A stretch of 64,000 nt of DNA from Streptomyces sp. NBC_01754. GTDB lineage: Bacteria > Actinomycetota > Actinomycetes > Streptomycetales > Streptomycetaceae. The DNA is taken from the NCBI RefSeq assembly GCF_035918015.1, contig NZ_CP109132.1, positions 6,076,001-6,140,000 of the forward strand. Direction: 5' to 3'. Both the position numbers and the translations under genes were made by a program. The notes under the pieces were generated by a model. The model was not told the origin of the DNA and did no database searches. It saw only the letters and a list, made by a program, of their open reading frames with translations. Below are positions 1-64,000 of the stretch, one piece after another; within the stretch, counting starts at the first letter, position 1; the number at the start of each line of letters is the position of its first letter.

Positions 1-501
1 TGGTCCACCCTGACCTGGGCCAACCTCATCACCGGCGTGGTCGTCGCCGTCTTCGTCTCCCTGGCGTTCCCGCTGCCACGGGTGGACCTCGGGCTGCGGC
101 TGCACCCCTGGGGCATCCTCGTCCTCGCGGCCTATGTGCTCTACGACATGTACGCCTCCGGGGTGAAGGTCACCAGGCAGACCTTCACCCGCCGCCCGCA
201 CCGGCCCGCCGTCATCGCCGTACCGCTGCGCTGTCGCAGCGACCTGATGCTCACCGCGACCGCCGTCTCGGTGTCCAACGCGCCGGGCGGCTCGGTCATC
301 GAGGTGCGCAGAGCCACCGGCACGCTCTTCCTGCACGTCCTGGACGCGGACCGGCCGGCCGCGCTGGACGCGGCCCGGCGTTCGGTCTGGCGCCTGGAGA
401 GGCTGACCGTCCGGGCGTTCGGTACGAGCGACGAGATCAAGCGGGTGGCGAAGGAGCCACCGGTCCGGGAGCAGGACGACGACGCGGGAGAGGAAACATG
501 A
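1..501 (+). CDS. mrpE: Na+/H+ antiporter subunit E (5' partial)
   Basis: The reading frame is open from the first base of the window, so the true start lies upstream; 166 codons are visible. The visible part begins with two hydrophobic segments (around residues 8-22 and 37-50) followed by a soluble domain ending in an acidic tail, the layout of MrpE/MnhE. This is a small membrane subunit of the multisubunit cation/proton antiporter complex that exports Na+ in exchange for protons. The stop codon overlaps the mrpF start (ATGA) and mrpG follows with the same overlap, so the three subunits are translationally coupled. The assignment rests on the trio; subunits A-D would be expected upstream. Confidence 0.88.
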   Translation, partial: WSTLTWANLITGVVVAVFVSLAFPLPRVDLGLRLHPWGILVLAAYVLYDMYASGVKVTRQTFTRRPHRPAVIAVPLRCRSDLMLTATAVSVSNAPGGSVIEVRRATGTLFLHVLDADRPAALDAARRSVWRLERLTVRAFGTSDEIKRVAKEPPVREQDDDAGEET

Positions 502-830
502 GCGCACCCGAGACCGCAGACCGGTTCCTCATGGCCGGTGCCGTCGTCATCGTCCTCGTGGCGGGGGCCCTGCTCCTGTACCGGATCTGGCGCGGCCCCT
601 CCATGCTGGACCGGGCCATCTCTCTGGACGTCCTCGCCGCCCTGATCATCGCCGGGCTCGGTGCCAAGTCCGCGATGGCCCGCGACACCTTCTACTTCCC
701 CATCATGCTGGTGCTGGCCTTCCTCGGCTTCACCGGCTCGGTGGGCATCGCCCGCTTCATCGCCGTACGCGACCGTCCGCCCTCGCGCCCCTCGCCGGCG
801 CGTACGCCGGACAGGAAGGGCCCCCGATGA
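498..830 (+). CDS. mrpF: Na+/H+ antiporter subunit F
   Basis: This 110-residue protein has three hydrophobic segments. The conserved MrpF-type stretch around RIWRGPSMLDR lies just after the first membrane helix, before a second helix rich in Leu/Ile/Ala. A proline- and arginine-rich tail of about 20 residues follows the last helix. The start ATG overlaps the mrpE stop, and the stop overlaps the mrpG start. In the Mrp complex the F subunit sits in the membrane next to E and G and is needed for antiport. Its position between E and G makes the call firm. Confidence 0.9.
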   Translation: MSAPETADRFLMAGAVVIVLVAGALLLYRIWRGPSMLDRAISLDVLAALIIAGLGAKSAMARDTFYFPIMLVLAFLGFTGSVGIARFIAVRDRPPSRPSPARTPDRKGPR

Positions 831-1210
831 GCGTCTGGACCCAGTTCACCGACACCCTGGGCGCCGCCCTGGTGTTCTTCGGCGCGGCGGTCTGCCTGCT
901 CGGGGTGGTCGGCATGCTGTGGCTGCCGGACGTCCTCTCCCGCAGCCACGCGGCGACCAAACCGCAGACCCTGGGACTGCTGCTCGTGCTGGCCGGCGTC
1001 GCGCTGCGGCTGCGCAGCGGCATGGATCTGGCGACGCTGGCCCTCATCGGCTTCTTCCAGCTGATGACGAGCCCGGTGGCGTCCCACCTGGTGGCCCGTT
1101 CCGCCTACCGCACCGGCCAGATCGACCACGACGAGCTGATCATCGACGACCTGGACGTGCAGCTCACCGAACGGGCCCCGGATCCCGAGCCGGGGCCGGC
1201 CCCGGACTGA
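827..1210 (+). CDS. mrpG: Na+/H+ antiporter subunit G
   Basis: This 127-residue protein has three hydrophobic helices and the family signature region LPDVLSRSHAATKPQTLG (around residues 35-52). It ends in an acidic, proline-rich tail. MrpG is the smallest-domain membrane subunit of the Na+/H+ antiporter complex. It is the last gene of the operon: the next gene is on the opposite strand and ends 27 bp downstream. Confidence 0.9.
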   Translation: MSVWTQFTDTLGAALVFFGAAVCLLGVVGMLWLPDVLSRSHAATKPQTLGLLLVLAGVALRLRSGMDLATLALIGFFQLMTSPVASHLVARSAYRTGQIDHDELIIDDLDVQLTERAPDPEPGPAPD

Positions 1211-1237
1211 CCGGGGCCGTGGCGGGGACCCACCCGG

Positions 1238-1606
1238 TCACGCTCCGGGCAGCCGGTCCAGGAAGCCGCTGACCGAGCTGATCCGGCCGTCCTCGGCCAG
1301 GGTGATCACGTCGAACCCGGCGGCGGGCGCCGAGCCGTCCGCCCTGGAGACCAGGTCCCAGGTGAAGCGGACCAGGTGGTGGTGGGCGTCCGGCGTGCCG
1401 GTGAGGACGAAGTCGAACCCGGCGAACCGCTCCCGCGCCCCGCTGATCGCGGCGGCCAGGCCCTCGTGGCCGCGCACCTCGGCCAGCGGGTCGGTGTAGG
1501 TGGCGTCCTCGGTGAAGGCGGCGGCCACCGCCCTGCCGAGTTCCTCGGCGGTGCCCGCGTTCCACGCGTCGAAGTAGCGTCGCACGGCGTCCTGGTGAAC
1601 GGTCAC
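1238..1606 (-). CDS. SnoaL/NTF2-like fold protein
   Basis: This 122-residue protein opens with an amphipathic helix (AVRRYFDAWNAG) and continues with alternating strands and a segment FTEDATYTDPLAEVRGHEGL, the pattern of the SnoaL/ketosteroid-isomerase-like (NTF2) fold. Such proteins are small cone-shaped monomers or dimers, some isomerases or hydrolases and others of unknown role; the substrate cannot be read from sequence. I chose the GTG at 1606 because an AAGGGGA ribosome site sits 9 bases upstream and the family fold starts there. The frame continues open a further 60 codons upstream, but that part is Arg/Pro/Gly-rich and unlikely to be translated. Confidence 0.65.
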   Translation of the reverse strand: MTVHQDAVRRYFDAWNAGTAEELGRAVAAAFTEDATYTDPLAEVRGHEGLAAAISGARERFAGFDFVLTGTPDAHHHLVRFTWDLVSRADGSAPAAGFDVITLAEDGRISSVSGFLDRLPGA

Positions 1607-1876
1607 GGTGAGGTCCCCTTCTCTCGGTACCGCGGGTGGTCCGCGGCGACAGGAACAGCGTGTCCCGGGGACCGGTGGGACGTCGATTACCTGCCGGGTC
1701 ATGGACCCGCCCGGCCCCGGCCCTCCCGCCCCGGATCCCCGCCGCTGTCCCCACGGACGCCGGGGAGCGGTCACGGCTGCGGACACCGAGGCCGCCGAAG
1801 GAGAGGCATCCGTCCACGCCGGTCACCGGCGTCTGCCATGATGCAGCGGACGCGATGACCGGGCGCTGGGGGGCGT

Positions 1877-2638
1877 ATGGGAGACACGGGTACGGCGCTG
1901 CGCGCGTTGCGCGGTGCGCAGAAGTCGGCCAAGGGCGTCTCGCTCTACTCGCGGTACCTGAACCGGCCCGCCGGCCGCCTGCTCGCCGCCGTGGCCTTCC
2001 GGGCGGGGCTGACTCCCAATCAAGTCACTGCGGTCAGTGCGACCTTCACCTTCGCCTCGGTCGCCGCCGTCGCCCTGGTGGAGCCGTCCTGGTGGCTGGG
2101 GGCCGTGGTGTACGCGGGTCTCGTCACCGGCTTCGCGTTCGACTCGGCCGACGGGCAGCTCGCCCGGCTGACCGGGAGGGGCGGTCCGGACGGTGAGTGG
2201 CTGGACCATGTGGTGGACTGCGCGAAGATGATCCTGGTCCACACCGCCGTACTGATCTCGTTCCACCGCTTCGCCGAACTACCTTCCGACGCATGGTTGT
2301 TGCTGCCGATCGGCTTCCAGTCCGCCGCGGTGCTCACCTTCTGTGCGGGGCTGCTGCGTGAGCAGCTCGGCAAGGCGGCGGCCGGTGCCGTACCCGCCGC
2401 GCAGGGCGGGCCCGGTGTTCCCGGCGTGTCCGGTGCCACGGCGGGCCCGGTGTCGCGGCTGCGGGCCGTGGCGCTGCTGCCCGCGGACTACGGGGTGTTC
2501 TGCCTGGTCTTCCTGCTGCTCGGTGCCCCCGAGGTCTTCCGGGCCGGTTACGCCGCGCTCGCCGTGGTGCACGCCCTGTTCCTGGTGGCGTTCCTGGTCA
2601 AGTGGTTCAGGGAGCTGAAAGCGCTCCGGGCGTACTGA
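1877..2638 (+). CDS. CDP-alcohol phosphatidyltransferase family protein
   Basis: This 253-residue membrane enzyme carries the complete family motif D-x2-D-G-x2-A-R-x8-G-x3-D-x3-D, read here from DSADGQLAR through GEWLDHVVD (roughly residues 94-119). The four Asp bind two metal ions and the CDP group. Several hydrophobic segments follow. The family transfers a phosphoalcohol from a CDP-alcohol to an acceptor, as in phospholipid or phosphopolyol synthesis. A cytidylyltransferase-like gene lies convergent to it and overlaps its end by 32 bp. The pair could make and use a CDP-activated polyol for the surface polymer encoded downstream. The actual alcohol is not evident. Confidence 0.85.
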   Translation: MGDTGTALRALRGAQKSAKGVSLYSRYLNRPAGRLLAAVAFRAGLTPNQVTAVSATFTFASVAAVALVEPSWWLGAVVYAGLVTGFAFDSADGQLARLTGRGGPDGEWLDHVVDCAKMILVHTAVLISFHRFAELPSDAWLLLPIGFQSAAVLTFCAGLLREQLGKAAAGAVPAAQGGPGVPGVSGATAGPVSRLRAVALLPADYGVFCLVFLLLGAPEVFRAGYAALAVVHALFLVAFLVKWFRELKALRAY

Positions 2639-3056
2639 CGAGCACCTCCAGCGCCCGGCGCAGCTGGGTGCTGGAGGTGTGCACCGTGTACGGGAAGTAG
2701 ACGACCTCGACGCCGACTTCGGCGAACTCCCGCTCCAGGCGCGCCCCCTTGTCCGTGCCCCGCCAGTCGTCCCCCTTGAAGAGCACGTCGAAGCGGACCT
2801 GCTGCCAGGTCTCGATCTTGTCCGGCACGGTCTCCACGAACGCGGCGTCCACGAAGCGCACACTGCGCACGATCTCCAGGCGCTCCCGCAGCGGGATCAC
2901 CGGCTTGTGGCCCTTGGCGAGGGTCGCCATCTCGTCCGACACGACCCCGGCCACCAGGTAGTCGCACCGGCTGCGGGCGTGCCGCAGGATGTTGAGGTGG
3001 CCGACGTGGAACAGGTCGTACACCCCCGGGGCGTAACCGACTCTGTGCTGCACCAT
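2607..3056 (-). CDS. Nucleotidyltransferase (glycerol-3-phosphate cytidylyltransferase-like)
   Basis: This 149-residue protein begins with GVYDLFHVGHLNILRHA, the nucleotide-binding HxGH motif of the cytidylyltransferase superfamily. It ends with HTSSTQLRRAL, the counterpart of the ISTS/T motif. FKGDDWRG lies between them, as in glycerol-phosphate and ethanolamine-phosphate cytidylyltransferases. It probably activates a phosphorylated alcohol with CTP. The start at 3056 puts the first strand directly before the HxGH motif; the open frame extends further upstream but is low-complexity. Its 3' end overlaps the convergent CDP-alcohol transferase gene by 32 bp. The substrate is inferred from that neighbour and is not proven. 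Confidence 0.82.
   Translation of the reverse strand: MVQHRVGYAPGVYDLFHVGHLNILRHARSRCDYLVAGVVSDEMATLAKGHKPVIPLRERLEIVRSVRFVDAAFVETVPDKIETWQQVRFDVLFKGDDWRGTDKGARLEREFAEVGVEVVYFPYTVHTSSTQLRRALEVLVSTPGALSAP
2643..2679. terminator. Hairpin at convergent gene ends
   Basis: A perfect 10 bp inverted repeat (CACCTCCAGC and GCTGGAGGTG) with a 17-nt loop starts 5 bases after the stop of the phosphatidyltransferase gene, inside the 3' coding part of the opposing cytidylyltransferase gene. It may terminate transcription of the plus-strand gene. There is no T-run, so this is tentative. Confidence 0.4.
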
Positions 3057-3177
3057 CCGTTCTCTCCCCCCACGGCGGAACTGGTTCAACGACCTTACTG
3101 CGAAGGACACTTGAGCAGCGTGTGAACGGATAAGCTCGGCGCTGATGCTGTCTTCCGGGGGGAGGGGCGATCGTCCG

Positions 3178-4473
3178 ATGCCCGACGCCGAGCGCCATGG
3201 ACCGCGACGGCCGCTGGACGGCCTCCGGCTGCTCGTGGTCTCCACCAACTACGCACCCGAGGTCACGGGCATCGGCCCGTACGCCAGCCAGCTCGCCGAG
3301 CACTGGGCCGCCTCGGGCGCCGTGACCCAGGTCCTGGCCGGGATGCCGCACTACCCGGCCTGGCGGGTCGACGCGGACTACCGGGGGGTGTGGCGGCGTG
3401 AGGAGAGCCGGCAGGGGGTCGCTGTCCACCGCCGCCGCCACTACGTCCCGGCCCGGCAGAGCGCCCTGCGCCGCGCGGCCTTCGAGACGTCCGTACTGGC
3501 CCACGGCCTGCTCGCCCCGCCCCCGGGCCGCCCCGACGCGGTGGTCTCCCAGATGCCCAGCCTGGCGGGCGGCGTCATCGGTGCCCGGATCGCCCGCCGC
3601 CACCGGGTCCCGCACATCCCCGTCGTCCAGGACCTGATGGGCGCCGCCGCCGCGCAGAGCGGCATCCGCGGCGGAGGCCGGGCCGCCTCCGCCGCCGCGG
3701 CGGCCGAGCGCCACGTCCTGCGGGGCGCGGCCCTCGTCGGCGTCATCCACGAGAGCTTCGTGCCCGGTGTCACGGCCCTCGGCGTGGACGCCGGGCGCGT
3801 CCGGGTGGTGCCCAACTGGACGCACGTGGAGCGCCCTTCGGCGGACCGGGCCCTCACCCGCGCCCGGCTCGGCTGGCCGGAGGGCACGCCCGTACTGCTG
3901 CACTCGGGGAACATGGGCCTCAAACAGGGGCTCGACGTCCTCGTCCGGCTCGCCCGGCTGGCCCCGGACATCCGTGTCGTGCTCATGGGCGACGGCAACC
4001 AGCGCGAGGCGCTGCGGACGAGCGCCGCCGGCCTGCCCAACGTCGGCTTCCTGCCGCCCGCCGGTGCGGGCGAGTTCACCGACGTGCTCGCCGCGGCCGA
4101 CGTGCTCGCCGTGACCCAGCGGGCCTCGGTGCTCGACATGAGCGTGCCCTCCAAGCTCACCTCCTACTTCGTCTCCGGGCGCCCGGTCGTCGCCTCCGTC
4201 GCCGGCGAGGGCGGCACCGCCGACGAGATGCGCCGCGCGGGTGCGGGGACCCTGGTCGCCCCGGAGGACCCCGGAGCGCTCCTGGCCGCCGTGCGCGCAC
4301 TGGCGAAGGACCCGGCGGCGGCCGACGCGCTGGGGGCGCACGGACCCCGCTACGTCGCCCGTCACCTGAGCCGCGAAGCCGGCCTGGCCCGCTTCGACGC
4401 CCTGCTCGCCGAAGCCCTGGGGGACGCGGGACGCGACGCGCCACGAGAGGCACAAGGAGGAGCACGCCGATGA
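3178..4473 (+). CDS. Glycosyltransferase family 4 (WcaI-like)
   Basis: This 431-residue GT-B fold enzyme has an N-terminal acceptor domain (VSTNYAPEVTGIGPYASQLAE). Its C-terminal donor domain includes LLHSGNMGLKQGLDVL and an E-rich segment near VLAVTQRASVLDMSVPSKL, as in the GT4 members of colanic-acid-type clusters. It would add a nucleotide-sugar residue to a lipid-linked repeat unit at the cytoplasmic face. I prefer the ATG at 3178, which follows a GGGGGGAGG-type ribosome site; an in-frame ATG exists at 3145. The stop overlaps the start of the next gene, so the two are coupled. Confidence 0.85.
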   Translation: MPDAERHGPRRPLDGLRLLVVSTNYAPEVTGIGPYASQLAEHWAASGAVTQVLAGMPHYPAWRVDADYRGVWRREESRQGVAVHRRRHYVPARQSALRRAAFETSVLAHGLLAPPPGRPDAVVSQMPSLAGGVIGARIARRHRVPHIPVVQDLMGAAAAQSGIRGGGRAASAAAAAERHVLRGAALVGVIHESFVPGVTALGVDAGRVRVVPNWTHVERPSADRALTRARLGWPEGTPVLLHSGNMGLKQGLDVLVRLARLAPDIRVVLMGDGNQREALRTSAAGLPNVGFLPPAGAGEFTDVLAAADVLAVTQRASVLDMSVPSKLTSYFVSGRPVVASVAGEGGTADEMRRAGAGTLVAPEDPGALLAAVRALAKDPAAADALGAHGPRYVARHLSREAGLARFDALLAEALGDAGRDAPREAQGGARR

Positions 4474-6200
4474 CGCACGCGATCCGCACGCCGGAGGAGC
4501 AGGACGAACCGGCGCTCCTGAGAGACCAGTTCCGCCAGCTCCTGCGCTACCGCGCGCTGCTCGCCACCGGCGTCGCCGTCGGTCTCCTGGGCGGTGCCTT
4601 CCTCGCCCTGGGCGGCGAGGACACCTACACGGCGACCGGCGAGGTGCAGGTCAGATCCGCGACCGCAGACCCGTTCGCCACCGGCGCCTCCGCCGACAAG
4701 GGCATCAACATCGGCTCCGAACGCCAGACCGCCGTCAGCGACACGGTCGGCACCCTGGCGGCCGGCGCACTGTCGGCGAAGGGCGACAAGGCCGACGCCC
4801 ACGCGCTGCTGCGCGGCCTCCAGGTCACCAACCCGCCCAACACCCTCACCCTCCGCTTCGCCTACACCACCACCGACCCAGCCCTCGCCAGGATCCGCGC
4901 CGACGCCCTGGCCAAGGCCTATCTGGAAGTCCGCCGGCAGCGCACCGAGGGCAGCATCGACAACATGGTGAAGGGCTACCGTTCCCAGCTGAAGCCGCTC
5001 GTCGAGCAGCGCGACCAACTGGAGGAGCTGACCGCCGGAAGCGCGGCCGAGGACACCGACAGCGCCCGCGCCAACCTCGTCGTCGCCATCTCCGAGCTCA
5101 ACCGGAAGATCGTCGAGCTCAAGGCCCTCGACACCACCCCCGGCTACCTGAACAAGGAACCCGTCACCCCCACCTCGCCCACCGGCGCGGGCCTGCCGCT
5201 CCTGCTGGGACTCGGCGCGGTGGTGGGCGTCGCCCTCGGGCTGCTGCTGTCCTGGGTGCGCCTGGTCTTCGACCCGGCCGTCCGCTCCACCCGCGAGCTG
5301 GTCCGCTCCCTCGGCGCCCCCCTCCTCGGCACCCTGCCCCGGGACCGCGGATCGGCCGGGACACTGCTCGCCATCGGACGCGGCGGCAGCAGACTCGCCG
5401 AGGAGTACCGGGCCGTCGCCTTCCGGCTCGCCCACGACCCGGCGTTCGCCCGGGCCCGCCGGCTGCTGGTCACGGCCCCGCGCGGGGACAACACGGCCGC
5501 CGCTGCCGCCGCCGCGAACCTGGCCGCCGCGTTCGCCGAGATGGGCCGCGACGTCCTGCTCGTCGAGGCCGATCTCCGCACCCCCTCGCTCGCCCCGCGG
5601 CTGGGGTCCGTCGACCGCGCGGCCGGGCCCCGCCGGGCCGCCCCGGGCGTGGACGGCGGCTGGCCCGCCGGCAGCCGCTCGAACGTCGACGTACCGGGGT
5701 CCGGCGCCTTCACCCTGGTCGCCGGGCAACCGGTCGACAACGTGCCCCGGGCGCTGACCTCGGCGCCCGTCGGACGCATCCTCTCCGAGGGCGACCGGCC
5801 CGGAGCCGTCGTCATCGTGCTGGCCCCGCCCGTGCTGTCCTACGCGGACACCGTGGCCCTCGTCGACCGGGTCGAGGGCGTCATGGTCGTCTGCGACCCG
5901 CGCGAGGTCCGCCGCAGCGACCTGGAACGCATCCGCGAGATCATCGGTGCCTCGGGCGGTACGGTGCTCGGCGCCCTGCTCCACCCCTCCCACGGCCGGC
6001 GCTCCCGCGGGCGGGCACGTAGGGAGACCCGCGGGGACGAGCGGGGCGCCGGGCGCGGGAAGTCCGGCGGACGGCGCGGCACCGGACCCGGCGCCCCGGA
6101 CCCCCGAGCCGGGCGCGCCGGCCACGACGGGACGAGCGGTGACCCCAGCGAGACCCTCGGCCTGCGCAGCCCCTTCGGCACCCCCGCCGGACACCCGTGA
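4470..6200 (+). CDS. Wzz/Wzc-like chain-length protein with degenerate kinase domain
   Basis: This 576-residue protein has the layout of an actinobacterial polysaccharide co-polymerase. There is an N-terminal membrane helix (about residues 35-50), a periplasmic Wzz-like region with a coiled stretch, and a second helix (about 240-262). A P-loop ATPase-like domain follows, then an Arg/Gly-rich basic tail. The ATPase domain keeps the Walker A' segment DVLLVEADLRTPSL. Where the Walker A lysine should be it reads TAPRGDNTAAAAA, with no GK[S/T]. There is also no C-terminal tyrosine cluster. It probably sets polymer chain length without kinase activity. It is coupled to the genes before and after it by 4-bp overlaps. 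Confidence 0.82.
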   Translation: MTHAIRTPEEQDEPALLRDQFRQLLRYRALLATGVAVGLLGGAFLALGGEDTYTATGEVQVRSATADPFATGASADKGINIGSERQTAVSDTVGTLAAGALSAKGDKADAHALLRGLQVTNPPNTLTLRFAYTTTDPALARIRADALAKAYLEVRRQRTEGSIDNMVKGYRSQLKPLVEQRDQLEELTAGSAAEDTDSARANLVVAISELNRKIVELKALDTTPGYLNKEPVTPTSPTGAGLPLLLGLGAVVGVALGLLLSWVRLVFDPAVRSTRELVRSLGAPLLGTLPRDRGSAGTLLAIGRGGSRLAEEYRAVAFRLAHDPAFARARRLLVTAPRGDNTAAAAAAANLAAAFAEMGRDVLLVEADLRTPSLAPRLGSVDRAAGPRRAAPGVDGGWPAGSRSNVDVPGSGAFTLVAGQPVDNVPRALTSAPVGRILSEGDRPGAVVIVLAPPVLSYADTVALVDRVEGVMVVCDPREVRRSDLERIREIIGASGGTVLGALLHPSHGRRSRGRARRETRGDERGAGRGKSGGRRGTGPGAPDPRAGRAGHDGTSGDPSETLGLRSPFGTPAGHP

Positions 6201-7441
6201 GGGCACGCACCGCCATCGTCTGCTCGGTCGCGGACCAGGGGGTGGCCGCGCTGACCAACATCCTGGTGCTGGTCGCGGCGGCCCGGCTCTCCACCGTGGA
6301 CGGCTTCGCCCGCTTCTCCGCCGTCTACCTCGTCTTCACCGTGCTGCTCGGTGTGTCCGGCGCCTACACGGGACAACCGCTGGTGCTGCGGCGCGGGACG
6401 GGGGAGGAGACCCGCGGGGCGTGCAGATCGGCGGCCGTCTTCACGCTGCTCGCCGCGAGCGCCGTCGGCGCGCCGCTCGCCGCGGTCTGCCTGCTCGTCC
6501 CGGGTGACACCGCCCGCGCCCTGGTGATGCTCGGGCCGGTACTGCCGGTGGTCCTCGGCCAGGACACCCTGCGCTACGCGTTCTCCACCCTCCAGCTGCC
6601 CCATCTCGCGCTGCTCGCCGACGTGGTGCGGCTGGGCTGCGTCCTGGCCGCCCTCGCCACCCAGTCCCACGGGGCGGGCGCGGACCGGCTCGTCCTGGTC
6701 TGGGGGCTGTCCGCGCTGCCCGCCCTGCTGCTGTCAGCCGTCCTGCTCCACCGCCGCACGGCCGGGACCCCCCTGCGGCCGGGCGTCCTGCTGCGCCGAG
6801 GACATCTGGGCCGCCGGTTCGTCGTGGAGTTCGGCGTCGGCAACGCGACCAGCCAGCTCTCCGTGCTGGGACTCGGCGCCGCCGGCACCCCGCTGGTCGT
6901 GGGCGCGCTGCGCGGGGCGACCACCCTGTTCGGTCCGCTCAACGTGCTCTTCACCTCGGCCACCAGCTTCGGCCCCCCGCTGCTGGGCCGGATCACCGGA
7001 GACCGCCGGCGGGTACGGGCCACCGCGGTCCTCGCCGCCGTCCTCGCCGCCACGGCCGCGGCCTGGGCCACCACGCTGGCCCTGCTGCCCGAGGCGGCGG
7101 GACGCCACCTGCTCGGCGACACCTGGCCCACGGCCGCGGCCCTGCTGCCGGCGACCGGAAGCCAGTACGCGGCCATGGCCGTCGGCACCTGCGGGCTGCT
7201 CGCCCTGCGGATGCTGGACCCGCGCACCACCCTCGCCGTCCAGGTGGTCTTCTCCCTGCTCGCCGTCGTCCTCATGGCGGGCGGCTACGCGCTCGCCGGG
7301 GTACCCGGAGCCGCCTGGGGGCTCTGCCTGGGCTCCGTCTGCAAGGCCGCCGCCACCTGGACCCGGGTCGCCCGCCTGAGCGGGCGCCCGGCCGGCGGAG
7401 GGGACACCCTCAGCGCGAGCCCCGCCGCGCTCCGTCCCTGA
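6197..7441 (+). CDS. Polysaccharide flippase-like membrane protein (Wzx type)
   Basis: This 414-residue polytopic protein has about 12 hydrophobic segments with short charged loops and no soluble domain. That matches the MATE/MOP flippase superfamily, which moves lipid-linked repeat units across the membrane. It starts with a GTG overlapping the stop of the Wzz-like gene. It sits between the chain-length gene and a Wzy-like gene, which supports a Wzx role. Its last 32 bp overlap the end of the convergent polymerase gene. Sequence motifs for flippases are weak, so context carries much of the assignment. Confidence 0.75.
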   Translation: MRARTAIVCSVADQGVAALTNILVLVAAARLSTVDGFARFSAVYLVFTVLLGVSGAYTGQPLVLRRGTGEETRGACRSAAVFTLLAASAVGAPLAAVCLLVPGDTARALVMLGPVLPVVLGQDTLRYAFSTLQLPHLALLADVVRLGCVLAALATQSHGAGADRLVLVWGLSALPALLLSAVLLHRRTAGTPLRPGVLLRRGHLGRRFVVEFGVGNATSQLSVLGLGAAGTPLVVGALRGATTLFGPLNVLFTSATSFGPPLLGRITGDRRRVRATAVLAAVLAATAAAWATTLALLPEAAGRHLLGDTWPTAAALLPATGSQYAAMAVGTCGLLALRMLDPRTTLAVQVVFSLLAVVLMAGGYALAGVPGAAWGLCLGSVCKAAATWTRVARLSGRPAGGGDTLSASPAALRP

Positions 7442-8930
7442 AGCTGATGACCAGCGCCAGACACAGCGCGGCGACGGCCGGCTTCCCGGCCGCCTGGAGC
7501 AGCGGCCCGCGCAACAGGATGAAGGTGTATCCGGCGATCAGCGGCACGGCCACGGCCAGCACACCGCGCGGCCCCGGCCCCGCCCGGGTCACCGCGAGCG
7601 CGTACCGCCGGTCCGTGCGGGCGGCCGCGTAGCCGGTCAGGGCGAGACCGCCCACCACACCCGCCGCGCCGAAGTCCACCCAGAGCTCGGTCCACAGCGG
7701 GGCGGACAGGTTGGTCATGCTCATCCCCATCCACTGGCCCACCCGGACCCCGGTGTCCTCCGGCTTCCCGCTCCACACCGCGCGCGGTACGAAGAACAGC
7801 GCGGAGCCCGCGAGCTGGCGTCCGTAGGTGTGGCCCCGGGTGTCCACCCACGAGATGGTGTTGGCGAACATCACCGTCTGGTCGTAGTCCTTGGTGGCCA
7901 GCGGCTCGAAGACGGAGGCGGAACGCACGGGCCGGTGGCCCTCGTCGTCGTACCGGAAGCGGTCCGCGTACGGGAACAGCACCAGCGCGCCCACCACCCC
8001 CAGGGCCAGCACCGACCGGTAGACCGCCGCACTGCTCGGGAACGCGGTGAACAGCAGCGACACCAGTACCGTCAGGAACCAGTAACGAGCGTTGGCCACC
8101 GGGTTGTTGACGATCACGTTGAGGATCGCCAGGGCCGCCCACACCAGCACCGTCGAGGGGGTGCGCCGGGCCCGCCGCGAGGTCGCCAGCCGACGGGTGT
8201 GGAAGAGCAGTGCCAGCAGCGCCGGTACGGTGCCGAAGCCCTTCAGGAACGCCGACCCCACGTTCGACTCGGGCGAGGCCACCCCGCTCTCGGCCACCGT
8301 GGCGCTGATCTCCTGCCGGCTGGTGAAGAAGACCGCGGGCCCGCCCACCTTCAGCACGTAGTAGCCGCTCGCCGCGAACGCCAGCACCACCAGCAGCCGC
8401 AGCCGCACCCGGTGCGCGGTCGCCGGACCGTGCCCGGGCCGGGCCGGCCCGCGCCGTGGCGGCCGCCGCGACGCCAGCAGCGCCCCCAGGTCGAACGCCG
8501 CACAGCCCATCAGGACCATCGACACCGCGGTGGCCAGGTCCGAGCGCGGCCCGACCACCGGTGTCGGCGTCTGCCCGATGACCATCTGGGCGAACGGGGC
8601 GACCCCCATCGCGATGTACACGAACATCCAGAACACGCCCTGGAGCAGCCGCCGCCGGGTGGACAGGATCATCGTGGCGAGCCGGGTCCCGGCGTAGCAG
8701 GTCAGGACCAGTTGCAGCCAGTACGCGGTGTCCCGGACGCCGGTACCGGGCTGGGCGGCGACCAGGGCGGGCAGGAAGCAGACCAGCCCCAGGACGAGCG
8801 GCACCGCGAGCGCCCGCGAGAGCATCGCCCACGACAGGGACCTGTCCGGCGGCCCCTGCGGCGGCCCCTGCGGCGGGCGCGGCGCGGACTCCCGGCCCGG
8901 CGCGGGCGCGGCCTCGTGCACGGACGTCAT
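7410..8930 (-). CDS. O-antigen polymerase/ligase-like membrane protein (Wzy type)
   Basis: This 506-residue protein has roughly 10-12 membrane helices and a larger extracytoplasmic loop in the second half (from about DRFRYDDEGH through WSGKPEDTGVRVGQW). This resembles Wzy polymerases and O-antigen ligases, which act on undecaprenyl-linked repeat units at the outer face of the membrane. The start at 8930 is preceded by a GGGGGGCG ribosome site, and the N-terminus is Pro-rich (PPQGPPQGPP) before the first helix. It is transcribed towards the flippase gene and away from a GT4 gene. Polymerases are poorly conserved, so the call is partly contextual. Confidence 0.7.
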   Translation of the reverse strand: MTSVHEAAPAPGRESAPRPPQGPPQGPPDRSLSWAMLSRALAVPLVLGLVCFLPALVAAQPGTGVRDTAYWLQLVLTCYAGTRLATMILSTRRRLLQGVFWMFVYIAMGVAPFAQMVIGQTPTPVVGPRSDLATAVSMVLMGCAAFDLGALLASRRPPRRGPARPGHGPATAHRVRLRLLVVLAFAASGYYVLKVGGPAVFFTSRQEISATVAESGVASPESNVGSAFLKGFGTVPALLALLFHTRRLATSRRARRTPSTVLVWAALAILNVIVNNPVANARYWFLTVLVSLLFTAFPSSAAVYRSVLALGVVGALVLFPYADRFRYDDEGHRPVRSASVFEPLATKDYDQTVMFANTISWVDTRGHTYGRQLAGSALFFVPRAVWSGKPEDTGVRVGQWMGMSMTNLSAPLWTELWVDFGAAGVVGGLALTGYAAARTDRRYALAVTRAGPGPRGVLAVAVPLIAGYTFILLRGPLLQAAGKPAVAALCLALVISFRDGARRGSR

Positions 8931-9042
8931 CGCCCCCCGTTCGGCCGGTCTGGTGACCGGTGAACACCTTAACGAATCGGCCCGGCCGGGGGCGGTGTGA
9001 CGGCTAGTCTGTGCACAGTCGGCCGAGGTTGGGGGGAACCTG

Positions 9043-10203
9043 GTGAAGGTCCTGCACATCGTCACGCTGCACACCCCGGACCACGCGTTCGGCGGGCCGA
9101 CCAGGGTCGCGCTGAACCTCTCGAAGACCCAGCGCGCCCACGGCGACGACGCCCGCCTCATGGCCCTCGGCGACGGCTTCGGGGGAGCCCTGCCGGGCGA
9201 GGTCGAAGGGGTGCCCGCACACCTCTTCCAGGCCCGGCACCTGCTGCCCGCCTACGAGGTCAGCGGCATCACCTCCGCCGCACTGCTGCGCACCGCCCGC
9301 CGGATGATGCGCGGCGCCGACCTGGTCCACGTCCACCTGATGCGCGATCTGGTGACCCTGCCCGCCGCACTGCTCGCCCTGGCCACCCGCACCCCGCTCG
9401 TCGTCCAGACCCACGGCATGGTCGACCCCACCGAGAAGCGGGTCGCCCAGCTCACCGATCTGCTGGGCGTACGCACGGTGCTGCGCCGCGCCGACGCCGT
9501 CCTGCATCTGACCGAGCGGGAGCGCCTCGACGTGGACGCGGTCGCCGCGCCCGTCGCCCTCACCCGAACCGTGCGGCTGGTCAACGGTGTACGCCCGCAG
9601 GAACGCAAGCCCGCCCGCGGGCCGGGCCGGCCACCGGTCGTCCTCTTCCTGGCCCGGATCCAGGAGCGCAAACGCCCCGAGGACTTCGTCGCCGCCATGC
9701 CGGCCGTCCTCGCCCGGCACCCCGACGCCCGCTTCGTGCTGGCCGGACCGGACACCGGGGCGCTGCCCGGCACTCTGGCCCTCGCCCGGAAGCTGGGTGT
9801 CACACACGCGCTGGACCAGGTGGGACCGCTCGGTCACGAGGAGGTGCTGGAGGCCGGGCGCCGGGCCGACGTGTACGTCCTGCCGTCGATCGAGGAACCG
9901 CTGGGCGTCTCGGTGCTGGAGGCCATGTCGGTGGGCACCCCCGCCGTCATCACCCGCACCTGCGGCCTCGGCCCCGACGTGGCGGCGGCCGGCGCGGGCC
10001 GCGTCGTCGACAGCAGGGCGGGCGAGGACGCGGCCAACGCGGGCAAGATCGCGGACGCGATCCTGGAACTGCTGGAACCCGGGGAGGGCGACCGGGCAGG
10101 CAGGGCCGCCTGGGAGCTGGTCAACGGCCACTTCACCATCGAGGCCGTCACCCACACCCTCCGGCGGACCTACCAGGACGTGCTCCGCCGGAGGGGGCGC
10201 TGA
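9043..10203 (+). CDS. Glycosyltransferase family 4
   Basis: This 386-residue GT-B enzyme opens with KVLHIVTLHTPDHAFGGPTR, typical of GT4. It carries the C-terminal donor-site stretch YVLPSIEEPLGVSVLEAMSVG, which contains the E-x7-E motif that contacts the nucleotide sugar. It probably adds one sugar to the lipid-linked repeat unit. The GTG start is preceded by a GGGGGGAA ribosome site. The gene ends one base before the convergent GT2 gene. The sugar donor cannot be told from sequence; GDP-fucose is available from the same locus. Confidence 0.85.
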   Translation: MKVLHIVTLHTPDHAFGGPTRVALNLSKTQRAHGDDARLMALGDGFGGALPGEVEGVPAHLFQARHLLPAYEVSGITSAALLRTARRMMRGADLVHVHLMRDLVTLPAALLALATRTPLVVQTHGMVDPTEKRVAQLTDLLGVRTVLRRADAVLHLTERERLDVDAVAAPVALTRTVRLVNGVRPQERKPARGPGRPPVVLFLARIQERKRPEDFVAAMPAVLARHPDARFVLAGPDTGALPGTLALARKLGVTHALDQVGPLGHEEVLEAGRRADVYVLPSIEEPLGVSVLEAMSVGTPAVITRTCGLGPDVAAAGAGRVVDSRAGEDAANAGKIADAILELLEPGEGDRAGRAAWELVNGHFTIEAVTHTLRRTYQDVLRRRGR

Positions 10204-10204
10204 C

Positions 10205-11032
10205 TCAACCCGTCCTGCCCTCCCGGGACTTGAGGGCGATCTGCCAGCGGTAGAAGCTCATCGCCAACGCGAAGTCCAGCCCCGCCCGGCCGTCCAGGAA
10301 GCCCCGGCGGTACACGTACATGTACGCGAACGACACCAGCGGTTTGAACGGCGCCTTGTGGAAGAGCTGCCCCTGCCGGGACTTCACCTTCCGCACCTGC
10401 TCCTTGACGTCGGGATGGTGCTCCAGCCACGCCTCCCAGTCCGAGTAGCGGTTGTGCCGTTCGAACCAGTCGGTCACCGGGTCCAGGTCCTGGTGCTCGA
10501 TGGGGTTGCGCAGCGCCCGGGACGTCGGGGCGACCGGCTGGTAGTGCCCCTCCACCTCACCGATGCCCGGCGCGTCCAGGTCCCCGACCTCAGGGTAGTG
10601 GCAGCGGGTCCGGTCGGTCAGCGAGCGCTTGCGGATGGTGTAGCCGTGCCGCAGCCGCTTCCCCGAGAACCAGTAACCCAGCGGGATGTCGTACGCCGCA
10701 GGCTCCGGCCGGTCCGGGCCGGTGAAGATCTCCCGCAGCTCCGCCAGCAGACCCGGGCTGATCCGCTCGTCGCCGTCCAGCAGCAGGATCCAGTCCAGGT
10801 CCGTACGGACGTTCTCCAGACACCACTGCTTCTTGCGCGGATGGCCGCCGTCCCAGGTGTAGGTGACCACCTCGGCGCCGCACTCCTCGGCGGTCCTCGC
10901 CGTGGCGTCGGTGCTGTGGGAGTCCACCACGACGACCGCCTCGAAGTGGCCGAGGACCGACCTGACCGCCTCGGCGATGTTCAGCTCCTCGTTCTTGGTG
11001 GGGATCGCCACGGCTATGGGCAGCTTGCTCAA
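10205..11032 (-). CDS. Glycosyltransferase family 2 (WaaE/KdtX-like)
   Basis: This 275-residue GT-A enzyme has the nucleotide-binding start AVAIPTKNEELNIAEAV, then VVVDSHSTDAT, then the metal-binding DGD in LLLDGDERI. The C-terminal half (GYTIRKRSL, HYQPV) resembles WaaE/KdtX-type transferases, which modify lipopolysaccharide cores or related glycans. I chose a TTG start at 11032: GGAGAG sits 6 bases upstream and the TTG overlaps the stop of the preceding lipoprotein gene (TTGA). The enzyme is thus the last gene of a three-gene operon with a secreted protein and a lipoprotein. Confidence 0.82.
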   Translation of the reverse strand: MSKLPIAVAIPTKNEELNIAEAVRSVLGHFEAVVVVDSHSTDATARTAEECGAEVVTYTWDGGHPRKKQWCLENVRTDLDWILLLDGDERISPGLLAELREIFTGPDRPEPAAYDIPLGYWFSGKRLRHGYTIRKRSLTDRTRCHYPEVGDLDAPGIGEVEGHYQPVAPTSRALRNPIEHQDLDPVTDWFERHNRYSDWEAWLEHHPDVKEQVRKVKSRQGQLFHKAPFKPLVSFAYMYVYRRGFLDGRAGLDFALAMSFYRWQIALKSREGRTG

Positions 11033-11748
11033 CGGGTCTCTCCTTCGGGCAGCCAGGCGTAGCAGCCTGTGGAGGTGAAGGCGCGGGCCGGCGCGGGGAC
11101 GGTGAGCGACACCGGCCGGCCGGTGCCGGAGGAGCCGGCGGCCAGTTCCTCGCCCTTGGCCCCGGCCAGCCGCCACGCGCAGTCCTTCGTGGGGGAGAGG
11201 GCGCGGTAGCGGCCGGGCCGGAGCGCCGTGCCGGTGTGGGTGCCGTCCGGGTAGCCGAGCGCCGCCTCGTCCATCAGCTTCCGGTGCTGGGGGCAGAGAT
11301 GGGCCACGGCGGGGGCGGCGTTCGCGATCTCGCCGGCCACGACGGCCCCCACGGCGATGTCCCGGTCGGCCTTGACCAGGTAGCGGAGGCGGGCGCAGGT
11401 CTCCTGGCCGGACTGGAGCACCGCCGCCTGGTCCATCCCCTGCGGGACGCGGTCGGTCAGGTACTCCTTCTGCGGCTCGCTGAAGGTGCCCGTGGCAGGG
11501 GTGATCTCGTCGGCGGGCACCTTCGGCGGTTCACTCGTCATGGTGCCCCCGGGGCGGGAGGCCCCCTCGTCCCCGCCCCGCGCGTCCTCGGGCGGCCCGG
11601 CGGCGGCGGGGGGCGCGGAGGCGGTGGGGCGGGAGGCGGGCCCGGACGGGACGCCCTCCGCCGAGTCCCGGTCACCGGACGCACCGCAGGCGGCCAGCAC
11701 CGCCGTCGCGAGGACGAGGGCGGCGCCGGCCGCGAACGGACGCCTCAT
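11029..11748 (-). CDS. Secreted lipoprotein of unknown function
   Basis: This 239-residue protein has a signal peptide with a lipobox, AVLAAC around residue 21, so it should be lipid-anchored outside the membrane. A Pro/Ala/Gly-rich linker follows to about residue 85. The folded part contains QETCARLRYLVKADRDIAVG, LCPQHRKLMDEA and a C-terminal stretch LRPGRYRALSPTKDCAWRL ending near a second Cys. This end resembles small secreted domains that occur beside surface proteins in actinobacteria. No enzymatic motif is seen. Its start overlaps the stop of the LamG gene (ATGA) and its stop overlaps the GT2 start, so the three are co-translated. Confidence 0.75.
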   Translation of the reverse strand: MRRPFAAGAALVLATAVLAACGASGDRDSAEGVPSGPASRPTASAPPAAAGPPEDARGGDEGASRPGGTMTSEPPKVPADEITPATGTFSEPQKEYLTDRVPQGMDQAAVLQSGQETCARLRYLVKADRDIAVGAVVAGEIANAAPAVAHLCPQHRKLMDEAALGYPDGTHTGTALRPGRYRALSPTKDCAWRLAGAKGEELAAGSSGTGRPVSLTVPAPARAFTSTGCYAWLPEGETR

Positions 11749-14006
11749 CAGCCGGTCCTCAGCGCGTAGTGCGCGCTGACCTGGGAAGCGCTCAGCGCGG
11801 TCGGGTAGACGGCGGTCTCGTCGATCTGCCCGGCGAAGAAGTTGCTGGTCGGGTGGCTCGGCCAGTTGGCCAGGTTGTCCCCGCCGACCCGCCAGTACCC
11901 GGGGGTGTTCTGGTTGGTGGTGTGCGTGGAACTGGACGCGCGCAGCTGTCCGTCGACGTACAGCGCCGTGCCGCCGGTGCCCTGGGTGGCGACGACATGG
12001 TGCCACGCGCCGTCGTTGTAGGCGCCGGTCGTGGTGATGGTGCGGTAGGTGCCGTCGTACACGCCGAAGAGCAGCCGCCCGTTGTCCGCCATGTAGACGT
12101 GCTTGTCGTAACGGGTGCTGTTCTGCATCGTCGCGTTGCCGAAGCCGATGACCTTGCCGCCCCGGGTGGTGGTCGTCTTGATCCACGTCTCGACCGAGAA
12201 GCGGGTGGGTGCCGGGAACAGCGTGTTGCCGTACGCGTACTGGCTCGTCCCGTCGAAGCCGATCGCGGTGGACTCCCCGGCGACGGCGGCCGGGGTCTGC
12301 CGGTACGCCGGCGCGTTGCGCAGGAAGCCGTTGTCGCGGTTGCCCGTGGCGTCGGCCGCGAAGGTCGAGGTGTCCTCGTCGTAACGCCAGTACAGCGAGG
12401 CCCCGTCGGACAGTACGCGCGCCGGGTAGCGTTCCGCCTTCGCCGCCACGGTCGCGGACCGGGCGGGGGACTTGGCGCTGGTGTTGGTGCCGTCGCTCGC
12501 GGTGATCCGGTACGAGTGGGTCTCGCCGACCGCCACGTCGGTGTCGGTCCACCGCAGCTGCGGCCGGTCCCAGAAGACCGAGTAGCCGGTGGTGGTGTGC
12601 ACCGGGGTGCTCGCCCCGTCCTTGTAGATCCGGTAGGTCAGCTCGCCGTCGTCGGTGTCGTAACTGGTCTGCCAGTTCACGTCGATCCGCCCCGGTGTGA
12701 GCGTGGACAGGCTCACGTTGGGTACCCAGGGCGCCCCGGTGTCGGGGCCGTCGGCGAACCGGGTCAGGCTCTGCTGGCGGATCCCGTTGACGGTGGTGAA
12801 CTCCCCGCCGACCCAGAGGTAGTGGTGTCCGCCCTTGTCGGTCTGGGTCATCGACCGGGGCCCCACGGGCTCCCCGATGCCGTCGTTGGTGTCCGGGAAC
12901 CACGGCAGCAGCTTCGGGTCGTTGACGGACTGCGCCAGCAGGTGCTTGCGCGGCTGGTCCGGGAACTCGCCCATGCTGGAGCAGTCATGGGCGTGACTGC
13001 CGCTGTAGAGCACGCCCGAGTGGACCAGGACCGCCTGTGTGGCGCCCAGGCAGGTGTCCCGCCACCGTTGCTGGTAGTCGGCGAGGTCGATGGCGATCCG
13101 GCCGTCGAACACACCGAGGCCGGTACCTTCGTTGGCGGTGTACAGGCCCGTCGCGTCCGTGGCGAGGTCCTGCACCGTGGAGGTGTTGGGGATGAAGCCG
13201 GGGTAGCTCTTGACCAGTGCCCCCGTCGTGGCGTCCACCACGGCCAGGGCGTGCGAGCTGGTGCCGTTGACGGTGAAGAAGTCACCGCCGAGCGCCACGT
13301 GCCTCCCGTCGGGGGTGACCTTGAGGGCGCGGGCCACCTCGTCGGCGTCGGCGGTGAAGGGCAGCAGGGCGGCACCCGTGGTGACGGCGGCGAACTTCTT
13401 CCTGGTCTGGCCGCCCACGTTGTTGAAGTCGCCGCCGAGGTAGACGGTGTCGGCGGTGACGTCCAGGGCCCGCACGGTCGCCGAGACCGAGATCTTGAAG
13501 TTCTTGCGCGGGGTGCAGGTCGCCGTGTCGATGGCCGCGATGTTGCTGACGCCCTCGCCGTTCACCGAGCCGAACTGCCCTCCCGCGTACAGGGTCTTCC
13601 CGTCCGGCGACAGGGCCAGCGCCCGTACGGTGGCGGTGCCCGAGGAGAGCGTGAAGGACAGTTCGCACCCGGTCGGTGAGCCGGTCGCCGCGTCGAACGC
13701 GGCGAAGTTCAGGGCGGGTCGCTCCGAGGTGCCGGCCGCGGCGCCCGGCGGGCGGAGGGTGGAGAAGGTGCCGCCCGCGTACACGACACCGTCGTCGCCG
13801 GCGGTCATCGACCAGACGATGCCGTTGGTCTGCCAGGTGGTGAGATCGTCGGCGGTGATCGTGACGGGCGGTGTCAGCGCCTCGGCCGGGGAGGCCCCGC
13901 CCGCGGCCGCCGCGGTCAGGGTCGCGGCGGTCAGGCAGAGCGCGGCGGCCGCGGCGCGCACCCGGCCGCTTCCCCCGATCGGTGCGCGGCCCGTGGTGAC
14001 GTTCAT
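11748..14006 (-). CDS. Secreted beta-propeller/FnIII/LamG protein
   Basis: This 752-residue protein starts with a signal peptide (charged start, then a long Ala/Leu-rich core to about residue 43). The first half has repeats such as VVYAGGTFSTL, LYAGGQFGSVNG and VYLGGDFNNVGG, which look like beta-propeller blades. A fibronectin-III-like segment follows (around SLSTLTPGRIDVNW to SYRITASDG). A LamG/concanavalin-type domain is last (FSVETWIKTTT, LLFGVYDGTYRT, WHHVVATQG, FAGQIDETAVYP). It is probably an extracellular carbohydrate-binding or matrix protein. The start at 14006 has GGAG upstream. It is the first gene of the operon with the lipoprotein and GT2. Confidence 0.8.
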   Translation of the reverse strand: MNVTTGRAPIGGSGRVRAAAAALCLTAATLTAAAAGGASPAEALTPPVTITADDLTTWQTNGIVWSMTAGDDGVVYAGGTFSTLRPPGAAAGTSERPALNFAAFDAATGSPTGCELSFTLSSGTATVRALALSPDGKTLYAGGQFGSVNGEGVSNIAAIDTATCTPRKNFKISVSATVRALDVTADTVYLGGDFNNVGGQTRKKFAAVTTGAALLPFTADADEVARALKVTPDGRHVALGGDFFTVNGTSSHALAVVDATTGALVKSYPGFIPNTSTVQDLATDATGLYTANEGTGLGVFDGRIAIDLADYQQRWRDTCLGATQAVLVHSGVLYSGSHAHDCSSMGEFPDQPRKHLLAQSVNDPKLLPWFPDTNDGIGEPVGPRSMTQTDKGGHHYLWVGGEFTTVNGIRQQSLTRFADGPDTGAPWVPNVSLSTLTPGRIDVNWQTSYDTDDGELTYRIYKDGASTPVHTTTGYSVFWDRPQLRWTDTDVAVGETHSYRITASDGTNTSAKSPARSATVAAKAERYPARVLSDGASLYWRYDEDTSTFAADATGNRDNGFLRNAPAYRQTPAAVAGESTAIGFDGTSQYAYGNTLFPAPTRFSVETWIKTTTTRGGKVIGFGNATMQNSTRYDKHVYMADNGRLLFGVYDGTYRTITTTGAYNDGAWHHVVATQGTGGTALYVDGQLRASSSTHTTNQNTPGYWRVGGDNLANWPSHPTSNFFAGQIDETAVYPTALSASQVSAHYALRTG

Positions 14007-14132
14007 GATCCAGCTCCGGAGGTGAGGACGAGCCGCGGCCGGCCGGCCGCGGTGTGAGAGGTGACCGATTCCTCGGTCCACGTGCGGACGAGCCGCACGA
14101 CGCCGTGGCGCCCGGCCGCTCGGGCCGTGCGG

Positions 14133-14200
14133 GTAGGGGGAGTGGACGGGTCCCGCGCCGTACGGGGAGCGGACCGGGCCCGCGCCGTACGGGGAGCGGT
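14133..14200. repeat. 27-bp tandem repeat, about 2.5 copies
   Basis: The gap between the LamG gene and gmd contains two 27-bp units starting at 14133 and 14160, and a partial third from 14187. They share GTACGGGGAGCGG and CCCGCGCC. The first copy differs at a few bases. They lie upstream of the LamG gene and outside coding sequence. No function is evident. Confidence 0.6.
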
Positions 14201-14232
14201 CGGTGCGCACGCCCCGCCGGGGGCGGGCCCGC

Positions 14233-15246
14233 TCACCGGTCCACCCGCACCGTGGCCCCGGCGAGCTGGTCGGCCAGCAGCCGGGTGTCCGCGTCGACCA
14301 TGATCCGGGCCAGCTCCCGGGTCTTCACCTCGGGTTTCCAGCCGAGCAGTTCCTCCGCCTTGGAGGCGTCGCCGATGAGCGCGTCGACCTCGCTGGGCCG
14401 CTCGTACTTCGGGTCGTGGCGGACGTGCTCCGTCCAGTCCAGGCCCGCGTGCGCGAAGGCGTACTCGACGAACTGCCGGACGCTGACGCCCTCGCCGGTG
14501 GCCACCACGTAGTCGTCCGGAGCGTCGCACTGGAGCATCCGCCACATCGCGTCCACGTACTCCGGGGCGTAGCCCCAGTCGCGTACGGCGTCGAGGTTGC
14601 CCAGATGCAGGCGGTCCTGGAGCCCGGCCTTGATCCGGGCGACCCCACGGGTGACCTTGCGGGTCAGGAAGGTCTCGCCCCGGCGCGGCGACTCGTGGTT
14701 GAACAGGATGCCGTTGGCGGCGTACATGCCGTACGCCTCGCGGTAGTTGACGGTCGCCCAGTACGAGTAGACCTTGGCCACGCTGTAGGGGCTGCGTGGG
14801 TGGAAAGGGGTGCGTTCGTTCTGCGGGGGCGGACTGGATCCGAACATCTCGGAGGACGACGCCTGGTAGATCCGGGTGCCGACACCGCTGGCCCGCACCG
14901 CCTCCAGGAGCCGGACCGTGCCGAGCCCGGTCACGTCCCCGGTGTACAGGGGCGCGTCGAAGGAGACCCGGACGTGCGACTGGGCGCCCAGGTTGTACAC
15001 CTCGTCGGGGCGGATGTCGCGGAGCAGGTTGACCAGTGCGACGCCGTCGGAGAGGTCGGCGTGATGGAGGACGAAGGAACGATTCGCTTCCTCGGGCCCC
15101 TGGTAGATGTGGTCGATCCGCTCGGTGTTGAAGCTCGACGAGCGGCGTATCAGGCCGTGGACGGTGTACCCCTTGTCGAGCAGCAGCTCGGACAGGTACG
15201 AACCGTCCTGACCGGTCACGCCGGTGATCAGCGCGGTCTTTGCCAT
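14233..15246 (-). CDS. gmd: GDP-mannose 4,6-dehydratase
   Basis: This 337-residue extended SDR has the NADP-binding [20 protein letters not shown] at its start, the SSSEMFG segment, and the catalytic Tyr-x3-Lys in [10 protein letters not shown]. It converts GDP-D-mannose to GDP-4-keto-6-deoxymannose, the first step to GDP-L-fucose and GDP-rhamnose. The ATG at 15246 is preceded by a GGGGGAG ribosome site. It is divergent from fcl, which encodes the second step, across a 113-bp promoter region. Length and motifs match the family fully. Confidence 0.95.
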
Positions 15247-15359
15247 GGCTCCCCCTTCTGTGGTCGCCCGACGGGCGTATGGTGCGCCGAAATAGCCTGA
15301 TCTGAGTGGTTGTGAGTAAAAGGTCACCCGAGCGTGGAGCTGCTGGCACAATCCGAGCC

Positions 15360-16343
15360 ATGACGACTGATCTGCCCGGCGCTTCCCGGGAATCCGGCCG
15401 GACCCTGCTGTCTCCGGGCGCCCGTATATTCGTCGCGGGCCACCGCGGACTCGTCGGCTCGGCGCTGGCGCGCCGACTCACCGCCGACGGCCACGAGGTG
15501 ATCACCCGCGGCCGGGACGAACTCGATCTGCGCGACGCGGCGGCGACCGAGGCGTTCCTGCGTGACCTTCGTCCCGCCGCCGTCGTCCTGGCCGCCGCCC
15601 GGGTGGGCGGGATCATGGCCAACAGCACCTTCCCGGTGCAGTTCCTGGAGGACAACCTGCGCATCCAGCTGAGCGTGATCGCGGGCGCGCACGCGGCCGG
15701 CACGCACCGGCTGCTCTTCCTCGGTTCCTCCTGCATCTACCCCAAGCACGCCCCGCAGCCGATCCGCGAGGACTCCCTGCTCACAGGCCCCCTGGAGCCG
15801 ACCAACGAGGCCTATGCGCTGGCCAAGATCGCCGGGGTCGTGCAGACACGGTCCTACCGGCGGCAGTACGGTGCCTCCTTCATCAGCGCCATGCCCACCA
15901 ACCTCTACGGGCCCGGCGACAACTTCGACCTGGAGACCTCCCACGTACTGCCCGCGCTGATCCGCCGGTTCCACGAGGCGAAGCGGGACCGGGCGCCCGA
16001 GGTCACCCTCTGGGGTTCCGGCAGCCCCCGCCGGGAGTTCCTGCACGTCGACGACCTGGCCGCCGCCTGTGTGCGCCTCCTGGAGGCCTACGACGGTGAA
16101 GAGCCGGTCAACATCGGCTGCGGCGAGGACCTGACCATCCGTGAACTCGCCGGAATCGTAGGTGAGGTGACGGGTTTTCAGGGTCGGATCGTCTGGGACG
16201 CCTCGAAGCCGGACGGCACCCCGCGCAAGCTCCTGGACGTCTCCCGGCTGGCCTTGCTCGGCTTCACGCCGCGGATCCCGCTGAGGGACGGCATCGCCCG
16301 CACCTACGCCTGGTGGCTCGGGCAGCCCTCCCTCCGCGGCTGA
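15360..16343 (+). CDS. fcl: GDP-L-fucose synthase
   Basis: This 327-residue SDR has [17 protein letters not shown] for NADP(H) binding, the catalytic serine region LGSSCIYP, and Tyr-x3-Lys in YALAKIAG. It performs the epimerisation and reduction that turn GDP-4-keto-6-deoxymannose into GDP-L-fucose. The ATG at 15360 has no clear ribosome site. A CACAAT -10-like hexamer ends 8 bases before it, so the message may be leaderless. An in-frame GTG at 15306 is possible but would precede the domain by 18 poorly conserved residues. It ends 58 bp before the convergent glycosylphosphotransferase gene. Confidence 0.93.
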
Positions 16344-16401
16344 CCCGCGGGCGGTCCGACCGTGGCGGGCGCGGGCCCCCCGCACGTGTCCCCCCGCCAC
16401 C

Positions 16402-17943
16402 TCAGTACGCCCCGCGCCCGTCGGCGACGGCGCGTACGGTGCGGGCGAGGAGTCCTGCGTCCGTGGCCACCGACCAGTTGTCGACGTACCAGAGATCCAG
16501 CCGCACGGTCTCCTGCCAGGACAGGTCCGAGCGTCCGCTGACCTGCCACAGTCCGGTCAGCCCAGGCCGGACCGCGAGCCGCCGCAGCTCCCGTTCGTCG
16601 TAGCGCGCCACCTCCTCCGGCAGCGGCGGACGTGGTCCAACCAGGGACATGTCACCTCGTAAGACGTTGAGGAGCTGCGGGAGTTCGTCGACCGAGGTAC
16701 GGCGCAAGGCGTGTCCGATCGGGGTGAGCCGTGGATCGCGGCGCATCTTGAACATCGGTCCCTCGCTCTCGTTGGCCGGGGCGAGCTGCTCCTTGCGGGA
16801 CTCCGCGTCCGCCACCATCGTGCGGAACTTCCACATGGTGAAGGGGGTGTTGTGCCGTCCGTGCCGCACCTGGCGGTGGAAGACCGGACCCCGTGAGGTG
16901 AGCCGCACGGCCAGCGCGACGGCGAGGAACAGCGGTGCCAGGACCAGCAGGCCCAGCGCGGCACCGCCCCGGTCGACCAGGCTCTTGAGCGTCGGCTGCG
17001 CCCCGTGCCGCAGCGGAGGCGCCACATGCAGCAGCGTCAGCCCGGCGACGGACGCGGGACGCACCCGGGCGGCCGCCGTGCCCGAGAGGTCCGAGAGCAC
17101 GCAGAGCGCGATACCGCCGTCGTGCAGACCCCACGAGAGCCGGCGGAGCCGGTCGCCGGCGAGCTTCGGGCCGGGCGCCACGAGCACCAGGTCCGCGTCG
17201 TGGGCGAAGGCGCCGCCGAGCACCGTGGACACGTCGTCGTCGGCCGGTCCGGGGGCGAGTCTTCCCGGTACGGGGGTACCGCCGCCGGGTGTGCCCTCGC
17301 CCACCGGCACGGCGGCCACCACCGCGTACGGATGGCCCGTCCGGGAGGAGAGCCGGCCGACCGCACGGTCCAGGCGGGCGGCCTCGCCCACCACCAGCAC
17401 CCGGTGAGCCGCCCCGCCGCGCCCGGCGGCCCGCCACCGCTCCGCCGCGGCGGCCAGCAGGGCCACCACCAGGCCGGGCACCAGGGCCACCACCGCGGTC
17501 GCCGGCTCCGGCCGACGGCCCGTCACCGCCAGCAGGACGACGAGCACCCCCACGAACACCAGCCAGTCACCGACGGGCGGGGACAGGGAGCCGGGCCGTC
17601 CGGGGAGCCGGGCCGCGTACCGGCCGCGCGCGGCGCGCACAGCCAGCCAGACGAGTGCGGCCACGGCGGCGGCCTCAGGGCGGGGCGCGCCGGCCGCGTG
17701 CAGCACCCACCAGGCGGGGAGGCCCAGCCCCAGCAGGTCGGTCAGGGCGAGGAGCGGCGGGCGGGGGCCCGGTCTTCCGGCCGCCGGGCCCGCGTGCGGG
17801 TGCCGTGGTGGTGTGCTCGGCGTTCCCCACAGCTGACCGGGCACCGGCGCGTGGGTCCGGGGCGCCGCCGTACGTGGCCGTGGTGCCCCCGCCCGTCCCG
17901 CCGGCCCGGACACATCCGATTCGGGTAAGTCGACATGCCCCAT
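16402..17943 (-). CDS. Polyprenyl glycosylphosphotransferase (initiating sugar transferase)
   Basis: This 513-residue membrane protein has a Pro/Arg-rich N-terminus, several helices between about residues 60 and 170, a soluble middle domain, then a last helix. It ends in the bacterial sugar-transferase domain: FHRQVRHGRHNTPFTMWKFR, DELPQLLNVLRGDMSLVGPR, and RPGLTGLWQVSGRSDLSW at the C-terminus. It starts repeat-unit synthesis by moving a sugar-1-phosphate onto undecaprenyl phosphate (WcaJ/WbaP family). Codon 428, at 16660-16662, is TTA, very rare in Streptomyces and read by the bldA tRNA. A GGGGGG stretch precedes the chosen ATG. Start choice is less sure than function. Confidence 0.88.
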   Translation of the reverse strand: MGHVDLPESDVSGPAGRAGAPRPRTAAPRTHAPVPGQLWGTPSTPPRHPHAGPAAGRPGPRPPLLALTDLLGLGLPAWWVLHAAGAPRPEAAAVAALVWLAVRAARGRYAARLPGRPGSLSPPVGDWLVFVGVLVVLLAVTGRRPEPATAVVALVPGLVVALLAAAAERWRAAGRGGAAHRVLVVGEAARLDRAVGRLSSRTGHPYAVVAAVPVGEGTPGGGTPVPGRLAPGPADDDVSTVLGGAFAHDADLVLVAPGPKLAGDRLRRLSWGLHDGGIALCVLSDLSGTAAARVRPASVAGLTLLHVAPPLRHGAQPTLKSLVDRGGAALGLLVLAPLFLAVALAVRLTSRGPVFHRQVRHGRHNTPFTMWKFRTMVADAESRKEQLAPANESEGPMFKMRRDPRLTPIGHALRRTSVDELPQLLNVLRGDMSLVGPRPPLPEEVARYDERELRRLAVRPGLTGLWQVSGRSDLSWQETVRLDLWYVDNWSVATDAGLLARTVRAVADGRGAY

Positions 17944-18326
17944 GAGCCCCCCAGCCACAGTCGCATCCCCCGAACGGCGGGCGTCCGCCGATCCGGGGAC
18001 TGACGGACGCGCTCTCGCTCGGTGCACGATATCCACACACGTGCCGTTTCGCTGGGGTTCCCGCGAAGTTCGGGCGGGCGGGATCGTCTGGTTTGCGGGG
18101 CGTGACGGAAGAGATCTCTGGATCCGTGCGCTGTTGTGCGATTCCGGCGGAGTGCCGGCGCCGCATCGAGCCGGCCCGCCGGCGGCGCGTGTCCGCCGGA
18201 CCGGTCGTTCCGCCCGTCCGCCGGTTCGCGGGTGCCGATGACTTTCCGTTCCGGGGCATGTCTTCCCTGACGTATCAGCCCGGCAGCGGCCCGGCCGCCG
18301 AGCGGACCTCGACGAGTGGAGCACCC
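17944..18326. other. Divergent intergenic region, 383 bp
   Basis: This stretch separates the leftward sugar transferase gene from the rightward reductase-like gene and must hold both promoters. I see no confident promoter hexamers, no strong hairpin and no coding sequence with family resemblance. Open frames that run through it are shadows with no recognisable product. Confidence 0.5.
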
Positions 18327-18932
18327 GTGCGCATCGTGATCACCGAGTTCATCAGCCTGGACGGCGTCGTGCAGGCCCCCGGCGGACCCGAGGAGGACAC
18401 CGACGGCGGCTTCGCGAACGGCGGCTGGTCGCACCCGTACTTCGACCCGGAGGTGGTCGGCGGCGCCTTCGACGAGGCGACGGCCGAGGCCGAGGCGCTG
18501 CTCTTCGGGCGCCGTACCTGGCAGACGATGGCCGCCGCGTGGCCGGAGCGGGCGGGTGATCCGTTCGCCGACCGGATGAACTCCCTGCCCAAGTACGTCG
18601 TCTCCGCGACCCTCGGCGAGGCGGACCTGACCTGGTCCGGCACCAGGCTGCTCCCCGGCGCCGACGCCGTCGCACGCATCCGCGAACTCCGCGCCGCGGA
18701 CGGCGGGGACCTGGTGGTCATGGGCAGCCCGACCCTCGTCCGCTCCCTGCTGAGCGAGGGGCTGGCCGACGAACTCCGGCTGATGGTCATGCCGGTGATC
18801 CTCGGCGGCGGGAAGACGATCTTCCCCGGCGACGGCACCGCGCGCCCGCTGGAACTCGTCTCGTCCGTCACCAGTCCCGCGGGCGTCCAGGTCTGTACCT
18901 ACCGGCCGGCGGGCACCGGTGCCGGAGTCTGA
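18327..18932 (+). CDS. Dihydrofolate reductase-like (RibD C-terminal) family protein
   Basis: This 201-residue protein starts RIVITEFISLDGVVQAPGG, the hallmark of the stand-alone DHFR-like/RibD-C family. It continues with LLFGRRTWQTMAAAWP and the NADPH-site stretch VVMGSPTLVRSLLSEGLADE. It ends with LRLMVMPVILGGGKTIFP. The family binds NADPH; the physiological substrate is usually unknown, and the proteins are not true folate enzymes. The GTG at 18327 has GGAG 7 bases upstream and places the first strand at the N-terminus. It is monocistronic and is followed by a strong hairpin. Confidence 0.85.
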   Translation: MRIVITEFISLDGVVQAPGGPEEDTDGGFANGGWSHPYFDPEVVGGAFDEATAEAEALLFGRRTWQTMAAAWPERAGDPFADRMNSLPKYVVSATLGEADLTWSGTRLLPGADAVARIRELRAADGGDLVVMGSPTLVRSLLSEGLADELRLMVMPVILGGGKTIFPGDGTARPLELVSSVTSPAGVQVCTYRPAGTGAGV

Positions 18933-18972
18933 CGGGCTCGCCGGAACGTGACCAGACGTCCCCGGCCGCCGG

Positions 18973-19004
18973 CAGGCGTTGACACCCGCCTGTGTGAACG
19001 CCTG
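18973..19004. repeat. 8-bp inverted repeat downstream of reductase gene
   Basis: CAGGCGTT and AACGCCTG are perfect inverted copies separated by 16 bases, 40 bp after the stop of the reductase-like gene. It could be part of a terminator region with the stronger hairpin at 19061-19090, or a protein-binding site. The sequence does not decide between these. Confidence 0.4.
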
Positions 19005-19060
19005 TGCAGGCGCGGCGGCTTGCGCCAGGGGCCCGGCGGACCCACCGTGCACCGACCGAC

Positions 19061-19090
19061 GTTCCCGCCCGGCTCCTGCCGGGCGGGAAC
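19061..19090. terminator. Bidirectional terminator hairpin
   Basis: A perfect 12-bp stem (GTTCCCGCCCGG with its complement) and a 6-nt loop lies between the convergent reductase-like gene and the RiPP cluster regulator. There is no T-run, as is usual for Streptomyces. It probably insulates the left edge of the RiPP cluster. Confidence 0.65.
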
Positions 19091-19143
19091 GGCCTCGCCC
19101 GAAGCGCCGCCGCGCCCGGCCGTGCTCCACGGCCGGCCCCGGT

Positions 19144-20151
19144 TCACGGCCGGGGGCCGTCCGTGGGCAGATAGCCCATCTGCGCCGCGTGCACCCCTGC
19201 CTGGAACCTGCTGCGGGCGTCGAGGTGGCACAGGAGGCCGGTGGCGATGCGCCGGGCCGTGCGGGGGGAGACGCCGAGGCGTTTGGCGATGGCCTCGTCC
19301 GTGTAACCGCGCGCCAGCAGGCGCAGCGTCTCCTGCTGCCGGCGGGTCAGCGAACGCTCCGGGGTCCGCTCGGCCCGGCCCAGTGGCTCGGCGCGGTCCC
19401 AGACGCCCTCGAACAGGGCCTCCAGGGCCGCGATGAGCCCCCGCCCGGTCACCACGAGCGCGCCGAGCGAGGAGTCCTGGTCGTCCAGGGCCACCAGGGC
19501 GAGCCGGTGATCGGTGATGATCATGCGTGTGCTGAGCGAGGGCGCCGTGCGTATCTCGGCTCCGATCGAGGACAGCCAGTTGACGTGGGCCACCGTCGGG
19601 GCGTGGTTGTGGACGCTGTCGAGGTAGACCGTGCGCATGCGCACCCCGCGCCCCAGCAGCCGCCGGTTGAGCGGGCGCGAGGCGTGCATGTTCTCCTCGG
19701 TCTGCGCGCCGCCCGTCGCGAAGGTCAGGATCTCCTCCTCCACCTCCTCGTGGAGCCGGGCCAGGAAGTCCCGTACGTGGTCCACCCCGTCCAGGTGCAC
19801 CACCGGTGACTCGCCCGCCACCGGATGGGTGGGCGGGAGCTGGCACAGCAGCGCGGCCACCGCCGCCTCGCTCTCCTCCATCTGCTGCCTGCGCGCCGCG
19901 AGGTCGGCGCGCTGGCGGGCCAGCAGCATCTCCAGCCCGAGCCGGGGGTTGACCACATGGGTCCGCCGGGGGTCGTCGCCGGAGGCCGGGCGCACCAGTG
20001 AGAGGCCGGCCAGGACCTTGACGGCGCCTTCGAACTGGTCGGCCGTCAGCTGGAGCCGGGCACAGTGCTCGGCCGGACTCGCGCCGGGACGGCCGAGCAT
20101 CGCCCGGTAGACGGCCTCCGCCGTGAAGTCCAGACCCAGGGGATCGAGCAT
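19144..20151 (-). CDS. LuxR-type regulator with TrmB-like and PLD-like regions
   Basis: This 335-residue protein has an N-terminal winged-helix region of TrmB type (around EAVYRAMLGRPGASPAEHCAR). A middle domain follows (EEVEEEILTFATGG to MIITDHRLALVAL) that resembles catalytically dead phospholipase-D-like sensor domains. The C-terminal LuxR helix-turn-helix reads LTRRQQETLRLLARGYTDEA and RLGVSPRTARRIATGL. Proteins of this build often sit next to actinobacterial RiPP clusters and are likely pathway activators. It faces away from the biosynthetic genes at the left edge of the cluster. The ligand and targets are unknown. Confidence 0.78.
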   Translation of the reverse strand: MLDPLGLDFTAEAVYRAMLGRPGASPAEHCARLQLTADQFEGAVKVLAGLSLVRPASGDDPRRTHVVNPRLGLEMLLARQRADLAARRQQMEESEAAVAALLCQLPPTHPVAGESPVVHLDGVDHVRDFLARLHEEVEEEILTFATGGAQTEENMHASRPLNRRLLGRGVRMRTVYLDSVHNHAPTVAHVNWLSSIGAEIRTAPSLSTRMIITDHRLALVALDDQDSSLGALVVTGRGLIAALEALFEGVWDRAEPLGRAERTPERSLTRRQQETLRLLARGYTDEAIAKRLGVSPRTARRIATGLLCHLDARSRFQAGVHAAQMGYLPTDGPRP

Positions 20152-20440
20152 CGTCCCTCCTCGCCAGGAGACATGTGTCTGCCTCGGAGTGGTTATTGCC
20201 GCAGGCGACGATGTCTACTCTTCGGCCCCCTGGTGACGCTTCGGCAAAAGATCGCGACGTGAGGGGGTCCCCCGGGGCAGGGGGCGTCGTGCGCCGGGGC
20301 CGCCCGGAGGTCCACATGCTGGACGGAAGGGGCCATGGCCTCATCGGTCCACGGGTCTGACCTTCACCGTTGCCTCGCTTCCGTACAAAACTCGCCGTGC
20401 TGTCGACCGTTCCCCGCAGATGGTTGGAAGGGCTCCCCAC

Positions 20441-20635
20441 ATGACGCAGGTTCACCGCATGCCCCGTCCGGTTCTCGGGACCCTGCTGCTCGCAGGGTTC
20501 GCCTTCGCCGCCCTCACCGCTCCGGCCCAGGCCGCCGCCCCTGCCGCCCCCGCCCCCACGGCGTCCGCCCCGCACACCGCCGTCGTCCTTCTCCCGGCCC
20601 CCGGTCAGGACCCGCACGACTTCGGCTGGCAGTAG
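20441..20635 (+). CDS. Small secreted peptide of unknown function
   Basis: A 64-residue product with a plausible signal peptide: MPRPVLGTLLLAG, then a hydrophobic core and an A-Q-A cleavage site. It is followed by an Ala/Pro-rich mature part ending PAPGQDPHDFGWQ. GGAAGG lies 9 bases upstream of the ATG. It sits 72 bp before the SARP gene. It has no Cys and few Ser/Thr at the C-terminus, so it does not look like a RiPP precursor. It could be a real small exported peptide or a chance frame; the signal peptide favours the former. Confidence 0.5.
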   Translation: MTQVHRMPRPVLGTLLLAGFAFAALTAPAQAAAPAAPAPTASAPHTAVVLLPAPGQDPHDFGWQ

Positions 20636-20707
20636 GAGCACGGCGGGTACGTCATCGGCGCGGCCGGCACGGCCGCGGAGAGGCAGGGCGGGGAGAGGTG
20701 GACGACG

Positions 20708-22636
20708 GTGCAATTCCAACTGCTCGGGCCATTGAGCATCACCGACGGCCGGGACGTCGTGGTGCTCCCGCCCTCCAAGCCGACCGCGCTGCTGGCGGCG
20801 CTGCTCATCCGTCCGGGCTCCGTGGTCTCCACCGACCATCTGCGGGGCGTCGTCTGGGGTGAGGAGCAGCCGGCGACGGCCAAGGCCGCCCTCCAGAGCT
20901 GCGTGCTGCGCCTGCGCCGGATCTTCGCCAAGTACGGCATCGAGGACCAGGCCGTCACGGCGGTCGCCGGCGGCTACCGCGTCCAGGCCGACACCGAGAC
21001 CCTCGACCTGCTGCACTTCCGCCGGCTCGTCGACCACGCGGGCACGTCCGGGGAGGAGTCCGAGCTGTACACGCTGCGCGCCGCCCTCGCCCTGTGGCAG
21101 GGTCCGCTGCTCGCCAACGTGCCCTCCGACCTCCTGCACCGCGACGAGGTGCCGAGGCTGGCCGAGGAGCGGCTGAGGGTGCTGGAGCGGGTCTGCGACA
21201 TCGAACTGGGGCACGGCCGCTGCCGCGAGACCCTCGTCGATCTTTGGGAGGTTACGCGCGTATACCCGGCCCACGAGCGGTTCGCCGAGCAACTGATGCA
21301 GGCCCTCTACCGGACCGGACGGCAGACCGAGGCGCTGGCCGAGTACCGGCGGATCAAGGGCCATCTGCGTGAGGAGCTGGGCGTGGACCCCCGGGCCGAA
21401 CTGCAACGTCTGGAACTGGCCATCCTGCGCGGCGACGACCTGGGGGCCGTCGACACGGGCCGCGCCCCCGTCTCGCTCGCGCCCCCGGGCGCCCACCCGG
21501 GGACCGGCACCTCCACGGCCCAGGCGTACGAGAAGCCGGCGCACCGCGAACGGCCGGGCGGACGTGCGGCGGCCCCGCTCCCCACCGTGCCCAGCTTCAC
21601 CGGGCGCGTACCGGAGGTGGAGGCGCTGGTGAGACTCTTGACGCCCTGTCAGGAAGGCGCCGAGTCGTGGCCCCGGCCCGGGGAGGGAGCTTCGGGGCGG
21701 TCCCCGTTGGCCGTGCTCTCCGGGGCGCCCGGCATCGGCAAGACCGCGCTCGCCCTGCACGTCGCCCACCTGGTACGCGGCCACTACCCCGGCGGCTGCC
21801 TGCTGCTGCCCCTGACCCGCCCCGACGGCACGCCGGTGCCGCCGCCGGAGGCCGCGGAGGCGCTGAGCGGGACACCGCCCCCGGAGTCCGGCGCCGGGCC
21901 CCGCCGCACGCTGCTCGTCCTCGACGACGCCGTCCACCCCGACCAGGTACGGCCGTTGCTGACCGCCAACGCCGGCGGCGCCGCGATCGTCACCAGCCGG
22001 ATGGGTCTGGCCGCGCTCGTCGCCACCCACGGCGGAACCGTCCACCGGCTCGGCGCGCTGGAACCCGAGGAGTCGCACGCCCTGCTCACCGCCGCGCTCG
22101 GACGGGAACGGACCGAGGCCGAGCCGTCGGCGGCCCTGCTCCTCGCCTCCGTGTGCGGGCACCACCCGCTCGCCCTGCGGATCGCCGCCGCCCGGCTGCT
22201 CACCCGGCCCCGGCTGCGGCTGGCCGACTGCGCGGACTGGCTGCGACGCGACCTGCCCGCCCGGCTCACCCTGGCGGACGACCCGCGTATGTCCGTACCG
22301 CTGACGCTGGACGAGGCTCTGGGACGGCTGCCCCCGGCGCTGGCCGAAGCGCATCTGAGGCTCGGCGCGACGGCCCACCACGCCCTCGGCGCCGACCGGG
22401 CCGCCGCCGTCCTCGGGGTCGACGAACAGACGGCCGAGGACGTGCTCGAACGGCTCCTCGACGCGGGCCTCCTGGAGGAGGGGCGGCCCGGGACGTTCTG
22501 GATGCACGAGCTGCTGAGGGCCCACGCCCGCCGTGCCACCGCGCCCTCCGCCGACCGCGTGCCCGTCCCGCTGCGCCCGCCCCGGCACGAGGAGATCCCC
22601 ACGGTGGGCCGTACGAGGCCGGCCGCCCTGCGCTGA
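20708..22636 (+). CDS. SARP-family regulator with NB-ARC-like ATPase domain
   Basis: This 642-residue protein has an OmpR-type DNA-binding domain (about residues 1-95, VSTDHLRGVVWGEEQPATAK and AVTAVAGGYRVQ). A bacterial transcriptional activation domain follows (about 100-245, ERFAEQLMQALYRTGRQTEA). Next comes an AfsR-like nucleotide-binding module with P-loop GAPGIGKTA near residue 340 and LLVLDDA as Walker B. SARPs bind direct repeats and activate antibiotic operons. The GTG start is preceded by a GGGGAGAGG ribosome site. It stands directly before the biosynthetic run in the same orientation and is the best candidate cluster activator. Confidence 0.87.
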   Translation: MQFQLLGPLSITDGRDVVVLPPSKPTALLAALLIRPGSVVSTDHLRGVVWGEEQPATAKAALQSCVLRLRRIFAKYGIEDQAVTAVAGGYRVQADTETLDLLHFRRLVDHAGTSGEESELYTLRAALALWQGPLLANVPSDLLHRDEVPRLAEERLRVLERVCDIELGHGRCRETLVDLWEVTRVYPAHERFAEQLMQALYRTGRQTEALAEYRRIKGHLREELGVDPRAELQRLELAILRGDDLGAVDTGRAPVSLAPPGAHPGTGTSTAQAYEKPAHRERPGGRAAAPLPTVPSFTGRVPEVEALVRLLTPCQEGAESWPRPGEGASGRSPLAVLSGAPGIGKTALALHVAHLVRGHYPGGCLLLPLTRPDGTPVPPPEAAEALSGTPPPESGAGPRRTLLVLDDAVHPDQVRPLLTANAGGAAIVTSRMGLAALVATHGGTVHRLGALEPEESHALLTAALGRERTEAEPSAALLLASVCGHHPLALRIAAARLLTRPRLRLADCADWLRRDLPARLTLADDPRMSVPLTLDEALGRLPPALAEAHLRLGATAHHALGADRAAAVLGVDEQTAEDVLERLLDAGLLEEGRPGTFWMHELLRAHARRATAPSADRVPVPLRPPRHEEIPTVGRTRPAALR

Positions 22637-22793
22637 CGGCCTCGCACGGCCCCGCCGGCGCCGGCCCCGAGCCTGACCACCCCCGCCGCACCTGTCCGCC
22701 CGGCGGTCCCCGCGGACCGCGACGACATCCCCGCACAGGCCAGGCCCGTCCCCGGGCCGCCCGTCCCCCGACCACACGAGGTGTGACGCACGC

Positions 22794-25112
22794 ATGGCAA
22801 CAACGCCGTACGCAGAGACCGCCGGAACCCGGCCCCGGGTCCGCCGCGACGTCCTGTTCACCGAGACGCCCGACGGGGTGATCTTCCACAACGCCGACGG
22901 AGGCTTCCGGCTCACCGCCAAGTCCGGCTACCGGTTCGCCACCCTGCTGATCCCGCACCTGGACGGCAGCAGGACCGTCGACGAGATCTGCCAGGGCTTC
23001 GGTGAGCGCCGGAGAACCATGGTGGGCGAACTCGTGAAGGCGCTCTACGCGCGTGGCTTCGCCCGCCCCGTACCCGGCCCCGCCGATTCCGCCGGGGCCC
23101 TCGTGACCGCACCGGCCGCAGCCGCCCGCTTCGACCGCCAGATCGCCTACGTCGACCACTACGCCGACGACGCCGACGCCCGGTTCGCCCGCTTCCGCGC
23201 CACCCGGGTCGCCGTCCTCGGCGACGGCCAGGTGGCCCGCTGGTGCGTGCTGTCCCTGATACGGAACGGCTGCGCGGCCGTGGGCGTGGAACCGGCCCTG
23301 GCGGACGGCTCCGGCGGCGTCCCGCCCGAGGAGTTCGCGGCGGTCCACCAGGAGGCCGCAGCCCTGGCCGGGCAGGACTGCCCCGTGGAGCTCGCGGTCC
23401 TGCCGGAGCGGTCCTCCGCCGCCCGCCCGGCGGGCTGGGCGGCCTACGAGGGGTACGACTTCGTCCTCGCCGCCTCCGGCCCCGGTGCCCCCGGCACCGT
23501 GCTGCCGCTGCTGCGGGAGGGCGTCCCGGACGGCCGGACGCTGCTGCCGGCCTGGACGTTCGGCGGCCGGGCCGTCGTCGGCCCGGTGATGACGGCGGAC
23601 TCGACGGGCTGCTGGTCCTGCGCCGCCCTGCGGCTGGGCGCGTCCGGCGGCCCGGCGGACGCGGCGGCGGCCGACCTGTGGAGCGGGCTGGCCCTGGGCA
23701 CCGGCACCTCCGGGGCGCAGCCGTCGGGCCCGCTCGCCGCGATGCTCGGCAACCTGCTCGGGTACGAGGTGTTCCGGCTCGTCACCGGGGCTCTGCCGGC
23801 CGAGACCCGGGGGCAGTTGCTCATCCAGGACGCGGCCTCCTTCGACGTGGCCTCGGAACACCTGCTGCCGCACCCCCGGTGCCCGTTCTGCGCCGCGGGC
23901 GCACCGGAAACGGAACCGGTGGACCTGGCCGCCGCCCCCGCGCGCCCGGTGTTCCTGCCGACGGTCGCCACCGCCCCCGACGACGACGCCGCCCAGGGCC
24001 CGCTCGCCGAGCTGGAGCGCCGCTCCGCGCTCGTCCGCCCGCACGCGGGGGTCTTCACCCGGTACGCGGACGAACCGTTGACGCAGACACCGCTGAAGGT
24101 CGGCGCCGTCGTCCTCGGCCTGGGGCCCGGAGGCCCGCGGACCGTCACCGCCTTCGACGTCCACCACACCGCCGGGGCCAGGCTGCGGGCCCTGAACGTC
24201 GCCGCCACCGTCTACGCCGAACACGTCGCCCCCCGCGCGGACGCGGCGGACGCCGGAGTCCTCGCCGGTGTGCCCGCCGTCGACCCGGAGGCGCTCACCG
24301 TCGCCTCGGGCACCGGCGGCACCGGCGCGGGCCCGGTCTGGACCCTGGCCACCTCGCTCGTCACCAAGGAAGCGGTACGGGTGCCCGCAGGTGCCGTACG
24401 CCCCTTCGGCGCGGACAACGGCGACCGCCGCTTCGAACCGACCCGGGCCGGTGCGGGCGCGGGCGCGGATCTGCCGGAGGCGGCGGCCGCCGGTCTGCTC
24501 TCGGCCCTCGCCCACGACGCCCTGCGCCGGGCCGTCCGGGGCGACGGCGACGTGCGGGCGATCGCGCCCGCGGTCTTCGGCGCCGACCCCGAGACGACGT
24601 TCCTGCTGCGGTCCGCCGCCCACCTCGGCGTCCGTGTGCAACTGCTGGACCTCGGGGAACGCTCGCACTCGGGCGCCTCCGTGGTCCTGGCCAGGACGGA
24701 GAGCGCCAGGACGGAGAGCGCCAGGACGGAGACCGCCGGGGCCACGGAGGCCCACGGTCCCGCCCGCTGGGCCGTGGGCGCCGCCCTGGACCTCACGGCC
24801 GCCGCCGTGGACGCCGTACGCGATCTGCTCGGCGCGGCCCAACTGGCCGCCGAGGACTCCGGGTCCGCCGGGGCCGCCCCCGACACCGGCGACCCGCTGC
24901 TGCGTGATCTGGACGCCGCACTGGTCCCGGTCACCCGCCCCGAGCCGGCCGAGGGCCCCGGGGCACCCGTCGACTGGGTCCGCGTCCTGGAACGCCTCGC
25001 CGCCGATGGACGGGACGCCCTGGTGGTGCCCACGCACGGTGCCGACCTGCCCGCCGCGGGCATCCACACCGTGCGCGTCCTGCTCACCCGGGCGGTCACC
25101 GATGCGCGCTGA
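22794..25112 (+). CDS. RiPP leader-binding ThiF/E1-like cyclodehydratase partner
   Basis: This 772-residue protein has three parts. Residues about 15-92 look like an RRE winged helix (LFTETPDGVIFHNADGGFRL, SRTVDEICQGFG) that would bind the precursor leader. Residues about 125-370 form an E1/ThiF-like Rossmann domain with VAVLGDGQVARWCV and the zinc tetra-Cys motif CWSC (273-276) and CPFC (363-366). Residues about 400-772 resemble a YcaO fold in outline (ALNVAATVYAEH, AAGLLSALAHDALRRAV) but lack the SNG and ERDAF nucleotide-site motifs kept by the two true YcaO proteins nearby. It probably presents the substrate to YcaO. It overlaps the next gene by 11 bp. Confidence 0.83.
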   Translation: MATTPYAETAGTRPRVRRDVLFTETPDGVIFHNADGGFRLTAKSGYRFATLLIPHLDGSRTVDEICQGFGERRRTMVGELVKALYARGFARPVPGPADSAGALVTAPAAAARFDRQIAYVDHYADDADARFARFRATRVAVLGDGQVARWCVLSLIRNGCAAVGVEPALADGSGGVPPEEFAAVHQEAAALAGQDCPVELAVLPERSSAARPAGWAAYEGYDFVLAASGPGAPGTVLPLLREGVPDGRTLLPAWTFGGRAVVGPVMTADSTGCWSCAALRLGASGGPADAAAADLWSGLALGTGTSGAQPSGPLAAMLGNLLGYEVFRLVTGALPAETRGQLLIQDAASFDVASEHLLPHPRCPFCAAGAPETEPVDLAAAPARPVFLPTVATAPDDDAAQGPLAELERRSALVRPHAGVFTRYADEPLTQTPLKVGAVVLGLGPGGPRTVTAFDVHHTAGARLRALNVAATVYAEHVAPRADAADAGVLAGVPAVDPEALTVASGTGGTGAGPVWTLATSLVTKEAVRVPAGAVRPFGADNGDRRFEPTRAGAGAGADLPEAAAAGLLSALAHDALRRAVRGDGDVRAIAPAVFGADPETTFLLRSAAHLGVRVQLLDLGERSHSGASVVLARTESARTESARTETAGATEAHGPARWAVGAALDLTAAAVDAVRDLLGAAQLAAEDSGSAGAAPDTGDPLLRDLDAALVPVTRPEPAEGPGAPVDWVRVLERLAADGRDALVVPTHGADLPAAGIHTVRVLLTRAVTDAR
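24690..24734 (+). repeat. Three 15-bp in-frame repeats in the ThiF-like gene
   Basis: Three copies of a 15-bp unit (GCCAGGACGGAGAGC, the last with one change) encode Ala-Arg-Thr-Glu-Ser repeats in the C-terminal part of the leader-binding protein. They add a short charged linker in a poorly conserved place. They are likely slippage-prone and of no catalytic importance. Confidence 0.75.
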
Positions 25113-27030
25113 GCCCACGGTCCGGCCGGGGACAGCCACCGCCCGGCCCCCCGCGCGGGCCGGGTCCGCCCGCCGGTTCGCCGACACCCTGCGTGACGCG
25201 CTCGACGAGGTCCTGGCCGGTGCCCAGGGCCCCACCGTGACGGTCGCGCCCCTCGGCGTCCGCGACGCCTACACGTACGACCCCGCCGCCCCCGCCCCCG
25301 GTGCCCACGTCCCCGTCCATCTGTACGGCCGTCAGGTGCTGGTCGGGCCGTGGCCCGACGGCGGACGGTCCACCGGGTGCGGGACCTGCCTGGAGCGGCG
25401 GTGGCAGGGGGTACGCACGGTATCCCTGCGGGACGGACTCGAACGCGGCTCCGGCACCCGGTCGGTGGGGGACTGGCCCTACGCCACACCGTTCGCCGCC
25501 ACCGCGGCCGCCGCACTGCTCGCGGGGCTCGCGGGCCGGGAGCCGGCCCCCGGTCCGTACCCCCGGGTGCACCTGCTGGACCTGGACGCCATGACCGTAC
25601 GCAGTCACCCCCTCGTCCCCGACCCGGAGTGCCCCGCCTGCGGAGCGCCCGAGCCGGACACCGCCGAGGCGGCGGCGCTCACCCCGGAGCCCGCGCCGAA
25701 GTACCGGCCGGGTGCCTTCCGGGTACGCCGCATCGAGGACTACCGGCTGCCCGTGGACGCCTTCGCCAACCCGCACTGGGGGGCGCTCGGGCCCTCCGTC
25801 ATCTGCGACGTCGCCTCCACCACCACCTCCGCCACCGTGGGCTGCTTCTCCACCCGCTCCGGGGAGTACCTGCGTGAGACCTTCTGGGGCGGCCACGCCG
25901 GCCGGTACGCGCACAGCCTGGGCATCGGAGTCCTGGAAGGGCTGGAGCGGTACGCCGGGATGCGTGCCCGGGGGAAGGCCACCGGCCTCACCGCCTCGCT
26001 CGACGACCTCGGCCCGGACGCCGTCGACCCGCGCGAAACCGGCCTGTACGCCGAGGAGTTCCACCGGGACAACCCGCGGGTGCGGCCCTTCACCCCGGAC
26101 CGGCCGATCCCCTGGGTGTGGGGCTGGTCCCTCCGCGACGCGAAGCCCCGCCCGGTGCCCGAGATCCTCGGCTACTACCACGCACCCGGTCTGGAGAACC
26201 GGTTCGTGCAGGAGAGCTCCAACGGCTGCGCCTCCGGGGGCAGCTGGGTGGAGGCCGCCTACTTCGGCCTGATGGAGGTCGTCGAACGGGACGCCTTCCT
26301 GCTCGCCTGGTACGGCCGGATGCCGCTGCGGGAGATCGACCCGGCGACCAGCGCCCGCCCCTCCACCCGGTACATGGCCGACCGGCTGGCCATGTACGGC
26401 TACCGGGCCCGCTTCTTCGACACCCGGATCGGCTTCCCCGTCCCCGTCGTCACCGCCGTCGCCGAACGCTTCGACGGCGGCACCGGCCGGATGTGCTTCG
26501 GGGCGGGAGCGGGCCTCGACCCCGAGTCGGCACTGGACTCGGCGCTCTGCGAGATCGCCACCGACGCGGTCAACCTCGTCGGCCGGACCCGCCGCGACGA
26601 AGCCCGGCTGCGGGCCATGGCCGAGGACTTCGACAAGGTCACCACCCTCCACGACCACCCGCTGGTCTACGGGATCCCGGAGATGGGCCGGCACGCCGAC
26701 TTCCTGCTGCGGCAGCCGGACCCGCGCCCGCCGCTGAGCGTGGCCGACCTCTGCTGGCCGGACGCCGAGGGCGCGCCCGCCGCCACGGACCTGCGCGAGG
26801 ACCTGCTGCGCGCGGTGGGCGCCGTCACCGCGGCCGGGTTCGACGTGGTCGTCGTCGACCAGACCCTGCCCGAACAGCGCGCCCTCGGCCTGCACACGGT
26901 GAAGGTGCTGGTGCCCGGCCTGCTTCCCATCGACTTCGGCTGGTCCCGGCAGCGCGCCCGCCACATGCCCAGGATGCGTACCACGCTGACCGCCGCCGGC
27001 CTCAACCCCGCCCCGCACCCGTTCCCGTGA
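25102..27030 (+). CDS. YcaO cyclodehydratase (first copy)
   Basis: This 642-residue enzyme has an N-terminal E1-like remnant with a tetra-Cys zinc motif (CGTC 93-96, CPAC 177-180) and a YcaO domain from about residue 225. The ATP-site segments LEGLERYAG, SNGCASGG (373-380) and EVVERDAF (392-399) are all present. The C-terminus is PAPHPFP, matching the Pro-rich tail that YcaO cyclodehydratases need. It would activate backbone amides with ATP and close Cys/Ser/Thr side chains into azolines. The ATG at 25102 overlaps the preceding gene; the next gene starts 44 bp downstream. It aligns in layout with the second copy at 35599. Confidence 0.9.
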   Translation: MRAEPTVRPGTATARPPARAGSARRFADTLRDALDEVLAGAQGPTVTVAPLGVRDAYTYDPAAPAPGAHVPVHLYGRQVLVGPWPDGGRSTGCGTCLERRWQGVRTVSLRDGLERGSGTRSVGDWPYATPFAATAAAALLAGLAGREPAPGPYPRVHLLDLDAMTVRSHPLVPDPECPACGAPEPDTAEAAALTPEPAPKYRPGAFRVRRIEDYRLPVDAFANPHWGALGPSVICDVASTTTSATVGCFSTRSGEYLRETFWGGHAGRYAHSLGIGVLEGLERYAGMRARGKATGLTASLDDLGPDAVDPRETGLYAEEFHRDNPRVRPFTPDRPIPWVWGWSLRDAKPRPVPEILGYYHAPGLENRFVQESSNGCASGGSWVEAAYFGLMEVVERDAFLLAWYGRMPLREIDPATSARPSTRYMADRLAMYGYRARFFDTRIGFPVPVVTAVAERFDGGTGRMCFGAGAGLDPESALDSALCEIATDAVNLVGRTRRDEARLRAMAEDFDKVTTLHDHPLVYGIPEMGRHADFLLRQPDPRPPLSVADLCWPDAEGAPAATDLREDLLRAVGAVTAAGFDVVVVDQTLPEQRALGLHTVKVLVPGLLPIDFGWSRQRARHMPRMRTTLTAAGLNPAPHPFP

Positions 27031-27074
27031 CGGCCCGTCCGTACCGCACGCCCATCCGAAAGGGGGCCGGCCCC

Positions 27075-28685
27075 ATGGGGTACGCCCACGAGTACGCCGA
27101 CGCCGTCCTGCACCGGGGCCGCGTCCCGATGGAACCCGCCGACTTCGTCCCCGACTGGGCCGACGCCCCGCGCAAGGGGAAGTTCTACCCGGGCGTGGAG
27201 CCCTACGCCCTGCCGGACGGCGACGACCGGGCGGACGCCCCGGTGGCGCGCGGTCTCCTGCCCCCGGACGGCACACCGTACGACGGCCGGTTCACCCTGC
27301 CGCTGCTGGCGGCGATGCTCAAGGACTCCTACGGGCTGACCGGCCGCCGCCTGGGCATCCAGGCCAACAGCGACCTCGCCGGCCTTCCCTTCCACACCCA
27401 CGCCAACTGGTCCCGGGGGACCGCGGGCGGCGGCGGGCTCTACCCGGTCAGCATCTACTGGGCGTCCGGCCCGTCCGGCCCGCTCACCCCCGGTATCCAC
27501 CACTACGACGTCCACCGGCACGCCGTGCAGCGGCTGCTCACCGGGGACGTCACCGACCGGGTCCGCGAGGCACTGGGCCCGCTGGCGCCCGCCGAGGCGC
27601 TGGAGACCGACCAGTACCTGGTCCTGGGCGTCAAGTACTGGCAGAACACCTTCAAGTACAACAGCTTCTCCTACCACGTGGTCTGTACCGACCTGGGCAC
27701 CGTCGTGCAGACCTGGAAGATCTGGGCCGCCGCGCGCGGTCTGCGCACGGCACCGGTGCTGTGGTTCGACGAGCCCCGGCTGAACGGGCTGCTCGGCACC
27801 ACCGGTACCGAGGAGGCCGTCTTCGCCGTCGTCCCGCTGCGCTGGGAGGGCGGCCACGGCGGTCCGCCGCGCACCGGCGGCACGAGCGGTACCCCCGATC
27901 CGGCGGTCCGCCACCGCGACGCCGAACGCTCCCGCACCGTCCTGGAGTTCCCGACGGTCCGGGCCATGCACGCGGCGACCACCGAACGCGCGGCGGAGCG
28001 CCCCGCGCCCGGCGCCCTCGCCCCGGCCGCCGCCCTGCCCGCCCCCGCCGGAGGCACCAGGGTCCCGCTGCCCGCCCCCGCCTTCCCCGGGACGCCCGTA
28101 CGCCGGGTGCTGCGCGAACGGCGCAGCAGCTTCGGCCGCTTCGACGCGGCCCGCCCGGTCACGCCGGCCCAGCTGTCGGCGGTCCTCGCGGCCTGCGCGG
28201 CGACGACCCTGGACAGTGACGCGGACCCGGCCGGCACCGTCCGGCTCGCCCGCCTGTACGCCTTCGTCAACCACGTGGAGGGCGTCGAGCCGGGGGCGTA
28301 CGCCTACGACCCGGACGACGGCGCACTGCGGCTCGTGGAACCCGGAGCACCGGGGGCCTTCCTCCAGGACACCTATTTCCTGGCCAACTACAACCTGGAG
28401 CAGGCCGGTGCCGTGCTCGTGCCGACCGTCCGGACCACGGCGGTCCTGGACGCGGTGGGGGACCGGGGCTACCGGCTCGCCGTCGGCACAGCGGGCGCCG
28501 TGGCCCAGACGTTCTACGTGGCGGCGGCCGCGCTGGAGCTGGGCGCGGGCGTGGCCCTGGGATTCGACAACATCGCGCACATCGAGAAGCTCGGCCTGGG
28601 CGACGGCGACGAGGCGCCCCTGCTGATCATGCCGCTCGGCAACGAACGCCCCCGGCCCGCCGACTTCCGCCACGAGATCGCCTGA
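27075..28685 (+). CDS. SagB-type FMN dehydrogenase
   Basis: This 536-residue protein has two nitroreductase-like halves. The N-terminal half contains NWSRGTAGGGGLYPVSIYWA and KYWQNTFKYNSFSYHVV. The C-terminal half contains LRERRSSFGRFDAARPVTPAQ, then LGAGVALGFDN near the end. These fit the SagB/ThcOx family, which uses FMN to oxidise azolines to aromatic thiazoles and oxazoles. The ATG at 27075 has AAGGGGG about 9 bases upstream. It lies between the first YcaO and the LanB gene in the same operon. The doubled length is usual for actinobacterial members. Confidence 0.88.
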   Translation: MGYAHEYADAVLHRGRVPMEPADFVPDWADAPRKGKFYPGVEPYALPDGDDRADAPVARGLLPPDGTPYDGRFTLPLLAAMLKDSYGLTGRRLGIQANSDLAGLPFHTHANWSRGTAGGGGLYPVSIYWASGPSGPLTPGIHHYDVHRHAVQRLLTGDVTDRVREALGPLAPAEALETDQYLVLGVKYWQNTFKYNSFSYHVVCTDLGTVVQTWKIWAAARGLRTAPVLWFDEPRLNGLLGTTGTEEAVFAVVPLRWEGGHGGPPRTGGTSGTPDPAVRHRDAERSRTVLEFPTVRAMHAATTERAAERPAPGALAPAAALPAPAGGTRVPLPAPAFPGTPVRRVLRERRSSFGRFDAARPVTPAQLSAVLAACAATTLDSDADPAGTVRLARLYAFVNHVEGVEPGAYAYDPDDGALRLVEPGAPGAFLQDTYFLANYNLEQAGAVLVPTVRTTAVLDAVGDRGYRLAVGTAGAVAQTFYVAAAALELGAGVALGFDNIAHIEKLGLGDGDEAPLLIMPLGNERPRPADFRHEIA

Positions 28686-28700
28686 CCGGGGAGACCTGTG

Positions 28701-31466
28701 ATGACCCTGATGACATCCGACACCGCCCCGCGCCGCTCCGTCCGGTGGGAACCGGGCCGGCGATTCCTGCTCCGCGCCGCCGGACTGCCCGTGGAGGCCG
28801 TCCACGGACTGCGCTGTGCCCGCACCCGGGAGTGGGCCGACCGGGTCCTGGCCCAGGAAGCACACCTCACCGAGGGGGGCGCCGCCCTCAGCGACCTGCT
28901 GCACGGGCTGGTCGAATCCGCCGACGCGGCCGGCGGCGCAGCCCGCCGGGCCCTGCTCACCCTGCGCCGCCAGGTGTACAACAACCGTCTGCCCGCCGAC
29001 CCCGGGGCCGCCGTACGCCTGGTGGGCGGCCTGGACGAGGCCGCCGGGGCACGGACCTCGGCATGGCTGGAGGACCGGGCCCGCCACGGACGGCTCCTGG
29101 CGGAGGGGCCGGCGCTGCTCGCCGGGGAACTGGCAGCGGCACGGGGTGAGTTGCGTCGCGTCCTGTCCCACGAACGGCTCCGGCTGGGACTGCTCCTGGC
29201 CTCGCCGACCCTCGACGGGCGGCTCGACGGCTATCTGCGCGACACCTCGCCCGACCCGGGCAAGCGGATGCGGAAGATCGAACGGTCCGCGCTCACCTAC
29301 CTCTACCGCACCGCCTGCAAGACCAGCCCCTTCAGCACCCTCACCGCCGTCGCGACCGGCACCTTCGACGGCGCCCCGGCCCAGGACCCGGCCGCCCTGC
29401 GGGTCGGCGAGGACTGGGCGAGTCACGTCCGGCTCAACGTGGTCGCCCTGGGGCGGCTGGCCGACCTGATCCTGGCGGATCCGGTGCGGCGCCAGGACCT
29501 CCCCGTCGTCCTGTCCCCGGGATGGGGGCGCGACGAGGACCGCATCCGCTACGTCAGGCAGTGGGTGACCGCGGGCGACGACAGCGCGGCCGTCACCTTC
29601 GACGCCGTACGCGACCGGCTGTTCTACCTCCGCACCAGCGGCACCCTGGACCGCCTCCTCGCCTTCTTCGGCGGCCAGGGCACCCCGCGCCACCGCGACC
29701 TCGTCGACCGGCTGGAGGCCGAGCACGGTTCCGACCGCGCCGAGTGCGAGCGGTACGCCGCCGCGCTGATCCAGCTCGGGATGGTCCAGGTGCCCTCGCT
29801 GCGCACCGACGTGCACAGCCCCGATCCGCTGGGCTCCTTCCAGGAGGCCCTGCGTGCCCTGCGGGTCCCGTGGGCCGACACCGTGGCCGCCGCCCTGGAC
29901 GGCCCGGCCGGCTGCCTGGCCGCGTACCCGGCCGCCGGACTCACCGAGCGGCGGGCCCTGCTGCACACCCTGCGCGAACAACTCCTCGACGTGCAGCGGG
30001 AGCTGGGCGCCGAGCAGCCGGCCCTCCCGCGGACCCTGCTGTACGAGGACGTCAGCGCCGCCGACGGCCTGGTCTGCCCGGGCGATCCGCTGGGCGGCGC
30101 GACGGGCCGCGCCCTGCGGGCGGTCGAGGGCGTCCTCCCCCTGTTCGACGTCACCCTGCCCCAGCGCATCACCCTGCACGGCTTCTTCCTGGCCCGGTAC
30201 GGCCGCGGCGGGCGCTGCGAGGACCTCCTCGGCCTGGTGCACGACTTCCACGAGGACTTCTTCGACCAGTACGTCTCCTTCACCTCCACACGCACGGCCT
30301 TCGACGCGGACGGCCGCTACGTGCCGGAGGAGAACTGGCTCGGGCAGAGCGCTCTGAGGACCCTGGACGACGCGCGGCGCCACTTCACGGCCGGGATGAA
30401 CCGGCTGTGGGAGGAGCACGGCACGGCCGAGGAGATCCGGCTGCCGGGCGAACTCCTCACCTCCGTCGCCGCCCGACTGGGCCCCCCGGCCGCCGACTTC
30501 ACCCCGCAGAGCCACCACATCCAGATCGCACGCCCCGGCCCCGGCCACCCGGGACGGCCGCTCGTCGTCCTGAACCGCTCCTACGGCGGACTCGCCTTCC
30601 CCTTCAGCCGCTTCACCCACGTGTACGACGCCCAGGCCGGTGAGGGGCCCGGACTCTCCGAGCGGCTGCGGGACGAACTGCGCGACCGGCAGCCGCAGGG
30701 CGCCGTCTTCGCCGAGCTGACGGGAGGCCAGATCACCAGCAACCTCAACCTCCACGGCCGGCTGACCGACTACCAGATCGTCTGCCCCGGCGAGACCGCC
30801 ACCGTCCCGGAGGCCGGCCGCCTCGACCTCGACGACCTGTACCTGGAACACGAGGAGGACACCGACCGCCTCGTCCTGCGCTCACGCCGGCTGGGCCGCG
30901 AGGTCGTCCCCGTCTACCTCGGCTACCTCGTCCCGGTGGCCCTGCCGGAGATCCCCCGCACCCTGCTGCTCCTCTCCCCGAGCACCATGACACCCACCGA
31001 CATCTGGGGAGGCGTCCCCGAGGGCCCGGCCGTGGACGGCGTCACCCGCCGGCCGCGCGTGCTCCACGGCGACGTCGTGATCAGCCGGCGCGGCTGGACG
31101 GCGGCCGCCGCCGCGCTCCCCGTCCGCGAGCCCGGGACCGGCGAGGCCCACCGGTACCTGGAGTGGCAGCGCTGGCGCCGTACCCACGGGCTGCCCGGCC
31201 AGGTCTTCGCCACGGTGCTCCGCGACGGCCGCCGGGCGCCGGGCGCCAAGCCCCTGTACGTGGACTTCGACAGCCCCCTGTCGCTGACCGCCTTCGACGC
31301 TTTGGTGGACCGCGAACCGGGCACCACCGTGGTCCTGCGCGAGATGCTCCCGGCCGAGGACGGGCTGCACCTCACTTCCGACCAGGGCCACCACGTGGCC
31401 GAACTGGCCGTGGAGACCTTCACCTCACGCCCCCGCACCGAGGACGGCCCGACATGCCGGAACTGA
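28701..31466 (+). CDS. LanB-type dehydratase, tRNA-dependent glutamylation domain
   Basis: This 921-residue protein has the LanB N-terminal domain throughout, with RKIERSALTYLYRTACKTSP (around residue 190) and the late motif KPLYVDFDSPLSLTAFDALV. In class I lanthipeptides, thiopeptides and goadsporin this domain transfers glutamate from Glu-tRNA to Ser/Thr side chains. A separate SpaB_C domain then eliminates it to give Dha/Dhb. That partner follows with a 13-bp overlap. I chose ATG 28701 over the GTG three bases earlier because the GGGGAG site is then 7 bases away. No elimination domain is fused at the C-terminus, so the dehydratase is split. Confidence 0.9.
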   Translation: MTLMTSDTAPRRSVRWEPGRRFLLRAAGLPVEAVHGLRCARTREWADRVLAQEAHLTEGGAALSDLLHGLVESADAAGGAARRALLTLRRQVYNNRLPADPGAAVRLVGGLDEAAGARTSAWLEDRARHGRLLAEGPALLAGELAAARGELRRVLSHERLRLGLLLASPTLDGRLDGYLRDTSPDPGKRMRKIERSALTYLYRTACKTSPFSTLTAVATGTFDGAPAQDPAALRVGEDWASHVRLNVVALGRLADLILADPVRRQDLPVVLSPGWGRDEDRIRYVRQWVTAGDDSAAVTFDAVRDRLFYLRTSGTLDRLLAFFGGQGTPRHRDLVDRLEAEHGSDRAECERYAAALIQLGMVQVPSLRTDVHSPDPLGSFQEALRALRVPWADTVAAALDGPAGCLAAYPAAGLTERRALLHTLREQLLDVQRELGAEQPALPRTLLYEDVSAADGLVCPGDPLGGATGRALRAVEGVLPLFDVTLPQRITLHGFFLARYGRGGRCEDLLGLVHDFHEDFFDQYVSFTSTRTAFDADGRYVPEENWLGQSALRTLDDARRHFTAGMNRLWEEHGTAEEIRLPGELLTSVAARLGPPAADFTPQSHHIQIARPGPGHPGRPLVVLNRSYGGLAFPFSRFTHVYDAQAGEGPGLSERLRDELRDRQPQGAVFAELTGGQITSNLNLHGRLTDYQIVCPGETATVPEAGRLDLDDLYLEHEEDTDRLVLRSRRLGREVVPVYLGYLVPVALPEIPRTLLLLSPSTMTPTDIWGGVPEGPAVDGVTRRPRVLHGDVVISRRGWTAAAAALPVREPGTGEAHRYLEWQRWRRTHGLPGQVFATVLRDGRRAPGAKPLYVDFDSPLSLTAFDALVDREPGTTVVLREMLPAEDGLHLTSDQGHHVAELAVETFTSRPRTEDGPTCRN

Positions 31467-32596
31467 TCTCATCGCACCCCGCCCACCCGGACGCCACGAC
31501 GGCGGGACCGGGGGAGTGGATCGCCCTGCACATCTTCTACGCCGCCAGCCCCCGGCCGATGCTGGTCGACTGCGTCCGCCCCCTGGTGGACCGGCTCACC
31601 GGGGAAGGGCTGCTGGCCGGCCACTTCTTCATCAACTACTGGCTGGAGGGCCCGCACGTCCGGCTCCGGCTGCGCCCCGCGACCCCTGCCGCCGCGCCCG
31701 AGGTCAGACGCCGAGCCGAGGAGGCGCTCACCGCGTTCCTCCGCGCCCGCCCCGCCCTGTACGAGGTCGACGCGGGTTTCCTGAAGGACTTCTACAACGC
31801 CCTGTTCGACATCGAGTTCCCCGGCGAGGACCGGGACCGGTACATGGGCGGGGACGGCCGGATGAACCTGCGGCCGAACAACTCCTTCCACGAGCAGCCC
31901 TACGCCCCCGAGTACGCCAAGTACGGCGGCCCCGCCGGGGTGGCCCTGGCCGAATGGCACTTCAGGCACTCCAGCGACCTGGTCATGGACGCCTTCCGCA
32001 CCATGAACCTGCACCTGCGCACCGTGCTGCTGGGCACCTCCGCCCAGCTGATGATGGTGATGGCGAGCTGCTTCCTGCCGGACGAGGACCGCCTCGCCGA
32101 CTACCTCGACGGCTACTACGCGTTCTGGCACCAGGCCTTCCCCGGCACCGGGTTCATCGGCTCGCAGGAGTACGAGCGCAACTACGCCGAGATGGCGCCC
32201 GCCCTGGGCCGCCGGTTCGCCGAGATCCGGGCCGCCGTCGCGGCCGGCGAACTCCAGCGGCTCCCCGGCTTCCTGCGCGGCTGGGCCGCCCACTGCCTGG
32301 AGCTGCGGGCCCGCGTCGAGGACCTCACCACCCGTGGCGAGCTCGCCTTCCCCGCCTGGGAGGGGCCCGCCCGGGAGGACACCGGACAGCAGCGCGCAGA
32401 ACCGGCCCACGCCGCACCGCTGGAGACGCTCACCCATGTGCCCGCGGTGCTGCCCCGGCTGCTCTCCCCATACATGCACATGACCAACAACCGGCTGCAT
32501 GTGACGATCCGGGACGAGGCCTACCTCTCCTTCGTCCTCGGCCAGGTCCTGCGGGAGCCGGGCGGAGCGGACGGCCCGAAGGCGGCGACCGCGTGA
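31454..32596 (+). CDS. SpaB_C/thiopeptide-type biosynthesis protein
   Basis: This 380-residue protein carries the SpaB_C signature: WIALHIFYAASPRPMLVDCV, then FFINYWLEGPHVRLRLRP, and later YAKYGGPAGVALAEWHFRHS. It ends with LSPYMHMTNNRLHV. Family members act as the glutamate-elimination half of split LanB dehydratases or as pyridine-forming cycloaddition enzymes in thiopeptides. Only one copy is present here, so elimination is the safer guess; a dual role cannot be excluded. It overlaps the LanB gene by 13 bp, and its stop overlaps the GTG of the M50 gene. Confidence 0.85.
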   Translation: MPELISSHPAHPDATTAGPGEWIALHIFYAASPRPMLVDCVRPLVDRLTGEGLLAGHFFINYWLEGPHVRLRLRPATPAAAPEVRRRAEEALTAFLRARPALYEVDAGFLKDFYNALFDIEFPGEDRDRYMGGDGRMNLRPNNSFHEQPYAPEYAKYGGPAGVALAEWHFRHSSDLVMDAFRTMNLHLRTVLLGTSAQLMMVMASCFLPDEDRLADYLDGYYAFWHQAFPGTGFIGSQEYERNYAEMAPALGRRFAEIRAAVAAGELQRLPGFLRGWAAHCLELRARVEDLTTRGELAFPAWEGPAREDTGQQRAEPAHAAPLETLTHVPAVLPRLLSPYMHMTNNRLHVTIRDEAYLSFVLGQVLREPGGADGPKAATA

Positions 32597-33801
32597 CCGC
32601 CACCCCCGACGGACCCGCCCCGCCCGCGACCCCGGTGCCCGCCACCGCCACCCCCGGGCCCGCCGCCACGGCCGCCGCGCCCCCGCGCGCGGAGGCGCGC
32701 GCCTCGGCGGCCCGGGCCTACCGCCCCGCCCTGCGGGACGGCGTCCTGCTCGGCCCGCCCCTGCTGCGCGGCCCCCGCACCGTGCACCTGATACGGCACC
32801 CCGTCAACGGCACCGCGTTCGAGGTCGGCGTCAAGGAGCACTTCGTCATCTCCCGGCTCGACGGGACGAGGGACCTCGACGACATCGCGCCCGCGTACGC
32901 CGCCCGCTTCCGCCGCCGCCTCGCCGAGGACCACTGGAACCGCCTCCTCGGACTCCTCGGCGCCCGGGGCCTGCTGGCCGGCGCCCCGGACCCACCGCCC
33001 CCCGCACCCGCCGCCCCGCACCCCAACACCTTCTGGCGCGGCACCCGCCCCGCGGTCGCCGACGCGGACGCGACCACCGCGCGCCTCCACCGCGTCCTGC
33101 GCCCGCTCCTGCACCCCGCGCTCCAGCTGCCGCTGCTGGCCGCCGTGCTGGCCATGGAGGTGGCGCTGATCCTGCACGCCGGTGAACTCCTGGACGGTAC
33201 AGTGGAGTTGTTCCGGCAACCTGTGGTGCTGGCGGCGGTCGCCCTGTTCCTCTGGTTCAGCATCACCGTCCACGAACTCGCCCATGGTGTCGCGGCCCAG
33301 CACTACGGCGGCCATGTCGCCGAGATCGGGCTGCGCTGGAGATTCCCGGCCGCGATGCTCTACTGCACCGTCGACAACTACCTCTTCCTCCCGGGCCGCC
33401 GCGCCAAGCTGGTGATCGCGGGCGCGGGTGCCCACGTCAATCTGCTGCTCCTGCTGCCGTTCGCCCTCTGGTGGTACCTGCTCCCGGACGAAGACCCGGC
33501 CCGCCCCCTCCTCGCCGGCCTGCTGTTCCTCGGCAGCGTCCAAGGACTCAGCAACCTCGTGCCCCTGCCGCCGCTGGACGGCTACCGGATGCTCGGCCAC
33601 GCCCTGGGCGCCGCCCACCTCGCCCCCGAGACCCGCGCCTACCTGGCGCTGCGCCTGGGCCGGTCGGGCGCCGGGGCGACCGCCGCCTACCCGCGCCGCG
33701 CCCGGGTGATCCACACGGCGTACGGCATCGGATCGGTGCTCCTGCTCCTCCTCGCCGTGACCGGCACCTGCACCGTGGCACTCCTGCTGCTGCTCCGGTG
33801 A
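32593..33801 (+). CDS. M50 membrane metalloprotease with PqqD-like N-terminal domain
   Basis: This 402-residue protein starts with a Pro/Ala-rich tail. A stretch at about residues 60-130 (TAFEVGVKEHFVISRLDGTR, LLGLLGARGLLAG) resembles the PqqD/RRE winged helix. The membrane part contains HELAH (227-231) and NLVPLPPLDG (321-330), the zinc site of site-2-type M50 proteases. Several helices surround them. It is a candidate leader peptidase for the RiPP, with the N-terminal domain holding the leader. The GTG start overlaps the stop of the previous gene (GTGA). A role in immunity or export is an alternative. Confidence 0.83.
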   Translation: MTATPDGPAPPATPVPATATPGPAATAAAPPRAEARASAARAYRPALRDGVLLGPPLLRGPRTVHLIRHPVNGTAFEVGVKEHFVISRLDGTRDLDDIAPAYAARFRRRLAEDHWNRLLGLLGARGLLAGAPDPPPPAPAAPHPNTFWRGTRPAVADADATTARLHRVLRPLLHPALQLPLLAAVLAMEVALILHAGELLDGTVELFRQPVVLAAVALFLWFSITVHELAHGVAAQHYGGHVAEIGLRWRFPAAMLYCTVDNYLFLPGRRAKLVIAGAGAHVNLLLLLPFALWWYLLPDEDPARPLLAGLLFLGSVQGLSNLVPLPPLDGYRMLGHALGAAHLAPETRAYLALRLGRSGAGATAAYPRRARVIHTAYGIGSVLLLLLAVTGTCTVALLLLLR

Positions 33802-33845
33802 CCCGACCGCACGCCCCGCCCCCGACCGAAGGACCCGAGCACCAC

Positions 33846-34850
33846 ATGAGTGAGGTATCGGCCATGCGCCCCACACCCGCCGACGGAACCGACCCGGCCC
33901 CCGCCGTCCGCGCCCAGGGGGTGTCCAAGCGGTACGGCGACCGGCAGGCCGTCGACGACGTGTCCCTGGACATCCACCGGGGCGAGTTCTTCGGCCTCCT
34001 GGGACCCAACGGGGCGGGCAAGTCCACCCTGGTGGAGATCATGGAGGGGCTGCGCCGGGCCGACTCGGGCTCCGTCGCCCTCTTCGGGGAGCCGCCCTGG
34101 CCGCGCAACACCGCACTGCTGCCCCGCATCGGCGTACAGACCCAGTCCTCGGCGTTCTTCGTCCGCCAGACCGCGCACGAGCACCTGCGGACCGTCGCCG
34201 CGCTCTACGGGGCCACCCGGGCCGCCGTGGACGCCACCCTGGAATCGGTGGGCCTGACCGGACAGCGCGCCGTGCAGGTGGAGAGCCTCTCCGGCGGCCA
34301 GCGCCAGCGGCTGGCCATCGCCTCCGCCCTCGTGCACGGCCCCGAGCTGATCTTCCTCGACGAGCCGACCGCCGCACTGGACCCGCAGGCCCGCCGCGCC
34401 CTGTGGGAGGTGCTCCGCGCACTCAAGGCCGAGGGCCGCACCATCGTCTACACCACGCACCACCTCGACGAGGCCGAGGCCCTCTGCGACCGCATCGCCA
34501 TCCTGGTGGACGGCAAGGTCGCGGTGACCGACTCCCCGCACAACCTCGTCGGCGCCTCCGAGGCCCCCAGCCGGCTGATGCTGCCGCTGGGCAGACTCGA
34601 CGAGGAGGCCGCGGCGGCCATCCCCGGTGTCGACCGGGTCACCGTCCAGGGCGGCTCCCTCGTCCTGGAGACCCACACGGCCGGGCAGGTGCTCGGCGCC
34701 GTCGACCGGATCACCGGACTGGACGGCGTACAGACACGCACCGCCAGCCTCGAAGACGTCTACCTCGACCTGACCGCCCGGCTCACCAGTGCCCCGCAGT
34801 CCCCCCGACGGAACGCCGACACCGCCGACACCACGGAGCACCAGCCATGA
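33846..34850 (+). CDS. ABC transporter ATP-binding protein
   Basis: This 334-residue ATPase of the drug-resistance (DrrA-like) type has Walker A GPNGAGKST, signature LSGGQRQRLA, Walker B LIFLDEPTAALD and switch His in TTHHLDEAEAL. A C-terminal extension of about 90 residues follows. With the next gene it forms an ABC-2 exporter, likely for the mature peptide and so also for self-protection. The stop overlaps the start of the permease gene (ATGA). A second in-frame ATG eight codons downstream is possible as a start. Confidence 0.93.
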   Translation: MSEVSAMRPTPADGTDPAPAVRAQGVSKRYGDRQAVDDVSLDIHRGEFFGLLGPNGAGKSTLVEIMEGLRRADSGSVALFGEPPWPRNTALLPRIGVQTQSSAFFVRQTAHEHLRTVAALYGATRAAVDATLESVGLTGQRAVQVESLSGGQRQRLAIASALVHGPELIFLDEPTAALDPQARRALWEVLRALKAEGRTIVYTTHHLDEAEALCDRIAILVDGKVAVTDSPHNLVGASEAPSRLMLPLGRLDEEAAAAIPGVDRVTVQGGSLVLETHTAGQVLGAVDRITGLDGVQTRTASLEDVYLDLTARLTSAPQSPRRNADTADTTEHQP

Positions 34851-35602
34851 GCGCCTACGCCGCACTGACCGGGGCGGGCTACCGCGCCCAGGTCCGCGAC
34901 AAGACGACCCTCTTCTTCACCTTCGCCTTCCCCCTCCTCTTCCTCGTCGTCTTCGGCCTCATCTTCCGGGGCCAGGACGTCGAGCAGAGCGGCCTGTCCT
35001 ACCTCTCGTACACGGCCGCCGGAGTGCTGTCCTGGGGTGTGGCCAACGCCGCCGTGTTCGGTATCGCCTTCACCCTCATGCAGTGGCGCACCGACGACAT
35101 CCTGCGGCTGATCCGGATGTCCCCGGCCCCGCTCTCCGCCGTCATCGGCTCGCGGTACGTCCTCGCGCTGGCCGTCGGCGCCGTGCAGTCGCTGCTGTTC
35201 GTCGGCGTCGCGATGCTGCCGCTGTTCGGACTGCGACCCGCGTCCGGCTGGCCGCTGCTGATCCCCGTCATGGTCCTCGGCATCACCACCTTCCTGCTGC
35301 TCGGGGTGATCATCGGCTCCTTCGCCAACACCCCCGAGTCCGTCGCGGCCGTCGCCAACTTCCTGATGCTGCCCATGGCGTTCCTGTCCGGGTCCTTCTT
35401 CCCGCTCGACGCCATGCCCTCCTGGCTCCAGAAGGTCTCCCTGGTGATGCCGCTGCGGTACCTCAACGACGCGGTCTCCCACGCGCTGACCGGACGCGGC
35501 GACCTCTCCGACGTCGCGGTGGGATGCGCCGGACTCGCCGTGTTCGCCCTGGTGTTCGGCGCGGTCGCGGTCAAGACGTTCCGCTGGACGAGGTCGTCAT
35601 GA
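34847..35602 (+). CDS. ABC-2 type transporter permease
   Basis: This 251-residue protein has about six membrane helices and the ABC-2 permease pattern: a first cytoplasmic loop (YRAQVRDKTTLFFTFAFPL) and a late loop LPMAFLSGSFFPLDAMPSWL before PLRYLNDAV. It pairs with the upstream ATPase and is coupled on both sides by ATGA overlaps, including to the second YcaO gene. It should form the membrane channel of the peptide exporter. Confidence 0.92.
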   Translation: MSAYAALTGAGYRAQVRDKTTLFFTFAFPLLFLVVFGLIFRGQDVEQSGLSYLSYTAAGVLSWGVANAAVFGIAFTLMQWRTDDILRLIRMSPAPLSAVIGSRYVLALAVGAVQSLLFVGVAMLPLFGLRPASGWPLLIPVMVLGITTFLLLGVIIGSFANTPESVAAVANFLMLPMAFLSGSFFPLDAMPSWLQKVSLVMPLRYLNDAVSHALTGRGDLSDVAVGCAGLAVFALVFGAVAVKTFRWTRSS

Positions 35603-37551
35603 GCTCCCTGACGCGGCCCCTGCCGCAGCCGATGGCCCCGGCCCGCTCCGCACTCCACTCCGCGCTCGCCGACCGCCTCGGCCACACCGTCCCCGTCGTC
35701 CCGCTCGGTGCCACCGACGCCACCGACGCGCTCGGCGGCCGGGGCGCCCCGGATCCCTGGGCCGCCGAACGCCCCGGCGCCCGGGTCCACCTCACCGCCT
35801 CCGCCGTACTGATCGGCCCCTGGGGCGGCGACGGCACCCGGGCCGCCTGCGGGCGCTGCCTGGCGATGCGCTGGCAGCGGCTGCGCAGCCGCAGCGAACG
35901 CGACGCCCTGGAGACCGGCGGCCCGGACGGCCCCCGCCCGGCGGGGGAGTGGCCGCCGCTCACCGACTACACCTACGACACGGTCGCCGCCCTCTGCGCC
36001 GCGCTGCTGGACGGGGCCCGCCCCGAACCGCCCGCCACCGACCCCGCCGACCGGGACCTCCCACAGGTCACCCGCCTCGACCTGACGACCCTCCAGGTGC
36101 GGACGTACCCCCTCCTGGCCGACCCGCTCTGCCCCGACTGCGCCCCGCCCGCCACCGCGGCGCGGCCCCGCCCCCTGACCCTCGACACGCGTCCCAAGCC
36201 CACCCCCGACACCTACCGGCTGCGCCCCGCCTCCTCGTACCCGATCCCGAAGACGGCCCTGGCCAACCCGGTCTGCGGCGCCCTCGGCGGCGGCACCTGG
36301 CTGAACGTGACCTCCCCGACCACCGCACCGGTCGCCGGAAGCGTCTTCGTACGCGGCTACGCCGGGCTCAACGACGTCACCTGGAGCGGCCAGGAGAACG
36401 CCTTCTCCACCAGCCGCACCCTGGCCTTCCTGGAGGGGCTGGAACGCTACGCAGGGACCCACCGGCGCGGCCGCACCACCCCGGTCACCGGCTCCTTCAA
36501 CGACCTCGGGGCCGACGCGCTCGACCCCGCCACCTGCGGCTTCTACGACCCGCGCACCTACCGCGACGACCCGCTGGTCGACCCCTTCGACCCCGACCGT
36601 GCCATCCCCTGGGAGTGGGGCTGGTCCCTGCGCGACGACCGCCCCGTACTGGTCCCGTCCCGCCTCGTCTACTACAGCGCCGGACTGGCCGCCGACAACT
36701 TCGTCTTCGAGTGCTCCAACGGCTGCGCCATCGGCGGCTGCCTGGAGGAGGCGGTCCTCGGCGGCCTCCTCGAACTCGTCGAGCGCGACGCCTTCCTCAA
36801 CGCCTGGTACGGCAACGCCCGCCTCACCGAGATCGACCTGGCGACCGTCGGCGGCACCACCGCCGCCGCGATGGCCGAACGAGCCGCGCTCCAGGGCTAC
36901 GACGTCCACGTCCTGGACAACCGCATCGACCTGGCCGTCCCCGTCGTCACCGCGCTCGCCGTACGCCGCGACGGCGGCCCCGGCACCCTCTCCTTCGCGG
37001 CGGCCGCCTCGCTGGACCCGCTCGGCGCGGTCGAGGGCGCCCTGTCGGAGGTACTCACCTACATCCCCCACCTCTCCCGCCAGACGGAGGAACGCCGCGC
37101 CGAACTGGAGGCCATGGCCGACGACTTCTTCCAGGTCCGCCACCTCAAGGACCACGCCCAGCTCTACGGTCTGCCCAGGATGGCCGCCCATGCGCGCAGC
37201 TACCTGGAACCCCTGTCCGTACGCCCCCTGGAGAGCGTCTACCGGGACTGGGAGGCCACCGGCCGCCCCCGCACCGGCGACCTGCGCGACGACGTCCTGG
37301 CGGTCACCGGCGCACTGGCCGAGGCCGGCCACGACGTGATCGTCGTCGACCAGACCACCCCGGAACAGGAACACATGGGCCTGCGCACCGTCAGCACCCT
37401 GGTGCCCGGCCTCCTGCCGATCGACTTCGGCTGGAACCGCCAGCGCGCCCCGCTGATGCCCCGGCTGCGCACCGCCCTGCGCAGGGGCGGCCACCGCACC
37501 ACGGACCTGACCGACGCCGAGATCCGCAGGGTCCCGCACCCGTTCCCGTAG
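35599..37551 (+). CDS. YcaO cyclodehydratase (second copy)
   Basis: This 650-residue protein has the same design as the first YcaO: a tetra-Cys E1-like N-terminus (CGRC 84-87, CPDC 178-181) and a complete YcaO domain with LEGLERYAG, SNGCAIGG (373-380) and ELVERDAF (392-399). It ends VPHPFP. The ATP-site motifs fall at the same residue numbers as in the first copy. The two may act on different residues or positions of the core, or form a heteromer. The start overlaps the permease stop. It is the last gene before the convergent precursor, from which it is separated by a strong hairpin. Confidence 0.9.
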   Translation: MSSLTRPLPQPMAPARSALHSALADRLGHTVPVVPLGATDATDALGGRGAPDPWAAERPGARVHLTASAVLIGPWGGDGTRAACGRCLAMRWQRLRSRSERDALETGGPDGPRPAGEWPPLTDYTYDTVAALCAALLDGARPEPPATDPADRDLPQVTRLDLTTLQVRTYPLLADPLCPDCAPPATAARPRPLTLDTRPKPTPDTYRLRPASSYPIPKTALANPVCGALGGGTWLNVTSPTTAPVAGSVFVRGYAGLNDVTWSGQENAFSTSRTLAFLEGLERYAGTHRRGRTTPVTGSFNDLGADALDPATCGFYDPRTYRDDPLVDPFDPDRAIPWEWGWSLRDDRPVLVPSRLVYYSAGLAADNFVFECSNGCAIGGCLEEAVLGGLLELVERDAFLNAWYGNARLTEIDLATVGGTTAAAMAERAALQGYDVHVLDNRIDLAVPVVTALAVRRDGGPGTLSFAAAASLDPLGAVEGALSEVLTYIPHLSRQTEERRAELEAMADDFFQVRHLKDHAQLYGLPRMAAHARSYLEPLSVRPLESVYRDWEATGRPRTGDLRDDVLAVTGALAEAGHDVIVVDQTTPEQEHMGLRTVSTLVPGLLPIDFGWNRQRAPLMPRLRTALRRGGHRTTDLTDAEIRRVPHPFP

Positions 37552-37571
37552 CGGACGCGCAGGACACCGAA

Positions 37572-37605
37572 GCGCCCGGTACCCGTCGGGACGGGTACCG
37601 GGCGC
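37572..37605. terminator. Bidirectional terminator, 16-bp perfect stem
   Basis: A perfect 16-bp inverted repeat (GCGCCCGGTACCCGTC and its complement) with only 2 bases between the arms sits 20 bp after the second YcaO stop and 25 bp after the convergent precursor stop. It should stop both transcripts. There is no T-run. It could also stabilise the 3' end of the short precursor message. Confidence 0.75.
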
Positions 37606-37630
37606 GAACCCTGCGGCCGCTGACGCGCAA

Positions 37631-37801
37631 TCAGGCGGAGCAGGAGGTGGTGCTGGTGGTGGAGCTGCACGTCGAGGTCGAGCTGGTGCTGGTGGAACCG
37701 GCCAGCACGACCTCGCTGGCGTCCGAGTAGTCGGAGATCTCGAACGTCTCGGCCTCCAGCTCCAGGATCTCGTCGGCGAGGGTGCTCAGGTTCTTCTCCA
37801 T
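37631..37801 (-). CDS. RiPP precursor peptide (azole/thiopeptide-like)
   Basis: This 56-residue peptide has an acidic leader (MEKNLSTLADEILELEAETF, then EISDYSDASEVVLAG). It resembles leaders of thiopeptide- and goadsporin-type precursors. The last 21 residues are 10 Ser, 8 Thr, 2 Cys (residues 45 and 54) and a final Ala. Nearly every core residue can therefore become an azole or a dehydroamino acid. A strong ribosome site, GGAGGAG, lies 6 bases upstream of the ATG. It faces the biosynthetic run and is divergent from an M20 gene. The cleavage site is not known; after the Ala-Gly at 34-35 is my guess. Confidence 0.9.
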   Translation of the reverse strand: MEKNLSTLADEILELEAETFEISDYSDASEVVLAGSTSTSSTSTCSSTTSTTSCSA

Positions 37802-37999
37802 GATGTCTCCTCCGGATCGGGGGCCGCCGGGTTCGGGGCCGCCTGCTGGGCGTACACCCAAGCGTGGGGCGTACGCCTGGTGCGGGGTACGCGCCCCATT
37901 CCACCGCCCACCGCTCACCGTTCGGCACGCCTCCCGCACACACTTCGCTGGCACGCGACGCCAGCGCCGCCCGCCGACGCCGTACCCAGGAGCCCCGAC
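37802..37999. promoter_or_regulatory. Divergent promoter region of precursor and M20 genes
   Basis: This 198-bp gap must hold the precursor promoter. Three related GTAC-centred elements occur: GGGCGTAC at 37848 and 37867, and GGGGTAC at 37884. They may be binding sites for a cluster regulator. A 7-bp inverted repeat, CGCTGGC and GCCAGCG (37946-37966, 7-nt loop), lies 33 bp before the M20 start. I cannot place convincing -10/-35 hexamers. Confidence 0.4.
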
Positions 38000-39247
38000 A
38001 TGTCCCGGAACCATCCCGCCCTGGCCCTCGCCGACGAGGCCGTCCGCCCGGCACTCACCCTCTATCTGGACGTCCACCGCACCCCGGAACTCTCCGGCGA
38101 GGAGGCCCGCACGGCCGCCCTGTTCGCCGACCGGCTGGCCGCGACGGGCTTCGACGTCGTACGCGGCATCGGCGGCCACGGAGTCGCGGGCGTCCTGCGC
38201 AACGGCGACGGCCCCCGCGTGTACCTGCGCGCCGAACTGGACGCTCTGCCCGTCGCCGAGCGCACCGGCCTCCCGTACGCCAGCGCCAACGGTGCCATGC
38301 ACGCCTGCGGCCACGACCTGCACCTGGCGGCGGCGGCCGGTACCGCGGAGCTGCTGGCCCGTACCATCGCCCACTGGCGCGGCACCCTGGTCGTCCTCGG
38401 TCAGGGCGCCGAGGAGACCCTGACGGGAGCCCGCGCGATGCTGGCGGACGGACTGTACGAGCGCTGCGGCAGACCGGACGCCGTCCTCGCCCAGCACACC
38501 GCACCGCTGCCCGCCGGAATGGTCGCCCACGGCGGCCCCCACACCCCGGTCGCCGCCGCGAGCGCCGCCCTGGGCGTGGTCCTGCACGGCCGAGGCGGCC
38601 ACGCGGCCACCCCGCACCTCACGGTGGATCCGGTGGTCACGGCGGCGGCCGTGATCAGCCGCCTCCAGACGATCACCTCCCGGGAAACGGCCCCCGCCGA
38701 GCAACTCACCCTCACCGTCGGCACCCTGAGGGCGGGCTCGGCCGTGAACGTCGTCCCGGACACGGCCGAACTGGGCATCGGGCTGCGGGCCCTCACCGAC
38801 GACTGCCTGGACCGGGCCCTGGCCGCCGTGGACCGCGTCGTACGGGCCGAGTGCGCGGCCTCCGCCTGCCCGCGCGAGCCGGAGCTGACGACCCTCTCCC
38901 GCTCCCCGGCCCTGTGGTGTGACCCGGCCGCCACCGAGGCGGTCCGCGCCGCCCACACCGCTCTCCACGGCCCCGAACGCGTCGGCACCTGGCCGCCGTC
39001 GATGGCCGCCGAGGACTTCCCCCTCTACGGCGACGCGGGTCTCGATCTACACGGCGAGCGCGGAATCCCCCTGGTCTACTGGATGTTCGGCACGGCGAGT
39101 CCGAAGCAGTGGGCCGACCACGGGGCCGCCCCGCCCCCGAACCACTCCCCGCACTTCGCCCCCGACATCCGCACGGCCCTGCCCCCGGCGATCACCTCCC
39201 TGACGGCGGCGGCCCTGGACCGGCTGGGCGGGGGAACGGGGGCGTAG
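38000..39247 (+). CDS. M20 family amidohydrolase
   Basis: This 415-residue metal-dependent hydrolase has the family blocks in order: YLDVHRTPELSGEE, YLRAELDALPVAE, ACGHDLHLAAAAG, GQGAEET and PSMAAEDFPLYG. They match IAA-amino-acid and N-acyl-amino-acid hydrolases. The usual Asp in the LRADMDALP block is Glu here. AGGAG lies about 7 bases before the ATG. It is divergent from the precursor and could trim N-acyl groups or act on a biosynthetic product. It may also be an unrelated neighbour at the right edge of the cluster. Confidence 0.85.
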   Translation: MSRNHPALALADEAVRPALTLYLDVHRTPELSGEEARTAALFADRLAATGFDVVRGIGGHGVAGVLRNGDGPRVYLRAELDALPVAERTGLPYASANGAMHACGHDLHLAAAAGTAELLARTIAHWRGTLVVLGQGAEETLTGARAMLADGLYERCGRPDAVLAQHTAPLPAGMVAHGGPHTPVAAASAALGVVLHGRGGHAATPHLTVDPVVTAAAVISRLQTITSRETAPAEQLTLTVGTLRAGSAVNVVPDTAELGIGLRALTDDCLDRALAAVDRVVRAECAASACPREPELTTLSRSPALWCDPAATEAVRAAHTALHGPERVGTWPPSMAAEDFPLYGDAGLDLHGERGIPLVYWMFGTASPKQWADHGAAPPPNHSPHFAPDIRTALPPAITSLTAAALDRLGGGTGA

Positions 39248-39349
39248 GAGGGCGGACAGCAGGGTGCCCCGGCGCCGCGACCCGCTGTGCGGCACGTTGA
39301 ACTACGCCGCCGGCGACCTCTGACGTCGTGCCCAGCCGCCCGGACCGAC

Positions 39350-39373
39350 CGCCGGCCCGCTCCCGGGCCGGCG
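39350..39373. terminator. Hairpin between convergent M20 and SDR genes
   Basis: A perfect 10-bp stem (CGCCGGCCCG and complement) with a 4-nt loop lies about 100 bp after the M20 stop and 48 bp after the end of the SDR gene. It fits a bidirectional terminator at the right border of the RiPP cluster. There is no T-run. Confidence 0.55.
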
Positions 39374-39420
39374 CGTTGGCTGCTACCGCTGTTGACACCC
39401 CGGCCCGTGAGCGGTGCCCG

Positions 39421-40356
39421 TCACCGATACCCGGTCGCGTCCGCCGGCTTACCGGCGTTGTCGACCTCGACCAGGTAACGCCAGCAGTCAGGACGCGAGC
39501 CGTCGAGGTCGGTGAAGCCGTATTCCTGCGCGAGTTGCCCACTGGACAGCGACTGACCGTTCCAGCGCGCGACGTCGGCGTCGGCGGCCAACCCCGCGAC
39601 CGCGCGTCCGACGTACGACGGACTCTCCGAAATGCAGAAGTGCGGCACCGTGGTCAGCGCGTCGCGCCAGTTGTCCTCGGTGACGCCGAACATGTCAAGC
39701 ATCATCTCCGAACGGAGCCAGCCCGGGGTGAGCGCCACCGCCGTCCCGCCATGCGACCTCAGCTCGTGTGCGAGCACGAACGCCATGCGCGATACGCTGT
39801 TCTTGACCAGGTCGTAGAAGTACGAGTTGCGGTAGTGCATCGCGTTGTATGCGGCTGTTCCGTCGGTCATCTCGACCACGAGCCCCCCTGGTCGACCCAC
39901 GAGCAGCGGCAGTACGAAGTGGCTGGTGATCGCGTGGGTCTCCACGCCCAGTCGGAGCAGCCGCAGTCCGTTGTCGAGGTCGTGCTCCCATACCGGTTTG
40001 TCGAACTCGAACAGCCGCTCGCCGCCCCAGACATCGTTGATCAGCACGTCCAGCCGCCCCTGCTCGGCGTCGATGCGCTCGGCCAGCGCACGGACCTGCT
40101 CGGGCACCAAGTGGTCGGTCGGCACCGCGATGCCGGTCCCGCCCGCCGCCGTGACAAGCTCTGCGGTCTCTTCGATCGTCTCGGACCGGTCGTACTCCGA
40201 GCGCCGTTCCCGAGTCGTACGGCCGGTGACGTAGACCGTCGCACCTGCCGCGCCCAGCTGGACGGCGATGCCGCGCCCGGCTCCCCGCGTCGCACCCGCG
40301 ACCAGCGCGATCTTCCCTCGGAGGTCCGGTGCCGATGTGTCGGGCGTGAATCCCAT
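39421..40356 (-). CDS. SDR family oxidoreductase
   Basis: This 311-residue short-chain dehydrogenase has the NAD(P) motif VAGATRGAGRG, the usual NNAG replaced by INDVWGG, and a catalytic YDLVK. It then continues well beyond the normal 250 residues with a C-terminal extension (DWARWN-like region to PADATGYR). The substrate is unknown. I prefer the ATG at 40356, which has GGGGAA 6 bases upstream; an ATG at 40368 lacks a ribosome site. It is monocistronic and convergent with the M20 gene. Codon use is slightly less GC-biased than that of the cluster genes. Confidence 0.85.
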   Translation of the reverse strand: MGFTPDTSAPDLRGKIALVAGATRGAGRGIAVQLGAAGATVYVTGRTTRERRSEYDRSETIEETAELVTAAGGTGIAVPTDHLVPEQVRALAERIDAEQGRLDVLINDVWGGERLFEFDKPVWEHDLDNGLRLLRLGVETHAITSHFVLPLLVGRPGGLVVEMTDGTAAYNAMHYRNSYFYDLVKNSVSRMAFVLAHELRSHGGTAVALTPGWLRSEMMLDMFGVTEDNWRDALTTVPHFCISESPSYVGRAVAGLAADADVARWNGQSLSSGQLAQEYGFTDLDGSRPDCWRYLVEVDNAGKPADATGYR

Positions 40357-40868
40357 GGAGTTCCCCATCTATTTGCACGGCCTGGCCCACGTCCGTCATC
40401 GACGTCGACCGGTGACACCATGCTCGGCCCAAAACCCGACATCTTGTGTCGTATTTATTCACCGTTCCCCCGGAGGCGACGGACGCCCAGGCCGACACAT
40501 CACCAACAGGGCGAACGTTGCTTGATGCGGCACTCGGTGCGGTGACCTCAAGGGTTCCACCAGGGTGGGTGGGCCCGCAGGCGGCGCGGGGCCCGACGGC
40601 CTCACCTGAAGCCCGCCGCCGGTCCGACCGGAGCACCGGTGCCGCCGTCGTGTGAGTATCGAGAAGGGGGGAGCCCCGCGCACTCACCTGCTGGAGTCTC
40701 CGCCGGCAGTGAGATCCCCGCCCGGATACGACATCCGCCGGGAGGCTTTTTTCATGCTCCGGGCACGCGCCGGGGGACCGGCGTGGTCCTACGGGCGCCG
40801 GTTCCGGGACCCGGAATCACCGATGTGGTCAACCGGCGTACGCCGGTCGGCCACCGCAGAGGAGTCTC
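40357..40868. other. Intergenic region, 512 bp
   Basis: This gap separates the leftward SDR from the rightward acetyltransferase. It contains patches of lower GC, including TCGTATTTATTCACC near 40450. Near 40720-40752 a weak hairpin (CCCGG and CCGGG, 12-nt loop) is followed by AGGCTTTTTTC and could be an intrinsic terminator on the plus strand. No gene with recognisable features is visible. The reason for its length is unclear; decayed sequence is likely, given the relics further right. Confidence 0.45.
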
Positions 40869-41360
40869 GTGTCAGACCTGTCCATCCGCCTCGCAGACCT
40901 GGCGGACCGTCCCACGGTGGAGCGGCTGTGGCTGATGTTCCGCCATGACCTGTCGGAGTTCCAGGGTCTGCTGCCCGGCGCCGACGGGAGTTTCCGCAGC
41001 GAGCGGCTGCACATGGCCTTCTCCGATCCCGACTGGGCGCCCTACCTCCTGATGAGCGGCGCCGGCCCCGCCGGTTTCGCGTTCGTCCGGGGTTCGACCG
41101 CCCCGACGCACGTGCTGAACAGCTTCTTCGTGGTACGCGGCGCACGGCGGACGGGGATCGGGTCGCGCGCCGTTCGGGAGGTCGTGGCCAGGCATCCGGG
41201 TTCGTGGGAAGTCGCCTTCCAGGACGCCAACACGGGCGCGGTGCGCTTCTGGCGTCGCGCCGTCACGGAGATCGTCGGTGACGCGTGGACCGAGGAACGG
41301 AGACCGGTACCGGGACGGCCGGATCTGCCGCCTGACGTCTGGATCTCGTTCCGGACGTGA
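40869..41360 (+). CDS. GNAT family N-acetyltransferase
   Basis: This 163-residue protein has the GNAT core. The strand LNSFFVVRGARRTGIGSRAVRE contains the acetyl-CoA pyrophosphate-binding R-x-x-G-I-G-S/R-type loop, followed by WEVAFQDANTGAVRFWRRAV near the C-terminus. The acceptor is unknown. The GTG start has GAGGAG 5 bases upstream. The gene stands alone in an accessory patch. A small hairpin (TCGCAT and ATGCGA, 41367-41381) lies just after its stop. Confidence 0.82.
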   Translation: MSDLSIRLADLADRPTVERLWLMFRHDLSEFQGLLPGADGSFRSERLHMAFSDPDWAPYLLMSGAGPAGFAFVRGSTAPTHVLNSFFVVRGARRTGIGSRAVREVVARHPGSWEVAFQDANTGAVRFWRRAVTEIVGDAWTEERRPVPGRPDLPPDVWISFRT

Positions 41361-41464
41361 TGAATCGCATCTGATGCGAGGGAGGGTGAGTACGCGGGCG
41401 CCCGGGTCGGCGCACCTTGTCCTGGCCCGTAAAGCCGTCCGTCTCGACCCGGCGCCCGCAGGTG

Positions 41465-41650
41465 CCCGGCCTCCATACTCTCGCCGCAGGCATCGAACGT
41501 GACCGTGATGCCGTCATCGCCGGCCTGACCCTGCCCTGGAGTTCCGGTGTCGTCGAAGGACGTGTCAACCGGATCAAGATGCTCAAGCGCCGGATGTTCG
41601 GACGGGCCGGCTTCGCTCTGCCGCGGAAGAGGGTTCTTCTGGCCAGCTGA
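41465..41650 (+). pseudogene. ISL3-family transposase relic (C-terminal fragment)
   Basis: The last 61 codons of an ISL3-type transposase are readable: PGLHTLAAGIERDRDAVIAG, then LTLPWSSGVVEGRVNRIKML, then MFGRAGFALPRKRVLLAS. The intact family protein is several hundred residues and includes DDE catalytic residues that are missing here. The sequence before 41465 does not match a transposase, and I found no terminal inverted repeats. This is the scar of an old insertion rather than an active element. Confidence 0.78.
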
Positions 41651-41692
41651 CCACAGCCACCCATAGGGTGACGGGGACGAGAGAAGAGCACG

Positions 41693-42280
41693 ATGGATCC
41701 CCGCATACCCCGCCTGCGTCGCAAGCTGGCCGCGATCCCTTTCCAACCACTCCGCAGCCACTCCTTCGGGGAAGAGCAGCACAAGTTCTGCCTCGGTCCG
41801 AAGCTGGCGGAAGCACGTGTCGCCGCGTTCGAGGCCGAGCACGACATCGTCCTGCCCGACGCCTACCGACAATTCCTCACGCATGTCGGAGGATCAGGCG
41901 CGGCACCGTTCTACGGCCTCATGACGCTGGAGCAGTGTTCCCTGCTGGTCATGAATCCGCGCGGAGAACCGGGCGCACCTCGCGGCTTCGACGGCACAGA
42001 CCCCGGGGCCGACGGACGCGATCTCTTCCTCCACATCATAGAGATGGGCTGCATGGACGTATGCGTCATCGCGGTAACCGGACCCCTCACCGGCCGCGTC
42101 CTCATTGGTAACAGCGACGGCTTCTGGGGCCCCAACGTCTCCTCCGCCACCGACTTCCTCGACTGGTACGAACGCTGGCTCAACCACATGAGCACCGGCC
42201 GTGACAACCGGGCCCTGGAACTCACCTCGCCGCGGCTTCGCGCCCATCCAAACCGCCATCGCATGGCCCCGAAGATCTGA
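41693..42280 (+). CDS. SMI1/KNR4 family protein
   Basis: This 195-residue protein has the SMI1/KNR4 pattern: FEAEHDIVLPDAYRQFLTHV followed by GGSGAAPFYGLMTLEQ, and later FLDWYERWLNHM. In bacteria this family often serves as immunity protein for polymorphic toxins or contact-dependent systems. No toxin gene is seen next to it, so it may be an orphan immunity gene left by rearrangement. It starts 42 bp after the ISL3 relic. GC is visibly lower at its ends than in flanking clusters. Confidence 0.8.
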   Translation: MDPRIPRLRRKLAAIPFQPLRSHSFGEEQHKFCLGPKLAEARVAAFEAEHDIVLPDAYRQFLTHVGGSGAAPFYGLMTLEQCSLLVMNPRGEPGAPRGFDGTDPGADGRDLFLHIIEMGCMDVCVIAVTGPLTGRVLIGNSDGFWGPNVSSATDFLDWYERWLNHMSTGRDNRALELTSPRLRAHPNRHRMAPKI

Positions 42281-42376
42281 CTCTTCGAAACAATGACACG
42301 GATTATGAGCCGGCACACGAGAAATAGCAGCAGTGCATGGGGGGCGGGCCGCCGCCCGTGAGGGCGGGTGATTGCC

Positions 42377-42865
42377 TCAAACCGTGTCATCCGGGGCCTG
42401 CTCGTGCGGGCGCTGCTGGAACAGCAGGCCGTAGTGGTCGATCCGCCACAGCTGGGCGAACACGACCACGACGGTGCCCAGTGTGAGCGGCCAGAAGTCC
42501 AAGGCGGTCAGCCCCCAGGCGATCAGTGCGAAGCCGGCCAGGCCGGATGCGATCAGCCAGTTGAGGGTCGTCCTGTGCTCGGTCGGAGCCTTGCCGTCGA
42601 CGTGAAGTCGCTCACCGTAGATACCTCTGGCGGCCCAACTGGTGGGTTCCACCGGCTTGAACAGGTGAACGTTGAGCCAGAGCCAGACAACGACGGCGAG
42701 GACAGCGGCCAGGCACCACCAGCCGAGCCATTGCCGACTCCACACAGCCAGTTCGAAAGCCGGGATGGCGGCGAAACGAGTCCACACGCTCCATGGGTTG
42801 GCGTGCCTCTTCCAGGTCTCGTCGGACATCCCGTGGACGGCGGCTGCGGCGTTCTTGCGGGTCAT
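42377..42865 (-). CDS. Small membrane protein (DUF6653-like)
   Basis: This 162-residue protein has two pairs of hydrophobic segments (around 45-65 and 105-140). Between them is the loop EPTSWAARGIYGERLHVDGK. The N-terminus contains DETWKRHANPWSVWTRF, the conserved start of a widespread actinobacterial membrane family. Its function is unknown. It is convergent with the SMI1 gene, and its upstream region is shared with the MarR-type gene. The family name is from memory of its pattern and should be checked. Confidence 0.7.
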   Translation of the reverse strand: MTRKNAAAAVHGMSDETWKRHANPWSVWTRFAAIPAFELAVWSRQWLGWWCLAAVLAVVVWLWLNVHLFKPVEPTSWAARGIYGERLHVDGKAPTEHRTTLNWLIASGLAGFALIAWGLTALDFWPLTLGTVVVVFAQLWRIDHYGLLFQQRPHEQAPDDTV

Positions 42866-42953
42866 GGGCGGGTGGGGCCTTCCTGCTCGACGTGTTCAGT
42901 ACTCATTCAGGCGCGATGGTGAGTCGCGTTCGCAGCCTCGACCCTATGGAAGT

Positions 42954-42978
42954 TTCAGAGATCTTTGAACACTCTGAA
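42954..42978. promoter_or_regulatory. Inverted repeat upstream of MarR-type gene
   Basis: TTCAGAG and CTCTGAA are perfect 7-bp inverted arms with an 11-bp spacer, 30 bp before the start of the MarR-type gene and 89 bp before the divergent membrane protein gene. The size and place fit an operator for autoregulation. A TTGAAC hexamer lies inside the spacer and could be part of a promoter. Confidence 0.45.
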
Positions 42979-43007
42979 CATAAGGAGCTTCCGGCTAGGG
43001 TGTCGGC

Positions 43008-43493
43008 ATGAGCGACGACAAGCAGCTGCGGGACATGGCGGAGAACCTGGCGCTGATCCTCGCGCAGGGCGGGATGCAGAAGACCACCGCGCGGGTGATG
43101 ACCTCTCTGCTGTTCAGTCGGCAGGAGACAATGACCGCCGCCGACCTGTGCGAGGAACTGCGGATCAGCTCCGGCGCCGTGTCCGGCGCCGTGAAACAGC
43201 TCAGCCGGAGCGGCCTGCTGGAGCGGGCCCCGGCACCGGGCAGCCGCCGCGACCACTACCGCTTCCCGGACGGCGCCTGGGCTCGGCTCATGTCGCAGCA
43301 GAACCAGCTGCTGTCCACCATGAGCGAAGTCGCCGAGCGGGGTCTCGCGGCGGCCGGCGGCCCCTCCACCCTGGCTGGGCGGCGGCTGGCGGAGATGGAG
43401 GACTTCCACGCGTTCATGCTGCGCGAACTGACCCCGCTCATCGACCGGTGGCGTACGAACTTCACAGCGAAGCGAGAAGCTGGACACGACTGA
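43008..43493 (+). CDS. MarR/GbsR-type transcriptional regulator
   Basis: This 161-residue protein has a winged helix-turn-helix (EETMTAADLCEELRISSGAVS followed by GAVKQLSRSGLLERAPAPGS and a wing with RRDHYRF) and a C-terminal helical dimerisation part. This matches the MarR/GbsR branch. Such regulators often control a neighbouring efflux or membrane gene. Here the divergent DUF6653-like gene is the obvious target, and the inverted repeat between them a candidate site. The inducer is unknown. Confidence 0.85.
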   Translation: MSDDKQLRDMAENLALILAQGGMQKTTARVMTSLLFSRQETMTAADLCEELRISSGAVSGAVKQLSRSGLLERAPAPGSRRDHYRFPDGAWARLMSQQNQLLSTMSEVAERGLAAAGGPSTLAGRRLAEMEDFHAFMLRELTPLIDRWRTNFTAKREAGHD

Positions 43494-43571
43494 GCGTGTG
43501 CTTTCGAAGGCGCTGGTCGAAAGCGGCGGACTGTCACCAGTCGTACCCGACTCAATGGCTCACCCAACGGC

Positions 43572-44705
43572 TCAGAAACCGCCCTCCCGGGCATGGGTGG
43601 GGCCTTCCGACACGGCGGTCGGTGCGGTCGCGGCACCGGGGTGCGTGAAGTAGCGGCGCGCGGCCAGGGCGACGTAGACGAGGCCGATGAGGACGGGGAC
43701 TTCGATGAGGGGGCCGACGACTCCGGCCAGGGCCTGGCCGGACGTGGCGCCGAACGTGGCGATCGCGACCGCGATGGCCAACTCGAAGTTGTTGCCCGCG
43801 GCCGTGAACGCCAGTGCGGTCGTCTTCGGGTAGCCGAGTCCGACCGCGCGGCCGACCACCATCGAGCCGGCCCACATCAGTGCGAAGTACACCAGCAGCG
43901 GCAGAGCGATCCGTACGACGTCCAGCGGACGGGAGGTGACGGCGTCGCCCTGGAGGGCGAAGAGCACGACGACGGTGAACAGCAGCCCGTACAGGGCGAA
44001 CGGGCCGATCCGGGGGATCAGTCTCGTCTCGTACCAGTCCCGCCCCTTGGCCCGTTCCCCGAACCGGCGGGTCAGGAACCCGGCCAGCAGGGGGATGCCG
44101 AGGAAGACCAGCACGGAGCGGGTGATCTCCCAGACCGACACGTCCAGCGCGGTCTGTTCGAGACCGAGCAGGCCGGGCAGCACGTGCAGGTAGAACCAGC
44201 CCAGCGCGGAGAACGCGATCACCTGGAACACGGAGTTCAGTGCGACCAGGACGGCGGCTGCCTCGCGATCGCCGCAGGCGAGGTCGTTCCAGATGACGAC
44301 CATGGCGATGCATCGGGCCAGGCCGACGATGATCAGCCCGGTGCGGTACTCAGGCAGGTCGGGCAGGAACAGCCAGGCGAGCGCGAACATCAGGGCCGGG
44401 CCGACGATCCAGTTGAGCAGCAGCGACGGGATCAGCAGGTGCCGGTCGCCGGTGACGCTGTCGAGACGGTCGTAGCGGACCTTCGCCAGCACCGGGTACA
44501 TCATCACGAGCAGGCCGAGCGCGATCGGCAGCGAGACGCCGGTGACGGTCACCTTCGCGAGCGCGTCACCCAGGCCCGGGAAGAGGCGGCCCAGGCTGAG
44601 GCCGGTGGCCATCGCGGCCAGAATCCATGCGGCGAGGAACCGGTCCAGGAACGACATCCGCCCGGCGACCGCCCGCCCTGCGGGCGCCGTGGTGCCGGTG
44701 CTCAC
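43572..44705 (-). CDS. acr3: ACR3 family arsenite efflux permease
   Basis: This 377-residue protein has ten hydrophobic helices and the ACR3 hallmark GLARCIAMVVIWNDLACGD, with the essential Cys in the fourth helix. PKTTALAFTAAGNNFELAIA lies in the ninth. It exports As(III) using the proton gradient. No arsR or arsC gene is seen within the window near it, which is unusual. The GTG start overlaps the stop of a 41-codon frame (GTGA), and a palindrome sits over the start of that frame. Confidence 0.93.
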   Translation of the reverse strand: MSTGTTAPAGRAVAGRMSFLDRFLAAWILAAMATGLSLGRLFPGLGDALAKVTVTGVSLPIALGLLVMMYPVLAKVRYDRLDSVTGDRHLLIPSLLLNWIVGPALMFALAWLFLPDLPEYRTGLIIVGLARCIAMVVIWNDLACGDREAAAVLVALNSVFQVIAFSALGWFYLHVLPGLLGLEQTALDVSVWEITRSVLVFLGIPLLAGFLTRRFGERAKGRDWYETRLIPRIGPFALYGLLFTVVVLFALQGDAVTSRPLDVVRIALPLLVYFALMWAGSMVVGRAVGLGYPKTTALAFTAAGNNFELAIAVAIATFGATSGQALAGVVGPLIEVPVLIGLVYVALAARRYFTHPGAATAPTAVSEGPTHAREGGF

Positions 44706-44827
44706 GAGACGGTCCCGGTGGCCTCGGCCCGCGGCTGCCCGGCGAGGCGGGTGAGGATCGAGGCCGGCCGGCCGGTTGTCTTGGGCAGCGGCCGGTGGGG
44801 GTGCGCCATCTGTGCTTGTTTCGACAT
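44702..44827 (-). CDS. Short open frame coupled to acr3
   Basis: A 41-codon frame starting MSKQAQMAHPHRPLPKTTGR ends in TGA overlapping the GTG of acr3. It has no known domain and no metal-binding Cys. Its ATG lies inside the palindrome at 44821-44840 with no ribosome site upstream, so the message could be leaderless. It may be a leader peptide that couples translation to acr3, or a remnant of a lost gene. Whether it is translated is unknown. Confidence 0.35.
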   Translation of the reverse strand: MSKQAQMAHPHRPLPKTTGRPASILTRLAGQPRAEATGTVS

Positions 44828-44840
44828 GCTTCTATGTTGA
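44821..44840. promoter_or_regulatory. Palindrome at the acr3 operon start
   Basis: TCGACAT and ATGTTGA form a 7-bp inverted repeat with one mismatch and a 6-bp spacer. It overlaps the ATG of the short frame before acr3. ArsR-type repressors bind short AT-richer palindromes of this size at promoters. Location and form suggest an arsenic-responsive operator, but the binding protein is not encoded nearby. Confidence 0.45.
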
Positions 44841-44891
44841 CGTTCTTCGATTCAGGGTGCAAGTCCCAATCGGCGGGTGTCAAGGAGCGCG

Positions 44892-44990
44892 GCCACCGCG
44901 CTCGCAACCATCCATCGCGACCTCGAACCGGACGACGCCCGTCTCGGCCCGGACGGTACGCGCGTCATCGACTTCGGCGTCGTCCGGGCA
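44892..44990 (+). pseudogene. Ser/Thr protein kinase relic
   Basis: About 33 codons read ALATIHRDLEPDDARLGPDG followed by TRVIDFGVVRA. This is the catalytic-loop HRDLKPxN region and the DFG of a Hanks-type kinase. The key Lys of HRDLKP is Glu and the Asn is Asp. About five residues before HRD are missing, and no flanking kinase sequence is readable. It is a decayed fragment, not a gene. The 430-bp stretch from 44828 to 45257 otherwise shows no coding sequence I recognise. Confidence 0.65.
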
Positions 44991-45257
44991 GCGGTCTGCT
45001 CCTGGTGGAGGCGCCGGCCGACCGGTGGTGCGTACGTGACCGGGGGCCGGTCGGCGAAACCGTCCGCGCGGAACCGGACCTGCCCGGACGGCCGTGGGGC
45101 GGACCTGCGAGAGCTACGGAGCCAGTCAGTCGGGCGGGCCCCACCGCCCGCGTACACGCCGTGACGCGCCTTGCCGCCCGCCGTCGCGTCCAGGCGCCAT
45201 GATCGAAGGCGCGGGCGGATCACCGGCCGGGACACAGGACTGGAAGGGCGTGGCGGC

Positions 45258-46103
45258 ATGGCGGGACCGATTCTGATCACCGGTGCGGGCAGCGGCTTCG
45301 GCAAGGAGGTGGCGCTGCGGCTGGCCGCCGCCGGACGTGAGGTGATCGCGGGGGTGGAGATCATCGCCCAGGTCGGCGCGGTGCGAGCCGAGGCGCGGGA
45401 GCGGGGCGTCGAGCTGCGTGTCGAGAAACTGGACGTCACCGCCCCCGGCGACCGGGAGAACGCGTGGAGCTGGGACGTCGAGATCCTCCTCAACAACGCC
45501 GGGGTCTCCGAGGGCGGTGCCACCGCCGACATCCCCGAGGAACGGCTTCGCCGACAGTTCGAGGTCAACGTCTTCGGGCCCGTGCTGCTCACCCAGGGCA
45601 TCGCCCGGCGGATGGCGGCCCGCCGTAGCGGGCGGATCGTGTTCATGTCCTCGGTCGCCGGGCTCACCGTCGATCCGTTCACGGGCGCCTACGCCGGGTC
45701 GAAGCACGCGGTGGAGGCGTTCGCGGACGCCCTGGACCAGGAGCTGGCGGAGTTCGGCGTCACGGTCGCCACGATCAACCCCGGTCCGTTCCTCACCGGC
45801 TTCAACGACACCATGTTCGAGACGTGGAAGGGGTGGCGCGACGACCCCGCCGACCGCCTCTACGACTACGCCGCACTCGCCTTCCCGCACGAGCAGTACG
45901 ATCCCGAGCCGGTCTACGCGCGCACGGTCCGCGTCCTCCTCGGCGAGGACCGCCGCTACCGGCACCTGCTCCCCGCCGAGATGGAGTCGCAGGCCCGCGA
46001 GCAGGTCGAAGCCCAGTGGGGCCGGGAGGTGAACGACGGCCGCCGCCCCGCGCTCGTACAGGAGGCGTACGACATCGCGCCGGGTACGCCCGTGCGGGAG
46101 TGA
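45258..46103 (+). CDS. SDR family oxidoreductase
   Basis: This 281-residue classical SDR has LITGAGSGFGKEVALRLAAA for NAD(P) binding, NNAGVSEGG, the catalytic Ser in MSSVAGLT, and Tyr-x3-Lys in YAGSKHAVEAF. The C-terminus is longer than average and acidic. The substrate is unknown. GGAAGGG lies upstream of the chosen ATG. It is followed after 73 bp by argG, but the argG promoter sits between them, so they are separately transcribed. Confidence 0.87.
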   Translation: MAGPILITGAGSGFGKEVALRLAAAGREVIAGVEIIAQVGAVRAEARERGVELRVEKLDVTAPGDRENAWSWDVEILLNNAGVSEGGATADIPEERLRRQFEVNVFGPVLLTQGIARRMAARRSGRIVFMSSVAGLTVDPFTGAYAGSKHAVEAFADALDQELAEFGVTVATINPGPFLTGFNDTMFETWKGWRDDPADRLYDYAALAFPHEQYDPEPVYARTVRVLLGEDRRYRHLLPAEMESQAREQVEAQWGREVNDGRRPALVQEAYDIAPGTPVRE

Positions 46104-46141
46104 GGTCCGGTCCCGGTCCGCGGAGGCACTGGAAACGGATT

Positions 46142-47622
<1,481 letters not shown>

Positions 47623-47639
47623 CCGGCTCGGAAGCGACA

Positions 47640-47676
47640 GGCCGGCCCGGCGCCTCAGGCGCCGGGCCGGCCTTTT
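47640..47676 (+). terminator. Intrinsic terminator of argG
   Basis: A perfect 15-bp stem (GGCCGGCCCGGCGCC and complement) with a 3-nt loop followed by TTTT, 18 bp after the argG stop. This is the clearest intrinsic terminator in the window. It also faces the end of the convergent PPOX-fold gene. Confidence 0.92.
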
Positions 47677-47724
47677 CGCCGTCCGGGGTGAGTACCGGTG
47701 GCATCGGGCGGGCGGCCCGCCGTC

Positions 47725-48147
47725 TCAGGTGGACGCCTGCCCGCTGTCCTTCATCGAACCCCAGCCGTGCCACCGGTCGACCTCGACCCAGGCGCTCACC
47801 CGGGCCCGCCCGCGCTCCGGGTACGGCTTGCCGGTGTAGTGGGTGGAGAGGCGGTCGATGTCGGTGAGTCCCTCGTCGTCGTACATCTCGGCGACGTGCC
47901 CGATGAGGGTGACGTGTGTGTACCAGTCGTCGTCGGCGAGCACGGTGAGCGTCACGCGCGGATCGTCGCGCAGATGCTTCAGCCGCACCCTTCCCTCGTC
48001 CATGTTGATCAGCAGTCGGCCGTCGTCCCACAGGTACCAGGTGGCCGTGGAGACCGGCGCGCCGTCCGAGCGCACCGTGGCGACGACGCACGGGTTGGGG
48101 CGGCGCAGCAGTTCCACGGCCTCGGAGGGCAGAGGTGGCTTGGACAT
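47725..48147 (-). CDS. Pyridoxamine 5'-phosphate oxidase-fold protein
   Basis: This 140-residue split-barrel protein has RRPNPCVVATVRSDGAPVST, TWYLWDDGRLLINMDEGRVR, LKHLRDDPRVTLTV and a C-terminal RLSTHYTGKPYPER. These match the PPOX-class proteins of actinobacteria, which bind F420 or FMN and reduce or sense unknown substrates. AGGAG lies upstream of the ATG at 48147. It is monocistronic and converges on argG. Confidence 0.85.
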   Translation of the reverse strand: MSKPPLPSEAVELLRRPNPCVVATVRSDGAPVSTATWYLWDDGRLLINMDEGRVRLKHLRDDPRVTLTVLADDDWYTHVTLIGHVAEMYDDEGLTDIDRLSTHYTGKPYPERGRARVSAWVEVDRWHGWGSMKDSGQAST

Positions 48148-48672
48148 GTGAACTCCTCGGTGTCGACGGGCGGGGTGTACGGGCCGAAGGCGCCGCGCGG
48201 CCCGACGCCGTCGCCGGTACCGGGCCGCCCGGAACCGGTACCCGGCGGCAGCGGGCCCTACCCGTGTACGGGACCGTACGCGGGTACCGGACCACCCGTC
48301 GGGGCCGCGCAGCCCGTCCGCGCACGGCGGCGCTTGCGGCACACGGGTCACAGCACGAGGTGACGCCGGGGGAGGCTGCTGGCTTCGGCCCCCGGAACAT
48401 GATCGGCTTGAGGCCCCGACAGCCGTGCGGGGACGAAGCAGCCGAGGGGGCACGGATGACGCACCGACAGCACCCGGCACCGCCGGACCCGGACCCCGTC
48501 GCCGCCCGTCCACGTGCGGCGGCCCGCGCGCCGGGTCTCGGCCGGGCGGCACCCGAGGCGCCGGCCGGCCGCGCGGCGGCCCGCGCCGTCCGGACATGAG
48601 CGGGCGGCCCCCGGCACGGGAGGCGTGCGCAGACACTACGCCGGGCCGGTCCGCGCACCCCCGGCCCACACG
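48148..48672. other. Divergent region before crtY, 525 bp
   Basis: This gap lies between the leftward PPOX gene and rightward crtY. It contains two short frames in series. One starts at ATG 48456 (GAGGGGG 7 bases upstream, 47 codons, Ala/Pro/Arg-rich). The other starts at ATG 48596 (26 codons), overlaps the stop of the first and itself overlaps the crtY GTG. They may be chance frames or a coupled leader. The crtY promoter should lie upstream of them; I cannot place its hexamers. Confidence 0.4.
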
Positions 48673-49890
48673 GTGAGCCGTGCGGGCGCCGCCGGGGACG
48701 CGGCGGACGGCGTCGTCGTCCTGGGCGGTGGGGCGGCCGGCCTCAGCCTGGCCCACCGGCTCACCGAGGATCCGGCCACCCGGGTGACCGTGGTCGAGGC
48801 CCCGGACGGTCCGCTGCGCCCCGCGGAGCGGACCTGGTGCTACTGGGAGGCGGGCCCCGGGGAGTTCGAGGACGCCGTCGTCGCCTCCTGGACGCGGCTG
48901 CGGGTACGGGGCGCGGACGGCGTGACCGTCGAGTCGGACCCCGCCCCGCTGCGCTACCGCATGATCCGCTCGGCCCGCTTCGAACGGCTGGTGCACGACC
49001 GGCTGGCGGACGGCCCCTCGGCCCGGCTCCTGCGCGCCACCGCACACGAGGTCCGGAACACGCCGTACGGCGCGGAGGTGCGCTGCACGACGGCCGACGC
49101 CCGCCCGCTCACCCTGCGGGCCGAACACGTCTTCGACTCGCGGCCCCCGCACGGCACACCGCCCCACCGCACCCTGCTGCTCCAGCACTTCCGCGGCTGG
49201 TTCGTGCGCACCGACACCCCCCGGTTCGATCCCGGCGTCGCGGACCTCATGGACTTCCGGGTGCCGCAGCCGCGCCACGGGCTCGCCTTCGGATACGTCC
49301 TGCCGCTGGCGCCGGACCGGGCACTCGTGGAATACACCGAGTTCTCCCGGACCCCGCTGAGTACCCCCGCCTACGAAGCGGCCCTGCGGCACTACACGAC
49401 GGACGTCCTGCGCCTCGGCCCGCTCACCGTCGAGTCCGCCGAGCAGGGTGTCATCCCCATGACCGACGCGCGCTTCCCGCGCCGCACCGGGCCCGCCGTC
49501 TTCCGGATCGGAGCCGCCGGGGGTGCCACCCGCCCGGCGACCGGCTACACCTTCGCCGCCGTACAGCGCCAGAGCCGGGCCGTCGCCGCCGCCCTGCGCC
49601 ACGGCCGCGCCGAGGTGCCCCCGCCGCACGGTCGCCGGCAGCTCGCGATGGACGCCGTGCTGCTGCGCGCGCTGGACACCGGGCGCGTGGACGGCCCGCG
49701 CTTCTTCACCGACCTCTTCCGCCGCGTGCCCATGGAACGGCTGCTGCGCTTCCTGGACGGCGGGAGCACGCCCTGGGAGGAGTTCGGCATCGGACTGCGC
49801 ACCCCCGTGGGGCCGATGCTCCGCACCGCCGCCGAGCTGCCCTTCCTCGCCCGCCGGGACACCGGCCGATCCGAAGAGAGCACCCGATGA
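48673..49890 (+). CDS. crtY: Lycopene cyclase
   Basis: This 405-residue flavoprotein has the FAD-binding GVVVLGGGAAGLSLAHRL, the conserved TWCYWE block, VFDSRPP, HFRGWFV, and FRIGAAGGATRPATGYTF near the C-terminal third. These are the markers of CrtY, which closes the ends of lycopene into beta-rings. It is first in the plus-strand carotenoid operon, coupled to crtT by a 4-bp overlap. The GTG at 48673 is the best start but has no strong ribosome site of its own; coupling from a short upstream frame is possible. Confidence 0.9.
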   Translation: MSRAGAAGDAADGVVVLGGGAAGLSLAHRLTEDPATRVTVVEAPDGPLRPAERTWCYWEAGPGEFEDAVVASWTRLRVRGADGVTVESDPAPLRYRMIRSARFERLVHDRLADGPSARLLRATAHEVRNTPYGAEVRCTTADARPLTLRAEHVFDSRPPHGTPPHRTLLLQHFRGWFVRTDTPRFDPGVADLMDFRVPQPRHGLAFGYVLPLAPDRALVEYTEFSRTPLSTPAYEAALRHYTTDVLRLGPLTVESAEQGVIPMTDARFPRRTGPAVFRIGAAGGATRPATGYTFAAVQRQSRAVAAALRHGRAEVPPPHGRRQLAMDAVLLRALDTGRVDGPRFFTDLFRRVPMERLLRFLDGGSTPWEEFGIGLRTPVGPMLRTAAELPFLARRDTGRSEESTR

Positions 49891-50600
49891 CCCTGTTACG
49901 CGACCACGACCTCAGGCACGCGTTCGACCACGCGTCGCACCACTACGACCGCCTCACCGCGCTGAACCCCGGCTACCGCACCGACCTGCTCCGCTCGGCG
50001 CGCCGCCTCGGCCTCCCGGACGGCGGAAGGGGTCTGCGGGTGCTCGACCTCGGCTGCGGTACGGGCGCCTCGACGCGTGCGCTGCTGCGCGCCGCCCCGT
50101 ACGCACGTATCACGGCGGTGGACGCCTCGGCCGGCATGCTGGAGCGGGCCCGGGCGAAACGCTGGCCGTCGAACGTGCGGTTCCTGCACCGCTCCGCCGA
50201 GGCGATGGGCGCCGCCGGTCACGAGGGTGCCTACGACGCGGTCTTCGCGGCCTACCTCTTCCGCAACGTCACCGAACCGGGCCCGGTCCTGGAGACGGTG
50301 CGCACGCTGCTGCGTCCGGGCGGCCGGCTGCTGGCGCACGAGTACAGCCTCAGCGGCTCACCGGTCCACCGGGCGGTCTGGCACGCGGTGTGCCGCGCGG
50401 TGATCGTCCCGGCGGGCACGCTGGCCGGGGACGGCGAGCTGTACCGCCATCTGTGGCGCAGCGTCCTCGACTTCGACACCGCGCCCGACTTCGCGCGGCG
50501 GATCGTCCGGGCCGGATTCCCGTACGTCCGCACCGTCCCCGTCGCCGGATGGCAGACCGGCGTCGTCCACACCTTCCTCGCCCGGACGGAGACGTCATGA
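49887..50600 (+). CDS. crtT: SAM-dependent methyltransferase of the carotenoid locus
   Basis: This 237-residue class I methyltransferase has the SAM motif VLDLGCGTGASTRALLRA and the following acidic loop AVDASAGMLERA. It then has FAAYLFRNVTEPGPVLETV, similar to UbiE/MenG-type enzymes. It corresponds to CrtT of Streptomyces carotenoid clusters, whose exact substrate is not settled. Codon 4 (49896-49898) is TTA. That position makes translation strongly dependent on the bldA tRNA and, through coupling, may limit crtU as well. The start overlaps crtY and the stop overlaps crtU. Confidence 0.87.
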   Translation: MTLLRDHDLRHAFDHASHHYDRLTALNPGYRTDLLRSARRLGLPDGGRGLRVLDLGCGTGASTRALLRAAPYARITAVDASAGMLERARAKRWPSNVRFLHRSAEAMGAAGHEGAYDAVFAAYLFRNVTEPGPVLETVRTLLRPGGRLLAHEYSLSGSPVHRAVWHAVCRAVIVPAGTLAGDGELYRHLWRSVLDFDTAPDFARRIVRAGFPYVRTVPVAGWQTGVVHTFLARTETS

Positions 50601-52159
50601 GCCGCACCCGCGCCCGCCCCGCCGCCGGCCGTCACGGACGGGACGGCCGGGCGGAGGTCATCAGGCCGGTCCCCGGACGCGAGCGCCTCACCGGCGACGC
50701 CCCGTCCACCGCGGTGATCGGCGGCGGCATCGCCGGTCTCGCCGCCGCGACCGCCCTGGCCGAGCGCGGCGTCCGCGTCACCCTGTACGAACGGGAGGAC
50801 TCCCTCGGCGGCCGACTCGCCGGATGGCCCGTCCGCCTCGCCGACGGGTCCGGGGCGACCATGAGCCGAGGCTTCCACGCCTTCTTCCGCCAGTACTACA
50901 ACCTGCGTGGCCTGTTGCGCCGTACGGACCCGGCGCTCTCGGCCCTGACCCCGCTGCCGGACTATCCGCTCCGGCACCGCGACGGGCTCACCGACAGCTT
51001 CGCCCGGGTACCGAGGACTCCGCCGTTCAGCGCGCTCGGATTCGCCGCGCTGAGCCCCACGTTCGCCCTGCGCGACCTCGCCGCGATGAACCCCCGCGCC
51101 GCGCTCCCGCTGCTCGACGTACGGGTCCCCGAGGTGTACGAGCGCTTCGACCACGTCAGCGCCGAGGACTTCCTGCGCCGGATCAACTTCCCCGAGGCCG
51201 CCCACCACCTGGCCTTCGAGGTGTTCTCCCGCAGCTTCTTCGCCGATCCCCGCGAACTGTCCGCCGCCGAACTGGTGTTGATGTTCCACATCTACTTCCT
51301 GGGATCCTCCGAGGGTCTCCTCTTCGACGTCCCGCGCGAACCCTTCCCCCAGGCGCTCTGGGAGCCGCTCGGCGGCTATCTGCGAGGGCTCGGCGCGGAC
51401 CTGCGCACCGGCACGCCGGTCCACCGCGTCCGGCCCGCCACGGACGGCGCCCTGACCGTGGAACGGGACGGGGCGGCCGACCGCCACGATGCCGTGGTCC
51501 TCGCGCTGGACACCACCGGGCTCCGCCATGTGGTGGCCGCCTCCGAGGAGTTGGGTGACCCCGCCTGGCGCGCGGACGTCGCCGCGCTGCGCACCGCGCC
51601 CCCGTTCCTGGTCTCCCGGCTCTGGCTCGACCGCCCCGTACGCGCGGACCGCGCCGGATTCCTCGGCACCAGCGGTTACGACGGCCTCGACAACATCAGC
51701 GTCCTGGACCGCTGGGAGGGCGAAGCCGCCCGCTGGGCGGTGCGGACGGGCGGCGGCGTCGTCGAACTGCACGCCTACGCCGTCGACGGGGACGCCGAAC
51801 CCAAGGAGGTGCAGCGCCACGTCGTCGAGCGGCTGCACGAGGTCTACCCCGAGACCGCCGACGCCCGGATCGTCGACGCCCGCCACGAATGGCGTGCCGA
51901 CTGCCCGGTCTTCCCCGTCGGCGGCCACCACCGGCGCCCCGGCGTCCGCACCCCCCACCGGCGCGTCACGCTGGCGGGCGACCTGGTCCGCACCGGCCTC
52001 CCCGTCTCCCTCATGGAACGCGCGGCGACCTCGGGGTTCCTCGCGGCCAACGCGCTGCTCGCCGACTGGGGGATCCGCGGGCAGACGCTCTGGACCGTCC
52101 CCCGGTCCGGCCGCTCCCGGCTCCTCGGCGCCCTGGCCCGCCGGGCCGGACGGTACTGA
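50597..52159 (+). CDS. crtU: Carotenoid phi-ring synthase/desaturase (isorenieratene synthase)
   Basis: This 520-residue flavoprotein has the FAD motif AVIGGGIAGLAAATALAERG and YEREDSLGGRLAGW. It then shows the CrtU features SRGFHAFFRQYYNLRGLLR and HVSAEDFLRRINFPEAAHHL, ending VTLAGDLVRTGLPVSLMERA. It would convert the beta-rings made by CrtY to aromatic phi-rings, giving isorenieratene. The start overlaps crtT. The gene converges on the Rieske-type gene. Confidence 0.88.
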   Translation: MSRTRARPAAGRHGRDGRAEVIRPVPGRERLTGDAPSTAVIGGGIAGLAAATALAERGVRVTLYEREDSLGGRLAGWPVRLADGSGATMSRGFHAFFRQYYNLRGLLRRTDPALSALTPLPDYPLRHRDGLTDSFARVPRTPPFSALGFAALSPTFALRDLAAMNPRAALPLLDVRVPEVYERFDHVSAEDFLRRINFPEAAHHLAFEVFSRSFFADPRELSAAELVLMFHIYFLGSSEGLLFDVPREPFPQALWEPLGGYLRGLGADLRTGTPVHRVRPATDGALTVERDGAADRHDAVVLALDTTGLRHVVAASEELGDPAWRADVAALRTAPPFLVSRLWLDRPVRADRAGFLGTSGYDGLDNISVLDRWEGEAARWAVRTGGGVVELHAYAVDGDAEPKEVQRHVVERLHEVYPETADARIVDARHEWRADCPVFPVGGHHRRPGVRTPHRRVTLAGDLVRTGLPVSLMERAATSGFLAANALLADWGIRGQTLWTVPRSGRSRLLGALARRAGRY

Positions 52160-52214
52160 CCGCACCGACCCCCTCGCGCGCCTCGGGGCCGTACGGGACG
52201 GGGAACGGTTTTAA

Positions 52215-52229
52215 CTGACGTTACGTCAG
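52215..52229. repeat. Palindrome at the crt convergence point
   Basis: CTGACGT and ACGTCAG flank a single T, forming a near-perfect 15-bp palindrome that includes the stop codon of the Rieske-type gene. It is preceded by GGTTTTAA. It is too short for a good terminator and could be a protein site or a weak bidirectional stop. Confidence 0.35.
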
Positions 52230-53230
52230 CTAGGGAAGCGTCCGGTGCTGCGCAGTGACCAGCGCCGCTCGGCGTACGCCAGGTCGTCCCGCCAGAGCCG
52301 CCCCGCCGTCCTGCGCATCAGCGGCCGCAGGACCGGCGCGGCGGCCCGGGCCACGGCGAACCCCCGCCGGTCCGAGGCCGCGACGACCGCCTCGACCACC
52401 GCCGTACGCGGCACGGCCGCACCCGGCCGGGTGAGCGGCGTCGCGTGGGTCTCCACCACCGAACCGGCGCCCTCCCCGTCGGTGATGTGCATGACGACCG
52501 TACGCGGCTCGGGGGCGGTGAACACGGCCCGCACCGGCACCACCAGCCGCCCCGCGACCCTGAACGACACCTCGACGGCGAACCCGCCGTCCCCGTTCCC
52601 GTCCGGAGTGCCGACCACCTTCAGCCCGACGAACGCGTACGGATGGAACCACGAGCCGTGCCAGGGGTCGAGCCGGTTGGCGACCACGTCCTGGGGTTCG
52701 CACCGGCCCACCGCCGTGAACACCGCGTCCACCGCGTTCCCGGCGGACGGCCGCACCGGCACCACCGGGCGCCCCAGCGCCGGCTCGCCCCCGGCCGCGT
52801 CCAGCCGCACCCACACCAGCACCCCGTCGTCGTACACCGGATAGGGCTCCCACCCGGCGGACGGCCCACCGTCCAGGGCCAGCCCGTGCCAGTGGCACAG
52901 CAGCGTCCCGCAGACCACCCGGCTGTCCCGCAGCGGAGCGCCCAGATGCGGGCACACCCCCGGGCCCGCGCGCAGCGAACCGTCGGCGGCCCGCCACAGG
53001 ACGACCTCGACCCCGGCGACGGTCCTGCCGTACGGACGGTCCCGGGCGGCGGTCTCCCGTGAGGCCCCGACGACGTACCAGTTGCCCGACGGCCGCGCGG
53101 CGGCCCGCTCCAGTGCCCCGGCGATCAGGGCGGGCCGCGCCTCACGCCAGGTCGGCGCCTGCCGCTCCCAGGCCGGGGCGCGCCGCATCCGCAGTGGCGG
53201 GGTCCACCTCCGCCCGTGCCGTCCGCTCAA
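52226..53230 (-). CDS. Rieske [2Fe-2S] protein of the carotenoid locus
   Basis: This 334-residue protein has an N-terminal Rieske domain with both cluster motifs, [10 protein letters not shown] (C-x-H) and LLCHWHG (C-x2-H), about residues 91-116. A catalytic-domain-like part follows, with [20 protein letters not shown], where paired His could bind iron. It resembles ring-hydroxylating-type oxygenases. It sits where Streptomyces carotenoid clusters carry crtV, whose role is unsettled. The TTG start overlaps the crtB stop (TTGA). A role in oxidising or trimming the carotenoid is inference. Confidence 0.78.
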
Positions 53231-54216
53231 CGCCTCGTCCCTTCCGTCCGGGTGACCTCACCCGTGGGTGGTGCGGGGGCGGGCCGGTGGCGCATCCGCG
53301 CCCCCAGCACGCGTCCGAGCCCGGCCGCCGCGGTGACCGCCCGGCGCCCGCGCGGTACGACGGCCCGCCGGTGCAGCACCGGGTAGTCGTCGGCGGCGAT
53401 CGCGTCGAGGATCCCCCCGTACAGCGTGAACGCCGTACGGATGCAGGGACGCACCCGTGGTTCCAGCATCGCGATGCCCGGCTCCGCCTCCCGGTACACC
53501 CCGCGGGTCAGCGCCTCCGCCTCGACGAGTGCCGCCCGGACCCGCCGGTCACGGCGCCCGGTACGGCGGCTCCACTCCAGCAGCGGGCGCGCCACCCCGT
53601 GGGCGGCGAGCAGGTCCGCCGGAAGGTACACCCGCCCCCGGTCCAGGTCCTCGCCCACGTCCCGCAGGAAGTTGGTCAGCTGGAAGGCCACCCCGAGGGC
53701 GGACGCGTGCGGGGCCGCCTCCTGACGGTCCACGACGGTCCCGAGCACCGGCAGCATCTGGAGGCCGATCACCGCGGCCGACCCGTGCATGTAGGCCCGC
53801 AGGTCCGCGTAGGTCGGATAGTCGGTGACGCTGAGATCGCTGCGCATCGAGGCCATGAAGTCCGCGAACAGCCCGTGGTCGATGGCGTAGCGCGCGGCGG
53901 TGTCCGCCACCGCCCGCACCACCGGCTCGTCGCCCCCGCCCGTGCGCAGCCCGTGCGCCAGGTCGTCCTCCAGCAGGCGCAGCAGCCGGTCACGTTCCGC
54001 CGGGGGCCGCCGGCGGTCCAGGTCGTCCACGATGTCGTCCGCCCACCGGGCGAAGCCGTACAGCGCGTGCACCGCGCAGCGGCGCTCCACCGGCAGCAGC
54101 CGGGTCGCCAGGAAGTACGTGCGGCCGTGCCGGGCGTTGAGCCGGCGGCACCGGTCGTAGGCGCTCCGCAGGACGGGGCCGGTGATCCCGGCCGCGTCCA
54201 GCTCATGACGGTTCAT
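53227..54216 (-). CDS. crtB: Phytoene synthase
   Basis: This 329-residue head-to-head prenyl synthase has both metal-binding motifs, [11 protein letters not shown] and the later [16 protein letters not shown]. It also has [20 protein letters not shown] residues (here [18 protein letters not shown]) at the N-terminus. It joins two geranylgeranyl diphosphates to phytoene. The start overlaps crtI and the stop overlaps the Rieske-type gene by 4 bp, so translation is coupled across the operon. Confidence 0.94.
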
Positions 54217-55745
54217 CGGCTTCCCTTCGACGACCGGAGCGGGATGCGGGCCGCCCCCGCGCGGGGACGGCCCGTGACGCGGGCCGCGGCGAGCTTCCCG
54301 CTGACGAGCACCGTCGGCACCCCGACCCCGGGCGTCGTCCCGCACCCGGCGAGTACGACGTTGTCGTAGTCGCGCACGAGGTTGCGGGGCCGGAACGGAC
54401 CGGTCTGTGCGAACGTGTGCGACAGGGAGAACGGGGTGCCCGCCGCATGGCCCTGGGCCGTCCAGTCCACCGGGGTCACCAGCAGTTCCCGGTCGAGCGA
54501 GGCCCCGAACCCGTCGAGCCCCCGCCGCTCCAGCTCGGCCAGCAGACTCTCCCGGTAGCGCGGTCCGAGGCCGTGCCAGGCATCCGCGGAGGGGCCGGTC
54601 GTGGTGTTGGGGCAGGGGGCCAGGACGTAGTGCAGGTGCCTGCCCTCGGGCGCGAGCGACGGATCGTGCGTGGTCGGCCGGGTGATCAGCAGCGACGGGT
54701 CGCTCATCAGCCGCCCGGTCCGGGTGAGTTCGTCGAAGGTGCGCTCCCAGGCACCGCCGAAGGAGAGCGTGTGGTGCGCCAGCTCCGGCCAGGTACGGTC
54801 CGTACCCGCGTGCAGGATCACGGCCGACGGGGAGTGGCGCAGCCCGACCGGGCGCCGGGGCGCGCGCCCCAGAAGGCGGTGCACGACGGGCAGGTCGGGC
54901 GTCAGCACGACCGCGTCGCAGGCGATCCGCTCGCCCGACACCAGCCGGACGGCCCGCACCCGGCCCGCCGCGTGCTCCAGCCGGCTCACCTCCGCCGACC
55001 AGCACAGCCGCGCCCCCGCGTCGGCCGCCGCGTCCGCCATGGCCCGGGGCAGCGCGTGCATGCCGCCCTTCGGGAACCAGACGCCCGCGACGGTGTCCAT
55101 GTACGCGATGACGGCGTAGGCGGCCAGGGCCCGGGCGGGGGCGACGCCCGCGTACAGCGCCTGGAAGGAGAACACCCGGCGCAGCCGTGGATCGGAGAGG
55201 AACCTGCCGATCTGCGGGTCGAGCCGGCCGAAGCCGCCCAGGGCGGCCAGCCGCGCCAGGTCCGGGTGCAGGAGCTGGAAGGGGGAGTCGAAGTTGGTGT
55301 CGATGAAACGGCGCATCTGGGCCCGGTAGAGCCGCTCCAGCCAGTGGCGCAGCCGGCGGTACCCCTCGGCCTCCCGGGCTCCGGCGAACCGCCGTACCTC
55401 CGCCTCCATCGCCTCGCCGTCCGTGTGGACGTCCAGACCGCTGCCGTCCGCGAAGCGGGCCCGGTAGGCGGGGTGCAGCGGGACGAGTTCGACGCGCCGG
55501 TACAGGCTGTCGCCCACCGCGGCGAACGCCTCGTCGGCCAGGTGCGGCATGGTCAGCACGGTGGGCCCGGTGTCCACCCGGTAGCCGCCGAGCTCCAGCA
55601 GGCCCGCACGGCCTCCGGGGCCCCCGTCCCGTTCGACGACGGTCACCCGGCGGCCCGCGCCGAGCAGATGAAGGGCGGCGGCGAGACCGGACAGCCCCGC
55701 GCCGACCACCACCACATGGTCCGTCGGACCCGGCACCGTCCTCAT
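54213..55745 (-). CDS. crtI: Phytoene desaturase
   Basis: This 510-residue flavoprotein has the FAD dinucleotide motif [20 protein letters not shown] with [13 protein letters not shown], and the CrtI C-terminal signature [12 protein letters not shown] and [19 protein letters not shown]. It introduces the double bonds that turn phytoene into lycopene. Its start overlaps the crtE stop, and its stop overlaps the crtB start, both ATGA. Confidence 0.95.
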
Positions 55746-56932
55746 GCCTCCCCCCCGCCCCCGGCGGGCGGGGCCGCCACGGCCCGCTTCTCCGTGTCCC
55801 CGGCGGGCGGGGCGCCCACGGCCCGCTCCACCAGCGAGGCGAACTCACGCCGGGCCCGCGCGTCCGCCCCGCAGGCCGCGAAGTGCGCCAGTCCCGACGC
55901 CACGAGAGCGGCGATCTCCTCCTCCACCGCCGCGCGTGCGCCCGTACGCTCCAGGGCGGCGCGCATCCGGTCGATCCCGGCCTCCGTGCGAGGGGCCCCG
56001 TCGGAACCGAGTGCGGCCAGCGCGTCGGCGTCCCCCGCCTCGGTGGCCCGCCGGACCGCGACGGCGAGGAGGTAGGTGAGTTTGCGCCCGCGCAGGTCCT
56101 CGTCCGCCGGTTTGCCGGTCTGCGCGGGGTCGCCGAAGGCGCCGAGCAGATCGTCGCGGAGCTGGAAGGCGAGACCGGTACTCCGCCCGGCCGACCGCAG
56201 CGCGTCCATGGTGCGGGCATCGGCCGCGACCGACGCGGCGCCGAGCGCGAGGGGCCGTTCCACCGTGTAGAGCGCGCTCTTGAGCGTCGCGATGTTCCTG
56301 GCCTCGTCCCCGTCCGAGGAGCCGGTCGCCTGCGCCCGCAGGTCGAGATACTGCCCGGCCACCGTCTCGGCCCGCATCGCCCGCCACTCCCGGTGCAGCC
56401 GGTCCCCGTGCGGCGAGGCCAGCGCGGTGTCGGTGAACAGATCGTCGGCCCAGGCCAGCGCCAGATCACCGGCGAGCACGGCGGCGGCGGTGGAGTAGGA
56501 CGTGGCCGAACCCCGCAGACCGCCTTCCCGGTGCGTCCGGGCGAAGTCCGCGTGCACGGCGGGCCCACCCCGGCGTACCGGGGACCCGTCCATGACGTCG
56601 TCGTGCACCAGCGCACAGGCCTGGAGCAGTTCGAGAGCCGCGCCGATGCGCACCGGCGTCCCCGGATCGCCCCCACGGCCGGCGGCCAGCCATCCGCACC
56701 ACACGAACGCGGTCCGCAGCCGCTTGCCGCCCCGCAGCACGAACGCGGCGACCCGGCCCGCCACCTCCTCGGCGAACACGGCGTCCACCCGCCGTGCCTC
56801 CTGGAGCCGGTCGTCCAGGTACGACGCCAGGAAGGCCTCGCCGGCCGCGGCGGCGGTGTCGGCCGCGGACGGGGCCCCGCCGGCGCCGGGCGGGCCGGCG
56901 GCCTTGGGCCGCGTCGCCCGTGGACCCAGCAT
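55742..56932 (-). CDS. crtE: Geranylgeranyl diphosphate synthase
   Basis: This 396-residue trans-prenyltransferase has the first Asp-rich motif in [16 protein letters not shown] and the second in [20 protein letters not shown], with [10 protein letters not shown] near residue 68. It makes GGPP for crtB. AAAGGGG lies upstream of the ATG at 56932. It is the first gene of the minus-strand carotenoid operon, with its promoter in the 414-bp gap before it. The Ala/Pro-rich ends are poorly conserved. Confidence 0.93.
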
Positions 56933-57346
56933 GGAGAACCCCTTTCACTCCGTTCGGCCTCCGGTGCCTTCGGCCGACGGGAACACAGATGCGGCTATGC
57001 CTGCCCGGCGCACCTCCCGGTCGGAGCGGGGTTCACTCCAACGGCCCGGGACCGGCCGGCGGGAGGGTGGTGCGGGCCGGTCCGGGCGGTGCGGAGAGCG
57101 GCGCCGCCGCCCGTACGCCACCGTGTGGCCGAAAACGCCTTGCCACGGCCCCGGCGGCACGGCTAGCGTCACCTCGGCGTGAGAAGCGCGGACGTGCCTG
57201 AGCCCACTCGCAAGGGCACGGGTGCGAAGTCCCGCCCCACCGGACAGGGAGGTCGATGAATATGGCTGCCGCAGCCCTTCACCGGCATGCCCTCGTCCGG
57301 TCCGCGTGACGCGGTTCCGGTCGCTCTCCGACCAGGAAAGAAACAC
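56933..57346. other. Divergent region between crtE and GNAT gene, 414 bp
   Basis: This region holds the crtE promoter and that of the acetyltransferase. I see no LitR-type regulator gene here, although such genes often flank crtE. On the plus strand a 17-codon frame, MNMAAAALHRHALVRSA (57256-57309), has GGGAGG just upstream and ends 37 bp before the acetyltransferase start; it could be a leader peptide. No confident promoter hexamers were found. Confidence 0.4.
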
Positions 57347-57871
57347 ATGACATCCTCTTCGTCATCCCCGCACCCTCCCCTGGCCACCGACCGCCTCGAC
57401 CTCCGTTCCTGGAGCACGGCCGACGCGGAGGCGGTACTCGGTGACGCCAGGCAGGCGCACTGGGCGCACGACTTCCCCGCCGAAGGCGACCGGGTCATCG
57501 CCGGTCTCTTCGAGCAGAACCCCGCCTGGCTCGGCGCGTACGGCCATCGTCTGGTCGTCGAGCGTGGGAGCGGGCTCGTGGTGGGCTCGGTCGGTCTGTT
57601 CTGGCCGCCCGGCCAGGGAACCGTCGAGCTCGGGTACGGCATCGTCGCCTCCCGCCGGGGCAGGGGCTACGCCTCGGAGGCCGCCCGGGCGCTGGCGGAC
57701 CTCGCGCTGACCGTGCCCGAGGTCCACACCGTGGTCGCGACCGTCGAACTCTCGAACCCGGCCTCCGTCCGCGTACTGGAGAAGGCCGGATTCCTGCGGC
57801 GGTCCGTCGAGGACGGCGTCGCGCGCTTCGGGACCTCGGCACCGGGCCGTCAGGAGTCACCCGGGGCGTGA
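57347..57871 (+). CDS. GNAT family N-acetyltransferase (RimJ/RimL-like)
   Basis: This 174-residue protein has the RimJ/RimL-type GNAT pattern: LATDRLDLRSWSTADAEAVL at the start, then VELGYGIVASRRGRGYASEA, the acetyl-CoA loop. It ends with VELSNPASVRVLEKAGFLRR. Its acceptor is unknown. The ATG at 57347 has AGGAAAG about 6 bases upstream. It is monocistronic, followed by a strong hairpin. Confidence 0.88.
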   Translation: MTSSSSSPHPPLATDRLDLRSWSTADAEAVLGDARQAHWAHDFPAEGDRVIAGLFEQNPAWLGAYGHRLVVERGSGLVVGSVGLFWPPGQGTVELGYGIVASRRGRGYASEAARALADLALTVPEVHTVVATVELSNPASVRVLEKAGFLRRSVEDGVARFGTSAPGRQESPGA

Positions 57872-57899
57872 CCGGGCCCGAGTGACCCGGCGGCAGTGA

Positions 57900-57936
57900 C
57901 CTGTGGGGGCCGGCGATCGGCGTCGGCCCCCACAGG
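57900..57936. terminator. Bidirectional terminator, 13-bp stem
   Basis: CCTGTGGGGGCCG and its perfect complement flank an 11-nt loop, between the convergent acetyltransferase and GH43 genes. There is no T-run. It should end transcription from both sides. Confidence 0.7.
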
Positions 57937-57953
57937 GCGTTGCCTGGACCCCG

Positions 57954-59480
57954 TCAGACGGGGCGCAGCTCGAACCAGTCGAAGGCCGCGCTGCCCCGGG
58001 TGGCGTACATACCGATGACCCGGCCGGTGAAGCCGCCCGCGACCTCGGTGGTGAGGTAGCGGCCGTCGAGTTCCGCCAGGACCTCGAAGCCGCCCTCGGC
58101 CGTCTCGTACCCCAGGCGCAGGGCGTCCGGGCCGCCGACGCGCAGGCCGGGCGGGACGGTGGCGTCCGCCCCGGTCACCGTGGGCGGCAGGGTGACGGTG
58201 GTGGTGACATCGATCCGCAGCGTCAACGGGCCCTCGGGGGCGGGCCGTTCGGCGACCGTGTGGCACAGCGGGCCGATCCGGGCGACGGCGCGGACCCTGC
58301 CGTCGCCGGCCTCCACCCGGTAGTGGTGCCCCTCGTCCAGCCGTACCGCGAGCCCGCCCCGGTCGCCCTCACCGACCGCGACCCGGGTGCGCGCGGAGCA
58401 GTCGGGGTCGCGCTGGCGCCGTCCCACGAAGACCGCGCCGGGCGTGTCGAGGCTGTTCGCGCGGGCGTGCAGCACCAGATGCCCCGGCCGTTCGTCCAGA
58501 CGGACGGCGGCGGGGTCGAGCCGGCGGGGCGTCACCCAGCAGGGCGCCGTCACGGGGGAGCCGAAGTCGTCCCGAGCCGGCTCCGGCGGCCAGGGGTGCG
58601 GCGGCAACGCCGGTGCGGCGGCGCGTGTTTCCAGCGGTCCGGGCAGCGGCCAGCCGTCCTCCCACCGCACCGGTACCAGGAACGTCTCCCGGCCCATGCC
58701 GTGGAACTTCGGGGTGTCACCCCGGGGGCGGGTGCCCAGCAGCACCATCCACCACGTGCCGTCCTGCGCCTGGACCAGATCGCCGTGCCCGGTGTTCTGC
58801 ACCGGGTGGTCCGTACTGCGGTGGGAGAGCACGGGGTTGTCGGGATGCGGCTCGAACGGCCCCGGCAGGGCGCGCGCCCTGGCCACCGACATCGCGTGGC
58901 CGCGCTCCGTGCCGCCCTCCGACAGCAGCAGGTACCACCAGCCGCCCACGCGGTACAGATGCGGCCCCTCCGGGTACTGCAAACCGCTCCCGGACCACAT
59001 CGCGACGGGTTCGCCCAGCCGCTCACCCGTCTCCGGATCGACACGCACCCCCTGGATGCCCGAACGGGAGTACACGCACCAGCAGTTCCCGTCCTCGTCC
59101 CAGGCCAGATCGGGGTCTATACCCGGAACGTCCACCGTCACCGGGTCCGACCACGGTCCCGAGGGGTCCGTCGCGGTCACCAGCACGGTGCCCGCGCCGC
59201 CGACGACGGTCGTGATCACCCAGAAGCGGCCGTCGTGGTACCGGAGCGTCGGCGCGTACACCCCGCCCGACGACCCCGTGCTCTCCGGCAGGTCCAACTG
59301 CGCCGGACGTTCCAGGGCGTGGCCGGTCAGCCGCCAGTGCACGAGGTCGCGGCTGTGCCACAGCGGCACCCCGGGTACGTACTCGAAGCTGGACGTCGCC
59401 AGGTAGTAGTCGTCACCGGCCCGGCAGATGCTCGGGTCGGGGCTGAAGCCGGGGATCACCGGGTTGTCGAAGAACGTCAT
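57954..59480 (-). CDS. Glycoside hydrolase family 43 (beta-xylosidase/arabinosidase-like)
   Basis: This 508-residue enzyme has the GH43 five-blade propeller with the three catalytic acids in place: NPVIPGFSPDPSICRAGDDY (general base Asp), GIDPDLAWDEDG (pKa-tuning Asp) and QYPEGPHLYR (acid Glu). A C-terminal beta-sandwich of about 200 residues is typical of beta-xylosidases of this family. There is no signal peptide, so it acts on imported xylo- or arabino-oligosaccharides. The promoter region contains two LacI-type operators. AGGACGG precedes the ATG at 59480. Confidence 0.88.
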   Translation of the reverse strand: MTFFDNPVIPGFSPDPSICRAGDDYYLATSSFEYVPGVPLWHSRDLVHWRLTGHALERPAQLDLPESTGSSGGVYAPTLRYHDGRFWVITTVVGGAGTVLVTATDPSGPWSDPVTVDVPGIDPDLAWDEDGNCWCVYSRSGIQGVRVDPETGERLGEPVAMWSGSGLQYPEGPHLYRVGGWWYLLLSEGGTERGHAMSVARARALPGPFEPHPDNPVLSHRSTDHPVQNTGHGDLVQAQDGTWWMVLLGTRPRGDTPKFHGMGRETFLVPVRWEDGWPLPGPLETRAAAPALPPHPWPPEPARDDFGSPVTAPCWVTPRRLDPAAVRLDERPGHLVLHARANSLDTPGAVFVGRRQRDPDCSARTRVAVGEGDRGGLAVRLDEGHHYRVEAGDGRVRAVARIGPLCHTVAERPAPEGPLTLRIDVTTTVTLPPTVTGADATVPPGLRVGGPDALRLGYETAEGGFEVLAELDGRYLTTEVAGGFTGRVIGMYATRGSAAFDWFELRPV

Positions 59481-59538
59481 GTCCGTCCTGAGGGCTGGGT
59501 GCGGCCGAAGGCATCGCGTACATGGATGAAGTACGGGA

Positions 59539-59633
59539 TTGAAGCGCTTCGAAACTCGCACTCGGCCAGTTCACTGTCAACGGGCCGACGCCCCACGGAT
59601 CATGCGACGGCGGGTCAGTCGAAGCGCTTCGAC
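59539..59633. promoter_or_regulatory. Two LacI-type operators upstream of GH43
   Basis: Two palindromes share the core GAAGCGCTTC: one at 59541-59550, extended to TTGAAGCGCTTCGAA, and one at 59621-59630, extended to a perfect 16-bp GTCGAAGCGCTTCGAC. Their centres are 80 bp apart. They lie 60-150 bp upstream of the GH43 start. LacI-family sugar repressors of actinobacteria bind such sites. The regulator gene is not in view. Confidence 0.75.
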
Positions 59634-59733
59634 ACGGGTGCGGGCACCGGTCGGCAGCCGGCACGCCCGAAGAGCCCGGAAGAAGTCCGGTCGGCGGCGT
59701 TGACGTGCGGTCCGGGCCGCTGCACATTACCTA

Positions 59734-59746
59734 GCGGTAGTACCGC
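59734..59746. promoter_or_regulatory. 13-bp palindrome upstream of SGNH esterase gene
   Basis: GCGGTA and TACCGC flank a single G, 92 bp before the esterase start. The nearby bases CACATTACCTA and CACGGTAACC give partial repeats of TACC/GGTA. It looks like an operator for an unknown regulator, distinct from the LacI sites to its left. Confidence 0.4.
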
Positions 59747-59838
59747 ACGGTAACCCTCGCGTCCGGGAGCGGGACGGCCGTTCGGTCCCGTCCGCACGCC
59801 CTTCCGGCGCATCCGCCCCCACCGAGAATCGAGTGCAC

Positions 59839-60708
59839 ATGCCGAAGCGAACCCGTCATGTCATGACCGCGACAGTCTCTGTCGTCGGTGCCCTGGCGCT
59901 CAGCGCCGGCGGAGCCGTCGCGCAGACCGCCGCCCCTCTCGACTACGTCGCCCTGGGCGACAGCTACAGCGCGGGATCGGGCGTGCTGCCCGTCGACCTC
60001 AGCAGCCCTCTGTGCCTGCGCTCCACGGCGAACTACCCCCACGTCATCGCCTCCGCCACGGGCGCCCATCTCAAGGACGTGACCTGCGGGGCCGCCGAGA
60101 CCAAGCACTTCACCCAGTCCCAGTACCCGGGCGTCGCCCCGCAGGCGGACGCCGTGAACGCGGACACGGACCTGGTGACGCTGACGATCGGCGGCAACGA
60201 CAACAGCACCTTCGTCAGCGCTCTCACGGCCTGCGCCTCCGCGGGACTGCTCAGCGGCGGGAAGGGGAGCCCCTGCAAGGACAAGAACGGCACCCACTTC
60301 GACGACCAGATCGAGGCGAACACCTATCCCGCCCTGGTGGCCGCGCTGCGGGGCGTCCACGCGAAGGCCCCCGGCGCCCGCGTGGCGGCTCTGGGCTACC
60401 CGTGGATCACCCCGGCCACCGCCGACCCGTCCTGCTTCCTGAAGCTGCCGGTCGCCTCGGGTGACGTGCCCTACCTGCGCGGCATCCAGACACACCTGAA
60501 CGCCGTCATCGCCCGCGCCGCCGCCGAGACCGGTACCACCTATGTGGACTTCACCCAGGTGTCCGAGGGCCACGACGCGTGCGAGGCCTCCGGCACCCGG
60601 TGGATCGAGCCGCTGTTGTTCGGCAGCAACATCGTGCCCGTACACCCCAACGCGCTGGGGGAGCGGCGCATGGCCGAACACACCATGGACGTCCTCGGGC
60701 TCGGCTGA
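59839..60708 (+). CDS. Secreted SGNH-fold esterase/lipase
   Basis: This 289-residue protein has a signal peptide (RTRHVMTATVSVVGALALSA, cleaved near A-V-A). It then has the SGNH blocks: block I YVALGDSYSAGSG with the nucleophile Ser, block III TIGGNDNS, and the His in NIVPVHPNALGE. Several Cys suggest disulfides in the extracellular form, as in Streptomyces esterases of this family. It hydrolyses carboxyl esters or lipids outside the cell. An in-frame GTG two codons earlier is an alternative start. Confidence 0.9.
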   Translation: MPKRTRHVMTATVSVVGALALSAGGAVAQTAAPLDYVALGDSYSAGSGVLPVDLSSPLCLRSTANYPHVIASATGAHLKDVTCGAAETKHFTQSQYPGVAPQADAVNADTDLVTLTIGGNDNSTFVSALTACASAGLLSGGKGSPCKDKNGTHFDDQIEANTYPALVAALRGVHAKAPGARVAALGYPWITPATADPSCFLKLPVASGDVPYLRGIQTHLNAVIARAAAETGTTYVDFTQVSEGHDACEASGTRWIEPLLFGSNIVPVHPNALGERRMAEHTMDVLGLG

Positions 60709-60897
60709 GCCCGTCACCGCCGGGCCGCGGCCCCGTGCCCGCCTCTCCCGCCGCCCCTCCGGTCCGCCACGGACGGTCCGCCGCCCGGAACGCCGGGGGC
60801 GTCGAGTGCTCTCCGGTGAGGGGCGGGCCAGGCGGTACCGTGGTGGTGGCCCGGCCGGGGCCGACCCGGCCGTTCTCGGTGCGTGAGGTGACGAACA

Positions 60898-61698
60898 ATG
60901 AACGAGCACGCGCAGTCCACCCCCCATCCCGGCAACGCCCACCCCGCTCGCGTCTACAACGTCTGGCTGGGCGGCAAGGACCACTACCAGGTGGACCAGG
61001 AGGCGGCCGGGCTCGCCGCCCGGGCGAATCCGACGATCGTGCCCTCGGTCCGGGCCAACCGGGCCTTCCTCGGCCGCGCCGTACGCCACCTCGCGGCGGA
61101 CGGGATCCGCCAGTTCCTCGACATCGGCACGGGCATCCCCGCCGCGGACAACACCCATGAGGTGGCCCAGCGGGCCGCGTCCGAATCGCGGGTGGTCTAC
61201 GTCGACAACGACCCGATCGTGCTCTCCCACGCCCGGGCGCTGCTGGTCAGCGGCCCCGACGGGCACACCGACTACGTGCAGGCCGACGCGCGCGACGTGG
61301 ACACGATCCTCGAGGCGGCCTCCCGCACCCTGGACCTGGACCGGCCGGTCGGGCTGATGCTGGTCGCGATCCTCCAGTACATCAAGGACTCCGAGGACCC
61401 CTGGGGCATCACCCGCCGGCTGCTGGACCGCCTCGCCCCGGGCAGCTACCTCGTCCTGTCCCATCCCGCCGTCGACGTCACCGCCCCCGAGGTCGCCGCG
61501 TCGATGCGGATCTACAACGAACGCGCGGCCGGCCACGCCTCCGCCACCCCCCGCACCCGCGAAGAGGTGGAACGCTTCTGCGAAGGGCTGGAGATCCTGG
61601 AACCCGGCGTGGTCACCCTGACCCGCTGGCGCCCCGGACCCGGCGACGCCCCGGACGACACCCTGCCCATGTGGTGCGCCGTCGCCCGCAAGGGGTAG
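60898..61698 (+). CDS. SAM-dependent methyltransferase (actinobacterial DUF574 type)
   Basis: This 266-residue protein has the family start HPARVYNVWLGGKDHYQVDQ, then FLDIGTGIPAADNTHEVAQ as SAM-binding loop and VVYVDNDPIVLSHARALL. The C-terminus contains TRWRPGPGD. This expanded actinobacterial family is of uncertain substrate, and some members occur in secondary metabolite regions. The gap before it (189 bp) holds no recognisable feature. It stands alone. Confidence 0.88.
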   Translation: MNEHAQSTPHPGNAHPARVYNVWLGGKDHYQVDQEAAGLAARANPTIVPSVRANRAFLGRAVRHLAADGIRQFLDIGTGIPAADNTHEVAQRAASESRVVYVDNDPIVLSHARALLVSGPDGHTDYVQADARDVDTILEAASRTLDLDRPVGLMLVAILQYIKDSEDPWGITRRLLDRLAPGSYLVLSHPAVDVTAPEVAASMRIYNERAAGHASATPRTREEVERFCEGLEILEPGVVTLTRWRPGPGDAPDDTLPMWCAVARKG

Positions 61699-61853
61699 CA
61701 GGCCCGCCCGACGACCCCCGCCGCCGGTCCGCCGTCCCGCATGTGAAGATCTCATACCGCTGTCCTCCCGTCCTTCACGTCCAGGTCGTGGGCGGCTCCC
61801 TGTCGGCGTCGCCCCCTTCGTGCAACTGTCACTGTGACGAGGGGAGAAGGGGA

Positions 61854-62663
61854 ATGGGGGACGTGACGATCGGGCTGCTGGGGCCGCTCGTGGTGACGGT
61901 GAACGGCGCCTCGGTGGTACCCAGTGCCGCGAAACCACGGTGCCTGCTCGCGCTGCTGGCAGCGAGCCCGGGGCGCGAGGTGGGTATGGCCGCCATCGCG
62001 GACGAACTGTGGGAGGAGAGACCGCCCGGCGGTCCCACCGCGACGGTCCAGACCTACATCAAGCAGTTGCGCGGGAACATCGCCGCCGCGCTCGGCCCGG
62101 CCCCGGGGGTCTCGGCGCACGACGTCCTGAGCCGCGGACACACGGGATACCAGCTGAACGTTCCGGCGGGCGGGCTGGACACCCGCCAGTTCGAGAGGGA
62201 GGCGCGGCGCGGTACCCGGACGCTCGGCGAGGGCGACAGCGACCTCGCGGCCCGGCTGCTGGCGACGGCACTGTCCCGGTGGCGGGGCCCGGCACTCGAC
62301 GGCGTGCGCCGGGGACCGGCGCTGCGGGCCGAAGCGCTACGGCTCGAAGAAGCACGGCTGACCACTCTGGAGACCAGGATCACCGCCGACCTGATGCGCG
62401 GCAGGCACACCGAACTGGTCAGCGAACTCATCGGGCTGACGAGCCGTCACCCGCTGGTGGAGAGTCTGCACGCGCAGCTGATGCTCGCGCTCCACCGAAG
62501 CGGGCGCAGCTCGCAGGCGCTCGAGGTCTTCCGCCGGCTGCGTGAGACGTACGTCCGTGAACTCGGCCTGGAGCCCTCGCGCCGGCTCCAGGAGCTGCAC
62601 CGCTCGGTGCTGGCGGACGCGCCGCAGCTGGACGCGCCCATGACCAGTTTGGCCGCCTTTTAG
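61854..62663 (+). CDS. SARP-family transcriptional activator (short form)
   Basis: This 269-residue protein has an OmpR-like DNA-binding domain (IADELWEERPPGGPTATVQT and HTGYQLNVPAGGLD) and a bacterial activation domain (VESLHAQLMLALHRSGRSSQ). No ATPase module is attached, unlike the larger SARP at 20708. GAGGGGAGAAGGGG precedes the ATG. Short SARPs are typical pathway-specific activators. The type II thioesterase just downstream hints at a cluster to the right of the window. Confidence 0.88.
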   Translation: MGDVTIGLLGPLVVTVNGASVVPSAAKPRCLLALLAASPGREVGMAAIADELWEERPPGGPTATVQTYIKQLRGNIAAALGPAPGVSAHDVLSRGHTGYQLNVPAGGLDTRQFEREARRGTRTLGEGDSDLAARLLATALSRWRGPALDGVRRGPALRAEALRLEEARLTTLETRITADLMRGRHTELVSELIGLTSRHPLVESLHAQLMLALHRSGRSSQALEVFRRLRETYVRELGLEPSRRLQELHRSVLADAPQLDAPMTSLAAF

Positions 62664-62864
62664 CGGCCGCCCCCACGCTGGTCCCCGTGCCGGCCGGCGC
62701 CTGCCCCACCGCGGGACGCGGCTCCGGCCGGCGGGCAGCGGCGAGGCCCCACCCGTACCGCGGGCCGGGCCTCACGCGGCCCTGCCGACCGGCTCCGGGA
62801 ACCGCGCGGTGCGGCGGGCCCGGCCGGCACACCGGATCCGACAAGCCCGAGGCGGAGCGACCAC

Positions 62865-63650
62865 ATGACCCGATACCTGTCCCTGACGAGCACGGACCGC
62901 ACGACAGGCACCCGGCTGCGGATGCTCTGCTTCCCGTACGCCGGCGGTGGCGCCTCCGCCTACGGGCGGTGGCAGCGCGGCCTGGACGTGCACGGCGCCG
63001 GCGTGGACGTCCTGCCCGTCCAGCTACCCGGGCGTGAGGGGCGCATCGCGGAGCCCAGGTTCACGGACCTGGGCGACCTGGTGGCCGACCTGGACGCGCA
63101 GCTCGACGACGAACTCCACCTGCCGCACGTACTCTACGGGCACAGCATGGGGGCGCTCATCGCCTACAGCCTGGTGATGCGCCGGCAACTGCGCGGCGCC
63201 ACGCTGCCGTCCGCGCTCGTCCTCAGCGCCTACCGCGCACCGCACCTGCCGGCCCCGCAGATCGCCGACCCGGATGCCGGCGACGAGGAACTCCTGGAGA
63301 GCCTCGCCTCTCTCGGGGGCATCCCCCGGGCCCTGCTCAGCCACCCGGAGTTCCTGTCGGCCCTGCTGCCGGTGGCCAGGGACGACCTGATGATGTGCAC
63401 CACCGGCACGGCCGGCGTCGACAGTGAACCGGTGCGGGTGCCGCTGCACCTGTTCGCGGCGCGCAGGGACCGGCTGGTCTCCGTGCCCGAGGTGGTCGCC
63501 TGGCGCCGTCACGCCGGCCGCGGCTGCGAGGTGCGGACGATGCCCGGCGGGCACTTCTTCATCCGCGCGCACGAGGACACCTTCCTGCACGAGCTGTCCT
63601 GCCTGCTGCGCCCCTACGCGCCGGCCCCCGTGCCGGCCGGGGTGGCGTAG
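62865..63650 (+). CDS. Type II thioesterase
   Basis: This 261-residue alpha/beta hydrolase has LCFPYAGGGASAYGRW, the nucleophile elbow YGHSMGALIAYSL with catalytic Ser, the Asp in FAARRDRLVS, and the His in MPGGHFFIRA. This is the GrsT/RifR family of external thioesterases that clear wrongly loaded groups from NRPS or PKS carrier proteins. No synthase gene is in the window, so its partner is likely to the right. It follows the SARP by 201 bp in the same direction. Confidence 0.9.
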   Translation: MTRYLSLTSTDRTTGTRLRMLCFPYAGGGASAYGRWQRGLDVHGAGVDVLPVQLPGREGRIAEPRFTDLGDLVADLDAQLDDELHLPHVLYGHSMGALIAYSLVMRRQLRGATLPSALVLSAYRAPHLPAPQIADPDAGDEELLESLASLGGIPRALLSHPEFLSALLPVARDDLMMCTTGTAGVDSEPVRVPLHLFAARRDRLVSVPEVVAWRRHAGRGCEVRTMPGGHFFIRAHEDTFLHELSCLLRPYAPAPVPAGVA

Positions 63651-63740
63651 GGAGGCAGACGCCACGGCGGTACCCGGCCGGCGGGCGCGGACCGCCGGAC
63701 CCACCGCACCACCACCGCACCACCGAGAGGGAGAGAGCCG

Positions 63741-64000
63741 ATGACACACAGCACCGCCGAAGGGGCCACGAGGAGCTCGGCGTCACGGCCCGTCCGTGCC
63801 GCCTGGGGACTGCTGGGCGCCTTTCTGCTGGTCTGGGTGGTGTTCGAAGCGGTCAAGCACGGCGGATGGGTGATCCCGCTCGCGGTGCTCGGCCTCGTCG
63901 TGCCCGACCTGTCGTTCTTCGCCGGGGCCTCGGGGGAGCACCGGCCGGGCCAGCTCCCGAGGGGCACCGTCGCGGTGTACAACCTGGTGCACCGGCCGCT
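63741..64000 (+). CDS. DUF4260-like membrane protein (3' partial)
   Basis: The first 86 codons are visible; the frame runs off the end of the window. The sequence has helices LLGAFLLVWVVFEAV and VIPLAVLGLVVPDLSFFAG, followed by GQLPRGTVAVYNLVH. This matches small membrane proteins of the DUF4260 type with a P-D-L-S motif at the end of the second helix. Function is unknown. GAGAGGGAGAG lies upstream of the ATG. Confidence 0.72.
   Translation, partial: MTHSTAEGATRSSASRPVRAAWGLLGAFLLVWVVFEAVKHGGWVIPLAVLGLVVPDLSFFAGASGEHRPGQLPRGTVAVYNLVHRP

Follow-up and report, generated by a model that had tools for sequence, protein, structure and literature searches.

A catalogued and widespread Streptomyces precursor with a core of almost only Ser, Thr and Cys, and its putative azole and dehydroalanine cassette

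Introduction

The core sequence of goadsporin is of mixed composition. This core counts 19 amino acids, and Dha forms at its S4 and S14 only with azoles in place at T5 and S15 (PMC5303826). LAPs are defined by azoles without macrocyclisation (PMC7136475). The coryneazolisins, predicted in Corynebacterium and uncharacterised as of 2015, have predicted cores of 10 C/S/T residues, one Ile and 5-7 further C/S/T residues (PMC4603692), and some thiopeptide clusters contain an occasional extra fused cyclodehydratase (PMC4603692), therefore two YcaO proteins alone do not exclude a thiopeptide. In another family, the daptides, the leader is removed by MpaP, an RRE-dependent intramembrane peptidase (PMC10036551).

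In this study we analysed the window, i.e. the whole 64 kb stretch of DNA to which all positions refer, around a short gene that an initial annotation had taken for a RiPP precursor, whose product could be an extended poly-azole/poly-dehydro chain of a new type.

Results

The precursor gene

The gene lies at 37631..37801 on the minus strand and its translation, MEKNLSTLADEILELEAETFEISDYSDASEVVLAGSTSTSSTSTCSSTTSTTSCSA, counts 56 aa followed by a stop codon (37631-37633). The tail of 10 Ser, 8 Thr, 2 Cys and a terminal Ala announced by the initial annotation was recovered by this translation as the last 21 residues, STSTSSTSTCSSTTSTTSCSA, with the Cys at core positions 10 and 19. The N-terminal 35 residues are acidic and were taken as the leader (37697-37801); the border with the putative core (37634-37696) would accordingly be placed between residues 35 and 36. 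When the window was read in six frames, only two overlapping stretches reached at least 20 S/T/C per 21 residues, both in the precursor gene, and none of 60 first-order Markov resamples of the window contained any 21-residue stretch of this kind. The S/T/C stretch of the precursor is not due to chance.

In a search against family models, the precursor exceeded the cut-off of two: TIGR03892 with 48.3 bits (cut-off 25) and NF033400 with 39.1 bits (cut-off 30), both described by NCBI as 'thiazolylpeptide-type bacteriocin'. Since the precursor stands above two curated NCBI cut-offs, its family is already catalogued. The same NCBI name is carried by many of the 99 protein homologues of the precursor (E<=0.001), and the ribosome site is good (ccggaggagacatcATG). 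Pfam gave no significant match on the precursor, and PF19409, precomputed on some of its homologues, matched none of the proteins P0010, P0017 and P0002. A promoter and terminator scan around the gene found none, and tblastn of the precursor against a plasmid collection gave no match. Translation, family models, homologues and ribosome site taken together, the precursor is a genuine gene.

The gene cassette

Between 20.7 and 37.6 kb, the genes on the plus strand are convergent with the precursor and end 79 bases before its stop codon, and on the other flank the gene of an M20 amidohydrolase is its divergent neighbour. The convergent series begins with a SARP/AfsR-type regulator (20708..22636; BTAD, Trans_reg_C and NB-ARC domains), present in the 15 complete cassettes described below, followed by an E1/ocin-ThiF-like, putative leader-binding F protein of 772 aa (22794..25112), which scores 61.4 bits with TIGR03882 (cut-off 36.9) and 65.6 bits with TIGR03693, far under the cut-off of 561.9 of the latter.

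Two fused cyclodehydratases are encoded, each with a TIGR03882 domain joined to a YcaO domain: YcaO-A (25102..27030, plus strand, predicted start; TIGR03604 290.6 bits, TIGR03882 113.4) and YcaO-B (35599..37551, plus strand, predicted start; 325.7 and 83.5 bits, respectively), for cut-offs of 219.25 and 36.9. They share 46% identity and end both with PHPFP at the C-terminus, and each keeps its own conserved blocks, ERDA and DFGW included, across its rows of the alignment. Between them lie, on the same strand, a SagB-type azoline dehydrogenase made of two nitroreductase-like halves (27075..28685, predicted start; PF00881, TIGR03605 128.8 bits, cut-off 78.4) and a split LanB. The LanB-N part (28698..31466; PF04738 135.6 bits) is a glutamyl-tRNA dependent glutamylation enzyme by family, and its nearest solved chains are 6ec7 (E 7.3e-35) and the goadsporin protein 9jhq (E 2.1e-15). 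The LanB-C part (31454..32596, predicted start; PF14028 134.8 bits, TIGR03891 77.3 bits, above cut-off) is discussed below. The initial assignment as a RiPP precursor holds, the azole enzymes (two YcaO and a SagB-type dehydrogenase) and the dehydration enzymes (split LanB) being encoded alongside.

The next gene encodes an RRE-fused site-2 (M50) protease (32593..33801, plus strand; PF02163 32.2 bits, cut-off 27.2) that keeps the HExxH and LDG motifs. The daptide HExxH protease model NF041824 gives it 100.5 bits, under the cut-off of 300. Its structure model (pLDDT 82.6) comes closest to the site-2 proteases 3b4r and SpoIVFB. The RRE proteins TbiB1 and PqqD follow, and these matches have weak E-values of 0.02-0.5 (none below 0.001) but probabilities of 0.98-1. 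From this model and by analogy with MpaP, the protein is the probable leader peptidase. An ABC transporter ATPase (33846..34850, predicted start; PF00005 104.3 bits) and an ABC-2-like membrane permease (34847..35602, predicted start), a hydrophobic ORF kept beside the ATPase, complete the plus-strand series. The M20 amidohydrolase (38000..39247, plus strand; TIGR01891 228.5 bits, cut-off 153.75) has an ORF that opens at 37880 and a probable start at 38000; that it trims an end of the product is a guess.

Several GTAC-centred near-repeats are seen by eye at 37802-37999, between the precursor and the M20 gene, and could be a regulator site. A GNAT acetyltransferase gene is located at 40869-41360 (plus strand), about 3 kb from the precursor.

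Distribution and conservation

TIGR03892 matches were present in 20 of 100 genomes (the own genome and relatives) and in none of 14 control genomes. The flanks were compared at 20 TIGR03892 places besides the window, the place in genome G004 being left out, and all 11 neighbour genes were matched by tblastn at 15 of them. Among the remaining places, one (G028) is truncated where its contig stops, and those in G003, G015 and G021, with a second place in the own genome, are other clusters. In all 15 complete cassettes the M20 gene stands beside the precursor and both YcaO genes are present. In the same genus, Streptomyces, the precursor was matched in 65 of 392 genomes, and related loci (at least 14) occur in at least seven named genera: Streptomyces, Kitasatospora, Actinacidiphila, Nocardioides, Catellatospora, Virgisporangium and Nocardiopsis. 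The precursor family is thus known and widespread. As a member of a curated NCBI family matched in about one sixth of the genomes of the genus, the precursor itself does not count as new, which reduces the novelty put forward by the initial annotation.

For the YcaO tree, 12 of 30 YcaO-A rows were dropped as the B gene of their locus, and among the 18 kept, two (L058 and L065) belong to other clusters. The other 16 YcaO-A rows (the window and 15 more) form one clade with support of 100/99 and the YcaO-B rows do not. Because the YcaO-A rows are one clade among YcaO-B rows, the pair may go back to an old duplication of which both copies persist in all complete cassettes.

Divergent cassettes carry other S/T/C-rich cores, for example CSTSSTSSTTSSTCA (L035) and ATSTSSTSTCSTCSTTSCCA (L002). 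Tandem precursor genes were seen at L036, L037 and L038, and also at G194:C68; at L037 and L038 the tandem precursors differ in their S/T/C-rich cores. Two TIGR03892 matches, at G015:C1:5538030 and G004:C2:4462929, contain an in-frame TGA, with an intact match close behind. A further YcaO gene (347.5 bits) lies in the own genome at G000:C1:6171857-6172858, about 32 kb past the end of the window.

LanB-C: elimination enzyme or pyridine synthase

The NCBI name of the precursor family leads to a first alternative, a true thiopeptide, in which two dehydroalanines would be joined into a pyridine-type ring closing a macrocycle, LanB-C being, or acting also as, the cycloaddition enzyme. The structure model of LanB-C, which is nearest to the pyridine synthases TbtD and PbtD, with TbtD the nearest among solved structures, goes in the same direction. 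The choice of family model matters here: PF14028 missed a divergent TbtD-like protein at G000:C1:4057405 that was found by NF045556, the pyridine synthase model, therefore a lacking PF14028 match is insufficient to exclude a pyridine synthase and NF045556 was used instead. With this model the cassette LanB-C scores 95.8 bits, a match that speaks for the thiopeptide but stays below the cut-off of 325. Moreover, the ten loci holding a pyridine synthase above this cut-off encode two such proteins, whereas the cassette encodes a single LanB-C. At all ten, an H-L-x-x-N-R motif is found in the neighbouring second protein and is absent from the pyridine synthase, and the cassette LanB-C keeps the corresponding motif as HMTNNR (HMxxNR). 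In the tree, the ten pyridine synthases form one clade (100/100), with the cassette LanB-C outside. In 8 of 13 cassette-bearing genomes of the genus that were compared, besides the own one, the LanB-C of the cassette is also the sole NF045556 match. No recognised macrocyclase was found in the cassette by family scans, NF045556, motif or tree. From motif, tree and copy number, LanB-C is probably a glutamate-elimination enzyme, and we regard the thiopeptide as unlikely.

The own genome possesses a second, different thiopeptide-type cluster at G000:C1 ~4048600-4059440 (L025, L065), whose precursor ends in ...GTSSSSSTCSSSTC and which encodes a YcaO, a LanB-C and the divergent TbtD-like protein (NF045556 111.6 bits).

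Substitution pattern in the core

Among the 100 precursor proteins (P0002 and 99 homologues), 87 fit the 21-residue register. The core count combined 85 proteins with cores of S/T/C/A/G only and the 121 loci whose core had the same composition and agreed with the consensus at 13 or more of the 21 positions; these loci overlap, so that some hold the same gene, and 36 distinct cores resulted, the other S/T/C cores of the divergent cassettes lying outside this count. Column types were set by the window core (column 4 actually holds T in 12, C in 11 and S in 13 cores), and inner Ser columns are the Ser columns except 1 and 20.

Cys was found in 1 of 288 inner-Ser cells vs 35 of 288 Thr cells. After removal of five odd cores, i.e. 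a core with nine Cys and four cores from L036, L038 and L151, the counts were 0/248 and 23/248. When all ten Ser columns were compared with the Thr columns by cells, the difference gave p=0.0007, and p=0.007 after dropping the odd cores (23/248 Thr cells vs 11/310 Ser cells), these p values treating cells as independent, which they are not because the genes are related. Counted by columns, Cys ever occurs in 8 of 8 Thr vs 3 of 10 Ser columns (p=0.004), but in 5 of 8 vs 2 of 10 (p=0.14) without the nine-Cys core and the four other odd cores; the column-wise test is fragile and not robust.

The single positions behave differently. Ser 8, 11, 15 and 18 are invariant in the 36 cores and Ser 3 changed once, Ser 5 and 12 are replaced by Ala or Gly in some cores and Ser 6 by Thr, Cys is found in Ser columns 1 and 20, and Ser occurs besides Thr in columns 2 and 4. 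The nine Cys of the P0050 homologue (SCSCSSCSTCSSCCSCTSCCA) stand at Thr/Cys columns for eight of them and at column 20 for the last. The initial annotation had considered all internal positions as possible substrates, which agrees with the composition of the core; a need for modification everywhere does not agree with the Ala and Gly found at 5 and 12 in some relatives.

A change from Ser to Cys requires one base and a change from Thr to Cys two, therefore mutation alone predicts the opposite of the Cys pattern observed. In a set of 67 distinct core DNA sequences, Ser at 3, 5, 6, 8, 11, 12, 15, 18 and 20 is encoded by TCN as well as AGY codons. As a stepwise exchange between the two codon sets goes via Thr or Cys, Ser would be selected at the invariant positions; judged from these codons, the amino-acid identity of the conserved Ser is under selection. 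Since Cys is scarce at inner Ser relative to Thr columns despite the codon distance, the pattern suggests that Thr/Cys columns become azoles and that inner Ser mostly become dehydroalanine, 5 and 12 being optional. This map is inexact: Ser 11 is placed before Ser 12, and columns 1 and 20 look azole-like.

The same pattern bears on a second alternative, a telomestatin-like polyazole, in which nearly all Ser, Thr and Cys would be converted into azoles with little dehydration. Two YcaO enzymes in the cassette would suit this product, and the telomestatin core does bear rings from its Thr and Ser (PMC5469769); however, all 15 complete cassettes have retained the split LanB, and an exchange with Cys, one base away, is almost unseen in the inner Ser columns but does occur in the Thr columns. 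We hold the polyazole to be quite unlikely, a little more so than the thiopeptide. It is very improbable that this strain makes no product owing to a silent or non-functional cluster: the regulator suggests a conditional expression, but the ORFs of the cassette are uninterrupted and conserved, and purifying selection acts on the core codons across relatives. Least probable of all is a lanthipeptide-like product with thioether rings between dehydrated residues and Cys, which would agree with the LanB dehydratase genes and the two core Cys, but the positions of Cys shift among cores and Ser or Thr may stand there, the cassette has two YcaO and a dehydrogenase, and no LanC-type domain was detected in its ORFs by Pfam/NCBIfam (E<=0.001; all ORFs but the ABC permease).

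Proposed product and mechanism

We consider it rather probable that the product of the locus is a linear peptide, hypermodified with azoles and dehydroamino acids, and that no pyridine synthase acts. The F protein would bind the leader, YcaO-A and YcaO-B would cyclodehydrate mainly Thr and Cys into (methyl)oxazolines and thiazolines, and the SagB-type enzyme would oxidise these azolines to azoles. LanB-N would then load glutamate from Glu-tRNA onto inner Ser, and LanB-C would eliminate it to leave dehydroalanine. The RRE-fused site-2 protease could cut off the leader at the membrane, the ABC pair could export the product and the M20 hydrolase might trim one end. If no pyridine synthase acts, the chain would therefore stay linear. 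The data establish the genes with their families, the conservation of the cassette, the scarcity of Cys at inner Ser relative to Thr positions and the selection on Ser codons, while we infer each of these reactions and the sequence in which they follow, as well as the residue-to-chemistry map, the site of cleavage and the linearity.

The lack of a recognised pyridine synthase in the cassette fits a linear form of the poly-azole/poly-dehydro chain put forward by the initial annotation. A linear azole and dehydroalanine peptide, following a goadsporin-like logic, is favoured over a macrocyclic thiopeptide.

A more detailed version, which we advance tentatively and hold to be possible rather than probable, is a fully unsaturated linear chain of S/T/C only, in which dehydroalanine alternates with at least ten (methyl)oxazole/thiazole units and two non-redundant F-dependent YcaO split their duties. 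If true, it would be a distinct structural RiPP class, found in about one sixth of the species of the genus, for which it might therefore fill a conserved role, and, if real, a natural-product class would stand behind a perhaps misleading 'thiazolylpeptide' label. A core of almost only modifiable residues is well suited to show cleanly how Ser and Thr are shared out by YcaO and LanB enzymes between azoles and dehydroamino acids, and the natural Cys/Thr/Ser swaps in a common, tightly conserved cassette allow position-by-position prediction.

Comparison with known systems

As far as found, the cluster is catalogued and widespread, yet chemically uncharacterised. In the open-licence literature, six exact core strings had no occurrence, no product tied to the core was found, which is weak evidence as subscription papers lie outside this scope, and no description was found of a cluster that combines a long core of only S/T/C with two fused YcaO and an F protein, a split LanB and an RRE-site-2 protease and that is without a recognised pyridine synthase.

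With the NCBI thiazolylpeptide-type bacteriocin families, the locus shares a precursor above both cut-offs; their name suggests a thiopeptide, whereas the enzyme set does not support one. The genes of a LAP, i.e. a YcaO cyclodehydratase, a leader-binding protein and a dehydrogenase, are all in the cassette.

Cores made only of S/T/C have a precedent in telomestatin (TlsC), whose core CTTSSSSS is all Ser, Thr and Cys and whose cluster has a YcaO-type dehydratase and a flavin oxidoreductase (PMC5469769). The statement of the initial annotation that characterised cores all contain unmodifiable residues was worded for three families, and telomestatin lies outside these. Telomestatin differs by its 8-residue macrocycle, and no LanB dehydratase is mentioned in the accessible part of that paper (PMC5469769). 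The dehydrazoles and carnazolamide, for their part, combine azoles and Dha, with dehydration of the Ser preceding an azole (PMC10676384), but by a LanM-type dehydratase and from a long nitrile-hydratase-like leader (PMC10676384), whereas the window has a split LanB and a short leader.

With daptide MpaP, the cassette would have in common an RRE fused to an intramembrane site-2 protease for leader removal (PMC10036551); in contrast, the cut-off of the corresponding NF041824 model is not reached, and the PLP transaminase and methyltransferase of daptides (PMC10036551) were not seen in the window cassette.

The coryneazolisins share two YcaO, LanB-like dehydratases and the lack of a [4+2] enzyme (PMC4603692). 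They have one discrete and one fused YcaO and a core with Ile (PMC4603692), whereas both YcaO of the window cassette are fused and its core is without Ile.

Goadsporin (godA-H) shares a fused YcaO, a SagB-type dehydrogenase, a split LanB and the lack of a pyridine synthase (PMC5303826, PMC4603692). Its cluster is described with a single YcaO, an N-acetyltransferase and an ABC transporter that contains a peptidase; in the conserved cassette no N-acetyltransferase was found, and Pfam detected no peptidase domain in the ABC ATPase. By gene content, with a split LanB, YcaO/SagB and no [4+2] enzyme, the window cassette is of the goadsporin type, and what sets it apart from goadsporin is a core of only S/T/C, the presence of two YcaO and of a separate F protein, the RRE-site-2 protease and the M20 hydrolase.
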